From a virus: 37,929 nt of DNA. Positions 1 to 37,929 of this stretch are shown here, one piece after another. Location: positions 1-37,929 of IMG/VR virus record IMGVR_UViG_3300042356_000586. One strand, given 5' to 3'. Each line of letters opens with the position of its first letter. Positions within the stretch are counted from its first letter, which is position 1. The notes below the pieces were generated by a model that worked only from the letters and a program-made list of their open reading frames with translations, had not been told where the DNA came from and ran no database searches. The position numbers and the translations under genes were made by a program.

Positions 1-305
1 CAACCTCCAACGCAATCGTTATTGCTAACGGTGCAAGCTCTGGTAACTGTATTAAGATCAATAATATTGTTATTTCTAACTACAGTGCATCTGCTGCAAC
101 TGCTAACGTAGAATACAACAGAGCTGCAGCCGGTACTGGTACTGCATCTTTCTTAGTATCTCAAGTCTCTATTCCTTCTGGAGCTTCGCTTATTGTTACC
201 GATAAGTCAACCGGCTTCTACATGGAAGAAGATACAAGTATTAAGGCAGTATCTGGTACAGCCAGTGCACTACAAATCTTTTTGTCTTACGAAGTAATTA
301 GTTAA
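1..305 (+). CDS. 3' end of a small phage structural protein (partial)
   Basis: This is the C-terminal 100 residues of a gene that begins before the window; codons start at base 3 and the stop is TAA at 303-305. The fragment is rich in Ala, Ser, Thr, Val and Ile and poor in charged residues, with alternating beta-strand-like stretches and a C-terminus ending LSYEVIS. This composition is usual for virion surface or tail-associated proteins. It sits 12 bases before the first adhesin gene and reads in the same direction, so it is probably part of the same tail-fibre cluster. I do not recognise the family, and no catalytic motif is visible. Confidence 0.6.
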   Translation, partial: TSNAIVIANGASSGNCIKINNIVISNYSASAATANVEYNRAAAGTGTASFLVSQVSIPSGASLIVTDKSTGFYMEEDTSIKAVSGTASALQIFLSYEVIS

Positions 306-317
306 TTTAGGATAGTA

Positions 318-2000
318 ATGTCGAATCGCTATCAAGCCGGAATTTTGCGGCCGGGATATAACGCCTTGAAGGTTCCCGATGTACCTACGGTTGGTACTGC
401 TACAGCTGCAAGCGCAAATACTGTGTCTGTTGCATTTACTGCTCCTTCATGTGTAGGAGGCGGTGCAATTTCATCATATACAGCATATGCTAGTTGTGGG
501 GTGTATACAGCGTCAGGTGCGTCTTCTCCTCTAACCGTAACGGGCTTAACTACAGGTACTGCTTATACATTTAAAGCTATCGCAACAAATGCGTTTGGCC
601 CAAGCTACCCTAGTTCAGTAAGCAACAGCGCAACTACGTGGAGTGTACCAGGTGCACCTACTATTGGTACTGCTAGTATTTCTGTTCTAACAGCTAGTGT
701 ACCATTTACTGCACCGGTAAGCAACGGTGGCGCTACAATCACGTCATATACGGCCACCTCGTCACCAGGTGGTGTTACAGGTACACTGAGTCAGGCAGGC
801 TCTGGTACTGTAACTGTAAGTGGTTTAACCAGTAATACAGCTTATACATTTACAGTTACAGCCACAAATACGGTTGGTACAGGAGCAGCAAGCGCTGCTT
901 CTAATAGCGTATCAACCGCCAGTGTACCAGGCGCGCCAACGATTGGTACTGCTACAGCAACAACACCTACAGCGGCTACCATTACTTACACAGCTCCTGC
1001 AAGCAACGGTGGCGCTACAATCACGTCATATACAGCCACGTCTTCACCTAGCGGTATCACAGGTACATTAAGTCAAGCAGGCTCTGGAACTATTACAGTT
1101 TCAGGATTGTCAACAGGAACTGCATATACATTTACTGTTACGGCAACTAATGCTATTGGTACTAGCGCAGCTAGTGCAGCATCGAATAGCGTTACACCAG
1201 CCCTAACTTGCCAAACTTACACCACAGCTGGTTCTTACACGTTCATTGTACCATCTGGGGTAACTTCACTCTCAGTAGTTGGTGTTGGAGGCGGAGCAGC
1301 GGGAATTAGAGCAACATCTTGTTGCGGGGGGACTGCCATGGGAGGTGGAGGTGGTGCTCTAGCTTATTTAAATAATTACTCGGTTACTCCCGGTCAGTCT
1401 ATCGCCGTGATTGTTGGTTCTGGCGGTACGTCAAATGGAGGTGCTGGTACGAAATCTGAGTTTGTAGATTCGACTACTTTAAGAGCACAGCCGGGAACTA
1501 ATGGTAATGGCGGCACCTATACTGGAACCGGAGGGGGCAATGGAGGTGGTAGTCAACCTGGCGCCTGTTTGATTGGTACTGGTGGAGGAGGTGCCGGGGG
1601 ATACTCTGGTACAGGCGGTAACGGTAGAAGCGGTTGTCCCTCTTCGACCGGTCAGGCTGGATCAGGAGGCGGCGGCGGCGGTGGCGGCTATGGTCTGTCT
1701 CAATCTAACGGCGGCGGCGGTGGTGGAGGTGTTGGACTGCTAGGCCAAGGGTGTTCTGGAGTAGGAGGCAGTTCTGTTGGTAACAGGGATAACCTTGCTG
1801 GAGGAGGTTCTGGGGGAGGAGCAGGTGCTGCTCGGTCAGGTACAACTGGAGGTTCTGGTGGGTTATATGGAGGCGGCGGCGGTGGAGGATCACAAGGACC
1901 CGGAGGCGGAGGAAGCTGGGGTAACGGAGGTGGCGGTGCAGTTCGAATAATCTGGCCTGGAACAACTCGAACATTCCCGACAACAAACGTAGGAGCGTAA
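318..2000 (+). CDS. Adhesin-like tail protein 1: FN3 repeats plus glycine-rich domain
   Basis: A 560-residue protein, probably a tail-fibre or receptor-binding component. After a short N-terminus (GILRPGYNALKVP) there are three fibronectin-type-III-like modules at about 20-112, 113-206 and 207-300. Each carries the pattern PGAPTIGTA...ITSYTATSSP...GLT..TAYTFTVTATN. A linker with YTTAGSYTFIVPSGVTSLSV leads into a glycine-rich region (about 300-540) with many GGGGGG runs and scattered Cys. The end, GAVRIIWP...FPTTNVGA, is shared with the next two genes. Gly-rich domains of this kind occur at receptor-contacting tips of T4-type fibres; that role is inferred here. The last codons (GTA GGA GCG) also carry the AGGAG ribosome site for the next gene. 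Confidence 0.8.
   Translation: MSNRYQAGILRPGYNALKVPDVPTVGTATAASANTVSVAFTAPSCVGGGAISSYTAYASCGVYTASGASSPLTVTGLTTGTAYTFKAIATNAFGPSYPSSVSNSATTWSVPGAPTIGTASISVLTASVPFTAPVSNGGATITSYTATSSPGGVTGTLSQAGSGTVTVSGLTSNTAYTFTVTATNTVGTGAASAASNSVSTASVPGAPTIGTATATTPTAATITYTAPASNGGATITSYTATSSPSGITGTLSQAGSGTITVSGLSTGTAYTFTVTATNAIGTSAASAASNSVTPALTCQTYTTAGSYTFIVPSGVTSLSVVGVGGGAAGIRATSCCGGTAMGGGGGALAYLNNYSVTPGQSIAVIVGSGGTSNGGAGTKSEFVDSTTLRAQPGTNGNGGTYTGTGGGNGGGSQPGACLIGTGGGGAGGYSGTGGNGRSGCPSSTGQAGSGGGGGGGGYGLSQSNGGGGGGGVGLLGQGCSGVGGSSVGNRDNLAGGGSGGGAGAARSGTTGGSGGLYGGGGGGGSQGPGGGGSWGNGGGGAVRIIWPGTTRTFPTTNVGA
719..1033 (+). repeat. 33-bp direct repeat, 282-bp period, in adhesin 1
   Basis: The stretch 719-751 recurs base for base at 1001-1033. 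The 282-base offset equals 94 codons, the length of one FN3 module. It encodes the S-N-G-G-A-T-I-T-S-Y part of the module. Synonymous positions are conserved too, which suggests recent duplication or gene conversion. Confidence 0.85.
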
Positions 2001-3821
2001 ATGAGTAAAAAATTCCCTGGTGGTTTAATCACTAAAAACCCAGCAGCAACTACTACCACATCGGCTAAAGGTGTTTGGACACTTGATCAGGTTGCAAGCT
2101 TAGTTAATCAAAATATATGGCCTCGATCACCTGGTGCACCAACTATTGGTACAGCAAGTGTATCGGTGTTAACTGCAAGTGTTCCTTTTACTGCACCTTC
2201 TAGTGTGGGAAGTGCTGCAATTACAAACTATATTGCAACTTCGTCGCCTGGTAATATTACAGGTACAAGCTCTACTTCCCCGATCAGTATTACAGGTTTG
2301 ACGTCAAATACTGCATACACTTTTTCTGTAGCTGCAATAAATGGTGCAGGTACAGGAAGTTCAAGTGCAGCATCTAATAGCATAACAACAGCAGCTGCTC
2401 CTGGTGCACCTACTATTGGTACTGCTACTGTAAGCGGTTTGACCGCTTCTGTACCATTTACCGCGCCAGCAAGCAACGGTGGTTCAGCGATTACTACCTA
2501 TACTGCAACTTCATCTCCGAGTGGTATCACAGGTACATTAAGTCAAGCAGGATCCGGAACGATTACTGTATCAGGATTAACAGGTGGAACAGCGTACACA
2601 TTTACCGTTACGGCTACTAATACTATTGGTACTAGCGCGGCAAGTGCTGCCTCTAATAGTATAACAACTGCAACTGCCCCTGGCTCACCTACTATTGGTG
2701 CTGCAACTGCTACAGGAAAAACCACAGCAACAATCGCCTTTACTGCTCCTGCAAGCAACGGTGGCTCTGCAATTACAACCTATACAGCTACATCATCGCC
2801 AAGTGGAATTACAGGTACATTAAGTCAAGCAGGATCCGGAACGATTACTGTATCAGGTCTAACGGCAGAAACAGCATACACATTTACGGTTACAGCTACT
2901 AATATAGTTGGTACTAGTTCAGCAAGTTCAGCAAGCGGTTCAATAACAACTTTTGCAGTAACTTGTACAACCTATACAACTCCTGGCACCTACACATGGA
3001 TTAGACCATCAGGTATAACATCTGTAACTGCTATTGCAGTCGGACCCGGTGGAGGCGGTAACGGAGGTCGTTCTGTAGATTGTGGTGACAATACTTACCC
3101 ATACGGAGGTGCTGGAGGAGGAGGAGGCGCCCTTGCATACAGGAATTCTCGAAGTATTAGTAGTAACTTAACTGTGGTTGTAGGTGCTGGAGGCACTAAT
3201 ACAGCCTGCACTCCATTAGGTGGCACGGGCAATGCATCTAGAATTAACTCATGCTCTACAGATTGGCTTTATGCAACTCAAGGCGGTGGTGCATCAGGTT
3301 ATTACAATGGGGGCGCTGGAAATATATGTTATGCCGCCGGGACAGCTTTCTTTAGAGGAGGCGCTGGTGGGTCAGGGAGTTACCAGGGGAACAAAGGCCG
3401 TGGCGGTGGAGGCGGAGGCGCTGGAGGATATTCAGCAATAGGTGGTGCAGGAGGCTGCAGTGGTGGACCTGCTTCAGCAAGTACTGGTGGTGGAGGCGGT
3501 GGCGGTGGATCTGGAGGTTCTACAGGTGTTTCATGCACCCGTGGCGCCGGTGGAGGTGGTGTAGGTTTATATGGTGCTGGCAGCAACGGAGCGGCAGGTA
3601 CTACAGGCTCATCATCGAATGGCGGCGGAGGCGGCGGGGGGTCTGGCGGTTGCAGTGGTAGTAGCAACGGTAGTGCCGGTTTCTATGGTGGTGGAGGCGG
3701 CGGAGGTACGCTGGGTCTAGGTAATTTTGGATCCGGAGGAAATGGTGCAGTTCGTATTATCTGGTGCGTCGGAGGTCAACGTGGTACACCTTCATTCCCT
3801 TCAACTAACGTAGGACCTTAA
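2001..3821 (+). CDS. Adhesin-like tail protein 2: FN3 repeats plus glycine-rich domain
   Basis: A 606-residue paralogue of its neighbours, with its ATG directly abutting the previous stop. The N-terminus has GVWTLDQ...NIWP, a G-x-W-T...W-P motif common in marine T4-like phage structural proteins. FN3-like modules lie at about 44-134, 135-228 and 229-320. The latter two are nearly identical in DNA over 47 bases, spaced exactly 282 bases. A YTTPGTYTWIRPSGITSV linker leads into the Gly/Cys-containing region (about 321-590), which ends GAVRIIW...FPSTNVGP. It probably acts at the virion surface in host recognition. The variable Gly-rich parts with constant ends suggest module shuffling. AGGAG at 1991-1995 is its ribosome site. 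Confidence 0.8.
   Translation: MSKKFPGGLITKNPAATTTTSAKGVWTLDQVASLVNQNIWPRSPGAPTIGTASVSVLTASVPFTAPSSVGSAAITNYIATSSPGNITGTSSTSPISITGLTSNTAYTFSVAAINGAGTGSSSAASNSITTAAAPGAPTIGTATVSGLTASVPFTAPASNGGSAITTYTATSSPSGITGTLSQAGSGTITVSGLTGGTAYTFTVTATNTIGTSAASAASNSITTATAPGSPTIGAATATGKTTATIAFTAPASNGGSAITTYTATSSPSGITGTLSQAGSGTITVSGLTAETAYTFTVTATNIVGTSSASSASGSITTFAVTCTTYTTPGTYTWIRPSGITSVTAIAVGPGGGGNGGRSVDCGDNTYPYGGAGGGGGALAYRNSRSISSNLTVVVGAGGTNTACTPLGGTGNASRINSCSTDWLYATQGGGASGYYNGGAGNICYAAGTAFFRGGAGGSGSYQGNKGRGGGGGGAGGYSAIGGAGGCSGGPASASTGGGGGGGGSGGSTGVSCTRGAGGGGVGLYGAGSNGAAGTTGSSSNGGGGGGGSGGCSGSSNGSAGFYGGGGGGGTLGLGNFGSGGNGAVRIIWCVGGQRGTPSFPSTNVGP
2529..2857 (+). repeat. 47-bp direct repeat, 282-bp period, in adhesin 2
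   Basis: Bases 2529-2575 are repeated exactly at 2811-2857, again offset by 282 bases (94 codons). The repeat covers the TGTLSQAGSGTITVSG segment of two neighbouring FN3 modules. A diverged copy lies near 1060-1110 in adhesin 1 and another near 4310-4360 in adhesin 3, so the three genes share related modules. Confidence 0.85.
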
Positions 3822-3823
3822 TA

Positions 3824-5236
3824 ATGCCTAATTTATCAGGACTTTGGACAATCACCCAGCAAATGCAAGCAAAGGGTGCAAATACGTGGCCGGCTACTCC
3901 AGGTGCGCCAACGATCGGTACAGCTACCACTACAAGTGCATCGGCTGTTTCTGTAGCATTTACAGCACCTGCTTGTACCGGTTACCCAGCTAACGGAATA
4001 ACAGGGTATCGTGTTATTTCTACCCCCGGTTGTGTATCAAATACGGGGGCATCTTCTCCCGTTGTTGTTTCTGGATTAACCGGGAATACAGCTTATACAT
4101 TTAAAGCACAGGCAACTAATCCTATTGGGTATGGTCCGTTAAGTGCGTCATCAAATAGTGCAACTACGTGGAGTGTTCCAGGTGCACCGACAATTGGTAC
4201 AGCATCAGTTGCAAGTTCAACGAGTGCGTCTGTACCGTTTACTGCTCCTGCAAGTAACGGTGGTACCGCAATTACATCTTATACGGCTACATCATCACCA
4301 GGTGGTGTTACAGGTACCCTATCTCAAGCCGGTTCAGGAACGATTACTGTATCAGGGTTAACAACAGCTACGGCATATACATTTACGGTTACAGCTACTA
4401 ATACTGTTGGAACTGGCGCGGCAAGCGCGGCGTCCAATAGTGTTACGCCTATCCAAACTTGTGCAGTATATACAACCCCAGGTACATTCTCATGGGTTGC
4501 TCCTGCAGGTGTAACATCCGTCTCACTCGTAGTTGTTTCAGGTGGAGGAGCTGGGACTGCTCCTACAAATAGTTGCCCCGGCACGCACCGTGCAGGGGGT
4601 GGCGGGGCTTTAGCTTATCAAAATGGCGTTGTAGTAACACCAGGTACTTCATATTGCTTTACCGTTGGTGCTGGCGGTACAGGTAGAGGTGGTACAGGCG
4701 GTTCTTCGTACGGTATCTGTAATGGTCTTGTGTCAAGAATTGGGATTACTGGTGGTAGCCTTTGCGCTGGTGGGCAGAAAGGCGGTTTTGTTGGGGGTAA
4801 TGGCGGCTACGGCGGCGGGTATGCTTGCTATGGAGGCACTTGTGGGGGAACTGGCGGCGGCGGCACTGCGGGCTATGCGGGTAATGGTGGCAATGGGGGC
4901 TTAGCAGGTGCTTCGGGTACATCTGGCTCTGGCGGCGGAGGTGGTGGTGGTGGCGGCTCTAACTCAATCGGCGGCGGCGGCGGAGGCGGTGTAGGATTAT
5001 ACGGTCAGGGTTGTTCTGGTGCCGGGGGCTCAACGGGTGCAGGCGGCGGCGGAGGAAGCGGGGGAACCGCAGGCGCTAGTAATGCAGGAATTGGTGGTTT
5101 ATATGGTGGAGGCGGTGGATCGGCTTACAGATGTGGTACCAGTGGAGTAGGAAGAGCTGGTGCTGTTCGCTTTGTCTGGTGTAAGTGTGGTGCTCGAGGT
5201 TCCCCAGCATTCCCATCAACCAACGTTGGTGCATAA
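3824..5236 (+). CDS. Adhesin-like tail protein 3: FN3 repeats plus glycine-rich domain
   Basis: The third tandem paralogue, 470 residues. The N-terminus SGLWTITQ...NTWP matches the WT...WP motif of adhesin 2. Only two FN3-like modules are present (about 27-120 and 121-213), then the YTTPGTFSWVAPAGVTSV linker and a Gly-rich domain (about 214-450) with many Cys. The ending is GAVRFVW...FPSTNVGA. The GVGLYGQGCSGAGG block is shared with adhesin 1 (GVGLLGQGCSGVGG). The start follows a TAGGA ribosome site at 3811-3815 that lies inside the last codons of adhesin 2. It is probably a host-contact protein of the tail, with the number of FN3 units as the main difference from its neighbours. Confidence 0.8.
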   Translation: MPNLSGLWTITQQMQAKGANTWPATPGAPTIGTATTTSASAVSVAFTAPACTGYPANGITGYRVISTPGCVSNTGASSPVVVSGLTGNTAYTFKAQATNPIGYGPLSASSNSATTWSVPGAPTIGTASVASSTSASVPFTAPASNGGTAITSYTATSSPGGVTGTLSQAGSGTITVSGLTTATAYTFTVTATNTVGTGAASAASNSVTPIQTCAVYTTPGTFSWVAPAGVTSVSLVVVSGGGAGTAPTNSCPGTHRAGGGGALAYQNGVVVTPGTSYCFTVGAGGTGRGGTGGSSYGICNGLVSRIGITGGSLCAGGQKGGFVGGNGGYGGGYACYGGTCGGTGGGGTAGYAGNGGNGGLAGASGTSGSGGGGGGGGGSNSIGGGGGGGVGLYGQGCSGAGGSTGAGGGGGSGGTAGASNAGIGGLYGGGGGSAYRCGTSGVGRAGAVRFVWCKCGARGSPAFPSTNVGA

Positions 5237-5261
5237 TTTTTAATAAGCTTTAGAGGAAAAA

Positions 5262-5759
5262 ATGAAACTTTATATCGAAACAGAAAACGGTACAACTAAA
5301 AATCACCCTGCATTAGAAGATAATCTTTTGCAGGCGTTTGGATCAATTCCTGGTAATTGGGAGCTTTTCACACGAGTTGAGCGACCTATTCCAGGAATTT
5401 ATGAAATTTTAGTATCTGATGTACCTACATACGAACAAGTACATGGAGAATGGACCGACGTTTGGTCTATACGAGATATGACAGCAGAAGAAAAAACTGC
5501 TGTACAGCAAGCAACAGTCACGCAATTTAACTCTCGCCTTCAAGCTGAAAATTGGTCAGCATGGACTTTAGATGAGGCTACTAATACAATGGTACCTCCA
5601 ATCCCGCGTCCAGCAATTGATCAAACCAAATTAGATGCTCGTATTCTTACCATGTGGTGTGGAGCAGACAATAATTGGAAAGACACACCTGTTCGCCCAG
5701 AAGGCGATTACAAATTTGACTTTATTGCATGGGAATGGGTTGTTGTAACTACTAGTTAA
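5262..5759 (+). CDS. Conserved small tail-associated protein, possible fibre assembly factor
   Basis: A 165-residue soluble protein starting MKLYIETENG.TKNHPALEDNLLQAFG. This N-terminus recurs in small proteins next to tail-fibre genes of marine T4-like phages. The middle (FTRVERPIPGIYEILV...VWSIRDMTAEEK) and the Trp-rich C-terminus (MWCGADNNWKDTP, FIAWEWV) resemble small tail-fibre assembly or chaperone proteins in layout. That function is inferred from position after three adhesin genes, not from a diagnostic motif. A clear AGAGGA ribosome site precedes the ATG. It has no signal peptide, membrane segment or catalytic motif that I can see. Confidence 0.65.
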   Translation: MKLYIETENGTTKNHPALEDNLLQAFGSIPGNWELFTRVERPIPGIYEILVSDVPTYEQVHGEWTDVWSIRDMTAEEKTAVQQATVTQFNSRLQAENWSAWTLDEATNTMVPPIPRPAIDQTKLDARILTMWCGADNNWKDTPVRPEGDYKFDFIAWEWVVVTTS

Positions 5760-5803
5760 TCTAGATTAACCTTTTAACAGTGGTTTATAAAGTTAGATGT
5801 ATA

Positions 5804-5809
5804 TATAAT
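5804..5809 (+). promoter_or_regulatory. Possible -10 box before the oxygenase gene
   Basis: TATAAT lies in an AT-rich 74-base gap, 25 bases before the ATG at 5834. No good -35 hexamer lies 16-18 bases upstream. A late-type box is not clear either (TATAAAGT near 5786 is a poor match), so this is only a candidate. Confidence 0.3.
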
Positions 5810-5833
5810 ATGTACATTACTTAAAGATATATT

Positions 5834-6544
5834 ATGACAAAAAAAACACCTAAAAAAACTTCTTCTAAAATTACTAAAAAATCAGTAGATACAGAAGTTT
5901 TGAATACTCAATTGCAGGTTGCAAATCACTTCCCATGCCCTGTTTACTTAATTGATCGACCAGATTTTCTTGATACTGTTAACGCAGTATCAGAAGAACA
6001 TTTAGAAGGTCGACGTAAAGAGGTAAATCTTAACGAAATTTATCCTGTCTATATGACTGATAATTTCTTTGGTGATCCTCGTATGGCTGAATTTACACAA
6101 TTTGTTGGTGCAACTGCATGGAATATTCTTAAGGAGCAAGGATATGCTATGCAGGACAAAGCAGTACAGTTTGTAGAGATGTGGACACAAGAGCATCATA
6201 AACATTCTGCAATGGATGCTCATGTTCATGGATACGGATCCCAGATTGTTGGTTTTTACTTTTTGGAGACACCTGAAGGTGGATCTAACGTGGTATTCCA
6301 TGACCCCCGGGCTGCTAAAGTTCAAATTGACTTACCTGAACAAGATATGTTTATAGCAACCCCTGCTAGTAAAATGATTAACTTTACTCCTAAGCCAGGT
6401 TTAATGATTTTTGCAAACTCATGGTTAATGCATTCGTTTACCCGTCATGCTGCAGAACTTCCAATTAAATTTGTTCACTTTAACTTAAATGTTATTATGG
6501 CTCCTCAGGCTAATGATCCTGTTCCTGCTGCAGAAGTAATATGA
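5834..6544 (+). CDS. 2OG-Fe(II) oxygenase-like protein (first of two)
   Basis: A 236-residue protein with a Lys-rich N-terminus and a double-stranded beta-helix oxygenase-like core. The motif region DAHVHGYGSQIVGFYFLETP followed by VVFHDPR (about 128-159) and ANSWLMHSFTRH (194-205), then FVHFNLNV, matches the pattern of the phage and marine family of small 2OG-Fe(II) oxygenases. The likely metal ligands are H130 (or H132) and H200. The usual HxD/E acid is replaced here by H-V-H, so the exact iron site is uncertain. The substrate is unknown; such genes are frequent near virion genes in marine T4-like phages. It overlaps the next gene by four bases (ATGA). Confidence 0.7.
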   Translation: MTKKTPKKTSSKITKKSVDTEVLNTQLQVANHFPCPVYLIDRPDFLDTVNAVSEEHLEGRRKEVNLNEIYPVYMTDNFFGDPRMAEFTQFVGATAWNILKEQGYAMQDKAVQFVEMWTQEHHKHSAMDAHVHGYGSQIVGFYFLETPEGGSNVVFHDPRAAKVQIDLPEQDMFIATPASKMINFTPKPGLMIFANSWLMHSFTRHAAELPIKFVHFNLNVIMAPQANDPVPAAEVI

Positions 6545-6780
6545 ACACCTATCATATAAGGTTTAATAAGTCAAGAGGTCAGACTGGTCGAGGTACTATG
6601 GATCATGTTTGGCGTGTGTTTGAGGGTGAAAAAGAATATCTTTTTAAAAATTTAGATATTACAGTACCTATTAAAAGTGAAAAAGATAAGAATGGTAATG
6701 ATTATAACATCACTTGTACAGGTTATTTGAAAACGGATAGGGAAACATCAACAGCTATTATTACTTCTAATGTAGCTTAA
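6541..6780 (+). CDS. Small conserved hypothetical protein
   Basis: A 79-residue protein, ATGA-coupled to the oxygenase gene. The sequence (MNTYHIRFNKSRGQTGRG, then DHVWRVFEGEKEYLFKNLDI) is basic at the start and predicted mostly beta, with no recognisable catalytic or membrane motif. Similar small genes sit between an oxygenase gene and gene 13 in related phages, as far as I recall. It ends just before a terminator hairpin and a late promoter, so it closes the upstream transcription unit. Function unknown. Confidence 0.65.
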   Translation: MNTYHIRFNKSRGQTGRGTMDHVWRVFEGEKEYLFKNLDITVPIKSEKDKNGNDYNITCTGYLKTDRETSTAIITSNVA

Positions 6781-6802
6781 CTTATATTAAAGAATAATTT
6801 GC

Positions 6803-6824
6803 AAGGGCCTTAGGGCCCTTTCCT
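6803..6824 (+). terminator. Rho-independent-like terminator before gene 13
   Basis: A 7-bp GC-rich stem (AAGGGCC with GGCCCTT) closes a TTAG loop, and TCCTT follows. It lies after the stop at 6780 and just before the late promoter at 6825. It would separate the tail-fibre/oxygenase unit from the neck genes. The U-tract is short, so termination may be partial. Confidence 0.65.
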
Positions 6825-6832
6825 TATAAATA
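6825..6832 (+). promoter_or_regulatory. T4-type late promoter box (TATAAATA) before gene 13
   Basis: An exact TATAAATA octamer lies 26 bases before the gene 13 ATG, directly after the terminator hairpin. This is the T4 late promoter core recognised by the gp55 sigma subunit, and a gp55 gene is present at 23243. Confidence 0.8.
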
Positions 6833-6857
6833 TACCATATAAATTAGGAAAGATACA

Positions 6858-7817
6858 ATGTCTTCACCTTCATCTAGACAAAACCTTATAGATTACTGCC
6901 TCAGATCTCTAGGCCACCCAGTACTTGAAATTAACGTTGATGACGATCAATTAGAAGACCGTGTTGACGAAGCTATACAGTTCTACAGAGACTTTCATTA
7001 TGATGCGGTTGAGGCTGTATACCTTAAAGAACAAATCACTGCATCCACCTTACAAATTGTTGGAGTTAATGCTGCTAACTTTTCTATTGGCGAGAAGATT
7101 ACAGGTTCATCCTCTGGTGCTACAACCTTTGTCCACGCCGCTTTTGCTGCAAACAAAGTATATGTAAAAAACACTGTAGATACATTTACAGTAGGTGAAA
7201 CTCTAACCGGTGCAGTCTCTGGTACCTCAGCTGTTCTCACTTCTTTGACCCTTGGTAATTTTGATAACAAGTATGTTACGCTTAATGATTCTGTACTTAG
7301 TGTCGTAAGAACGTTACCTCTATCAAGTAGATCGAACAGTATTAGTTTCTTTGATGCTAAGTACCAGTTAATGCTTAACAACATCCAGTCTTTAACAAAT
7401 ACCGATATTCAGTATTTTACTATGTTAAAGATGCATATTAATTTAATTAATGACTTAATGACAGGACAAAAGCCTGTTAGGTTCAATCGTCATATGAACA
7501 GGTTGTATATTGATCTGACATGGGGTGATGGTGGTGATCTTGCTATCGGCGATTACATTATCATCGAGGCCTATCGTTCTCTTGATCCAGATACCTATAC
7601 CGATGTATACAATGACGGGTTCTTAAAGAGATATACCACTGCTTTAATTAAGCGTCAATGGGGTGTTAATCTTAAGAAGTTCGAAGGCGTTCAATTACCA
7701 GGTGGGGTAACGATGAACGGTCAAAAGATCTTTGATGAAGCAATGGAAGAGATTACAGAGTTAAGAGCAGAAGTTAAATCTACTTATGAACTCCCTGTGG
7801 ACTTCTTTACAGGTTGA
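6858..7817 (+). CDS. 13: Neck protein gp13
   Basis: A 319-residue protein, close to the T4 gp13 length of about 309. The N-terminus SSRQNLIDYCLRSLGHP and the block LEDRVDEAIQFYRDFHYDA are hallmark gp13 features. The C-terminus (FDEAMEEITELRAEVKSTYELP) is also typical. Residues of about 74-132 form an insert with two GE.(I/L)TG..SG modules, beta-repeat units seen in other phage structural proteins. gp13 forms the neck ring that closes the packaged head and joins it to the tail. The ribosome site is AGGAAAG. The gene heads the 13-14-15-16-17 unit after a terminator and late promoter. Confidence 0.9.
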   Translation: MSSPSSRQNLIDYCLRSLGHPVLEINVDDDQLEDRVDEAIQFYRDFHYDAVEAVYLKEQITASTLQIVGVNAANFSIGEKITGSSSGATTFVHAAFAANKVYVKNTVDTFTVGETLTGAVSGTSAVLTSLTLGNFDNKYVTLNDSVLSVVRTLPLSSRSNSISFFDAKYQLMLNNIQSLTNTDIQYFTMLKMHINLINDLMTGQKPVRFNRHMNRLYIDLTWGDGGDLAIGDYIIIEAYRSLDPDTYTDVYNDGFLKRYTTALIKRQWGVNLKKFEGVQLPGGVTMNGQKIFDEAMEEITELRAEVKSTYELPVDFFTG

Positions 7818-7819
7818 TA

Positions 7820-7900
7820 ATGTTTATAGCTTATCTCATCAGCCCACATATGGATTATACCATCAAGGCAATAACTAATCCACGTGGATATACCGAATAA
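7820..7900 (+). CDS. Possible 26-residue coupled ORF between genes 13 and 14
   Basis: An ATG two bases after the gene 13 stop opens a 26-codon frame (MFIAYLISPH, then MDYTIKAITN and PRGYTE). It ends in TAA whose last base is the A of the gene 14 ATG. The perfect TAATG overlap suggests translational coupling across an otherwise empty 82-base gap. A weak AGG ribosome site overlaps the end of gene 13. It could be a chance frame, since nothing resembling it is known to me. Confidence 0.3.
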   Translation: MFIAYLISPHMDYTIKAITNPRGYTE

Positions 7901-8643
7901 TGGCAACCAACTTTTATTTCCAATCTGGTATACCTGGAGGTAGATCTTCAGAGCAATTGCTCATGGAAGACATAATAATTGAGTGCCTGAAGATATACGG
8001 CTTGGATACCTATTATATTCCTAGAGCATCGGTTAATGAAGATGATATTTTGGGAGAAGATGTACTTAATAGGTACTCATCTGCTTATCCTCTAGAAATG
8101 TATATGCAAAACGTTACCGGTTTTGAAGGTGACGGAGACCTTATGTCTAAGTTTGGTGTAGAGATTAGAGATACTGCTACCTTCATTGTATCTAGGAGAA
8201 GATGGGATGAGGTGATTGCAAGATCTGGAGATGCTGTACTAACTACCAGACCTGCTGAAGGTGATATAATTTACTTTCCATTGACAAAAGCTTTCTTCGA
8301 AATTAAGTTTGTTGAGTCAACAGATCCTTTCTTCCAAGTTGGTAAATTATACGTTTATAAACTTCAATGTGAGTTGATGCAGTACTCTTCAGAGAGATTT
8401 GATACCGGTATATCTGAAATCGACAGTATTGCCGATGGTAAATCTGCTGACATTAATGAATTTAACTTAATGCTTGAGAGTGGGGATCGAGCGTTACTCG
8501 AAGAATATACTCCAGCCGGAATTATCCTTCAATCTTATAACTTAGGTACTATATTCCCTAACGTAGATAATGAAGACTTTAAAGGTGAGATTTCTGTATT
8601 AGACTTCTCCGAAAGAAACCCATTCGGAGAAATAAGTGTTTAA
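7900..8643 (+). CDS. 14: Neck protein gp14
   Basis: A 247-residue protein (T4 gp14 is about 256). Diagnostic stretches are the start MATNFYFQSG, EQLLMEDIIIECLKIYGLD..YIPR and EVRDTATF-like (here VEIRDTATFIVSRRRW). gp14 works with gp13 to form the neck to which the tail and whiskers attach. Its start codon shares a base with the stop of the small ORF upstream, and its 3' end overlaps gene 15 by eight bases. No promoter of its own is evident, so it probably depends on the late promoter before gene 13. Confidence 0.9.
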   Translation: MATNFYFQSGIPGGRSSEQLLMEDIIIECLKIYGLDTYYIPRASVNEDDILGEDVLNRYSSAYPLEMYMQNVTGFEGDGDLMSKFGVEIRDTATFIVSRRRWDEVIARSGDAVLTTRPAEGDIIYFPLTKAFFEIKFVESTDPFFQVGKLYVYKLQCELMQYSSERFDTGISEIDSIADGKSADINEFNLMLESGDRALLEEYTPAGIILQSYNLGTIFPNVDNEDFKGEISVLDFSERNPFGEISV

Positions 8644-9391
8644 TAATAAATTCTATCACGGTACAGTACGAAAGTCAATTGTGGCTTTTGGTAATATGTT
8701 TAATAACATCCATATAGATAGATTAGATTCTAGTGGTAATATTACCCAGACCCTTCGCGTTCCTTTATCGTATTCACCTAAGGCAAAGTTTTTAGCTAGA
8801 ATTGCTGCTCAACCTCAATCGTTTGAACAGAGTTATCAAACGTTTTTGCCAAGGCTTGGATTTGAGATGGTAAGTCTAACTTATGATCCAGCCAGAAGAG
8901 TTAGTTTGGTACAGCAAAATAGAGCGCTTAATGGTACATCAACCACAACATTAAACGCGCAATACGCTCCTACACCTTATAATATTGATATGACTTTATA
9001 TGTGTATACAAAGAATCAGGATGATGGACTACAGATCATTGAACAGATCTTACCTTATTTTAATCCAGACTATAACCTGACTCTTAATGCAATCCCGGCA
9101 ATGGGTATTAAGAATGACTTACCTGTTATTTTAGATAACATTACCTATGAAGATGAGTATGAAGGTGACTTCACTCAAAGAAGAGCTATTATTTGGACTC
9201 TTAACTTCACAATGAAACTTAACTTCTATGGCCCAATCAACAGACAGGGCATTATCAGAACTACAAACGTCAATACATTCTCAGACCCCGCACTAACTAA
9301 TAAACAATCCTCATACTCCGCAACAATTGACCCTGGTACCGCTGTTCCTGGTGATACAATTGGTATCATAGATACGTTTGAGGACTTTTAA
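8636..9391 (+). CDS. 15: Tail sheath stabiliser / tail terminator gp15
   Basis: A 251-residue protein (T4 gp15 is about 272). The N-terminus FNNKFYHGTVRKSIVAFG.MFNNI and the PLSYSPKAKFLARI block are strongly typical. gp15 caps the contracted or extended sheath and tube and forms the joint to the neck. The start is GTG at 8636, eight bases inside gene 14, with GGAGA about seven bases upstream; no ATG nearby fits the conserved N-terminus. Its stop (TAATG) shares a base with the gene 16 start. Confidence 0.9.
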   Translation: MFNNKFYHGTVRKSIVAFGNMFNNIHIDRLDSSGNITQTLRVPLSYSPKAKFLARIAAQPQSFEQSYQTFLPRLGFEMVSLTYDPARRVSLVQQNRALNGTSTTTLNAQYAPTPYNIDMTLYVYTKNQDDGLQIIEQILPYFNPDYNLTLNAIPAMGIKNDLPVILDNITYEDEYEGDFTQRRAIIWTLNFTMKLNFYGPINRQGIIRTTNVNTFSDPALTNKQSSYSATIDPGTAVPGDTIGIIDTFEDF

Positions 9392-9792
9392 TGAAATCAC
9401 TTAACAAAATTAATGATGTATTTAATATAGATACAGCTGTTAATTTAACTATTCCATCCAGTATGCCAGTTGCATACAATCCTTCTGAGCTTGATCAAGA
9501 AGAGGATTTTCAATTAGCTCGTAATACGCTTCGCGGGTTAATTAATAAAAACGAAGATGTAATGTCGGAGCTAGTTAATATAGCTAAGAACTCTGAGAAC
9601 CCTAGAGCTTTTGAAGTAGCCGGGCAGTTAATATCTACCCAAACAGCTATTACAAAAGAGTTAATTGGTTTGCATAAAACTAAAAAAGATATTGATAAAG
9701 CAAGCGGTAAAAACGAAAATATTAAACAACAAAATAATATCGTATTTGCTGGCTCTACATCTGAGCTTATGAAGATGATTAATGGAAAATAA
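9391..9792 (+). CDS. 16: Small terminase subunit gp16
   Basis: A 133-residue, largely helical and acidic protein (T4 gp16 is about 164). Position directly before the large terminase gene, the EDFQLARNTLRGLI segment and the following helix pair (PRAFEVAGQLISTQTAITKELIGLHK) match small terminase subunits of marine T4-like phages. It is predicted to oligomerise, recognise replicated concatemers and stimulate the gp17 packaging motor. The start overlaps the gene 15 stop by one base, and the end overlaps gene 17 by 11 bases. Confidence 0.85.
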   Translation: MKSLNKINDVFNIDTAVNLTIPSSMPVAYNPSELDQEEDFQLARNTLRGLINKNEDVMSELVNIAKNSENPRAFEVAGQLISTQTAITKELIGLHKTKKDIDKASGKNENIKQQNNIVFAGSTSELMKMINGK

Positions 9793-11434
9793 TAGTTATA
9801 ATGGTAATGACTTACTCAAGCCTGCTGGCTTTGAGATGCAGTTTACCTCCGAGCAGGTAAGGGAGTTAATGAAGTGTAAAGAAGACCCGATATACTTTAT
9901 TGAGAACTATTGCTATATCGTCTCTTTAGATAGAGGTTTAATACTTTTTAAACTATACGATTGTCAGAAAGAAAAAGTAGATGTCATTATGAATAACAGG
10001 AAAGTTATTCTGATGGAAGGACGTCAACAGGGTAAAACCATTACATCGGCTGCCTGTATACTTCACTACACTATTTTTAATTCCAATAAGACGGTAGCTA
10101 TTCTTGCTAATAAATCGGCTGCTTCAAGAGAGGTGCTATCTCGGTACCAAATTATGTACGAAAATTTACCCTTGTGGATGCAGCAAGGTGTAAAAACTTG
10201 GAACAAGGGTGATGTGGAATTAGAAAACGGATCCAAGATCTTTACCTCTGCAACCTCAACATCTGGTATTCGAGGTAAGTCGGTTAACTGGTTGTATATT
10301 GATGAGGCGGCAATTATTCCTAATAACGTAGCTGAAGAGTTCTTCACCTCTACATATCCAACCATTATGGCTGGAGAGACCACAAAGGTGCTGCTAACAT
10401 CTACCCCTCTAGGTTATAATCATTTTTGGAAGTATTGGAATGATGCCACAGAAGGCCGTAACGGCTTTGTTGCATTACAGATACCTTATTGGAAGATACC
10501 AGGTAGAGATGAGAAGTGGGCTGCTGAACAGAAATCAATCTTAGGTGATCTTAAATTTAACCAAGAAGTTTTGTGTGCATTCCTTGGTTCATCTAATACA
10601 TTAATTGCCCCTGATACTATTGCCAGGTTGTCTCCAATTCCTTTCATGCATGAGAAAGATGGGTTAGATATTTTAGAGTATCCTGTTCCTGGTCATATAT
10701 ATTTTACCACTGTCGATACATCGAGGGGTATTGGTGGGGATTATTCTGCCTTTACTGTAATCGATACTACAGAATACCCCTATAAAATTGTAGCTAAATA
10801 TAGAAACAATAAGATTAGTCCTCTCTTATACCCTACGGTAATTCATAAGGTATCTAAGGATTATAATACTGCATACGTATTGGTTGAGATTAATGATATT
10901 GGTCAACAAGTGGCCGATATTATACATAATGATCTTGAGTATGAGAATATGATCTGGGTCGGGTCCGATGCCAGATACGGTCAAGTTCTATCTAGTTCTG
11001 GAAGAAGTTCTATACTAGGTGTAAGAACAACAAAACAAGTTAAGCGCATAGGGTGTGCAACTTTAAAATCTTTGGTAGAAGAAAATAAACTACTTGTTTT
11101 TGATAGAGATATTATATCGGAATTTTCTACATTTATTGAACACAATGGTGTATTCCAGGCAGATGAAGGTTATAACGATGACTTAACAATGACGTTAGTT
11201 CTTTTTGCATGGGCTACTAATGACCCTATGTTTAAAGATTTAATGAATGCAAACAATAGACAAGCACTCTATAGTTCGCAGATGAAGAATATAGAAGATG
11301 AATTAACTCCATTTGGTTATATTGATAATGGACAGTCAATGGAACCTGAGGTCGAAGTTATAGATGGTGATATTTGGCTAAGTGATAAATATCAAAAGGA
11401 CTACTCGGATTTTATAAAAGAACGTAACTGGTAA
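9782..11434 (+). CDS. 17: Large terminase subunit gp17 (packaging ATPase and nuclease)
   Basis: A 550-residue packaging motor (T4 gp17 is about 610). The ATPase half shows a Walker A-like EGRQQGKT at 79-86, Walker B LYIDEA at 171-176 with catalytic E175, and the coupling motif TSTP near 206-209. The C-terminal RNase-H-like nuclease shows its acidic residues in VDTSRG (D312), LVEIND (E369) and NDDL (D466/D467). It cuts concatemeric DNA and drives it into the prohead through the gp20 portal. It starts inside gene 16 and ends before a 77-base gap that holds a late promoter. Confidence 0.95.
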   Translation: MENNSYNGNDLLKPAGFEMQFTSEQVRELMKCKEDPIYFIENYCYIVSLDRGLILFKLYDCQKEKVDVIMNNRKVILMEGRQQGKTITSAACILHYTIFNSNKTVAILANKSAASREVLSRYQIMYENLPLWMQQGVKTWNKGDVELENGSKIFTSATSTSGIRGKSVNWLYIDEAAIIPNNVAEEFFTSTYPTIMAGETTKVLLTSTPLGYNHFWKYWNDATEGRNGFVALQIPYWKIPGRDEKWAAEQKSILGDLKFNQEVLCAFLGSSNTLIAPDTIARLSPIPFMHEKDGLDILEYPVPGHIYFTTVDTSRGIGGDYSAFTVIDTTEYPYKIVAKYRNNKISPLLYPTVIHKVSKDYNTAYVLVEINDIGQQVADIIHNDLEYENMIWVGSDARYGQVLSSSGRSSILGVRTTKQVKRIGCATLKSLVEENKLLVFDRDIISEFSTFIEHNGVFQADEGYNDDLTMTLVLFAWATNDPMFKDLMNANNRQALYSSQMKNIEDELTPFGYIDNGQSMEPEVEVIDGDIWLSDKYQKDYSDFIKERNW

Positions 11435-11452
11435 TAGTCAAATTTCGAAATT

Positions 11453-11460
11453 TATAAATA
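11453..11460 (+). promoter_or_regulatory. T4-type late promoter box (TATAAATA) before gene 18
   Basis: An exact TATAAATA octamer lies 52 bases before the gene 18 ATG, in the 77-base gap after gene 17. It would drive the abundant sheath and tube genes separately from the terminase genes. Confidence 0.8.
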
Positions 11461-11511
11461 TACTGGTATAAAAAATTTGTTATGACAGAATAACATTATA
11501 AGGAGAAAAAT

Positions 11512-13200
11512 ATGGCATTTCAGCTATCACCAGGCGTTCTGGTAACAGAGCAGGACCTTACCTCGGTCGTACCTGCCGTTGCTACAACAGCCGGCGGCTT
11601 TGCTGGCGCATTTGCATGGGGTCCAGTTGGTGTTGTTACCACGATAGATTCAGAAAACGCACTTGTAAATACTTTTGGAAAGCCTAACAGCTCAACATTC
11701 CAATCGTTCTTTACCGCTGCTAATTTCTTGTCTTATGGTAATAACCTACAAGTGATTCGCGTTGTAGATCAAGCAACCGCTAGAAACGCAAGATCGAACA
11801 CTGCAGCTACTGCAGTTATTATTAGAAACGAAGAACACTACACAGCATCCTATTCCGCTGGTGAAGGTACTGTGGGTGAATGGGCTGCAAAGTATCCAGG
11901 AGCACTGGGTAATTCATTAAAAGTCTCAATGGCTGATGCTAATGCTTGGTCTACTTGGTCTTATGCTGCTAACTTCGATGCTGCCCCTGGTACATCAGGT
12001 TACGTAAGCGCATTAGGTGGTTCACATGATGAACTGCACGTTGCTGTTATCGATGAAGACGGATTGTTCTCAGGTACAGCAGGTACTGTGGTTGAAAAGT
12101 TTGCTTTTGCATCTAAAGCCTCTGACGCTAAGAGATCTGATGGAACTTCCGCATACTACAAAGATGTGGTAAATACACAATCTGCATACGTTTATTGGAT
12201 GGATCATACAGCTAACGTTACTGCAACAGGTACAGCCTGGGGTAATGCAGCTAATGCATCCCTATTTGCTAACCTGACATCTAACGTTACGATATCTCTA
12301 TCAGGTGGAGTCTCTGCTGATGCTCCTACAGACGGTAACATTACAAGCGCTTTGGCCTTATTTGCTAACGACGAACTGTATGACATTTCGTTGCTTCCAT
12401 TAGGTGCCGCCTCTGCTACAGTTGTTAACTTTGCTATCTCCAGCGTGGCTGAAGTAAGAAAAGACGTAATCGTTTTTGCTTCTCCAGAACTGGCCGATGT
12501 AGTTAATAACGCAGGTAATGAAGCTACGGATGTTGTTGCATTCCGCGAATCTCTAACATCTAGCTCTTATGCTGTTCTAGACTCTGGTTATAAGTATCAA
12601 TATGACCGCTACAACGATGTATATCGTTATGTACCACTGAATGGTGATACAGCCGGTCTTGCCGTTCGTACAGACTTCGTTGCTGATCCTTGGTTCTCTC
12701 CAGCTGGTTTCAACCGCGGTCAAGTTAAGAACGTTGTTAAGTTAGCTTATTCACCAAGCAAAACTGATCGTGACACATTGTACAAAAAGGGTGTTAACCC
12801 TGTTGTTACATTCCCAGGTAACGGTACAGTATTATTCGGTGATAAAACATTGTTAGCCAAGCCTTCAGCCTTCGATCGTATTAACGTTCGAAGATTGTTT
12901 ATTGTGCTTGAGAAAGCAATCGCTACAGCCGCCAAGTTCCAGTTGTTCGAGTTCAACGACCCGTTCACACGTGCACAGTTCCGCAATCTAGTCGAACCGT
13001 TCCTACGTGACGTTCAAGGTCGCCGTGGTATTACGGACTTTAAAGTAGTTTGCGATGAGTCAAATAACACAGCCCAAGTTATAGATACCAACAATTTTGT
13101 TGCTGATATCTTTATCAAGCCAGCTCGTGCGATTAACTTCATACAGCTCAACTTTATTGCAACTCGCACCGGAATTTCTTTCGAAGAAGTCGGCGCTTAA
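11512..13200 (+). CDS. 18: Tail sheath protein gp18
   Basis: A 562-residue contractile sheath subunit (T4 gp18 is about 659). The N-terminus MAFQLSPGVLVTEQDLT is the classic sheath start (SPGV.V.E.D). The C-terminal domain (RGITDFKVVCDESNNT...FIKPARAINFIQLNFIATRTG) is the conserved sheath core. The middle variable domain (about 100-300) is shorter than in T4. A strong AGGAG ribosome site and a nearby late promoter fit a highly expressed virion protein. It polymerises around the gp19 tube and contracts during infection. Confidence 0.95.
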   Translation: MAFQLSPGVLVTEQDLTSVVPAVATTAGGFAGAFAWGPVGVVTTIDSENALVNTFGKPNSSTFQSFFTAANFLSYGNNLQVIRVVDQATARNARSNTAATAVIIRNEEHYTASYSAGEGTVGEWAAKYPGALGNSLKVSMADANAWSTWSYAANFDAAPGTSGYVSALGGSHDELHVAVIDEDGLFSGTAGTVVEKFAFASKASDAKRSDGTSAYYKDVVNTQSAYVYWMDHTANVTATGTAWGNAANASLFANLTSNVTISLSGGVSADAPTDGNITSALALFANDELYDISLLPLGAASATVVNFAISSVAEVRKDVIVFASPELADVVNNAGNEATDVVAFRESLTSSSYAVLDSGYKYQYDRYNDVYRYVPLNGDTAGLAVRTDFVADPWFSPAGFNRGQVKNVVKLAYSPSKTDRDTLYKKGVNPVVTFPGNGTVLFGDKTLLAKPSAFDRINVRRLFIVLEKAIATAAKFQLFEFNDPFTRAQFRNLVEPFLRDVQGRRGITDFKVVCDESNNTAQVIDTNNFVADIFIKPARAINFIQLNFIATRTGISFEEVGA

Positions 13201-13215
13201 TAAAGGAGAGAATAA

Positions 13216-13791
13216 ATGTCAACATTTAACGTAGAACGTTTTAAATCATCACTAACCAACGGTGGAGCTCGCCCCAACCAGTTTATGGTACAACTGTCGT
13301 TCCCGACATATGTAACCGGACAATCACTGGCTGTTGCAAGAGCCCCGTTCTTAGTTTCTGTAGCTGAGTTACCTGGTCAAACAGTTAACCCTGCTATTGT
13401 ACAATATCGTGGTCGCGAAGTAAAATTCGTTGGCGATCGTATTTACGCACCCTTTACCATTACTGTAATGAACGACGCTGAAATGTCAATTCGTTCAGCC
13501 ATGGAGCAATGGATGGGCGGTATGGAAGACTATGCTGGTAAATTTGGTAGACTTCAGCCTGCTGAATACCAACGCGACATGCAAGTATTCCAATTGGATA
13601 GAAATGGTAACGCATTAAAGCAATATAATATTGCTAATGCATTCCCAGTTGATCTATCTCCAGTAGCTTTAGACTTCGGTGCTAATGACCAGATCTCTAC
13701 ATTTACCGTGACTTTCCAATACCAACACTTTACAGTATCTAACAACCCGTTAGGTAGTATTATTAATGTTGGTGGTATTTTTAATCGTTAA
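13216..13791 (+). CDS. 19: Tail tube protein gp19
   Basis: A 191-residue tube subunit (T4 gp19 is about 163). Typical features are NVERFKSSLTNGGARPNQF at the start, PGQTVNPA in the middle, the FTITVMNDAEMSIRSAMEQW segment, and a C-terminal beta region ending TVTFQYQHFTVS. It forms the inner tail tube through which DNA passes. It lies 15 bases after gene 18 with an AAGGAGAG ribosome site, and is probably cotranscribed from the late promoter at 11453. A second tube-like gene lies at 19452. Confidence 0.93.
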   Translation: MSTFNVERFKSSLTNGGARPNQFMVQLSFPTYVTGQSLAVARAPFLVSVAELPGQTVNPAIVQYRGREVKFVGDRIYAPFTITVMNDAEMSIRSAMEQWMGGMEDYAGKFGRLQPAEYQRDMQVFQLDRNGNALKQYNIANAFPVDLSPVALDFGANDQISTFTVTFQYQHFTVSNNPLGSIINVGGIFNR

Positions 13792-13807
13792 TCTTTGAAA
13801 TTACATA

Positions 13808-15358
13808 ATGGCAATTAATCTTTTTGGGTTTACAATTGGACGTGAAGATAAGCAATCGGAGTTAAAAAGTCAATCTTTTATAACTCCGGTTTCCGAAGAT
13901 GGTACCACCACGGTTTCGGCCGGGGGGTATTTCGGCACGTATGTTGATATTGATGCATCAGCTCGCTCGGAGAGTGAGTTGATTTCTCGTTATCGAGACA
14001 TCTCTACCTATCCAGATGTTGATAATGCTATTGAAGAAATCGTCACAGAGGCAATCGCAGCTGTGGACAGTGAAGATCCAGTCTATCTAGATTTAGAGAA
14101 GCTGGAGCTTTCTGATAGTATAAAGAGTAAAATTCGTGATGAGTTTAATGAAGTTGTTTCCTTGTTAGATTTTAAAGACAAGGCTCACGACATCTTTAGA
14201 CGTTGGTATATTGACGGTCGTTTGTACTATCAAAAGGTTATCAACCCTGCTCAACCTAAGCAAGGTATACAAGAATTAAGGTATGTTGACCCTCGTAAGA
14301 TTAGAAAAGTACGAGAAGTAAAGAAAGATAAGTTACCATCTGGTGTAGAGGTTATTAAGTCAATAGATGAGTTTTTCATCTATAACGAAAAAGGCTTAAA
14401 CTATACCGCCGGTACCAATCCAAATAACAACAACGGCATTAAGATTGCAACTGATACAATTACATTTGTTCCTTCTGGTGTTTTAGATCTAGATAGAAAT
14501 GTTGTATTAGGTTATCTGAATAAAGCTATTAAGCCAACCAATCAATTAAAGATGATGGCTGACTCCTTGGTCATCTATCGTTTAAGTAGAGCACCAGAAA
14601 GAAGAATATTTTATATTGACGTAGGTAACTTACCTAAGTTAAAGGCCGAGCAGTACATGAAAGACATCATGGCTCGGTACCGTAATAAGATCATCTATGA
14701 CTCCACTACAGGTGAGATCAAAGACGATCGTAAGTTTATGACTATGTTGGAAGACTTTTGGTTACCTAGACGCGAAGGCGGTCGAGGTACAGAAATTACA
14801 ACATTACCTGGTGGAGAGAATCTAGGTCAGATTGCTGACATTGAATACTTCCAGAACAAGGTATACCAGTCGTTAAATATTCCGTTATCTAGATTCCAAC
14901 AGAATTCTGGATTCAATTTCGGTAGACAGGCTGAAATCTCTAATGATGAGATTAAGTTTGCAAAGTTTATCAGTCGTCTGCGTAGAAAATTTAACGCTTT
15001 ATTTGATGATCTGCTAGAGACTCAATTGGTATTAAAGGGTATTATTACCCCTGAAGACTGGTCAAGTATTAAGTCAAAGATTGACTATAAGTATGCCCAG
15101 GATCAGTACTACCAAGAAATGAAATTGGCGGAGAATTTACGCAACCGAGTTGATCTCTTAAATCAGATGTCTCCCTATGTTGGTGTATACTACAGTAAAG
15201 AATATGTTCGAAAGAATATTCTTAAACTGACTGATGACGAAATTAAACAAATTGAAAATGATAACGAGAAAGACCCGGTTGAAATACAACCAGGTATGCC
15301 GGGTTCAGATCAAGCAGCTGCTCTAAGTCGTGAGGTTAACGCCTCTCCTCAACAATAA
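13808..15358 (+). CDS. 20: Portal vertex protein gp20
   Basis: A 516-residue portal (T4 gp20 is 524). Recognisable blocks are SRYRDISTYPDVDNAIEEIVTEA (about 62-84), DPRKIRKVREVKK, and the stretch from RAPERRIFYIDVGNLPK through EDFWLPRREGGRGTEI...LPGG. The last two are the signature region used to identify marine T4-like phages. The dodecameric portal sits at one head vertex, initiates prohead assembly and docks the terminase. A weak ribosome site precedes it. The downstream AATAAATA is only a poor late-promoter match. Confidence 0.95.
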   Translation: MAINLFGFTIGREDKQSELKSQSFITPVSEDGTTTVSAGGYFGTYVDIDASARSESELISRYRDISTYPDVDNAIEEIVTEAIAAVDSEDPVYLDLEKLELSDSIKSKIRDEFNEVVSLLDFKDKAHDIFRRWYIDGRLYYQKVINPAQPKQGIQELRYVDPRKIRKVREVKKDKLPSGVEVIKSIDEFFIYNEKGLNYTAGTNPNNNNGIKIATDTITFVPSGVLDLDRNVVLGYLNKAIKPTNQLKMMADSLVIYRLSRAPERRIFYIDVGNLPKLKAEQYMKDIMARYRNKIIYDSTTGEIKDDRKFMTMLEDFWLPRREGGRGTEITTLPGGENLGQIADIEYFQNKVYQSLNIPLSRFQQNSGFNFGRQAEISNDEIKFAKFISRLRRKFNALFDDLLETQLVLKGIITPEDWSSIKSKIDYKYAQDQYYQEMKLAENLRNRVDLLNQMSPYVGVYYSKEYVRKNILKLTDDEIKQIENDNEKDPVEIQPGMPGSDQAAALSREVNASPQQ

Positions 15359-15383
15359 ATAATACATTATTAAGGAGATCATT

Positions 15384-15575
15384 GTGGATACAACAGAAAT
15401 TATTAACAGGATGATAGATGATATCATTGACGGAAACAATACAGATGCCAAGGCTGGTTTTGATTCTGCGCTTTCATCTAAATTAACTGATGCCCTAGAT
15501 GTAAGAAAAGTCGAGATAGCTCAATCCCTCTATAACCAGGAAGAAGAAGATGAACCTGTCCCATCTGAGGAATAA
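15384..15575 (+). CDS. 67: Prohead core protein, gp67-like
   Basis: A 63-residue acidic, helical protein (IINRMIDDIIDGN then ALSSKLTDALDVRKVEIAQSLYN) with an acidic tail EEEDEPVPSEE. Position between genes 20 and 21 and the small, charged helical make-up match the gp67 internal core component that helps shape the prohead and is later cleaved by gp21. The start is GTG at 15384 behind a good AAGGAG site. The end overlaps the next gene by 26 bases. Family assignment rests mainly on synteny. Confidence 0.65.
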   Translation: MDTTEIINRMIDDIIDGNNTDAKAGFDSALSSKLTDALDVRKVEIAQSLYNQEEEDEPVPSEE

Positions 15576-15786
15576 GTTAGTTGAAGCTAAAGATCCTCGA
15601 GAGTACGATTATGAAGGTGATATGGCTAAGTCTCAATTGAGATCCATTATTGCTAATGCACAAACCGTTCATGATATGTTAGAAGATGATACCAACATTG
15701 CGGAATGGGTACAAAGTAAAATTACTTTGAGTGCTGATTACATAAGTACTGTAAGAGATTATATGCAATCAAACAAAGAAGACTAA
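15550..15786 (+). CDS. Conserved prohead-region protein, gp68-like position
   Basis: A 78-residue protein with the block REYDYEGDMAKSQLRSI and then WVQSKITLSADYISTVRDYM. This pair of motifs is highly conserved in marine T4-like phages. It occupies the place of T4 gene 68 (prohead core), but it is shorter than gp68 (about 141) and I see no direct similarity to it. A role in core assembly is inferred from position only. It overlaps the gp67-like gene and is followed two bases later by the next gene. Confidence 0.6.
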   Translation: MNLSHLRNKLVEAKDPREYDYEGDMAKSQLRSIIANAQTVHDMLEDDTNIAEWVQSKITLSADYISTVRDYMQSNKED

Positions 15787-15788
15787 AA

Positions 15789-16187
15789 ATGGCAAATATA
15801 TTCGTTTTAAAAAATACAAGACGACAGGCTGCTGTCAAGATTACAGGTACTGGACAAGCTAATGTTTTCTTAGCTAATATTCTTTACCCTGGTCAATTTG
15901 CAAATAACCAATCCGCAGGTAACGTACTTTGGCCTATTACCGATATTACATATGATGTGGGTAATGCTGCTAGTGTAAATAGAAATGGTAATATTATTTT
16001 TGCAATGAACGCTGGGCAAAACTATGTTGGCTTTACAAAGGATATGGGTGTATCTTTAATTGATGACGCTAATGCCAACGTTAACGTTAACGTTGGAGCT
16101 GCAAACGGTACAGTAATACTACAGTTCTCAAAAGAATCTGGATTCGTTGATCCTGATCGCCAAATTTTAGAAGATAGGAATCGTTAA
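15789..16187 (+). CDS. Hypothetical beta-rich protein, possible head protein
   Basis: A 132-residue protein with no clear family. It starts MANIFVLKNTRRQAAVKITG and appears mostly beta, with Asn, Ala, Gly and Val runs (DDANANVNVNVGAANG) and a polar C-terminus (DPDRQILEDRNR). The composition and its place between prohead core genes and the protease gene would suit a small capsid-associated or decoration protein, which is a guess. The codons for NVNVNV contain a 22-base perfect palindrome. Its stop shares a base with the gene 21 start (TAATG). Confidence 0.55.
   Translation: MANIFVLKNTRRQAAVKITGTGQANVFLANILYPGQFANNQSAGNVLWPITDITYDVGNAASVNRNGNIIFAMNAGQNYVGFTKDMGVSLIDDANANVNVNVGAANGTVILQFSKESGFVDPDRQILEDRNR
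16075..16096. repeat. 22-bp perfect palindrome of AACGTT units
   Basis: The stretch from CCAACG to CGTTGG reads identically on both strands. It consists of three overlapping AACGTT palindromes in tandem, inside a coding frame as Asn-Val repeats. It may only reflect the protein repeat, or could be a protein-binding site or RNA hairpin. Confidence 0.7.
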
Positions 16188-16834
16188 TGAAACTTATTAC
16201 AGAAATGAATCAGGATGTAAAATTCCTGACAGAAAAAAAAGAAGACGGTACTAAGTCTGTTTACATCGAAGGTATCTTCATGCAGGCAGAAAAAGCAAAC
16301 CGCAATGGGCGTATGTATGGTAGAAGTATTATGGAACGCGAAGTTCAAAAATACCAAGAACTAATTAATGAAAAACGTTCATTGGGTGAATTAGGACATC
16401 CTCCTAACCCCTCTATAAATCTTAACCAAGTATCACATATGATCACTGGACTTAAGTTTGAAGGTAACGATGTCCTTGGTAGAGCTAAAATTTTAGATAC
16501 GCCAATGGGTAAGATTGCTAAAAACTTTATCGAAGAAGGTGTTCGACTGGGTGTATCTTCTAGAGGTTTAGGATCCGTTAAGTTAAACAAAGAAGGCGTG
16601 AATGAAGTCCAAGATGACTTTCATTTAGCTACAGTTGATATTGTTGCTGACCCATCTGCCCCTGATGCTTTCGTGCAAGGTATTATGGAGTCAGCTGATT
16701 GGATTTTGGAAAATGGTGTTTGGAAAGCCATACAGGTTGAACAAGCACAGACCACTATTAGGAAGGCATCTAAAGCAGACCTAAATAAAGTTAAATTACA
16801 AGTATTTGAACAGTTCCTACGAACTATCAAGTAA
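16187..16834 (+). CDS. 21: Prohead core protease gp21
   Basis: A 215-residue serine protease (T4 gp21 is 212). Conserved blocks are NRNGRMYGRSIMEREVQKY, LGELGHPPNPSINL with likely catalytic H71, and GVSSRGLGSV with catalytic S124 or S125, followed by an acidic LATVDIVADPSAPDAF segment. The family cleaves the scaffold, the core proteins and the N-terminus of gp23 after L/I-x-E during head maturation. The gene overlaps its upstream neighbour by one base and is followed by a late promoter for genes 22 and on. Confidence 0.92.
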   Translation: MKLITEMNQDVKFLTEKKEDGTKSVYIEGIFMQAEKANRNGRMYGRSIMEREVQKYQELINEKRSLGELGHPPNPSINLNQVSHMITGLKFEGNDVLGRAKILDTPMGKIAKNFIEEGVRLGVSSRGLGSVKLNKEGVNEVQDDFHLATVDIVADPSAPDAFVQGIMESADWILENGVWKAIQVEQAQTTIRKASKADLNKVKLQVFEQFLRTIK

Positions 16835-16842
16835 CTAATTTA

Positions 16843-16850
16843 TATAAATA
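16843..16850 (+). promoter_or_regulatory. T4-type late promoter box (TATAAATA) before gene 22
   Basis: An exact TATAAATA octamer lies 33 bases before the gene 22 ATG, in the 48-base gap after gene 21. A strong AGGAGG ribosome site follows. Confidence 0.8.
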
Positions 16851-16882
16851 TAAACGTTAAACATACTCTTAGGAGGCCAAGG

Positions 16883-17971
16883 ATGTCAGTAGAGAACAAA
16901 ATTAAACAATTGCTAAGCCGTGCAAACGGTACTGAGCAATTGACTGAAGCGCACGATTCAGAAACAGCGGTTGCAGATGGCAAGCCTTCCGTTAATACAG
17001 CAAAAGATACTTCTAAATCTGGGCAAGGCTCAGGTCAGGGAGATTCTTCAATGCCTAGACAAGGCTCTTCTAAAGATGCTGATATGGAAGAGGTAATGGA
17101 TGCTACTGGTAAGAACAGTGCAGCTGCCAAAGCTTCTAAGGAAGTAAATCCTCTCCCTATGAAGGGTGATGCTAAGTCTGTTAAGACTCAGGCTATGGAG
17201 GGGACAGATGAAGATGGGGAGACAATTGCTGAAGAAGAAACTGTTGATATTAAAACTCAACTTGACTCTATCTTTGGCGAAGACCTATCCGAAGAATTCA
17301 GAACAAAAGCTTCTTCTATTTTCGAAGCCGCCGTTATTGCTAGAGTTAATAACGAGATGGAGAAAGTTACTTCTAAGTTAGAAGAGCAAACAGCTAATCA
17401 ATTGGTAGAGTTTAAAGAAGCTCTAATTGAAAAAGTTGATGGTTATTTGAACTATGTTGTTGAGCAGTACATGGAAGAGAACGAGTTAGCAATAGAGTCT
17501 GGCTTGAGAACTGAAATTGCTGAAGACTTTATCCAAGGCATGAAGACATTGTTCAAAGAGCACTTTATCGAAGTGCCAGAAGAAAAATATGACGTTCTAG
17601 ATGAATTGCAAGCCAAGTCAGAAAGCTTACAATCTGAACTAGATGAGTCTATTACACAAAGCATTGAGCTAGCCAAGGAATTAAATTCGCTTAAAGCGTC
17701 TGCAATTCTTGACGAGCATACACAAGATCTTGCCGCTACTGAGGCTGAAAAGCTGAAGAAATTAGTTGAAGGTGTAGATTTTGATTCTGAGGATCTGTAT
17801 CGTGAGAAAGTATCTGTTATAAAGGAAAATTATTTCCCTAAGACACCTAAGCAATCTCCAGAAAAGATGCTCGTCGAAGAAAGTGGAACTAATCCTTCTG
17901 CATTTATCGACAATAACAGCATGATGTCCAGATACGTTGATACTCTATCAAGATCTATCAAAAATCGTTAA
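16883..17971 (+). CDS. 22: Prohead scaffold protein gp22
   Basis: A 362-residue, highly charged helical protein, longer than T4 gp22 (269). The N-terminal about 120 residues are polar and low-complexity (GQGSGQGDSSMPRQGSS). The rest is acidic, with likely coiled coils at about 165-200 and 245-300 (LDELQAKSESLQSELDE and onwards). The DIKTQLDSIFGEDLSEEFRTKASSIFEAAV block is typical of gp22 in marine relatives. It forms the internal core on which gp23 assembles and is degraded by gp21. AGGAGG lies upstream, with its own late promoter. Confidence 0.9.
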   Translation: MSVENKIKQLLSRANGTEQLTEAHDSETAVADGKPSVNTAKDTSKSGQGSGQGDSSMPRQGSSKDADMEEVMDATGKNSAAAKASKEVNPLPMKGDAKSVKTQAMEGTDEDGETIAEEETVDIKTQLDSIFGEDLSEEFRTKASSIFEAAVIARVNNEMEKVTSKLEEQTANQLVEFKEALIEKVDGYLNYVVEQYMEENELAIESGLRTEIAEDFIQGMKTLFKEHFIEVPEEKYDVLDELQAKSESLQSELDESITQSIELAKELNSLKASAILDEHTQDLAATEAEKLKKLVEGVDFDSEDLYREKVSVIKENYFPKTPKQSPEKMLVEESGTNPSAFIDNNSMMSRYVDTLSRSIKNR

Positions 17972-17973
17972 AC

Positions 17974-17981
17974 TATAAATA
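17974..17981 (+). promoter_or_regulatory. T4-type late promoter box (TATAAATA) before gene 23
   Basis: An exact TATAAATA octamer lies three bases after the gene 22 stop and 33 bases before the gene 23 ATG. It would give the major capsid gene its own late transcript. Confidence 0.8.
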
Positions 17982-18013
17982 AATAACAATTCCCAACAGA
18001 AGGAGAACAGGTA

Positions 18014-19354
18014 ATGTACCTATCAGAAAATATCCAAAAGAAATGGGGTGCCATTCTCGAGCACGCCGATCTTCCTGAGATCAAAGACAACTACAAGAAG
18101 ACTGTTACAGCCATTCTTTTAGAGAACCAAGAAAAAGCTCTTGCAGAAGAGCGCGGTATGCTGAACGAGTTAGCTCCTGCTAACAGTATCGGTGACGGCA
18201 CTGCTGGTGTTGCTAAGTATGACCCGATCTTGATCGGTCTTGTACGCCGTGCAATGCCTAACTTAATGGCTTATGACATCTGCGGCGTTCAGCCTATGAC
18301 TGGCCCAACGGGCTTGATCTTCGCTATGCGTTCCGTATATGGCAACACTCGCGCTGTTGGATCAGAAACAGAAGCTTTGTTTAACGAAGCCGATACTGAT
18401 TTCTCATCTTCATCTTATACGTCTGCTCTTGCTAACTCTGGCACACCATTGAACGGTACCCATGCTGGTACTGATCCTGTTGCTGCATCCGGTTACACAA
18501 CTGGTCGTGGTATGTCTACAGCACAAGCTGAAGCATTGGGTGATGCATCTACTAATGCATTCGGTCAAATGGGCTTCTCAATTGACAAGACTACAGTTAC
18601 AGCCACTTCACGTGCTCTGAAAGCTGAATACACTCTTGAACTTGCTCAAGACTTGAAAGCAGTTCACGGTCTTGACGCTGAGTCAGAGTTGTCTAACATT
18701 CTTTCACAAGAAATTATGTTTGAAATTAACCGTGAAGTTGTTCGTACAATATATACAGTTGCTAAAGCCGGTTCACCGTCTACTGCTACTGCCGGTACAT
18801 TCAACCTAGACGTTGACTCTAACGGTCGTTGGTCTGTTGAGCGTTTCAAAGGTCTATTGTTTAACATCGAACGAGATGCTAACCACATTGGTCAAGATAC
18901 TCGTCGTGGTAAAGGTAACTTCATCGTTTGCTCTGCTGACGTAGCTTCCGCATTGGCCATGGCCGGTGTGTTAGATTACACCCCTGCATTGTCTACAAAC
19001 TTGAACGTTGATGATACTGGTAACACATTTGCTGGTGTATTGAACGGTCGTTTCAAAGTTTATGTTGATCCATATTCTGCCAACCTCGGTTCTGCTAACC
19101 AGTTCTATGTTGCTGGCTACAAAGGTACATCACCTTATGACGCCGGTATTTTCTACTGCCCTTACGTTCCATTACAAATGGTTCGCGCAGTTGATCCTGA
19201 CAGCTTCCAGCCAAAAATTGGCTTTAAGACTCGTTACGGAATGGTTGCTAACCCCTACGTTACAACTTCTGCAAACGGTGTTGCTGATGCATCCACCTTC
19301 ACAGCGAACCGTAATCAATACTATCGTCGCACCAAGGTTACTAACTTGATGTAA
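18014..19354 (+). CDS. 23: Major capsid protein gp23
   Basis: A 446-residue HK97-fold capsid subunit (T4 gp23 is 521). The N-terminal propeptide ends near MLNELAPANSIGDGTAGV. The L-N-E at 50-52 fits the gp21 cleavage rule, so a mature protein of about 394 residues is predicted. Conserved regions are PNLMAYDICGVQPMTGPTGLIFAMR, LTQDLK-like (here LAQDLKAVHGLDAESELSNIL) and the C-terminal DPDSFQPKIGFKTRYGMVANP. Codon use looks more GC-rich at third positions than in its neighbours, as expected for high expression. AAGGAGA lies upstream. It is bounded by a late promoter and a terminator. Confidence 0.96.
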   Translation: MYLSENIQKKWGAILEHADLPEIKDNYKKTVTAILLENQEKALAEERGMLNELAPANSIGDGTAGVAKYDPILIGLVRRAMPNLMAYDICGVQPMTGPTGLIFAMRSVYGNTRAVGSETEALFNEADTDFSSSSYTSALANSGTPLNGTHAGTDPVAASGYTTGRGMSTAQAEALGDASTNAFGQMGFSIDKTTVTATSRALKAEYTLELAQDLKAVHGLDAESELSNILSQEIMFEINREVVRTIYTVAKAGSPSTATAGTFNLDVDSNGRWSVERFKGLLFNIERDANHIGQDTRRGKGNFIVCSADVASALAMAGVLDYTPALSTNLNVDDTGNTFAGVLNGRFKVYVDPYSANLGSANQFYVAGYKGTSPYDAGIFYCPYVPLQMVRAVDPDSFQPKIGFKTRYGMVANPYVTTSANGVADASTFTANRNQYYRRTKVTNLM

Positions 19355-19393
19355 TCTAAAGCCGTCGATAAGAACGGATCCCGGCAACGGGTT

Positions 19394-19423
19394 AAAAGGG
19401 AGCCTAAACAGCTCCCTTTTTTT
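19394..19423 (+). terminator. Rho-independent terminator after gene 23
   Basis: A 10-bp stem (AAAAGGGAGC with GCTCCCTTTT) has a 7-base loop and ends in a run of seven T. It lies 40 bases after the gene 23 stop and right before the next late promoter, so it would insulate the capsid transcript. Confidence 0.9.
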
Positions 19424-19425
19424 GT

Positions 19426-19433
19426 TATAAATA
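19426..19433 (+). promoter_or_regulatory. T4-type late promoter box (TATAAATA) after gene 23
   Basis: An exact TATAAATA octamer begins three bases after the terminator T-run and 26 bases before the ATG at 19452. The terminator and promoter are packed back to back, as at 6803-6832. Confidence 0.8.
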
Positions 19434-19451
19434 TTGTAGAGGAAATAATTA

Positions 19452-20039
19452 ATGTTTACAGCAAATCTTTCAACAGTATTAAACGAAGTTAGTAGCATAA
19501 CGACTACACCGGTTACTAACTTTCTTAGACCGAACGCTTTCAGGTTTTTAATTAAAAACTTACCAAGCGTAGCATTTACATGTCAGTCGGCTAATTTACC
19601 AGGGCTGACTTTAGGGTTTACCCTTCAACCAACACCTTTTCTAGATATACCTCATGTAGGTGATAAGAACGTATTTGGTGACTTTACAATTCGGTTTTTA
19701 ATAACTGAAGATATGTCAAATTATATTGAATTATATGAATGGTTAGTTGCACTTGGCTTTCCAAACGACTATAATCAATATAGAAATTTTACTGGAGAAC
19801 GGTTGAATAGGTTTCCTTTTGTTAAAGATGCTCGTGGTGCTCCGATGGCGGTAGCTTACTCAGATGCAACTTTAACTATATTGGATAGTAACAACGTACC
19901 GAAAACAAATATTAATTTTAAAGATGTTTTTCCTGTCTCAGTAGAAGCTCTTGATTTTGATATCACCTCTTCCTCGGTTGATTATTTCGTAGGTATCGCT
20001 TCTTTTAAATATAAACTATTTGATATTGAAGTTTTATAA
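19452..20039 (+). CDS. Tail-tube-like protein (gp19/gp54 fold or gp3 position)
   Basis: A 195-residue virion protein. The pattern FRFLIKNLPSVAFTCQSANLPGLTLG, then FLDIPHVGDKNVFGDFTIRFLITED and YIELYEWLVALGFP, resembles tube-fold proteins (gp19, gp48 and gp54 share this fold in T4). The gene directly after 23 in marine T4-like phages is often labelled gene 3, a tail completion protein. From sequence alone the tube or baseplate tube initiator reading looks closer, but I cannot decide. It has its own late promoter, so it is a virion protein made late. Confidence 0.7.
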   Translation: MFTANLSTVLNEVSSITTTPVTNFLRPNAFRFLIKNLPSVAFTCQSANLPGLTLGFTLQPTPFLDIPHVGDKNVFGDFTIRFLITEDMSNYIELYEWLVALGFPNDYNQYRNFTGERLNRFPFVKDARGAPMAVAYSDATLTILDSNNVPKTNINFKDVFPVSVEALDFDITSSSVDYFVGIASFKYKLFDIEVL

Positions 20040-20059
20040 TTCTTTTTTGGAGCTAAATT

Positions 20060-20926
20060 ATGGCAACTAAGCAAGTTCAACTTTCCGTTGATGAGATTCG
20101 TAAAAATAAATTCTTTATCGCTACCCCATGCTATGGTGGTCAGCTAAACGAACCTTACTTTCGTTCAGTCATCAAGATGATGACATTCTTTAACGGGCAT
20201 CAAATCCCTCTTGCCTTTGGTACTATTGCTAACGAGTCTTTAGTGACCCGAGCCCGCAACGTACTAGTGGCTTATTTTCTAGCATCTGATTATACTCACC
20301 TTATGTTCATCGATGCTGATATTGAATTTCAGACTGAAGATATCTTGAAGCTATACGCTCACAAGAAAGACGTAGTGGTTGGTGCATATCCTAAGAAGGG
20401 TGTTGCATGGGATAAGATTAGATCTAATTTAACGGACCCAGCTAACAAAGATAAGAACCTGTCTGATCGTGATATGGCCTCTTTTGGTTCAGACTACGCT
20501 ATTAACTTTAAGTTTGTTGATAAAGAGACTAAGACTATTGGCGTTGAAAATGGCTTGATCAAACTACATGACGCAGGTACTGGGTTCATGATGATTAGCC
20601 GCGAAGCTATTCTTAAGATGATTAAAGCCTATCCTGAGTTTAAATACAATAACGATGTTAATATCAATAATGCCGATCTGAAAGATCACTTCTACGCATT
20701 GTTTGATACCAGTATTGATCCTGTTGATCGTCGTTACCTATCTGAAGACTATACGTTCTGCCGACGCTGGCAAGAAATTGGCGGAGATGTTTGGCTTGAT
20801 CCTTCTATCTCTCTCAACCATTACGGTCATTTCTGCTTCCAAGGTAATCCAGAAGCCATTATTAGCTTTGGCCCTCAACCAGAACAAAAGAGAGAAGAAG
20901 TAATTACCGTCGACCTACCTGATTAA
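20060..20926 (+). CDS. Glycosyltransferase, GT-A / family 2-like
   Basis: A 288-residue soluble GT-A-fold protein. IATPCYGG at 20-26 opens the nucleotide-sugar domain. The R-A-R-N at 64-67 and MFIDADI (about 82-88) supply the D-x-D metal/UDP site. The C-terminal LSEDYTFCRRWQEIGGDVWLDPSISLNHYGH is the family's acceptor and base region (ED...C.RW...G..W.DP...H.G). The donor and acceptor are unknown; phage DNA, a virion protein or a host surface sugar are all possible. It lies between the capsid block and uvsY, behind a TTGGAG ribosome site. Confidence 0.8.
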   Translation: MATKQVQLSVDEIRKNKFFIATPCYGGQLNEPYFRSVIKMMTFFNGHQIPLAFGTIANESLVTRARNVLVAYFLASDYTHLMFIDADIEFQTEDILKLYAHKKDVVVGAYPKKGVAWDKIRSNLTDPANKDKNLSDRDMASFGSDYAINFKFVDKETKTIGVENGLIKLHDAGTGFMMISREAILKMIKAYPEFKYNNDVNINNADLKDHFYALFDTSIDPVDRRYLSEDYTFCRRWQEIGGDVWLDPSISLNHYGHFCFQGNPEAIISFGPQPEQKREEVITVDLPD

Positions 20927-20943
20927 GCAACCTTTACTATATT

Positions 20944-21384
20944 ATGCGACTAAGTGAATTGACAGAGGAGTGGTCTAAGGACGCTCCTATTAACGAGACC
21001 AACCTTGGGCACGAAGCTGCCCGGGTTCCTATTCTACACTCTAAGTACATTACGGTGATGTCCACCACCAAGCTCCAGCTCCGTAAAGCAGAGTCGGACT
21101 ATCTTAACACCAGACGTTTGAAGTACAAATACTTCAGGGGTGAGATGACTAAGCAGGATTTAGAGGATGAGGGGTGGGCTCAATATCAAGGCAACAAACC
21201 ATTGAAGAGTGAAATGGACGAGTTACTAGATTGTGATAACAAGTTGATAGAGTTACAAGACAAGATAGAATACTTTAAAACTACTATCTACACACTAGAA
21301 CAAATAATTAGATCTCTCAACTCGCGGACCTGGGATATAAAATCAGGTATCGAGTGGGCTAAATTTACCAACGGTATGATGTAA
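20944..21384 (+). CDS. uvsY: Recombination mediator UvsY
   Basis: A 146-residue helical protein (T4 UvsY is 137). LTEEWSKDAPINETNLGHEAARVPILHSKYI and the strongly helical middle and C-terminus (KLIELQDKIEYFKTTIYTLEQIIRSLNSRTWDIKSGIEW) are typical. UvsY loads the UvsX recombinase on gp32-coated single strands. Its stop shares a base with the uvsW start (TAATG), consistent with coordinated synthesis. Confidence 0.9.
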   Translation: MRLSELTEEWSKDAPINETNLGHEAARVPILHSKYITVMSTTKLQLRKAESDYLNTRRLKYKYFRGEMTKQDLEDEGWAQYQGNKPLKSEMDELLDCDNKLIELQDKIEYFKTTIYTLEQIIRSLNSRTWDIKSGIEWAKFTNGMM

Positions 21385-22871
21385 TGGCTGATATAGCAAT
21401 CAAGAAGAAAAATGAAGTTTACATAACAGTACACGCAGATCCTTCAATAGCGCAGGAACTTTCAGATCACTTTTCTTTTGATGCCCCGGGTGCTAAGTTT
21501 CATCCCCTCTTCCGTAATAAGATATGGGATGGAAAGATTAGACTCTTTTCAATGTTTACAAAAGAATTATATGCTGGTCTAATTAGTTACTTAGAACATT
21601 TTGCTGAGGTTAATAATTATACGATAGATTATGAACAGTATCACATTCAAGCTGATGCCGTAAATCCTGAGATAGTAAAAGAATTTGTTGAGGGGCTTAA
21701 TCTTAGTCTACCAGAAGGCGCTGCTATAAGAGACTATCAACTTGATGCAATTCATAAAGCAATTTTTAATGCAAGAAGTCTTCTCCTATCTCCAACCGGT
21801 TCCGGTAAGTCTCTCATCATCTATTGTCTGCTGCGTTGGAATGAAGAGTTTGGAAGACGCCAACTTATCTTAGTTCCTACTACTTCATTGGTAGAGCAGA
21901 TGTATGCTGATTTCCAATCTTATTCACAAAACAATGGATGGAAGGTATCAGAGAATTGCTCCCGCATCTATGCAGGTCATTCTAAAGAGAATCTATTACC
22001 AATAGTAATCTCCACCTGGCAATCTATTTACGAATTACCAAAGAAGTTCTTTGAGAACTATCAGGTTGTATATGGAGATGAGGCGCATACTTTTAAAGCT
22101 AAGTCCTTAACTGGCATTATGCATAAGATGGTCAATACACCTTATCGCATAGGTACAACAGGCACATTGGATGGTTCCAAGACTCATAAACTGGTACTAG
22201 AGGGCCTTTTTGGTCCGGTATACAAAGTAACAACCACCAAACAGTTGATGGACAATGATCAGTTGGCTGAGTTAAAGATATTCGGTCTGATACTTCAATA
22301 TCCTGATGATGTTAAAAAAGCTTGTAAGGATAATAAGTACCCTGATGAGATGAGTTTTCTTTGTGGCTATGAGCCTAGGAATAAATTTATTCGCAATCTT
22401 GCTCTTAGCCAAACAGGTAATTCGTTGGTACTATTTCAGTATGTTGAGAAGCATGGGCAAATACTTTTTGATATGATAAAGGCTAAAGCCGGCGATAGAA
22501 AAGTATTCTTTGTATTCGGTGGTACAGAGACTGCTGATAGAGAAGACATTAGAAGAATTACAGAACAAGAGAGTGATGCTATTATTGTTGCTTCCTACGG
22601 TACGTTTTCTACAGGTATAAATATTAGAAACCTTCACAATATTGTTTTTGCATCGCCTACGAAGTCAAGAATTAGAAACTTACAATCGGTAGGTAGAGGG
22701 TTAAGAAAAGGTGATGCAAAGACACATTGTAATCTATACGATATTGGTGATGATCTGACTTGGAAGACAAGAAAGAACTATACTCTATTGCATATGATCG
22801 AAAGAATTAAGACCTATAATGATGAGCACTTTGACTACAATCTAGTAAAGGTACCTCTAAATGTACTGTAA
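21384..22871 (+). CDS. uvsW: Recombination helicase UvsW
   Basis: A 495-residue superfamily 2 helicase (T4 UvsW is about 500). The N-terminal domain (1-110) is followed by the Q-like RDYQLDAI, Walker A SPTGSGKS at 136-143, DEAH at 232-235, GTTGTLDG (motif III region), and the helicase C domain with QSVGRGLRKGD (motif VI). UvsW remodels R-loops, stalled forks and Holliday junctions and helps switch from origin to recombination-dependent replication. It overlaps the next gene by 11 bases. Confidence 0.94.
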   Translation: MADIAIKKKNEVYITVHADPSIAQELSDHFSFDAPGAKFHPLFRNKIWDGKIRLFSMFTKELYAGLISYLEHFAEVNNYTIDYEQYHIQADAVNPEIVKEFVEGLNLSLPEGAAIRDYQLDAIHKAIFNARSLLLSPTGSGKSLIIYCLLRWNEEFGRRQLILVPTTSLVEQMYADFQSYSQNNGWKVSENCSRIYAGHSKENLLPIVISTWQSIYELPKKFFENYQVVYGDEAHTFKAKSLTGIMHKMVNTPYRIGTTGTLDGSKTHKLVLEGLFGPVYKVTTTKQLMDNDQLAELKIFGLILQYPDDVKKACKDNKYPDEMSFLCGYEPRNKFIRNLALSQTGNSLVLFQYVEKHGQILFDMIKAKAGDRKVFFVFGGTETADREDIRRITEQESDAIIVASYGTFSTGINIRNLHNIVFASPTKSRIRNLQSVGRGLRKGDAKTHCNLYDIGDDLTWKTRKNYTLLHMIERIKTYNDEHFDYNLVKVPLNVL

Positions 22872-23283
22872 GTTTTTAAAGTTAACCAGCGGAGAAAATT
22901 TAATCGTCTCTACAGAAGATGAATGCGATAAGCTGGATGAAAAAAGATATATTGAAGTATCTGAACCTGTAGTAATTCATTCTATGAGAATGCCCTATGG
23001 GGGAGGATTTATTGAGTCGTATATTATGCAGCCCTGGCTTAAAATGTCTACAAAAGAAGTTTTAAGACTCCCAGTACGTAATATTATTATTGCAACAAAT
23101 TTGATGGAAAAAGCAGAATCTCAATATAAACAATTTATAGTAGAGTATGAAAATTCTGAAATAGCAACCGAAGAAGATATTGATGAAGCACTTTCAGGTG
23201 ATGTCGATATTGATGAAAATGAAATCACCGAGGAGAATGATAATGATGGTTGGAGACGTGGTTCCGATAGGACCTATCACTGA
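22861..23283 (+). CDS. Conserved hypothetical protein, small beta-barrel-like N-terminus
   Basis: A 140-residue protein. The N-terminal half (CKFLKLTSGENLIVST...YIEVSEPVVIHSMRMP) has the spacing of a small Sm-like beta-barrel as seen in related phage proteins. Then comes MQPWLKMSTKEVLRLPVRNIIIATN. The last about 45 residues are strongly acidic (EEDIDEALSGDVDIDENEITEEN). It lies between uvsW and gene 55 and overlaps both. A role in transcription or RNA binding is only a guess from fold impression and position; no enzyme motif is seen. Confidence 0.6.
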   Translation: MYCKFLKLTSGENLIVSTEDECDKLDEKRYIEVSEPVVIHSMRMPYGGGFIESYIMQPWLKMSTKEVLRLPVRNIIIATNLMEKAESQYKQFIVEYENSEIATEEDIDEALSGDVDIDENEITEENDNDGWRRGSDRTYH

Positions 23284-23818
23284 AAAGAAAGCACCAGCTC
23301 ACTACGTAAACAATAAAGAGTTTTTTGAAGCTTTAGTTGATTACCGTAGACTGGTTCTCGATGCAGCAGAAAGAGGTGAAGAAAGACCGAGGGTAACAGA
23401 GTATATTGGTGAGTGCTTTCTCAAGATAGCTACTCACCTTTCATATAAAGCTAACTTCATCAATTACACCTATAAAGACGATATGATATCAGATGGTATC
23501 GAAAATTGTCTTACAGCGGTTATTAAGTTTGACCCCGAGCGAGGTATGAACCCATTTGCCTACTTTACGCAAATTACTTTCTTTGCATTCGTAAGACGGA
23601 TTCAGAAAGAAAAGAAACAACAAGCAACTAAGTACAAATTAATGGAGAACATTGATATTGATATGCTGATAGCACACTCTGAAGGTAATGAAGAATTCGC
23701 GAATTCTTTAATAGAAATGATGAGAAAACAGGTAGATCACATCGATGTTGATAAGAGAACGGTAAAAAAACCTAAGAAAAAAGCCGTTTCTGACGAAGGA
23801 ATACTTGACATTGAATAG
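23243..23818 (+). CDS. 55: Late-promoter sigma factor gp55
   Basis: A 191-residue sigma-70-family protein (T4 gp55 is 185). The region YKDDMISDGIENCLTAVIKFDPERGMNPFAYFTQITFFAFVRRIQKEKK matches sigma region 2, which recognises the late TATAAATA box. The C-terminus is basic (KKPKKKAVSDEG) and presumably contacts partners such as the sliding clamp. I chose the ATG at 23243 because AGGAG at 23231-23235 lies seven bases before it; the frame is open further up to 23180 but inside the previous gene. Its end contains the -35 box of the next promoter. Confidence 0.88.
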   Translation: MMVGDVVPIGPITEKKAPAHYVNNKEFFEALVDYRRLVLDAAERGEERPRVTEYIGECFLKIATHLSYKANFINYTYKDDMISDGIENCLTAVIKFDPERGMNPFAYFTQITFFAFVRRIQKEKKQQATKYKLMENIDIDMLIAHSEGNEEFANSLIEMMRKQVDHIDVDKRTVKKPKKKAVSDEGILDIE

Positions 23819-23833
23819 GGTATAGCTTATAAT
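23805..23833 (+). promoter_or_regulatory. Consensus sigma-70 promoter for the deazaguanine region
   Basis: TTGACA at 23805-23810 and TATAAT at 23828-23833 are perfect consensus hexamers with 17 bases between them. The -35 box lies in the last codons of gene 55. The expected transcription start (about 23840) coincides with the ATG of the next gene. This would be an early promoter for unmodified host RNA polymerase. Confidence 0.85.
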
Positions 23834-23839
23834 AGGTTT

Positions 23840-24145
23840 ATGCCTGTTAAAGTTTATTATTATACTAGAGATAAAGAAGGTTTCGCCTTACCAGATGAAA
23901 CCTACGAAAGTATCGAAGAGGACCTCTTCTTGTGGCAGCATATTAATAATGCTCGCAAACAAGCCGGGGTACCTCGCGATCGTTTCTTTATAATTAATAC
24001 CTCTTGTTCCCCTCGTAAGAAGCCAACGTGGATTAATCCTGATTGGCCAGTAGTACCTTTCCCTAAGCTTAAGAAGACTAGATTAGCTTTCGGTAGATAT
24101 GTTATCGAGAAAGTACCAGAACCCGTTGATCCTGATTATGAGTAG
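23840..24145 (+). CDS. Hypothetical protein directly at the early promoter start
   Basis: A 101-residue basic protein. MPVKVYYYTRDKEGFALPDETYESIEEDLFLWQHINNARK looks alpha/beta. The C-terminal half has many Pro, Trp and Lys residues (SPRKKPTWINPDWPVVPFPKLKK). No family is recognised. The ATG lies only six bases after the -10 box, and the only SD-like bases (AGG) are three bases away. The message may therefore be leaderless, or the true expression may come from an upstream transcript. It precedes a second promoter, so it may be an early gene separate from the modification operon. Confidence 0.6.
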   Translation: MPVKVYYYTRDKEGFALPDETYESIEEDLFLWQHINNARKQAGVPRDRFFIINTSCSPRKKPTWINPDWPVVPFPKLKKTRLAFGRYVIEKVPEPVDPDYE

Positions 24146-24155
24146 CCTATATAAT
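24126..24155 (+). promoter_or_regulatory. Second sigma-70-like promoter before the membrane ORF and queE
   Basis: TTGATC at 24126-24131 and TATAAT at 24150-24155 are separated by 18 bases. The -10 is perfect and the -35 matches four of six. It lies at the end of the previous gene and would start a transcript near 24162, about 30 bases before the small membrane ORF. Confidence 0.6.
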
Positions 24156-24191
24156 GGATCGTGCCCTTCCACGTACAACTAGGAGAATCTA

Positions 24192-24368
24192 ATGATTCAA
24201 TTTGACTTTGATCTGATTCCAGATCCCGACCGCCACCGTAAGATTAGCTTTGTAAAAAGCGGTCTACGTATTCTAGCTGGCATTGCCCTAATTTGCGGCA
24301 GTCTCATTACTACAGGTATCCTTTTGATCGTTGCCGAGATTCTCGGTATCGTAGAGGAGATCGTTTAA
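24192..24368 (+). CDS. Small single-pass membrane protein
   Basis: A 58-residue ORF with an AGGAG site six bases upstream. The N-terminus is polar (MIQFDFDLIPDPDRHRKISF) and carries basic residues before one hydrophobic helix at about 27-50 (LAGIALICGSLITTGILLIV). The C-terminus is acidic (EIVEEIV-like). Its stop shares a base with the queE ATG (TAATG), so the two are translationally linked. It is a plausible real gene given ribosome site, coupling and composition. Function unknown. Confidence 0.65.
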   Translation: MIQFDFDLIPDPDRHRKISFVKSGLRILAGIALICGSLITTGILLIVAEILGIVEEIV

Positions 24369-25234
24369 TGGCTAAACTAAAAGTAGCAGAACTATTCTAT
24401 TCAATACAAGGCGAAGGTAGGTACATGGGTGTACCATCCGTTTTCCTTCGTACGTTTGGCTGCAACTTTAAATGTGCTGGCTTCGGTATGCCTAAAGGTG
24501 AATTAAGCATGGAGGCTGCTGGTATTGCAGCTACACATGTCTTGGTTACCCCTTTTCAAACGTACAATGCACTACCATTAGTCAGTACTGGTTGTGATAG
24601 TTATGCCAGTTGGATGCCTGAGTTTAAAGACTTAAGCCCTATGCTAACTACAGATGCTGTTGCTGATGCTATCGTTGACTCTCTACCGTACAAGGAATGG
24701 AGAGATGAGCATCTTGTAATTACTGGCGGTGAGCCTCTACTAGGTTGGCAACGGGCATATCCTGACTTGCTCGAGCATCCGAAGATGAGAGCATTAAAAG
24801 AGATTACTTTTGAGACTAATGGTACTCAAGAACTTAGTGAAACGTTTAAAGATTATCTTGATAGATGGGGCTGGGGTGTACCTGGTAATTTCGATCGTCA
24901 GGTAACGTTCTCTGTATCACCTAAGCTATCAGTATCAGGTGAGAAGTGGGATGAAGCTATTAAGCCTGAAATTGTTGCAGACTATGGTAACGTAGGGTAT
25001 GTGTATTTGAAGTTTGTAGTCGCATCTCAAGAAGATGTTAATGAAGCAGAGAAGGCAGTAGAAGCCTATCGCGAGGCAGGCTTTAGAGGGCCGGTATACT
25101 TAATGCCTGTTGGTGGTGTTGAGTCGGTATATCATATGAACAACCGGGCTGTGGCAGAATTTGCCATGAAGAAGGGGTATCGTTATAGCGATCGCCTTCA
25201 AGTGCCTTTATTTAAAAACGAATGGGGAACCTAA
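24368..25234 (+). CDS. queE: 7-carboxy-7-deazaguanine synthase QueE
   Basis: A 288-residue radical SAM enzyme that converts carboxytetrahydropterin to 7-carboxy-7-deazaguanine. ELFYSIQGEGRYMGVPSVFLRTFGCNFKC (8-36) is the QueE N-terminus; LVITGGEPLLGWQ is the radical SAM GGEP motif; ETNGTQE follows. The cluster motif is unusual: C32 and C36 are spaced as C-x3-C, but the expected third Cys two residues later is Phe39. The next Cys, C76 in GCDSYASW, is the likely third ligand. I chose the ATG at 24368, coupled to the upstream stop; the open frame extends to 24293 within the membrane ORF. Confidence 0.9.
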   Translation: MAKLKVAELFYSIQGEGRYMGVPSVFLRTFGCNFKCAGFGMPKGELSMEAAGIAATHVLVTPFQTYNALPLVSTGCDSYASWMPEFKDLSPMLTTDAVADAIVDSLPYKEWRDEHLVITGGEPLLGWQRAYPDLLEHPKMRALKEITFETNGTQELSETFKDYLDRWGWGVPGNFDRQVTFSVSPKLSVSGEKWDEAIKPEIVADYGNVGYVYLKFVVASQEDVNEAEKAVEAYREAGFRGPVYLMPVGGVESVYHMNNRAVAEFAMKKGYRYSDRLQVPLFKNEWGT

Positions 25235-25912
25235 ATGTCATTACAAGTTGGAAAAACGGACGCCGAACTAGGCTATAAAGTAGAAGAGTATCTTATCTCT
25301 AAGGGCGTTCATACCCCTATTGTATTGGATAGACTTGGGGTAAAGGATGAGCGTAAGATTGCAAAGATCGAAAAGAACTTTGCTGTCATTATGGAGACGC
25401 TAGGTCTTGATCTGACTGATGACTCGTTAATGGATACTCCTAAGCGCGTAGCTAAGATGTTTGTACGAGAGATCTTCTGGGGCTTGAAGCCAGAGAACTT
25501 TCCTAAGTGTACCGTTATCGATAATAAGATGGGGTACGATGAGATGGTAGTAGAGAAAGACATTACTATGATGTCTAACTGCGAGCATCACTTTGTTACT
25601 ATCGATGGTAAAGCACATATTGGTTATATACCTAAAGGCAAGGTACTTGGTCTATCTAAGTTAAACCGTATCGTAGAATACTTCTCGCGTCGCCCTCAGG
25701 TGCAAGAACGTATTGCCGAGCAAGTATACCATGCATTGGTCTTTATCCTTGATACCGAAGATGTTGCAGTTGTTATTGAAGGTGTTCATTACTGCGTTAA
25801 GTCGAGAGGGGTTGAAGATCATTCTTCTTCTACCCTTACAGCCAAGCTTGGCGGTTGCTTTAAGAGTGAGCCCGATTGCCGAGCTGAATTTATGTCTTTA
25901 ATTAAGAGGTAA
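25235..25912 (+). CDS. folE: GTP cyclohydrolase I FolE
   Basis: A 225-residue enzyme that opens GTP to dihydroneopterin triphosphate, the first step of 7-deazaguanine synthesis. Zinc ligands are visible as C116 and H119 in SNCEHHF and C187 in HYCVKSRGVED. GLSKLNRIV (139-147) and RRPQVQERI (152-160) are signature blocks. The first about 60 residues are a helical extension. The ATG directly follows the queE stop, so the two are probably cotranslated. Folate synthesis is a possible alternative use, but the flanking que genes point to deazaguanine. Confidence 0.93.
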   Translation: MSLQVGKTDAELGYKVEEYLISKGVHTPIVLDRLGVKDERKIAKIEKNFAVIMETLGLDLTDDSLMDTPKRVAKMFVREIFWGLKPENFPKCTVIDNKMGYDEMVVEKDITMMSNCEHHFVTIDGKAHIGYIPKGKVLGLSKLNRIVEYFSRRPQVQERIAEQVYHALVFILDTEDVAVVIEGVHYCVKSRGVEDHSSSTLTAKLGGCFKSEPDCRAEFMSLIKR

Positions 25913-25915
25913 TTT

Positions 25916-26353
25916 ATGACATGGTATGCAAACTCCGAAGGTCGCTATGGTGCTAATGGTGCCAAAGGTGACCTTGGTGAAGCAATTGTTGCAGAATACT
26001 GTAAGACTAATAATATCTTATTTGAAGATAAGAATGATATAAAAAGTCAAGTAGTACTAAAAATTGATTGCATCATTGATGGAGTTGCTATAGATGTTAA
26101 GTCTAATTACTATATGGGTACCCTTTGTGTAGAGCTGTTTAATAATAAAAAACAGAAGGCGGGGTGGTTGTATACTACAATGGCTAAACAAATTTACGGG
26201 GTAGATGTGGATACTAAATCTATTTACCGCTATAATATAGAAGATATGATAGCTTATGTGAGTATGAATGAGCACCGGGTAAAGAAAACTAAGTACGATG
26301 ATGCCGTACTCTGGGCCCCGGTAGCATTAGATATTATTGAGAAACTACAATGA
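25916..26353 (+). CDS. Small PD-(D/E)XK-type nuclease inside the modification operon
   Basis: A 145-residue protein. The pattern G-x-x-G-E with E22 in AKGDLGEAIVAEYC, D51 in VLKIDCIIDG, and D60-V-K62 in VAIDVKSNYY gives the E...D...(D/E)xK active site of PD-(D/E)XK nucleases. The size is like small resolvases or restriction-type subunits. It lies three bases after folE and overlaps dpdA by four bases (ATGA), so it belongs to the modification operon. Possible jobs are cutting unmodified host DNA, junction resolution or repair at modified sites; the sequence does not decide. Confidence 0.7.
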   Translation: MTWYANSEGRYGANGAKGDLGEAIVAEYCKTNNILFEDKNDIKSQVVLKIDCIIDGVAIDVKSNYYMGTLCVELFNNKKQKAGWLYTTMAKQIYGVDVDTKSIYRYNIEDMIAYVSMNEHRVKKTKYDDAVLWAPVALDIIEKLQ

Positions 26354-27150
26354 AAATTAGCCATGAATCCCCGCTTTGCCTTCTTGATCGGTCTCGTGAT
26401 TATAACGATTACGATTACGCTCTTGTCCACTTGTTCGAGACCGAACCAACCTACCTACAATTCTTTAAAGACTCTCTAGCTCAAGGTCGAACTGTCTTAC
26501 TAGATAATTCTATCTTTGAACTGGGTACTGCCTTTGACTCCGATAAGTTTGCCCATTGGATAGATGAACTCAAACCAACCGAGTATATTATACCTGATGT
26601 ACTTGAGAATGCTCTAGGTACGATGGACAATGCATTAGACTGGAAAGAAAAGTATTCTGATCTACCGGGCAAGACTATTGGTGTCGTTCAGGGTAAGAGT
26701 TATGCAGACCTCGTTCAATGTTATGATTATCTTGATAATGTAATTGGTGTAGATAAGATTGCTATTTCTTTTGACTACTCGTACTACCTCGAAGTCTGTC
26801 CTCATCCAAATAAATGGATGGGTTATGCATTAGGTAGGGTACAAACTTTAACTAGACTATTAAATGACGGCGTTATCAATACTAAAAAACCACATCACCT
26901 CCTTGGCTGTGCGCTTCCAATTGAGTTCATGTTCTATCGTCAAGGCTTCGAATGGTTGGAGTCATTGGATACTTCCAACCCTATTGTTCATGCTATCTTG
27001 GATCTTGGCTATGAGCCTGGTGGATTGGATGCTAAGAAATCCATTAAACTCATTGAGTTACTTAATACTCCTGAACCCTCGGTAGCTACAATGCACACCA
27101 TTAGACATAATATTAAGTACTTTAGATCATATGTTCATGGGTACAGATAA
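26350..27150 (+). CDS. dpdA: DpdA-type DNA guanine transglycosylase
   Basis: A 266-residue TGT-like enzyme predicted to exchange guanine in phage DNA for a free 7-deazaguanine base. Conserved blocks are LLDNSIFELG (50-59), with D52 a candidate catalytic acid, YIIPDVLE (79-86), GVVQG (111-115), HLLGCALPIEF (183-193, the base-binding loop region) and SLDTSNPI (205-212), with D207 the candidate nucleophile. The C-terminus is helical. It is shorter than tRNA Tgt and lacks the zinc site, as in phage DpdA proteins. It is ATGA-coupled to the nuclease and TAATG-coupled to the formyltransferase gene. Confidence 0.82.
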   Translation: MKISHESPLCLLDRSRDYNDYDYALVHLFETEPTYLQFFKDSLAQGRTVLLDNSIFELGTAFDSDKFAHWIDELKPTEYIIPDVLENALGTMDNALDWKEKYSDLPGKTIGVVQGKSYADLVQCYDYLDNVIGVDKIAISFDYSYYLEVCPHPNKWMGYALGRVQTLTRLLNDGVINTKKPHHLLGCALPIEFMFYRQGFEWLESLDTSNPIVHAILDLGYEPGGLDAKKSIKLIELLNTPEPSVATMHTIRHNIKYFRSYVHGYR

Positions 27151-27692
27151 TGAACTGGGTTACATTCTTTAGTCAAACCGGATCAGAGATTGTTGAGCTA
27201 TCTAAGTCTATTGGACGTAAACCAGACTTACTGGTAACTAATAATTTCGAAGATAGAATTAAATTTCACCCAGGCATTCGTGAGCTGGGTGTTACTATTA
27301 TGTCTGCCAAGCATGATATGTTAATGAACTACTTTAGAAACCAGGTGGTATATAATGTTCCTCAGACCCTTATTAGTCTTCATGGCTACCTTCGCATTCT
27401 ACCAGCTGATATATGTGAGAAGTACGAAATATATAACGGGCACCCTGGAGCAATTACTCTCTACCCTGAGTTAAAAGGTAAAGATCCGCAAGAAAAAGTA
27501 TGGCAAGATAATGACAAGTATACTATAATAGGCAGTGTTGTACATAAATGTACTGCAGAATTAGATGATGGTGATGTATTGAAATCTGTTTATGTACGTA
27601 ATAGAAACTATACTAGAGAAGATCTTTATGTATCTCTTAAGATGACCTCTTTATCGGCATGGAATTTCTTCTTGAAAGAAAAGGGTTTATGA
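27150..27692 (+). CDS. dpdN: Formyltransferase-like protein, candidate DpdN
   Basis: A 180-residue formyl-THF transferase-like protein of the PurN/Fmt fold. ISLHGYLRILPADICEKY (75-92) is followed by N96-G-H98-P-G, matching the N-x-H-P active site, then IIGSVVHKCTAELDDGDVL with H132 and the acidic D139/D140 at the place of the PurN catalytic Asp. The N-terminal half is shorter than in PurN. Directly after dpdA, the best fit is DpdN, the enzyme proposed to formylate preQ1 in DNA to formyl-dPreQ1. A role in purine synthesis is less likely given the context. Confidence 0.68.
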   Translation: MNWVTFFSQTGSEIVELSKSIGRKPDLLVTNNFEDRIKFHPGIRELGVTIMSAKHDMLMNYFRNQVVYNVPQTLISLHGYLRILPADICEKYEIYNGHPGAITLYPELKGKDPQEKVWQDNDKYTIIGSVVHKCTAELDDGDVLKSVYVRNRNYTREDLYVSLKMTSLSAWNFFLKEKGL

Positions 27693-28237
27693 GATCTCTT
27701 TGTATGAGAATTGGTATAACGGGCGCGCAATCGGTAGGTAAGACTACTCTTTTAAATGCATTGCGATCAGAAAAATGGTTTAAAGACTTTGTTATATGTG
27801 ATGAGGTAACTCGTCGTGTAAAGAGTTATGGTTTACCCATTAACGAAGAAGGTACTGATAATACTCAACGTCTAATTATGCATGAGCATATAGTTAACGT
27901 GTTTATGCATGATAACATGCTGACTGATCGTACTGCGCTAGATGGTCTGGTATATAGTACGTACCTTTATAAAAATAATAAAATTTCTAGTAGTACTTTA
28001 AAATATGCAAAAGATGTATTTAAAAAAGTATGGAATTCCTATGATTACGTGTTCTATATTGAACCTGAATTTGAAATTGTAGATGATGGGGTACGTAGTA
28101 TTGATAAGCAGTTTAGAGATGAGATAGCTGAACTGTTTGAAACTACTATCGAGAAGGAAAAGTTAAGTATACACAGAGTTAAAGGCTCTGTACGTGATAG
28201 AGTTAATACGATTATAGATTTTTTAGAGGGCAGATAA
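27689..28237 (+). CDS. P-loop nucleoside/nucleotide kinase-like ATPase (NadR-like)
   Basis: A 182-residue P-loop protein. Walker A is GAQSVGKT (12-19), preceded by beta-strand MRIGIT. VICDEVTRRVKSYGLP, with DE.TR like the NadR kinase/AAA-28 family, and MLTDRTALDGLVYS with D-R follow, then DYVFYIEP. The ATG at 27689 overlaps the dpdN stop (ATGA); a later ATG at 27704 would trim five residues. The stop overlaps the queF start. The substrate is unknown, and the coupled position inside the pathway raises the possibility that it acts on a pathway base, nucleoside or cofactor. Confidence 0.72.
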   Translation: MRSLCMRIGITGAQSVGKTTLLNALRSEKWFKDFVICDEVTRRVKSYGLPINEEGTDNTQRLIMHEHIVNVFMHDNMLTDRTALDGLVYSTYLYKNNKISSSTLKYAKDVFKKVWNSYDYVFYIEPEFEIVDDGVRSIDKQFRDEIAELFETTIEKEKLSIHRVKGSVRDRVNTIIDFLEGR

Positions 28238-29160
28238 TGAATAACCAAGATAAATTGAATAAACTGGTAGGGGTCCATCTGGGAAAAGCCGGAGATGGGA
28301 CTGCAGTTAAGCCTTATGTGACTCCTGATGCTGTAGATGCGTCTTTGTTAGTACCTGTTCCGAGAATTTTAAATAGGACAGCATACGGAATTGATGAGTC
28401 AAACTTGCCGTTTGTAGGTGTGGATGCATGGAATGCTTATGAATTTTCTACTCTACTTACAAATGGCTTCCCTGTATCGGGTTGGTTAAAGTTTACATAC
28501 CCATCTGATTCTCCTAATATTGTAGAGTCAAAGTCGGTTAAGCTATATTTGAACTCTTATAATATGGCTAAGTTAGTTACCAATACAGATGATATGTGGC
28601 AAGTAGAAGATAAGATTGCAAGTGATCTATCTGATGCTGTAGGTGCCGAGGTGGATGTGTTTGTTCGTTGGGGTGACGTTGATACAGTTAAGCCTATTGT
28701 TGGAGACTTTACATCATTAGAGCATTACTGTAATATTGGTAATATGACGTTTGATGAGTATAATGAAAGCCCTAATACATTACAAGTAGTACCCAGTATT
28801 GGTCGGTATGAAAAATGGCGATCGTATTCACTTAGATCAAATTGCCGAGTAACTAATCAGCCCGATTGGGGCGATGTGTATGTGCATATTAAAGGGGATA
28901 AGGCAGTTACCCCGGAGTCATTGCTTAAGTATATTGTATCGATGCGTAAAGAGAATCACTTTCATGAAGAGATTGCCGAATGCATTTATAAGCGTCTCTT
29001 TGACTTGCTTCAGCCTGAAGAGTTATTTGTAGCATGCTTGTATACGCGTAGAGGTGGTATTGATATTAACCCTGTACGTGCAAGTAATAACAGAGTGCTC
29101 TACAAATATGGTAATATTGCCGATGTAACTAACTTCTGTACAAAGACTGCAAGACAATGA
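28237..29160 (+). CDS. queF: PreQ0 reductase QueF
   Basis: A 307-residue NADPH-dependent nitrile reductase of the long (E. coli-like) bimodular type, which turns preQ0 into preQ1. ESKSVKLYLNSYN (97-109) is the substrate-binding QueF motif. SNCRVTNQPDWG (201-212) holds the thioimide-forming C203 and acid D210. HFHEE (241-245) and RRGGIDINP (271-279) complete the active site. The start overlaps the kinase stop by one base, and its end overlaps the MazG-like gene by four bases. QueF makes the preQ1 that the DpdN-like enzyme would need. Confidence 0.92.
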   Translation: MNNQDKLNKLVGVHLGKAGDGTAVKPYVTPDAVDASLLVPVPRILNRTAYGIDESNLPFVGVDAWNAYEFSTLLTNGFPVSGWLKFTYPSDSPNIVESKSVKLYLNSYNMAKLVTNTDDMWQVEDKIASDLSDAVGAEVDVFVRWGDVDTVKPIVGDFTSLEHYCNIGNMTFDEYNESPNTLQVVPSIGRYEKWRSYSLRSNCRVTNQPDWGDVYVHIKGDKAVTPESLLKYIVSMRKENHFHEEIAECIYKRLFDLLQPEELFVACLYTRRGGIDINPVRASNNRVLYKYGNIADVTNFCTKTARQ

Positions 29161-29384
29161 CAACTTATAAGATCACAGGACCTGATCCTAACGTAAATGA
29201 GATCTGTAATGAATTTGAGTCAAGAGCCTGTCATGGCTTTGACAAATACGGTGTTACTACCGAGCGTACCGATCTAGATCTAATGCAATGGATTCAGCAT
29301 CTTAAAGAAGAATTAATGGATGCAGTAGTCTATATTCACCGTATTCAAAAAGAATTGAAAGAGAAACAAGATGACTTTAAATGA
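29157..29384 (+). CDS. Small MazG-like / NTP pyrophosphohydrolase-like protein
   Basis: A 75-residue helical protein. FDKYGVTTERTDLDLMQWIQHLKEELMDAVVYIHRIQKEL contains the E-E-x-x-D pattern (E51, E52, D55) of all-alpha NTP pyrophosphohydrolases. Short phage proteins with this KYG...W..H..EEL.DA pattern are common. It might hydrolyse a (d)NTP, or only hold the fold, as it is short for a full MazG. It is coupled to queF (ATGA) and overlaps queC by 14 bases. Confidence 0.65.
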   Translation: MTTYKITGPDPNVNEICNEFESRACHGFDKYGVTTERTDLDLMQWIQHLKEELMDAVVYIHRIQKELKEKQDDFK

Positions 29385-30132
29385 TCCCTTGTCATTACTA
29401 CCCGATGTGAAAGGTTGCGTAGTTATTCTATCTGGTGGTATGGATAGTACCATTGCAATGCGACTTGCTGTAGAGAAATATGGCAAAGAAAATGTATCTG
29501 CATTGACCTTCTATTACGGTCAGAAGCAGAGTCGAGAGATTGATATGGCTAGAATGTCTACTAACCTACTAGGTGTAAACCACAAGGTTGTAGATGCTTC
29601 TTTCCTAGGTGATATTAGTAAAGGCTTTTCTGCCAACGTCGATACCGATATGGCTATGCCGACGATTAAAGATGTCTTAGGTGATCCTAGACCTAAGACA
29701 TATGTACCTAATCGTAATATGATCTTGATGTCAATAGCAGCAGCATTTGCTGAAACGCAGAACGTTGATACAGTTATTTGTGGTTTGCAGGTTCACGATG
29801 AGTATGGTTATCATGACACGACCCAGCGTTGGGTAGATAAGATTAACGATTTGTTATCTGAAAACCGCATCATTAAGATTAAGTTGATTGCACCTTTTAG
29901 TCAACTATCTAAGTACGATGAGTTACTGATCTTGCAAGATCTGGATGGTAGCTTAATGCTTACAACGTTTACTATGACTTGTTATAATCCAGATGCCCAG
30001 CATCGTTCTTGTGGTGAGTGCCCTAGTTGCTCTGAACGTATTGCTAATTTTGCTAAGGTAGGTTATAATGATACAGTTGAGTATTCAAAAGTAATCCCAT
30101 GGCAAGATCTAATCGAGAGAATGAAGGTGTAA
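29371..30132 (+). CDS. queC: 7-cyano-7-deazaguanine synthase QueC
   Basis: A 253-residue ATP-dependent enzyme that makes preQ0 from 7-carboxy-7-deazaguanine and ammonia. The PP-loop SGGMDST is at 21-27. YVPNRNMILMSIAAAFAE (111-128) and CGLQVHDEYGYHDT (137-150) are signature blocks. C204, C214, C217 and C220 in the C-terminal CYNP...HRSCGECPSC form the zinc site. It overlaps the MazG-like gene by 14 bases and is followed after one base by the amidotransferase gene. Confidence 0.94.
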   Translation: MTLNDPLSLLPDVKGCVVILSGGMDSTIAMRLAVEKYGKENVSALTFYYGQKQSREIDMARMSTNLLGVNHKVVDASFLGDISKGFSANVDTDMAMPTIKDVLGDPRPKTYVPNRNMILMSIAAAFAETQNVDTVICGLQVHDEYGYHDTTQRWVDKINDLLSENRIIKIKLIAPFSQLSKYDELLILQDLDGSLMLTTFTMTCYNPDAQHRSCGECPSCSERIANFAKVGYNDTVEYSKVIPWQDLIERMKV

Positions 30133-30133
30133 G

Positions 30134-30751
30134 ATGTGCGCAATAACCGGGTCTTTATATAAAGAAAAACTTAAAGAGTTATATACTCTTAATGCTTATA
30201 GAGGTGAGTTAAACTACTCACTGGCTACTTTTAAACCTTATAAAGGTAAGATAGAGTTTCAAACTTTATTTCAAGATTCCGGTAAAATGCCTGATACACT
30301 AATTGACGGTATACCTTGTAAAGAAGGCGACTTTATAATCGCTCATTCTCAAGCACCTACTACAAATTCGAAGAATATTCACCCAGCAGTGTATGGTGAT
30401 GCCATGCTATGGCATAATGGTATTATTAAGCAGAATAAACTTAGCCCTAATACTTGGGATACTGCTTGGTTACTTGAGCAAATTATTGATTACGGTTGGT
30501 CATCGTTATCAAGGGTAGATGGAACGTTTGCTTGTATTATGTACTTGAATCAAAGTCTTTATATATTCAGAAATGAAATATCACCCCTTTTTATAGACAA
30601 TCGCTTTAACCTATCGTCAACAAAATATGAAGGTAGTGTATCTCTTACACCTAATCGAGTTTGGAAATTAAATTTCAATACAATGTACCTTGATGCTGTC
30701 GCCTATTTTGAGACGATGGAGAACCCTTATTATATTCCGGAGAGTGCATGA
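30134..30751 (+). CDS. Class II glutamine amidotransferase domain protein
   Basis: A 205-residue Ntn-type glutaminase domain. The catalytic nucleophile is C2 after Met removal (MCAITGSLY). Further motifs are AHSQAPTT (70-77, in place of the usual GHxRxxT), LWHNGII (92-98), DTAWLL (109-114) and RVDGTFACIM (127-136). Alone it would release ammonia from glutamine, and it needs a partner. It starts one base after queC, and QueC has the PP-loop fold of AsnB. The pair therefore looks like a split Gat-QueC, which in archaea turns preQ0 to the amidine archaeosine. It may instead simply supply ammonia to QueC. Confidence 0.75.
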   Translation: MCAITGSLYKEKLKELYTLNAYRGELNYSLATFKPYKGKIEFQTLFQDSGKMPDTLIDGIPCKEGDFIIAHSQAPTTNSKNIHPAVYGDAMLWHNGIIKQNKLSPNTWDTAWLLEQIIDYGWSSLSRVDGTFACIMYLNQSLYIFRNEISPLFIDNRFNLSSTKYEGSVSLTPNRVWKLNFNTMYLDAVAYFETMENPYYIPESA

Positions 30752-31278
30752 CAGTCACATATAAACTATACTCAGAACCCTTCAGTATGAAGCATGTAAT
30801 GGGTGAGAGTAGTAGAACAAAGTTAACTAACGTTGTCGATGAAGATATTCAACCTAATGCTGTTGATCTTCGGCTTGATAAGGTATTTCAAATTCAACCT
30901 AACATATTTGAGATTAGTAATGAACATAAAATACACCGGGGTTCTAAAGAACTCATACCTGACACGTATGGCTATTTTACGCTTTACCCGGGGGCTTATG
31001 AGATCGTTATGGAAAACATCATCCATGTGGGAGAGGGTGAGGCTGGCTGGGTCATTACTCGTAGCACTCTTAATCGTAATGGTTGTTTTATTACTTCAGG
31101 TCTTTACGATTCTGGTTACCACGGTGTTATGGCCGGTGTTCTACATGTTACGGTTGATACAGCCAAAATTAAAAGAGGGACAAGAGTAGGGCAGTACTTG
31201 TCGTTTGATGCAGAAGCGCTTAAAATGTACGATGGTAGTTATGGCATTGGCAAAGAGCACGATAAGAAGTATACATAA
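30748..31278 (+). CDS. dUTPase / dCTP deaminase family protein, dUTPase-like
   Basis: A 176-residue trimeric dUTPase-fold protein. AVDLRLDKVFQI (38-49), TRSTLNRNG (104-112), GLYDSGYHG (118-126) and GTRVGQYL (144-151) are the conserved motifs. The Asp in GLYDSGYHG matches the dUTPase catalytic Asp. The deaminase's catalytic Glu, expected just after, is not there (VMAGVLHV), so dUTP hydrolysis is the more likely activity than dCTP deamination. It keeps uracil out of phage DNA. ATGA-coupled to the amidotransferase gene. Confidence 0.78.
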   Translation: MTVTYKLYSEPFSMKHVMGESSRTKLTNVVDEDIQPNAVDLRLDKVFQIQPNIFEISNEHKIHRGSKELIPDTYGYFTLYPGAYEIVMENIIHVGEGEAGWVITRSTLNRNGCFITSGLYDSGYHGVMAGVLHVTVDTAKIKRGTRVGQYLSFDAEALKMYDGSYGIGKEHDKKYT

Positions 31279-31322
31279 TGCAAAGCGGTCTCCGGCGTCA
31301 TCCCGCTCTATAAACTCTGCTG

Positions 31323-31342
31323 CCTATGCTAACTAACATAGG
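31323..31342 (+). promoter_or_regulatory. Hairpin overlapping the queD ribosome-binding site
   Basis: CCTATG at 31323-31328 can pair with CATAGG at 31337-31342 across an eight-base loop. The 3' arm contains the ATAGG of the Shine-Dalgarno site that sets the queD start. The stem is only 6 bp, so any effect on translation would be modest. Confidence 0.35.
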
Positions 31343-31349
31343 ATTAAAA

Positions 31350-31826
31350 ATGGCAAAAAAATATATCTCAACTAAGACGTATAAGCAGATCGGACCTGTT
31401 GCGTACCGGCAGTGGAGGGCTGATAGTCATTGCAATATGGTGCATGGTTATGCTTTATCATTTCATTTTGAGTTTGAATCTGATACCCTAGATGTGCGTA
31501 ACTGGGTAATGGACTTCGGTGGCTTACGACCATTGAAAGATAAACTTGAAGAATGGTTTGATCATACCTTACTCGTTGCGCAAGATGACCCTAAACGTGA
31601 GTACTTACTTGAGCTTGGTCGTCAAGGTATTGCAAAGATTACAGAAGTAGAAAAGACTGGGTGTGAAGGTCTTGCAGACTTCTTGTACGAATATATTAAT
31701 ACTATCTTCCTACCAAGTTATGGTGAGCAAGATCGCATTTGGTGCTGCAAGGTAGAGGTACGCGAGACGGATTCTAATATGTCTATGCGAGTTGGTCATC
31801 AAGAAGATAACGAGTATCAAGATTGA
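31350..31826 (+). CDS. queD: 6-carboxytetrahydropterin synthase QueD
   Basis: A 158-residue enzyme of the 6-PTPS family that makes carboxytetrahydropterin from the FolE product. ADSHCNMVHGYALSFHFEFE (24-43) carries zinc ligands H27 and H32 and catalytic C28. MDFGGLRPLKDKLEEWFDHTLLV is the second hallmark. VEVRETDSN contains the conserved Glu. The third zinc His of the usual HGH is Tyr34. I chose the ATG at 31350, seven bases after ATAGGA; an in-frame ATG at 31326 has no ribosome site. A 71-base gap separates it from the dUTPase gene. Confidence 0.9.
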   Translation: MAKKYISTKTYKQIGPVAYRQWRADSHCNMVHGYALSFHFEFESDTLDVRNWVMDFGGLRPLKDKLEEWFDHTLLVAQDDPKREYLLELGRQGIAKITEVEKTGCEGLADFLYEYINTIFLPSYGEQDRIWCCKVEVRETDSNMSMRVGHQEDNEYQD

Positions 31827-32014
31827 ATAGTCTAGAGAAAATTTGGGCGCGGGCAACCGGGCATCTGATGGGTAGTACCGATAGTGATAGACCTGATGTG
31901 CCTATCCTATCTCTTCGGGAGGCTCGTATTGCTCTATTCCTTAAAACCTTCTGGGTCATCATACATATAGTGACATGTTTTTTTATTATGGCTAATACTA
32001 TAAGGCATTGGTAA
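31823..32014 (+). CDS. Small membrane protein after queD
   Basis: A 63-residue ORF starting at TTG, overlapping the queD stop by four bases. It begins MNSLEKIWARATGHLMGSTD, and a hydrophobic helix lies at about 37-58 (ALFLKTFWVIIHIVTCFFIM), so one membrane span is likely. A later ATG at 31868 (MGSTDSD) is an alternative start. Its stop shares a base with gene 47 (TAATG), which supports it being translated. Function unknown. Confidence 0.6.
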   Translation: MNSLEKIWARATGHLMGSTDSDRPDVPILSLREARIALFLKTFWVIIHIVTCFFIMANTIRHW

Positions 32015-33075
32015 TGACAAAGATAGCGCTAGTTACAGATACTCATTTCGGAGCAAGATCAGATTCTATACCTTTCGATAATTTCTTTAGGAGGTTTTAC
32101 GATGAGACCTTTTTTCCTGAGATCGACAAGAGGGGTATTAAGACAATCCTTCATCTTGGTGATTGCTTTGATCGGCGCAAGTATATTAATTTTAATACTT
32201 TATCTTCTTGCCGCGATTATTTCTTTAGTGCGGCCAAGCAAAGGGGTATCGAAGTAGTAATGATTGTAGGCAATCACGATACGTTCTTTAAGAATACTAA
32301 TGCTGTTAATAGCCCTGGTCTCCTACTCAACGACTATGATAATGTAACTGCTTATAGTGGACCTATTGAGTATGGCGTTGATGGTACATCTATCTTACTC
32401 ATGCCTTGGATCTGTACAGATAACTACGACGAGTGCATGAAGGCTATTAAGGTATCTAACTCTCAAGTATTGTTCGGTCACTTTGAGATTGCTGGCTTTC
32501 AGATGTATAAGGGTCATGAGAACGATGAAGGGTTTGATCCTAAGTTGTTTGAGAAGTTTGATCTAGTTTGTTCAGGTCACTTCCATCACCGTAGTAGTAA
32601 AGGTAACATTACCTATCTGGGTAATCCTTACGAGATGACTTGGGCTGATTATGATGATGCTAGAGGCTTCCATATCTTTGATACCGGTACAAGGGAATTA
32701 GAGTTTATTGAGAACCCTAATCATATCTTTACTAAGATCTATTACGACGATGAGAAAGTAGACCCTTCTACTGTTGATATAAGCCAGTATGCCAATCAGC
32801 ACATTAAATTAATAGTTGTTAATAAAAAAGATTACTATAAGTACGATCAGTTTATTGAGAGGTTGTATAAGGTTAACCCCTTAGAGTTAAAGATTATTGA
32901 AGATCTATCTGAGTTTGAATCTGATGCTCTTGGTGATCAAGAAATAGACTTAGAAGATACTGTTACCCTACTATCGCAATACGTTGATAGCCTTGAGACA
33001 GAAGCAGATAAAGAACGTATTAAGACTTTGATGAAAACATTGTACGTTGAAGCGCAAAATTACGAAGAAGTATGA
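32014..33075 (+). CDS. 47: Recombination nuclease subunit gp47 (Mre11-like)
   Basis: A 353-residue calcineurin-type phosphoesterase (T4 gp47 is 339). Metal motifs in order are VTDTHFGA (D9, H11), LGDCFDRR, VGNHDTFF, FGHFEIAG and SGHFHHRS. With gp46 it resects DNA ends for recombination-dependent replication and helps degrade host DNA. I chose the ATG at 32014, eight bases after TAAGG, rather than the in-frame TTG two codons earlier. It overlaps gene 46 by four bases. Confidence 0.94.
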   Translation: MTKIALVTDTHFGARSDSIPFDNFFRRFYDETFFPEIDKRGIKTILHLGDCFDRRKYINFNTLSSCRDYFFSAAKQRGIEVVMIVGNHDTFFKNTNAVNSPGLLLNDYDNVTAYSGPIEYGVDGTSILLMPWICTDNYDECMKAIKVSNSQVLFGHFEIAGFQMYKGHENDEGFDPKLFEKFDLVCSGHFHHRSSKGNITYLGNPYEMTWADYDDARGFHIFDTGTRELEFIENPNHIFTKIYYDDEKVDPSTVDISQYANQHIKLIVVNKKDYYKYDQFIERLYKVNPLELKIIEDLSEFESDALGDQEIDLEDTVTLLSQYVDSLETEADKERIKTLMKTLYVEAQNYEEV

Positions 33076-34784
33076 TTAAATTTAAGACTATAAGATGGCA
33101 AAACTTTCTATCAACTGGCGCACAGTTTACAGAGGTCAGATTTGATAAGTCACCTACTACTCTTATCATAGGTGAAAATGGTGCAGGTAAGTCTACTATC
33201 CTAGATGCATTATGTTACAGTCTTTTTAATAGAGCGTTCAGGTCGGTGAATAAACCTCAGTTGGTAAATTCTATCAATGGTAAGAATATGTTGGTAGAGG
33301 TAGAGTTTACTATTGGCAGTAAAGAGTATAAGATATGCCGAGGAGGTAAGCCGACTATATTTGAGATCTATCTCAATGGTGAGCTATTGAATCAGGATGC
33401 GGCCGCCAGAGATTATCAGAAGTATTTGGAAGAGCATGTACTTAAGTTAAACTATAAGTCGTTTACTCAGATCGTTATTCTGGGCTCTGCCTCCTTTACA
33501 CCCTTCATGCAGTTACCTGCCGCGCACAGACGAGAGGTGATTGAGGATCTATTAGATATAAAGATCTTTACAGTCATGAATACGGTGCTGAAGGATAAAG
33601 CTAATGATGTTAAGGTTAAGTTAACTGATCTAGAGAATAAGATTGAACTGGGTAAGTCTAAGGTAAGGATTCAGCAGGACTATATTAAGACGCTTGAAGA
33701 AGATAAGCAGAAGAAAGTAGAAGATGTACAAAAGCGAATATCTGAATCGAATGCAGAGATTGCACAGCTTCAGCTTTCTGTCGAGAAAGAAAGCAGCGAG
33801 GCAAGTCTACTTCAATCCAGTATTGTGGACAACAGCGAGAAGCGTTCTAAACGTACGGAACTGGATGCACTCCTTAGAAAATTATCCGAGCGAATTAAGA
33901 CACAAGAGAAACATGTATCGTTCTATGACGAACATGATGTATGTCCGACATGCAACCAAGCTTTGGAAGCAGAAGTCAAAGAGAATGCAAAAGCGACTCA
34001 CCAACATAAAATTGGTGAAATTGAAACCGCTGTTCAGACCCTTACCGAACAACTTGACGCTATTGAGAAAAGACTTGATGAGATTACTCTTGTCGAAGAG
34101 AAAATCGCTCAACATAAGAGCACTATCATTAGTCTCAATACCCGAATCATTGCCAGCCAGACGTATATTCAAAAGCTCAACCAAGACATCCCTACTACTG
34201 GATCGGATGTATCTAAGCTTACTGAAGAGCAAGTCAAGCTCAAAGCAATTGCTAAGGAGGTGGTCGTTCATTCGGAAGCAAAAAGTACTTTGGTCGAAGA
34301 AAGGCATTACCTTGAAATTGCCTCCTTACTCCTCAAGGATACAGGTATCAAGACTAAGATCATTAAACAGTACCTACCGGTCATTAATAAGCTAGTTAAT
34401 AAGTATCTACAGGCGATGGACTTCTTTATCTCGTTTGAGATTGATGAAGCGTTTAACGAGAAGATTAAGTCTAGGCATCGTGATGAATTTAGTTATGCAT
34501 CGTTCTCAGAAGGCGAGAAGGCTAAGATTGATCTGGCTCTATTGTTTACCTGGCGTACGATTGCTCGGATGAAGAACTCAGCCTCTACTAATCTATTGAT
34601 GTTAGATGAGGTGTTCGATGGCTCGTTAGATATCAACGGTACAGACTTTGTTATGACTATCCTAAATACTATAGGTGAAGATAATAATATTTTTATTATT
34701 AGCCACAAAGACGCCCTATTTGATAAGTTTAGATCAGTAATTAAATTTGAGAAGCATCAGAACTTTAGTAGGATTGCAACATAG
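33072..34784 (+). CDS. 46: Recombination nuclease subunit gp46 (Rad50-like)
   Basis: A 570-residue SMC-type ATPase (T4 gp46 is 560). Walker A GENGAGKST is at 34-42, and long coiled coils run at about 175-285 and 300-410. A zinc hook CPTC (291-294) lies between them; the signature FSEGEKAKIDLALLF is at about 478-492 and Walker B LLMLDEVFD at 508-516. It binds ends and powers gp47. ATGA overlap with gene 47 ensures balanced synthesis. Confidence 0.95.
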   Translation: MIKFKTIRWQNFLSTGAQFTEVRFDKSPTTLIIGENGAGKSTILDALCYSLFNRAFRSVNKPQLVNSINGKNMLVEVEFTIGSKEYKICRGGKPTIFEIYLNGELLNQDAAARDYQKYLEEHVLKLNYKSFTQIVILGSASFTPFMQLPAAHRREVIEDLLDIKIFTVMNTVLKDKANDVKVKLTDLENKIELGKSKVRIQQDYIKTLEEDKQKKVEDVQKRISESNAEIAQLQLSVEKESSEASLLQSSIVDNSEKRSKRTELDALLRKLSERIKTQEKHVSFYDEHDVCPTCNQALEAEVKENAKATHQHKIGEIETAVQTLTEQLDAIEKRLDEITLVEEKIAQHKSTIISLNTRIIASQTYIQKLNQDIPTTGSDVSKLTEEQVKLKAIAKEVVVHSEAKSTLVEERHYLEIASLLLKDTGIKTKIIKQYLPVINKLVNKYLQAMDFFISFEIDEAFNEKIKSRHRDEFSYASFSEGEKAKIDLALLFTWRTIARMKNSASTNLLMLDEVFDGSLDINGTDFVMTILNTIGEDNNIFIISHKDALFDKFRSVIKFEKHQNFSRIAT

Positions 34785-34793
34785 GTTTATATT

Positions 34794-35387
34794 ATGAATA
34801 TACAAAAATCATATCAATGGCATCTAGAAAGTGTAAAGACGGAGACATGGGTGTATGTTGAAGATGTATTTACCTCAGAAGAAATTGATAAAATTATTGA
34901 ATCTGGTAAAAAAGAAGACATTATTGAAGCAGAAATTGGTACTTCTAATAAAATAAATAAAAATATTAGAAATACAAAAATATCATGGATTAACAGCAGT
35001 GATAAGGATAATGACTGGCTTTTTCTACGGTTATCTGACGTGATTAATTACACTAATAATAAATTTTTCAATTACGATATTACAACAATTCAAACCTTAC
35101 AGTATTCTATATACCATAAAGGAGGATTCTTCAGCGAGCATATAGACTTAAGCAAAGTTTCAGCAATGGGGGTTCGCAAGTTAAGTTTTTCTGTTATGCT
35201 TACAGACCCAGAAGAATATGAGGGAGGGGAGCTGCTTTTAAAAATAGATTCATTTCCAATCACCCCGCCTAATAAAAAAGGTACGGTTATATTTTTTCCA
35301 TCTTACGTACTTCATGAAGTTACACCAGTAACAAAAGGTACTCGTAAAACATTAGTAGGTTGGGTTCTCGGACCTAAATTTAGATGA
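34794..35387 (+). CDS. 2OG-Fe(II) oxygenase, prolyl-hydroxylase type (second)
   Basis: A 197-residue prolyl-4-hydroxylase-like dioxygenase. The iron triad is H116 and D118 in FFSEHIDLS and H174 in VLHEVTPV. R184 in KGTRKTLVGWV is the 2-oxoglutarate anchor. SFSVMLTDPEEYEGGELLL is typical of the PKHD type. Unlike the first oxygenase (5834), all active-site residues are present. The substrate is unknown; protein or nucleic-acid hydroxylation are both possible. It overlaps the next gene by four bases. Confidence 0.85.
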   Translation: MNIQKSYQWHLESVKTETWVYVEDVFTSEEIDKIIESGKKEDIIEAEIGTSNKINKNIRNTKISWINSSDKDNDWLFLRLSDVINYTNNKFFNYDITTIQTLQYSIYHKGGFFSEHIDLSKVSAMGVRKLSFSVMLTDPEEYEGGELLLKIDSFPITPPNKKGTVIFFPSYVLHEVTPVTKGTRKTLVGWVLGPKFR

Positions 35388-35959
35388 TTATTAAAAAAAG
35401 TGAATTAAAAATACTTCCAGCTAATGAATTATATCAAGGGTTTGCTTCTAAGTTTAATTTTGATGAAGTAGATGCATCGATGCTAACAAACATTATGATG
35501 GATAGAATGACGGAGATGGGCGGGGTTGCGTTATCTGCTCCTCAGGTCGGTCTTAATATGTGTATGTTTGTGATGGGTATTGATCAAGCAAGAGTAGAGG
35601 TATTTAATCCATCTATTGTTTCATACTCAAAAGAAGAAGCTTTAATGAATGAGGGTAGTCTTACTTTTCCAGGTATGCTGGTGATTATAAAAAGACCTAT
35701 AGCAGTTACAGTAGAATATTATAATAAAAAAGGTGAACTAATACAAAATGAGTTTCAAGGACTAACAGCTAGAATCTTTCAGCATGCCTTTGATCACCTT
35801 CAGGGTACTACTATAAAAGATAAGGTATCTAAATTGAAATGGGATCTAGCAACTAAGCGTCTTAATAATTATAAACAAAAACTAGTCAATAAGTATACTC
35901 AGAAAAAACTTCTTGAAATTAAGAAAGCAATGAAAGAACAAACAAATGGCAATACCTAA
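35384..35959 (+). CDS. def: Peptide deformylase-like protein with lost active-site residues
   Basis: A 191-residue Pdf-fold protein. Motif 1 GGVALSAPQVG (46-56) is good, with Q54 kept. Motif 2, usually EGCLS, reads EGSLT (90-94), so the metal-binding Cys is Ser92. Motif 3, usually QHExDH, reads QHAFDH (133-138); both metal His (134, 138) remain but the catalytic Glu is Ala135. The fold is clear, yet normal deformylase activity is doubtful. Related phages carry seemingly intact def genes, so this looks like a repurposed or decaying copy. A basic helical tail follows motif 3. Confidence 0.8.
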   Translation: MIIKKSELKILPANELYQGFASKFNFDEVDASMLTNIMMDRMTEMGGVALSAPQVGLNMCMFVMGIDQARVEVFNPSIVSYSKEEALMNEGSLTFPGMLVIIKRPIAVTVEYYNKKGELIQNEFQGLTARIFQHAFDHLQGTTIKDKVSKLKWDLATKRLNNYKQKLVNKYTQKKLLEIKKAMKEQTNGNT

Positions 35960-36341
35960 AGAATACTTAGATTCTGAATTTGATTTTGGTTTCTCAACAT
36001 CTGATGATGATAGCGTTGCTGTACAAGCAACCCCAGCGGTAACCTCTCAAGAAATCTCAGAGCCTATTTTAGAAAGAATTCGTAACCTGGAAGTTAATGT
36101 TGGAGAGGTCTTAAATATTTTAGAGCGATTAGAGAACGCATCAACGCCTTTAGATACCGATGATTATAAAGCGCTGATTGAGAAAGATGTTAAGGCAAAG
36201 CTTACCGCTCTTGAGAAAATGATCTTACCCCTTCTGGTTAACCTAATGAAGAACCCAGAGAAGGATACAATTAAGTGGCCAGGTCGTGCACCTATTATTG
36301 AAAAGCAAATTGAGAAGATCTTAGCTATTACGCGCTCTTGA
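35946..36341 (+). CDS. Conserved hypothetical protein of marine T4-like phages
   Basis: A 131-residue acidic, mostly helical protein. The N-terminus is Asp/Ser-rich (LDSEFDFGFSTSDDDS), a likely coiled coil lies at about 38-68 (ISEPILERIRNLEVNVGEVLNILERL), and the C-terminus DTIKWPGRAPIIEKQIEKILAITR is a conserved end block in relatives as I recall. It starts 14 bases inside the deformylase-like gene. Its last 21 bases overlap the end of the minus-strand NUMOD3 gene (tail to tail). Function unknown. Confidence 0.65.
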   Translation: MAIPKEYLDSEFDFGFSTSDDDSVAVQATPAVTSQEISEPILERIRNLEVNVGEVLNILERLENASTPLDTDDYKALIEKDVKAKLTALEKMILPLLVNLMKNPEKDTIKWPGRAPIIEKQIEKILAITRS

Positions 36342-36869
36342 TTTTCTATGCTCGTCTATATGATAGAGTCCAATCTCAACGGAGTCATAATCTCTTCCTA
36401 ATTGATACCCAGGAGGTAAGCTGTTTCTATCTCTAACTCTTGTCTCTTTATCTGATCTAGAATCGTATGCCCAATAAGAGTCTTTGGTATGCTGATTACC
36501 TAATTTCTTTTCAGCCATTACATCCTTTGTTTCTTCGGTATGCTTCTTACCCTGAAAGTTGGATCTACCTTTTAACCCAGCTGATATCTTCTGCCTTGTT
36601 GCCTCGTCTCTAGGCTTACCCATCTTTGCCTCTGACATCTTACGCTTGGTCTCATCTGACATAGGCTTACGTACTTTTTGATACCATTCAACAAACTTGT
36701 ACATTCCGTAACTTCGTTGCAGTCTAGTCTTAATAACATCTACTGCAGAATTATCTCGTACAGAGTTAAGTAACTCGTAACGATGGCCATACTTTGCTCT
36801 CACCTTGTCAACAGGTTGATCAGAAATTAAAATAGTCTTTGTTACTGCGTAACAGTAGAAGTGAATCAT
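36321..36869 (-). CDS. NUMOD3-containing homing-endonuclease-like protein
   Basis: The only convincing minus-strand gene, 182 residues from the ATG at 36869. Three NUMOD3-type DNA-binding repeats are visible: MSDETKRKMSEAKMGKP, RDEATRQKISAGLKG and KKHTEETKDVMAEKKLG (about 85-140). The C-terminal LPPGYQLGRDYDSVE resembles the ends of phage homing endonucleases. The N-terminal 80 residues show no clear GIY-YIG or HNH site, so it may be a nuclease remnant or a binding protein. The frame is open upstream to 37070 but there it is antisense to another gene, so I used the later ATG. Confidence 0.75.
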   Translation of the reverse strand: MIHFYCYAVTKTILISDQPVDKVRAKYGHRYELLNSVRDNSAVDVIKTRLQRSYGMYKFVEWYQKVRKPMSDETKRKMSEAKMGKPRDEATRQKISAGLKGRSNFQGKKHTEETKDVMAEKKLGNQHTKDSYWAYDSRSDKETRVRDRNSLPPGYQLGRDYDSVEIGLYHIDEHRKSRARNS

Positions 36870-36878
36870 TAAATGGTA

Positions 36879-36884
36879 TATAAT
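36879..36884 (+). promoter_or_regulatory. Possible -10 box in the divergent gap
   Basis: TATAAT lies in the 44-base gap between the minus-strand NUMOD3 gene and the next + strand gene, 29 bases before the ATG. No convincing -35 hexamer is present. The gap must hold promoters for one or both divergent genes. Confidence 0.35.
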
Positions 36885-36913
36885 TAGTCTATCAATATTT
36901 AGGAGATCTTGAG

Positions 36914-37363
36914 ATGATGATGCCTGCCGGAAAATATTATTGTGGCGACCTCTGTTACGTAATGCATGATGAGTGGGATGAGGTATGTGGGTTGTTCTTT
37001 GAGGGGCGAGAGGACCATGGCTGTAACCAAGGAGTCTTTCAGTTGAAAGACGGCCGTAAATTTGCATCATTTAATACCAAGTGGGGAGATGGAGGCTACC
37101 GTGATCAATATGGTCGCAGCTATAGCGTTGATGCTGGTCTGATTGGGTGTATTGCAATTAAAGATACAGATTTAGATTCAGGTGATAACTTTACTCGAGG
37201 AGGCCAGATTATAGAATTTGAACGTGACTTTGAAGTACACGGTGGAACCGGTCTATCTCGTAGCGAGTGGGATGGTGTTATTAAAATCGGACACATCGAA
37301 ATTAATACAAATGGAGATGATAATTATGAAGAGGAAGAGGAAGAGGAAGAATACGAGGATTAA
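36914..37363 (+). CDS. Conserved hypothetical protein with acidic tail
   Basis: A 149-residue protein beginning MMMPAGKYYCGDLCYVMHDEWDEVC, a start seen in small proteins of marine phages (PxGxYxxGDLCYV...W). The body has many Gly, Asp and Tyr residues (WGDGGYRDQYGRSYSVDAGLIGCIAIKD). The C-terminus is a run of Glu (NYEEEEEEEEYED). AGGAG at 36901-36905 sets the first of three consecutive Met codons as start. The role is unknown; the acidic tail could mimic nucleic acid, which is speculation. Confidence 0.65.
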   Translation: MMMPAGKYYCGDLCYVMHDEWDEVCGLFFEGREDHGCNQGVFQLKDGRKFASFNTKWGDGGYRDQYGRSYSVDAGLIGCIAIKDTDLDSGDNFTRGGQIIEFERDFEVHGGTGLSRSEWDGVIKIGHIEINTNGDDNYEEEEEEEEYED

Positions 37364-37402
37364 AATTGCCTAAATAATAGGATAAAATTCTTCGGAGAAA
37401 CA

Positions 37403-37929
37403 ATGAAATCTTTTAAATCTATTAGAGAAGGCAATTACGCGGAACCTGGTGTATCGGAAATTGACGATGTTCCTGAAGATCCGATGTCTTTTGTAGAGAT
37501 CAAGCCTAAAAAAACTAAAGTAGTTAAAGAAGGTATTGTAGATTCTGCTGCAAATGCTAGAGTCCGTATCTTTAGTTCTATTGATAGGAAAAAGAAAGAG
37601 CTCTATAAAAATGCAGTAAAAGAAGACGTACAAGAAGCTGTTACGGTAAAGAAAGCTAATTACTCTTTTGGTAGAATGATGACCGTTCATCATGGCTCTG
37701 ATACCTCTTACCCTCTTCACCCGGAAAACCAGCAAGCAATTGCTAAATTAGGGGATGGAGAAAAAACATCGTTTAAAGATGAAACGAATTCAACTGTTCA
37801 TGCTGAGCGTGAAGGTGATACAGTTCATCTAACTAGACCAAGATTGTCGTCTACAAAGACTTCTGTTGCTCACAGCCATTTTAATGAAGAAACAGAGCAA
37901 GGGGTGGCGGAAGGCATGGATCCAACTAC
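37403..37929 (+). CDS. Start of a conserved phage protein (partial)
   Basis: An open frame from the ATG at 37403, behind a CGGAGAAA ribosome site, runs off the window after 175 codons. The N-terminus MKSFKSIREGN is of the kind shared by several internal or virion proteins of marine T4-like phages. The middle is charged (EIKPKKTKVVKEG, RKKKELYKNAVKED). Later it has RMMTVHHGSDTSYPLHPENQQ and ends in GVAEGMDP, a motif that often repeats in large phage polyproteins of this group. The complete length and role cannot be judged from the window. Confidence 0.65.
   Translation, partial: MKSFKSIREGNYAEPGVSEIDDVPEDPMSFVEIKPKKTKVVKEGIVDSAANARVRIFSSIDRKKKELYKNAVKEDVQEAVTVKKANYSFGRMMTVHHGSDTSYPLHPENQQAIAKLGDGEKTSFKDETNSTVHAEREGDTVHLTRPRLSSTKTSVAHSHFNEETEQGVAEGMDPT

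What the first reader, a model, noticed from the sequence alone, without database searches (positions are those of the whole stretch)
27150..27692. Formyltransferase next to dpdA predicts formyl-preQ1 in DNA
The protein has a PurN/Fmt-like N-G-H-P site and a D-D-G segment, and shares a base with the dpdA stop. With QueF present to make preQ1, the most direct prediction is 7-(formylaminomethyl)-7-deazaguanine, made by a DpdN-type enzyme. The NHP-to-NGHP spacing and short N-terminal half are unlike purine-pathway PurN.
Basis: partly seen in the sequence, partly recalled or inferred. Interest (0 to 1): 0.75.

Follow-up and report, generated by a model that had tools for sequence, protein, structure and literature searches.

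The report
Phage DNA-base formyltransferase (DpdN type)
This uncultured T4-like phage carries a small formyl-transferring enzyme, locked in a gene cluster that makes and inserts a modified guanine, that most likely caps the base preQ1 with a formyl group; the modification and its predicted enzyme are already described, so this is a well-supported further member with hundreds of relatives rather than a new kind of system.

Summary
Window 27150-27692 (+) encodes a 180-residue protein with the formyltransferase fold (Pfam E=6e-7; AlphaFold pLDDT 92; best PDB matches are PurN structures). The catalytic Asn96-His98-Asp139 is kept in all 119 full-length relatives. The Arg-Ile folate-site motif is kept almost throughout. 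The residues that mark PurN (GNGSN loop, Glu173) are replaced by other fixed residues (Q-T-G-S-E, Ser167).

Across IMG/VR the gene always travels with queF (76/76 assessable loci) and dpdA (75/75). None of 12 phage records tested, 9 carrying this gene, has PurD or PurM/L. The neighbouring gene has a tRNA-guanine transglycosylase/DpdA fold. Its closest named relative without a formyltransferase is in Campylobacter phage CP220, which also lacks QueF and carries dADG. QueF-bearing KVP40 and pf16 lack the formyltransferase.

From memory, fdPreQ1 and DpdN were named by Cui et al. 2023, which I could not open. Whether formylation occurs on free preQ1 or in DNA is undecided.

The least explained part is a conserved NadR-like kinase between the formyltransferase and queF, also beside CP220 dpdA.

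The parts
24293..25234 (+). queE, 7-carboxy-7-deazaguanine synthase (radical SAM); the listed TTG start is probably too early
   Evidence: PHROG 2076 QueE-like E=4.7e-56
25235..25912 (+). folE, GTP cyclohydrolase I
   Evidence: Pfam PF01227 E=3.3e-60
26350..27150 (+). dpdA, DNA guanine transglycosylase related to those of Campylobacter phage CP220 and Flavobacterium phage immuto
   Evidence: Model pLDDT 94.1; Foldseek top hits all TGT (E=4e-7), also DpdA 7ui4 E=1.4e-5; 53% identical to immuto DpdA, 43.5% to CP220
27150..27692 (+). Formyltransferase (the finding), DpdN type; catalytic N96, H98, D139; folate-site R82-I83
   Evidence: Pfam E=6e-7; model and Foldseek; residue mapping; 119/119 relatives
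27689..28237 (+). NadR/deoxynucleoside-kinase-like P-loop kinase; start at 27689 (ATGA overlap with the formyltransferase stop) or 27704
   Evidence: Pfam AAA_28 E=2.9e-17; profile hits NadR and dNK; present in 70/76 formyltransferase loci; beside dpdA in CP220
28237..29160 (+). queF, NADPH-dependent preQ0 reductase giving preQ1
   Evidence: Pfam QueF_N 1.3e-31 and QueF 4.2e-20; ESKS-x-K motif in 106/106 distinct QueF of formyltransferase loci
29371..30132 (+). queC, preQ0 synthase
   Evidence: Pfam QueC E=1.1e-50
30134..30751 (+). Glutamine-amidotransferase-like protein next to queC; role here unknown
   Evidence: GATase_6 weak E=0.0045; phrog_12378; also beside queC in KVP40 and pf16
31326..31826 (+). 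queD, 6-carboxytetrahydropterin synthase
   Evidence: Pfam PTPS E=2.5e-15; PHROG 2389 QueD-like 2.8e-40

Best explanation
The protein is a 10-formyl-tetrahydrofolate-dependent formyltransferase of the DpdN type. FolE, QueD, QueE and QueC make preQ0 from GTP; QueF reduces preQ0 to preQ1 (7-aminomethyl-7-deazaguanine); the formyltransferase puts a formyl group on the free amine of preQ1, giving 7-(formylaminomethyl)-7-deazaguanine; DpdA exchanges guanine in the phage DNA for preQ1 or for formyl-preQ1. Shown here: fold, catalytic residues, strict genomic linkage to queF and dpdA, loss of PurN signature, absence of other purine genes tested. Inferred: the substrate, the product, and the order of formylation and insertion.
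For: Fold and family. Catalytic N96/H98/D139 in all 119 full-length relatives; R82-I83 nearly always. PurN loop GNGSN replaced by Q-T-G-S-E, PurN Glu173 by Ser in 11 of 12 compared. QueF in 76/76 assessable formyltransferase loci, DpdA in 75/75; all 72 DpdA-fetched and 71 QueF-fetched assessable loci also have it. Where dpdA lies 6 kb away (L173, L175) queF stays adjacent; in L181 queF is directly upstream instead. QueF in these loci keeps the ESKSxK motif, 106/106. CP220, which has the DpdA relative but no QueF, has no formyltransferase and carries dADG at 100% of dG (PMC8306585). No PurD or PurM/L in 9 formyltransferase-bearing phage records, with positive controls. Cui et al. 2023 (NAR 51:9214, cited in PMC12783734) named fdPreQ1 and predicted DpdN; this content is from memory.
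Against: No chemistry was measured. QueF does not guarantee dPreQ1: Vibrio phage nt-1 had none detected (PMC6884629); its relative KVP40 carries this QueF type. The protein has no nucleic-acid-binding domain and is near neutral (pI 5.6-8.5), which fits the free base better than DNA. The published DpdN sequence could not be compared. Loci are not independent: some phages are assembled several times and the top-80 lists hold close relatives.
Confidence: 0.85

Rival explanations
1. A phage PurN: it formylates GAR to boost purine synthesis, as annotated in immuto and as known in cyanophages, and sits in this cluster by chance.
For: Best fold matches and GenBank/PHROG names are PurN.
Against: PurN loop GNG(S/T)N and Glu173, kept in E. 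coli and three cyanophage PurN, are replaced by different fixed residues here; 18-24% identity to PurN structures; linkage to queF/dpdA in every assessable locus; no PurD or PurM/L in the phages; the only genome-collection hit (one patterned scan of 84,980 species) is itself a dpdA-queF cluster.
Confidence: 0.05
2. Formylation happens on free preQ1 and DpdA inserts the finished formyl-preQ1, rather than on preQ1 already in DNA.
For: Minimal PurN-sized domain with no extra nucleic-acid-binding domain such as Fmt has (general knowledge), near-neutral pI; queF adjacency kept when dpdA moves away.
Against: The published name, dPreQ1 formyltransferase (from memory), assumes the DNA-level order; no data here bear on DpdA's base preference.
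Confidence: 0.45
3. The enzyme acts on another amine, for example a product of the amidotransferase-like protein next to queC, or on a protein or tRNA.
For: An amidotransferase-like gene of unknown role lies in the cluster; substrate cannot be read from sequence.
Against: KVP40 and pf16 keep that gene and queF without any formyltransferase, and no other free aliphatic amine is made by the known enzymes of the cluster.
Confidence: 0.08

Closest known systems
DpdN, predicted dPreQ1 formyltransferase, with fdPreQ1 (Cui et al. 2023, NAR 51:9214; content from memory, paper not held)
   Same: Formyltransferase encoded with DpdA and QueF; predicted product 7-(formylaminomethyl)-7-deazaguanine in DNA.
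   Different: No difference found; the reference DpdN sequence could not be opened, so identity is inferred from description.
Flavobacterium phage vB_FspM_immuto_2-6A gp204 (annotated as phosphoribosylglycinamide formyltransferase)
   Same: 45% identity over 97%; same order dpdA - formyltransferase - kinase - queF.
   Different: An extra small gene between dpdA and the formyltransferase; other host and genome. No queC match in the 20 kb stretch held.
PurN, GAR formyltransferase (E. coli and cyanophage)
   Same: Fold, catalytic Asn-His-Asp, Arg-Ile pterin-site motif.
   Different: Substrate-phosphate loop and Glu173 replaced; genomic context unrelated to purine synthesis.
Campylobacter phage CP220 dADG system
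   Same: Related DpdA (43.5%) with the same kind of kinase next to it.
   Different: No QueF and no formyltransferase found; base is dADG (PMC8306585).

Membership tests
DpdN (predicted dPreQ1 formyltransferase) | Formyltransferase fold with catalytic Asn-His-Asp | tested here: met
DpdN (predicted dPreQ1 formyltransferase) | Encoded with DpdA and a preQ1-making QueF | tested here: met
   Window and 76/76, 75/75 loci; QueF NADPH motif 106/106
DpdN (predicted dPreQ1 formyltransferase) | Sequence match to the published DpdN | not tested
   Paper not held; immuto gp204 may be that sequence, unverified
DpdN (predicted dPreQ1 formyltransferase) | Produces fdPreQ1 in DNA | not testable with these tools
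   Needs LC-MS
PurN (GAR formyltransferase) | Catalytic Asn-His-Asp and folate site | tested here: met
PurN (GAR formyltransferase) | GNG(S/T)N loop and Glu173 for GAR | tested here: not met
   Window SQTGSE and Ser167; fixed across the family
PurN (GAR formyltransferase) | Purine-pathway gene context | tested here: not met
   No PF02844 or PF02769 in 12 phage records, controls positive
DpdA (DNA guanine transglycosylase), neighbour | TGT-like fold | tested here: met
DpdA (DNA guanine transglycosylase), neighbour | Inserts a 7-deazaguanine into DNA | not testable with these tools
   Relative in CP220 lives in a phage whose dG is fully replaced by dADG (PMC8306585)

The most novel reading that the evidence does not exclude
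The conserved NadR/deoxynucleoside-kinase-like protein between the formyltransferase and queF is an unrecognised part of this DpdA lineage, working at the nucleotide level so that modified G can replace all G, in both the formyl-preQ1 phages and the dADG phages of Campylobacter.
Probability: 0.15. Interest if true: 0.7.

Novelty: new member of a known kind. Interest (0 to 1): 0.42.

Why it matters
The linkage ties a formyltransferase to preQ1 in hundreds of environmental phages, and gives sequence-level marks (SQTGSE loop, Ser in place of PurN Glu173) that separate these enzymes from PurN, under which name they are deposited. Formyl-preQ1 in DNA would be a capped base that may evade restriction enzymes, and the kinase offers a testable lead on how whole-genome guanine replacement is achieved.

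Tried and rejected
PurN as the identity: rejected on residues and context. Bacterial chromosomal homologues: one patterned scan of genome contigs gave a single hit, itself a dpdA-queF cluster. A DpdA relative without formyltransferase among IMG/VR contigs: the CP220 query found only the Campylobacter phages and weak fragments. The kinase as an obligatory partner of the formyltransferase: rejected, 6 loci and one 160 kb record lack it. Papers on DpdN, fdPreQ1 and Immutovirus: none of use held. Pfam gave no family for DpdA; the fold search settled it.

Full report
Check of the observation. The ORF 27150-27692 (+, 180 aa) exists as described, its ATG sharing base 27150 with the TAA of dpdA. Pfam finds Formyl_trans_N at E=6e-7 over residues 74-163. 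AlphaFold on 16 relatives gives pLDDT 92.3 and Foldseek returns PurN, ArnA, Fmt and sugar N-formyltransferases, best E=4e-11. NGHP lies at 96-99 and LDDG at 138-141; both fall on catalytic positions of PurN.

Neighbours. 26350-27150 has no Pfam family, but its model (pLDDT 94.1) matches tRNA-guanine transglycosylases and the DpdA structure 7ui4. queF, queC, folE, queE and queD are clear by Pfam or PHROG. A NadR-like kinase sits between the formyltransferase and queF. Start and stop codons overlap along dpdA - formyltransferase - kinase - queF, as expected of translationally coupled genes. The virus is T4-like (Gp23 E=6.5e-146, T4-type terminase), a 37.9 kb fragment.

Relatives. Two scans of IMG/VR gave 33 close loci and then 517 encoded relatives, of which the best 80 were kept. 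Named phages with the gene are only the Flavobacterium immuto group, 45% identity, where it is annotated as PurN and stands in the same order. Of formyltransferase loci with enough sequence, 76/76 have queF and 75/75 dpdA; 70/76 have the kinase. Starting instead from DpdA or QueF, 72/72 and 71/71 assessable loci have the formyltransferase. These counts are not independent: contigs recur between sets and lists hold the nearest relatives. In L173 and L175 dpdA is 6 kb away while queF stays adjacent.

Contrasts. Campylobacter CP220 has a 43.5% related DpdA with the kinase but no QueF or formyltransferase found, and has all its dG replaced by dADG (PMC8306585). KVP40 and pf16 have QueF, QueC and the amidotransferase-like gene but no formyltransferase. 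So the gene is found only where both this DpdA lineage and QueF occur.

Residues. Against E. coli and three cyanophage PurN, the family keeps N106, H108, D144, H137 and R90-I91 (E. coli numbers) but replaces G9-N10 and N13 by Q/N, T/S and E, and E173 by S in 11 of 12. Asn and His are present in 119/119 full-length relatives; Asp matched the strict pattern in 109, and the other ten printed sequences show the same Asp with Val-Leu-His in place of Val-Val/Ile-His. That positions 11-13 and 173 contact GAR in PurN is my own knowledge of the PurN structures, not a result here.

Purine context. PurD (PF02844) and the AIRS_C domain of PurM/PurL (PF02769) are absent from 12 phage records, 9 of them with the formyltransferase, while controls are positive.

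Mechanism. Most likely: preQ0 is made by FolE, QueD, QueE and QueC, reduced by QueF to preQ1, formylated from 10-formyl-THF, and placed in DNA by DpdA. QueF keeps the ESKSxK motif in 106/106 distinct sequences; that this motif marks NADPH-dependent reductases is general knowledge. Order of formylation and insertion is open: the small near-neutral protein fits the free base, the published name fits DNA. A caution is Vibrio phage nt-1, in which no dPreQ1 was detected (PMC6884629) though its relative KVP40 has QueF.

Known work. Cui et al. 2023 (NAR 51:9214) is cited in held papers but could not be opened. From memory it reports fdPreQ1 in phage DNA and predicts DpdN as its formyltransferase. I take this window's gene as a further DpdN-type member, not a new kind.

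Noticed in passing
27689-28237: NadR/deoxynucleoside-kinase-like protein between the formyltransferase and queF, conserved in most loci and also beside dpdA in Campylobacter CP220; missing from 6 loci and from a 160 kb record (L172). Role unknown.
   Followed up: partly
35384-35959: Peptide deformylase homologue (Pfam E=2e-33) whose motifs read NEGSLTF and QHAFDH, so the usual metal-ligand Cys and catalytic Glu appear replaced by Ser and Ala.
   Followed up: partly
25916-26353: Small protein of unknown family directly before dpdA, present in most close loci; possibly a nuclease-like fold, not tested.
   Followed up: no
30134-30751: Separate glutamine-amidotransferase-like gene next to queC, kept in KVP40 and pf16 too; its product is not accounted for by the formyl-preQ1 pathway.
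   Followed up: no
36321-37070 (-): NUMOD3-containing, homing-endonuclease-like ORF on the opposite strand.
   Followed up: no
318-5236: Three tandem long glycine-rich genes with repeated Thr/Ser/Val-rich modules, probably tail fibre or adhesin paralogues.
   Followed up: no
34794-35387 and 5834-6544: Two 2OG-Fe(II) oxygenase family proteins (Pfam).
   Followed up: no
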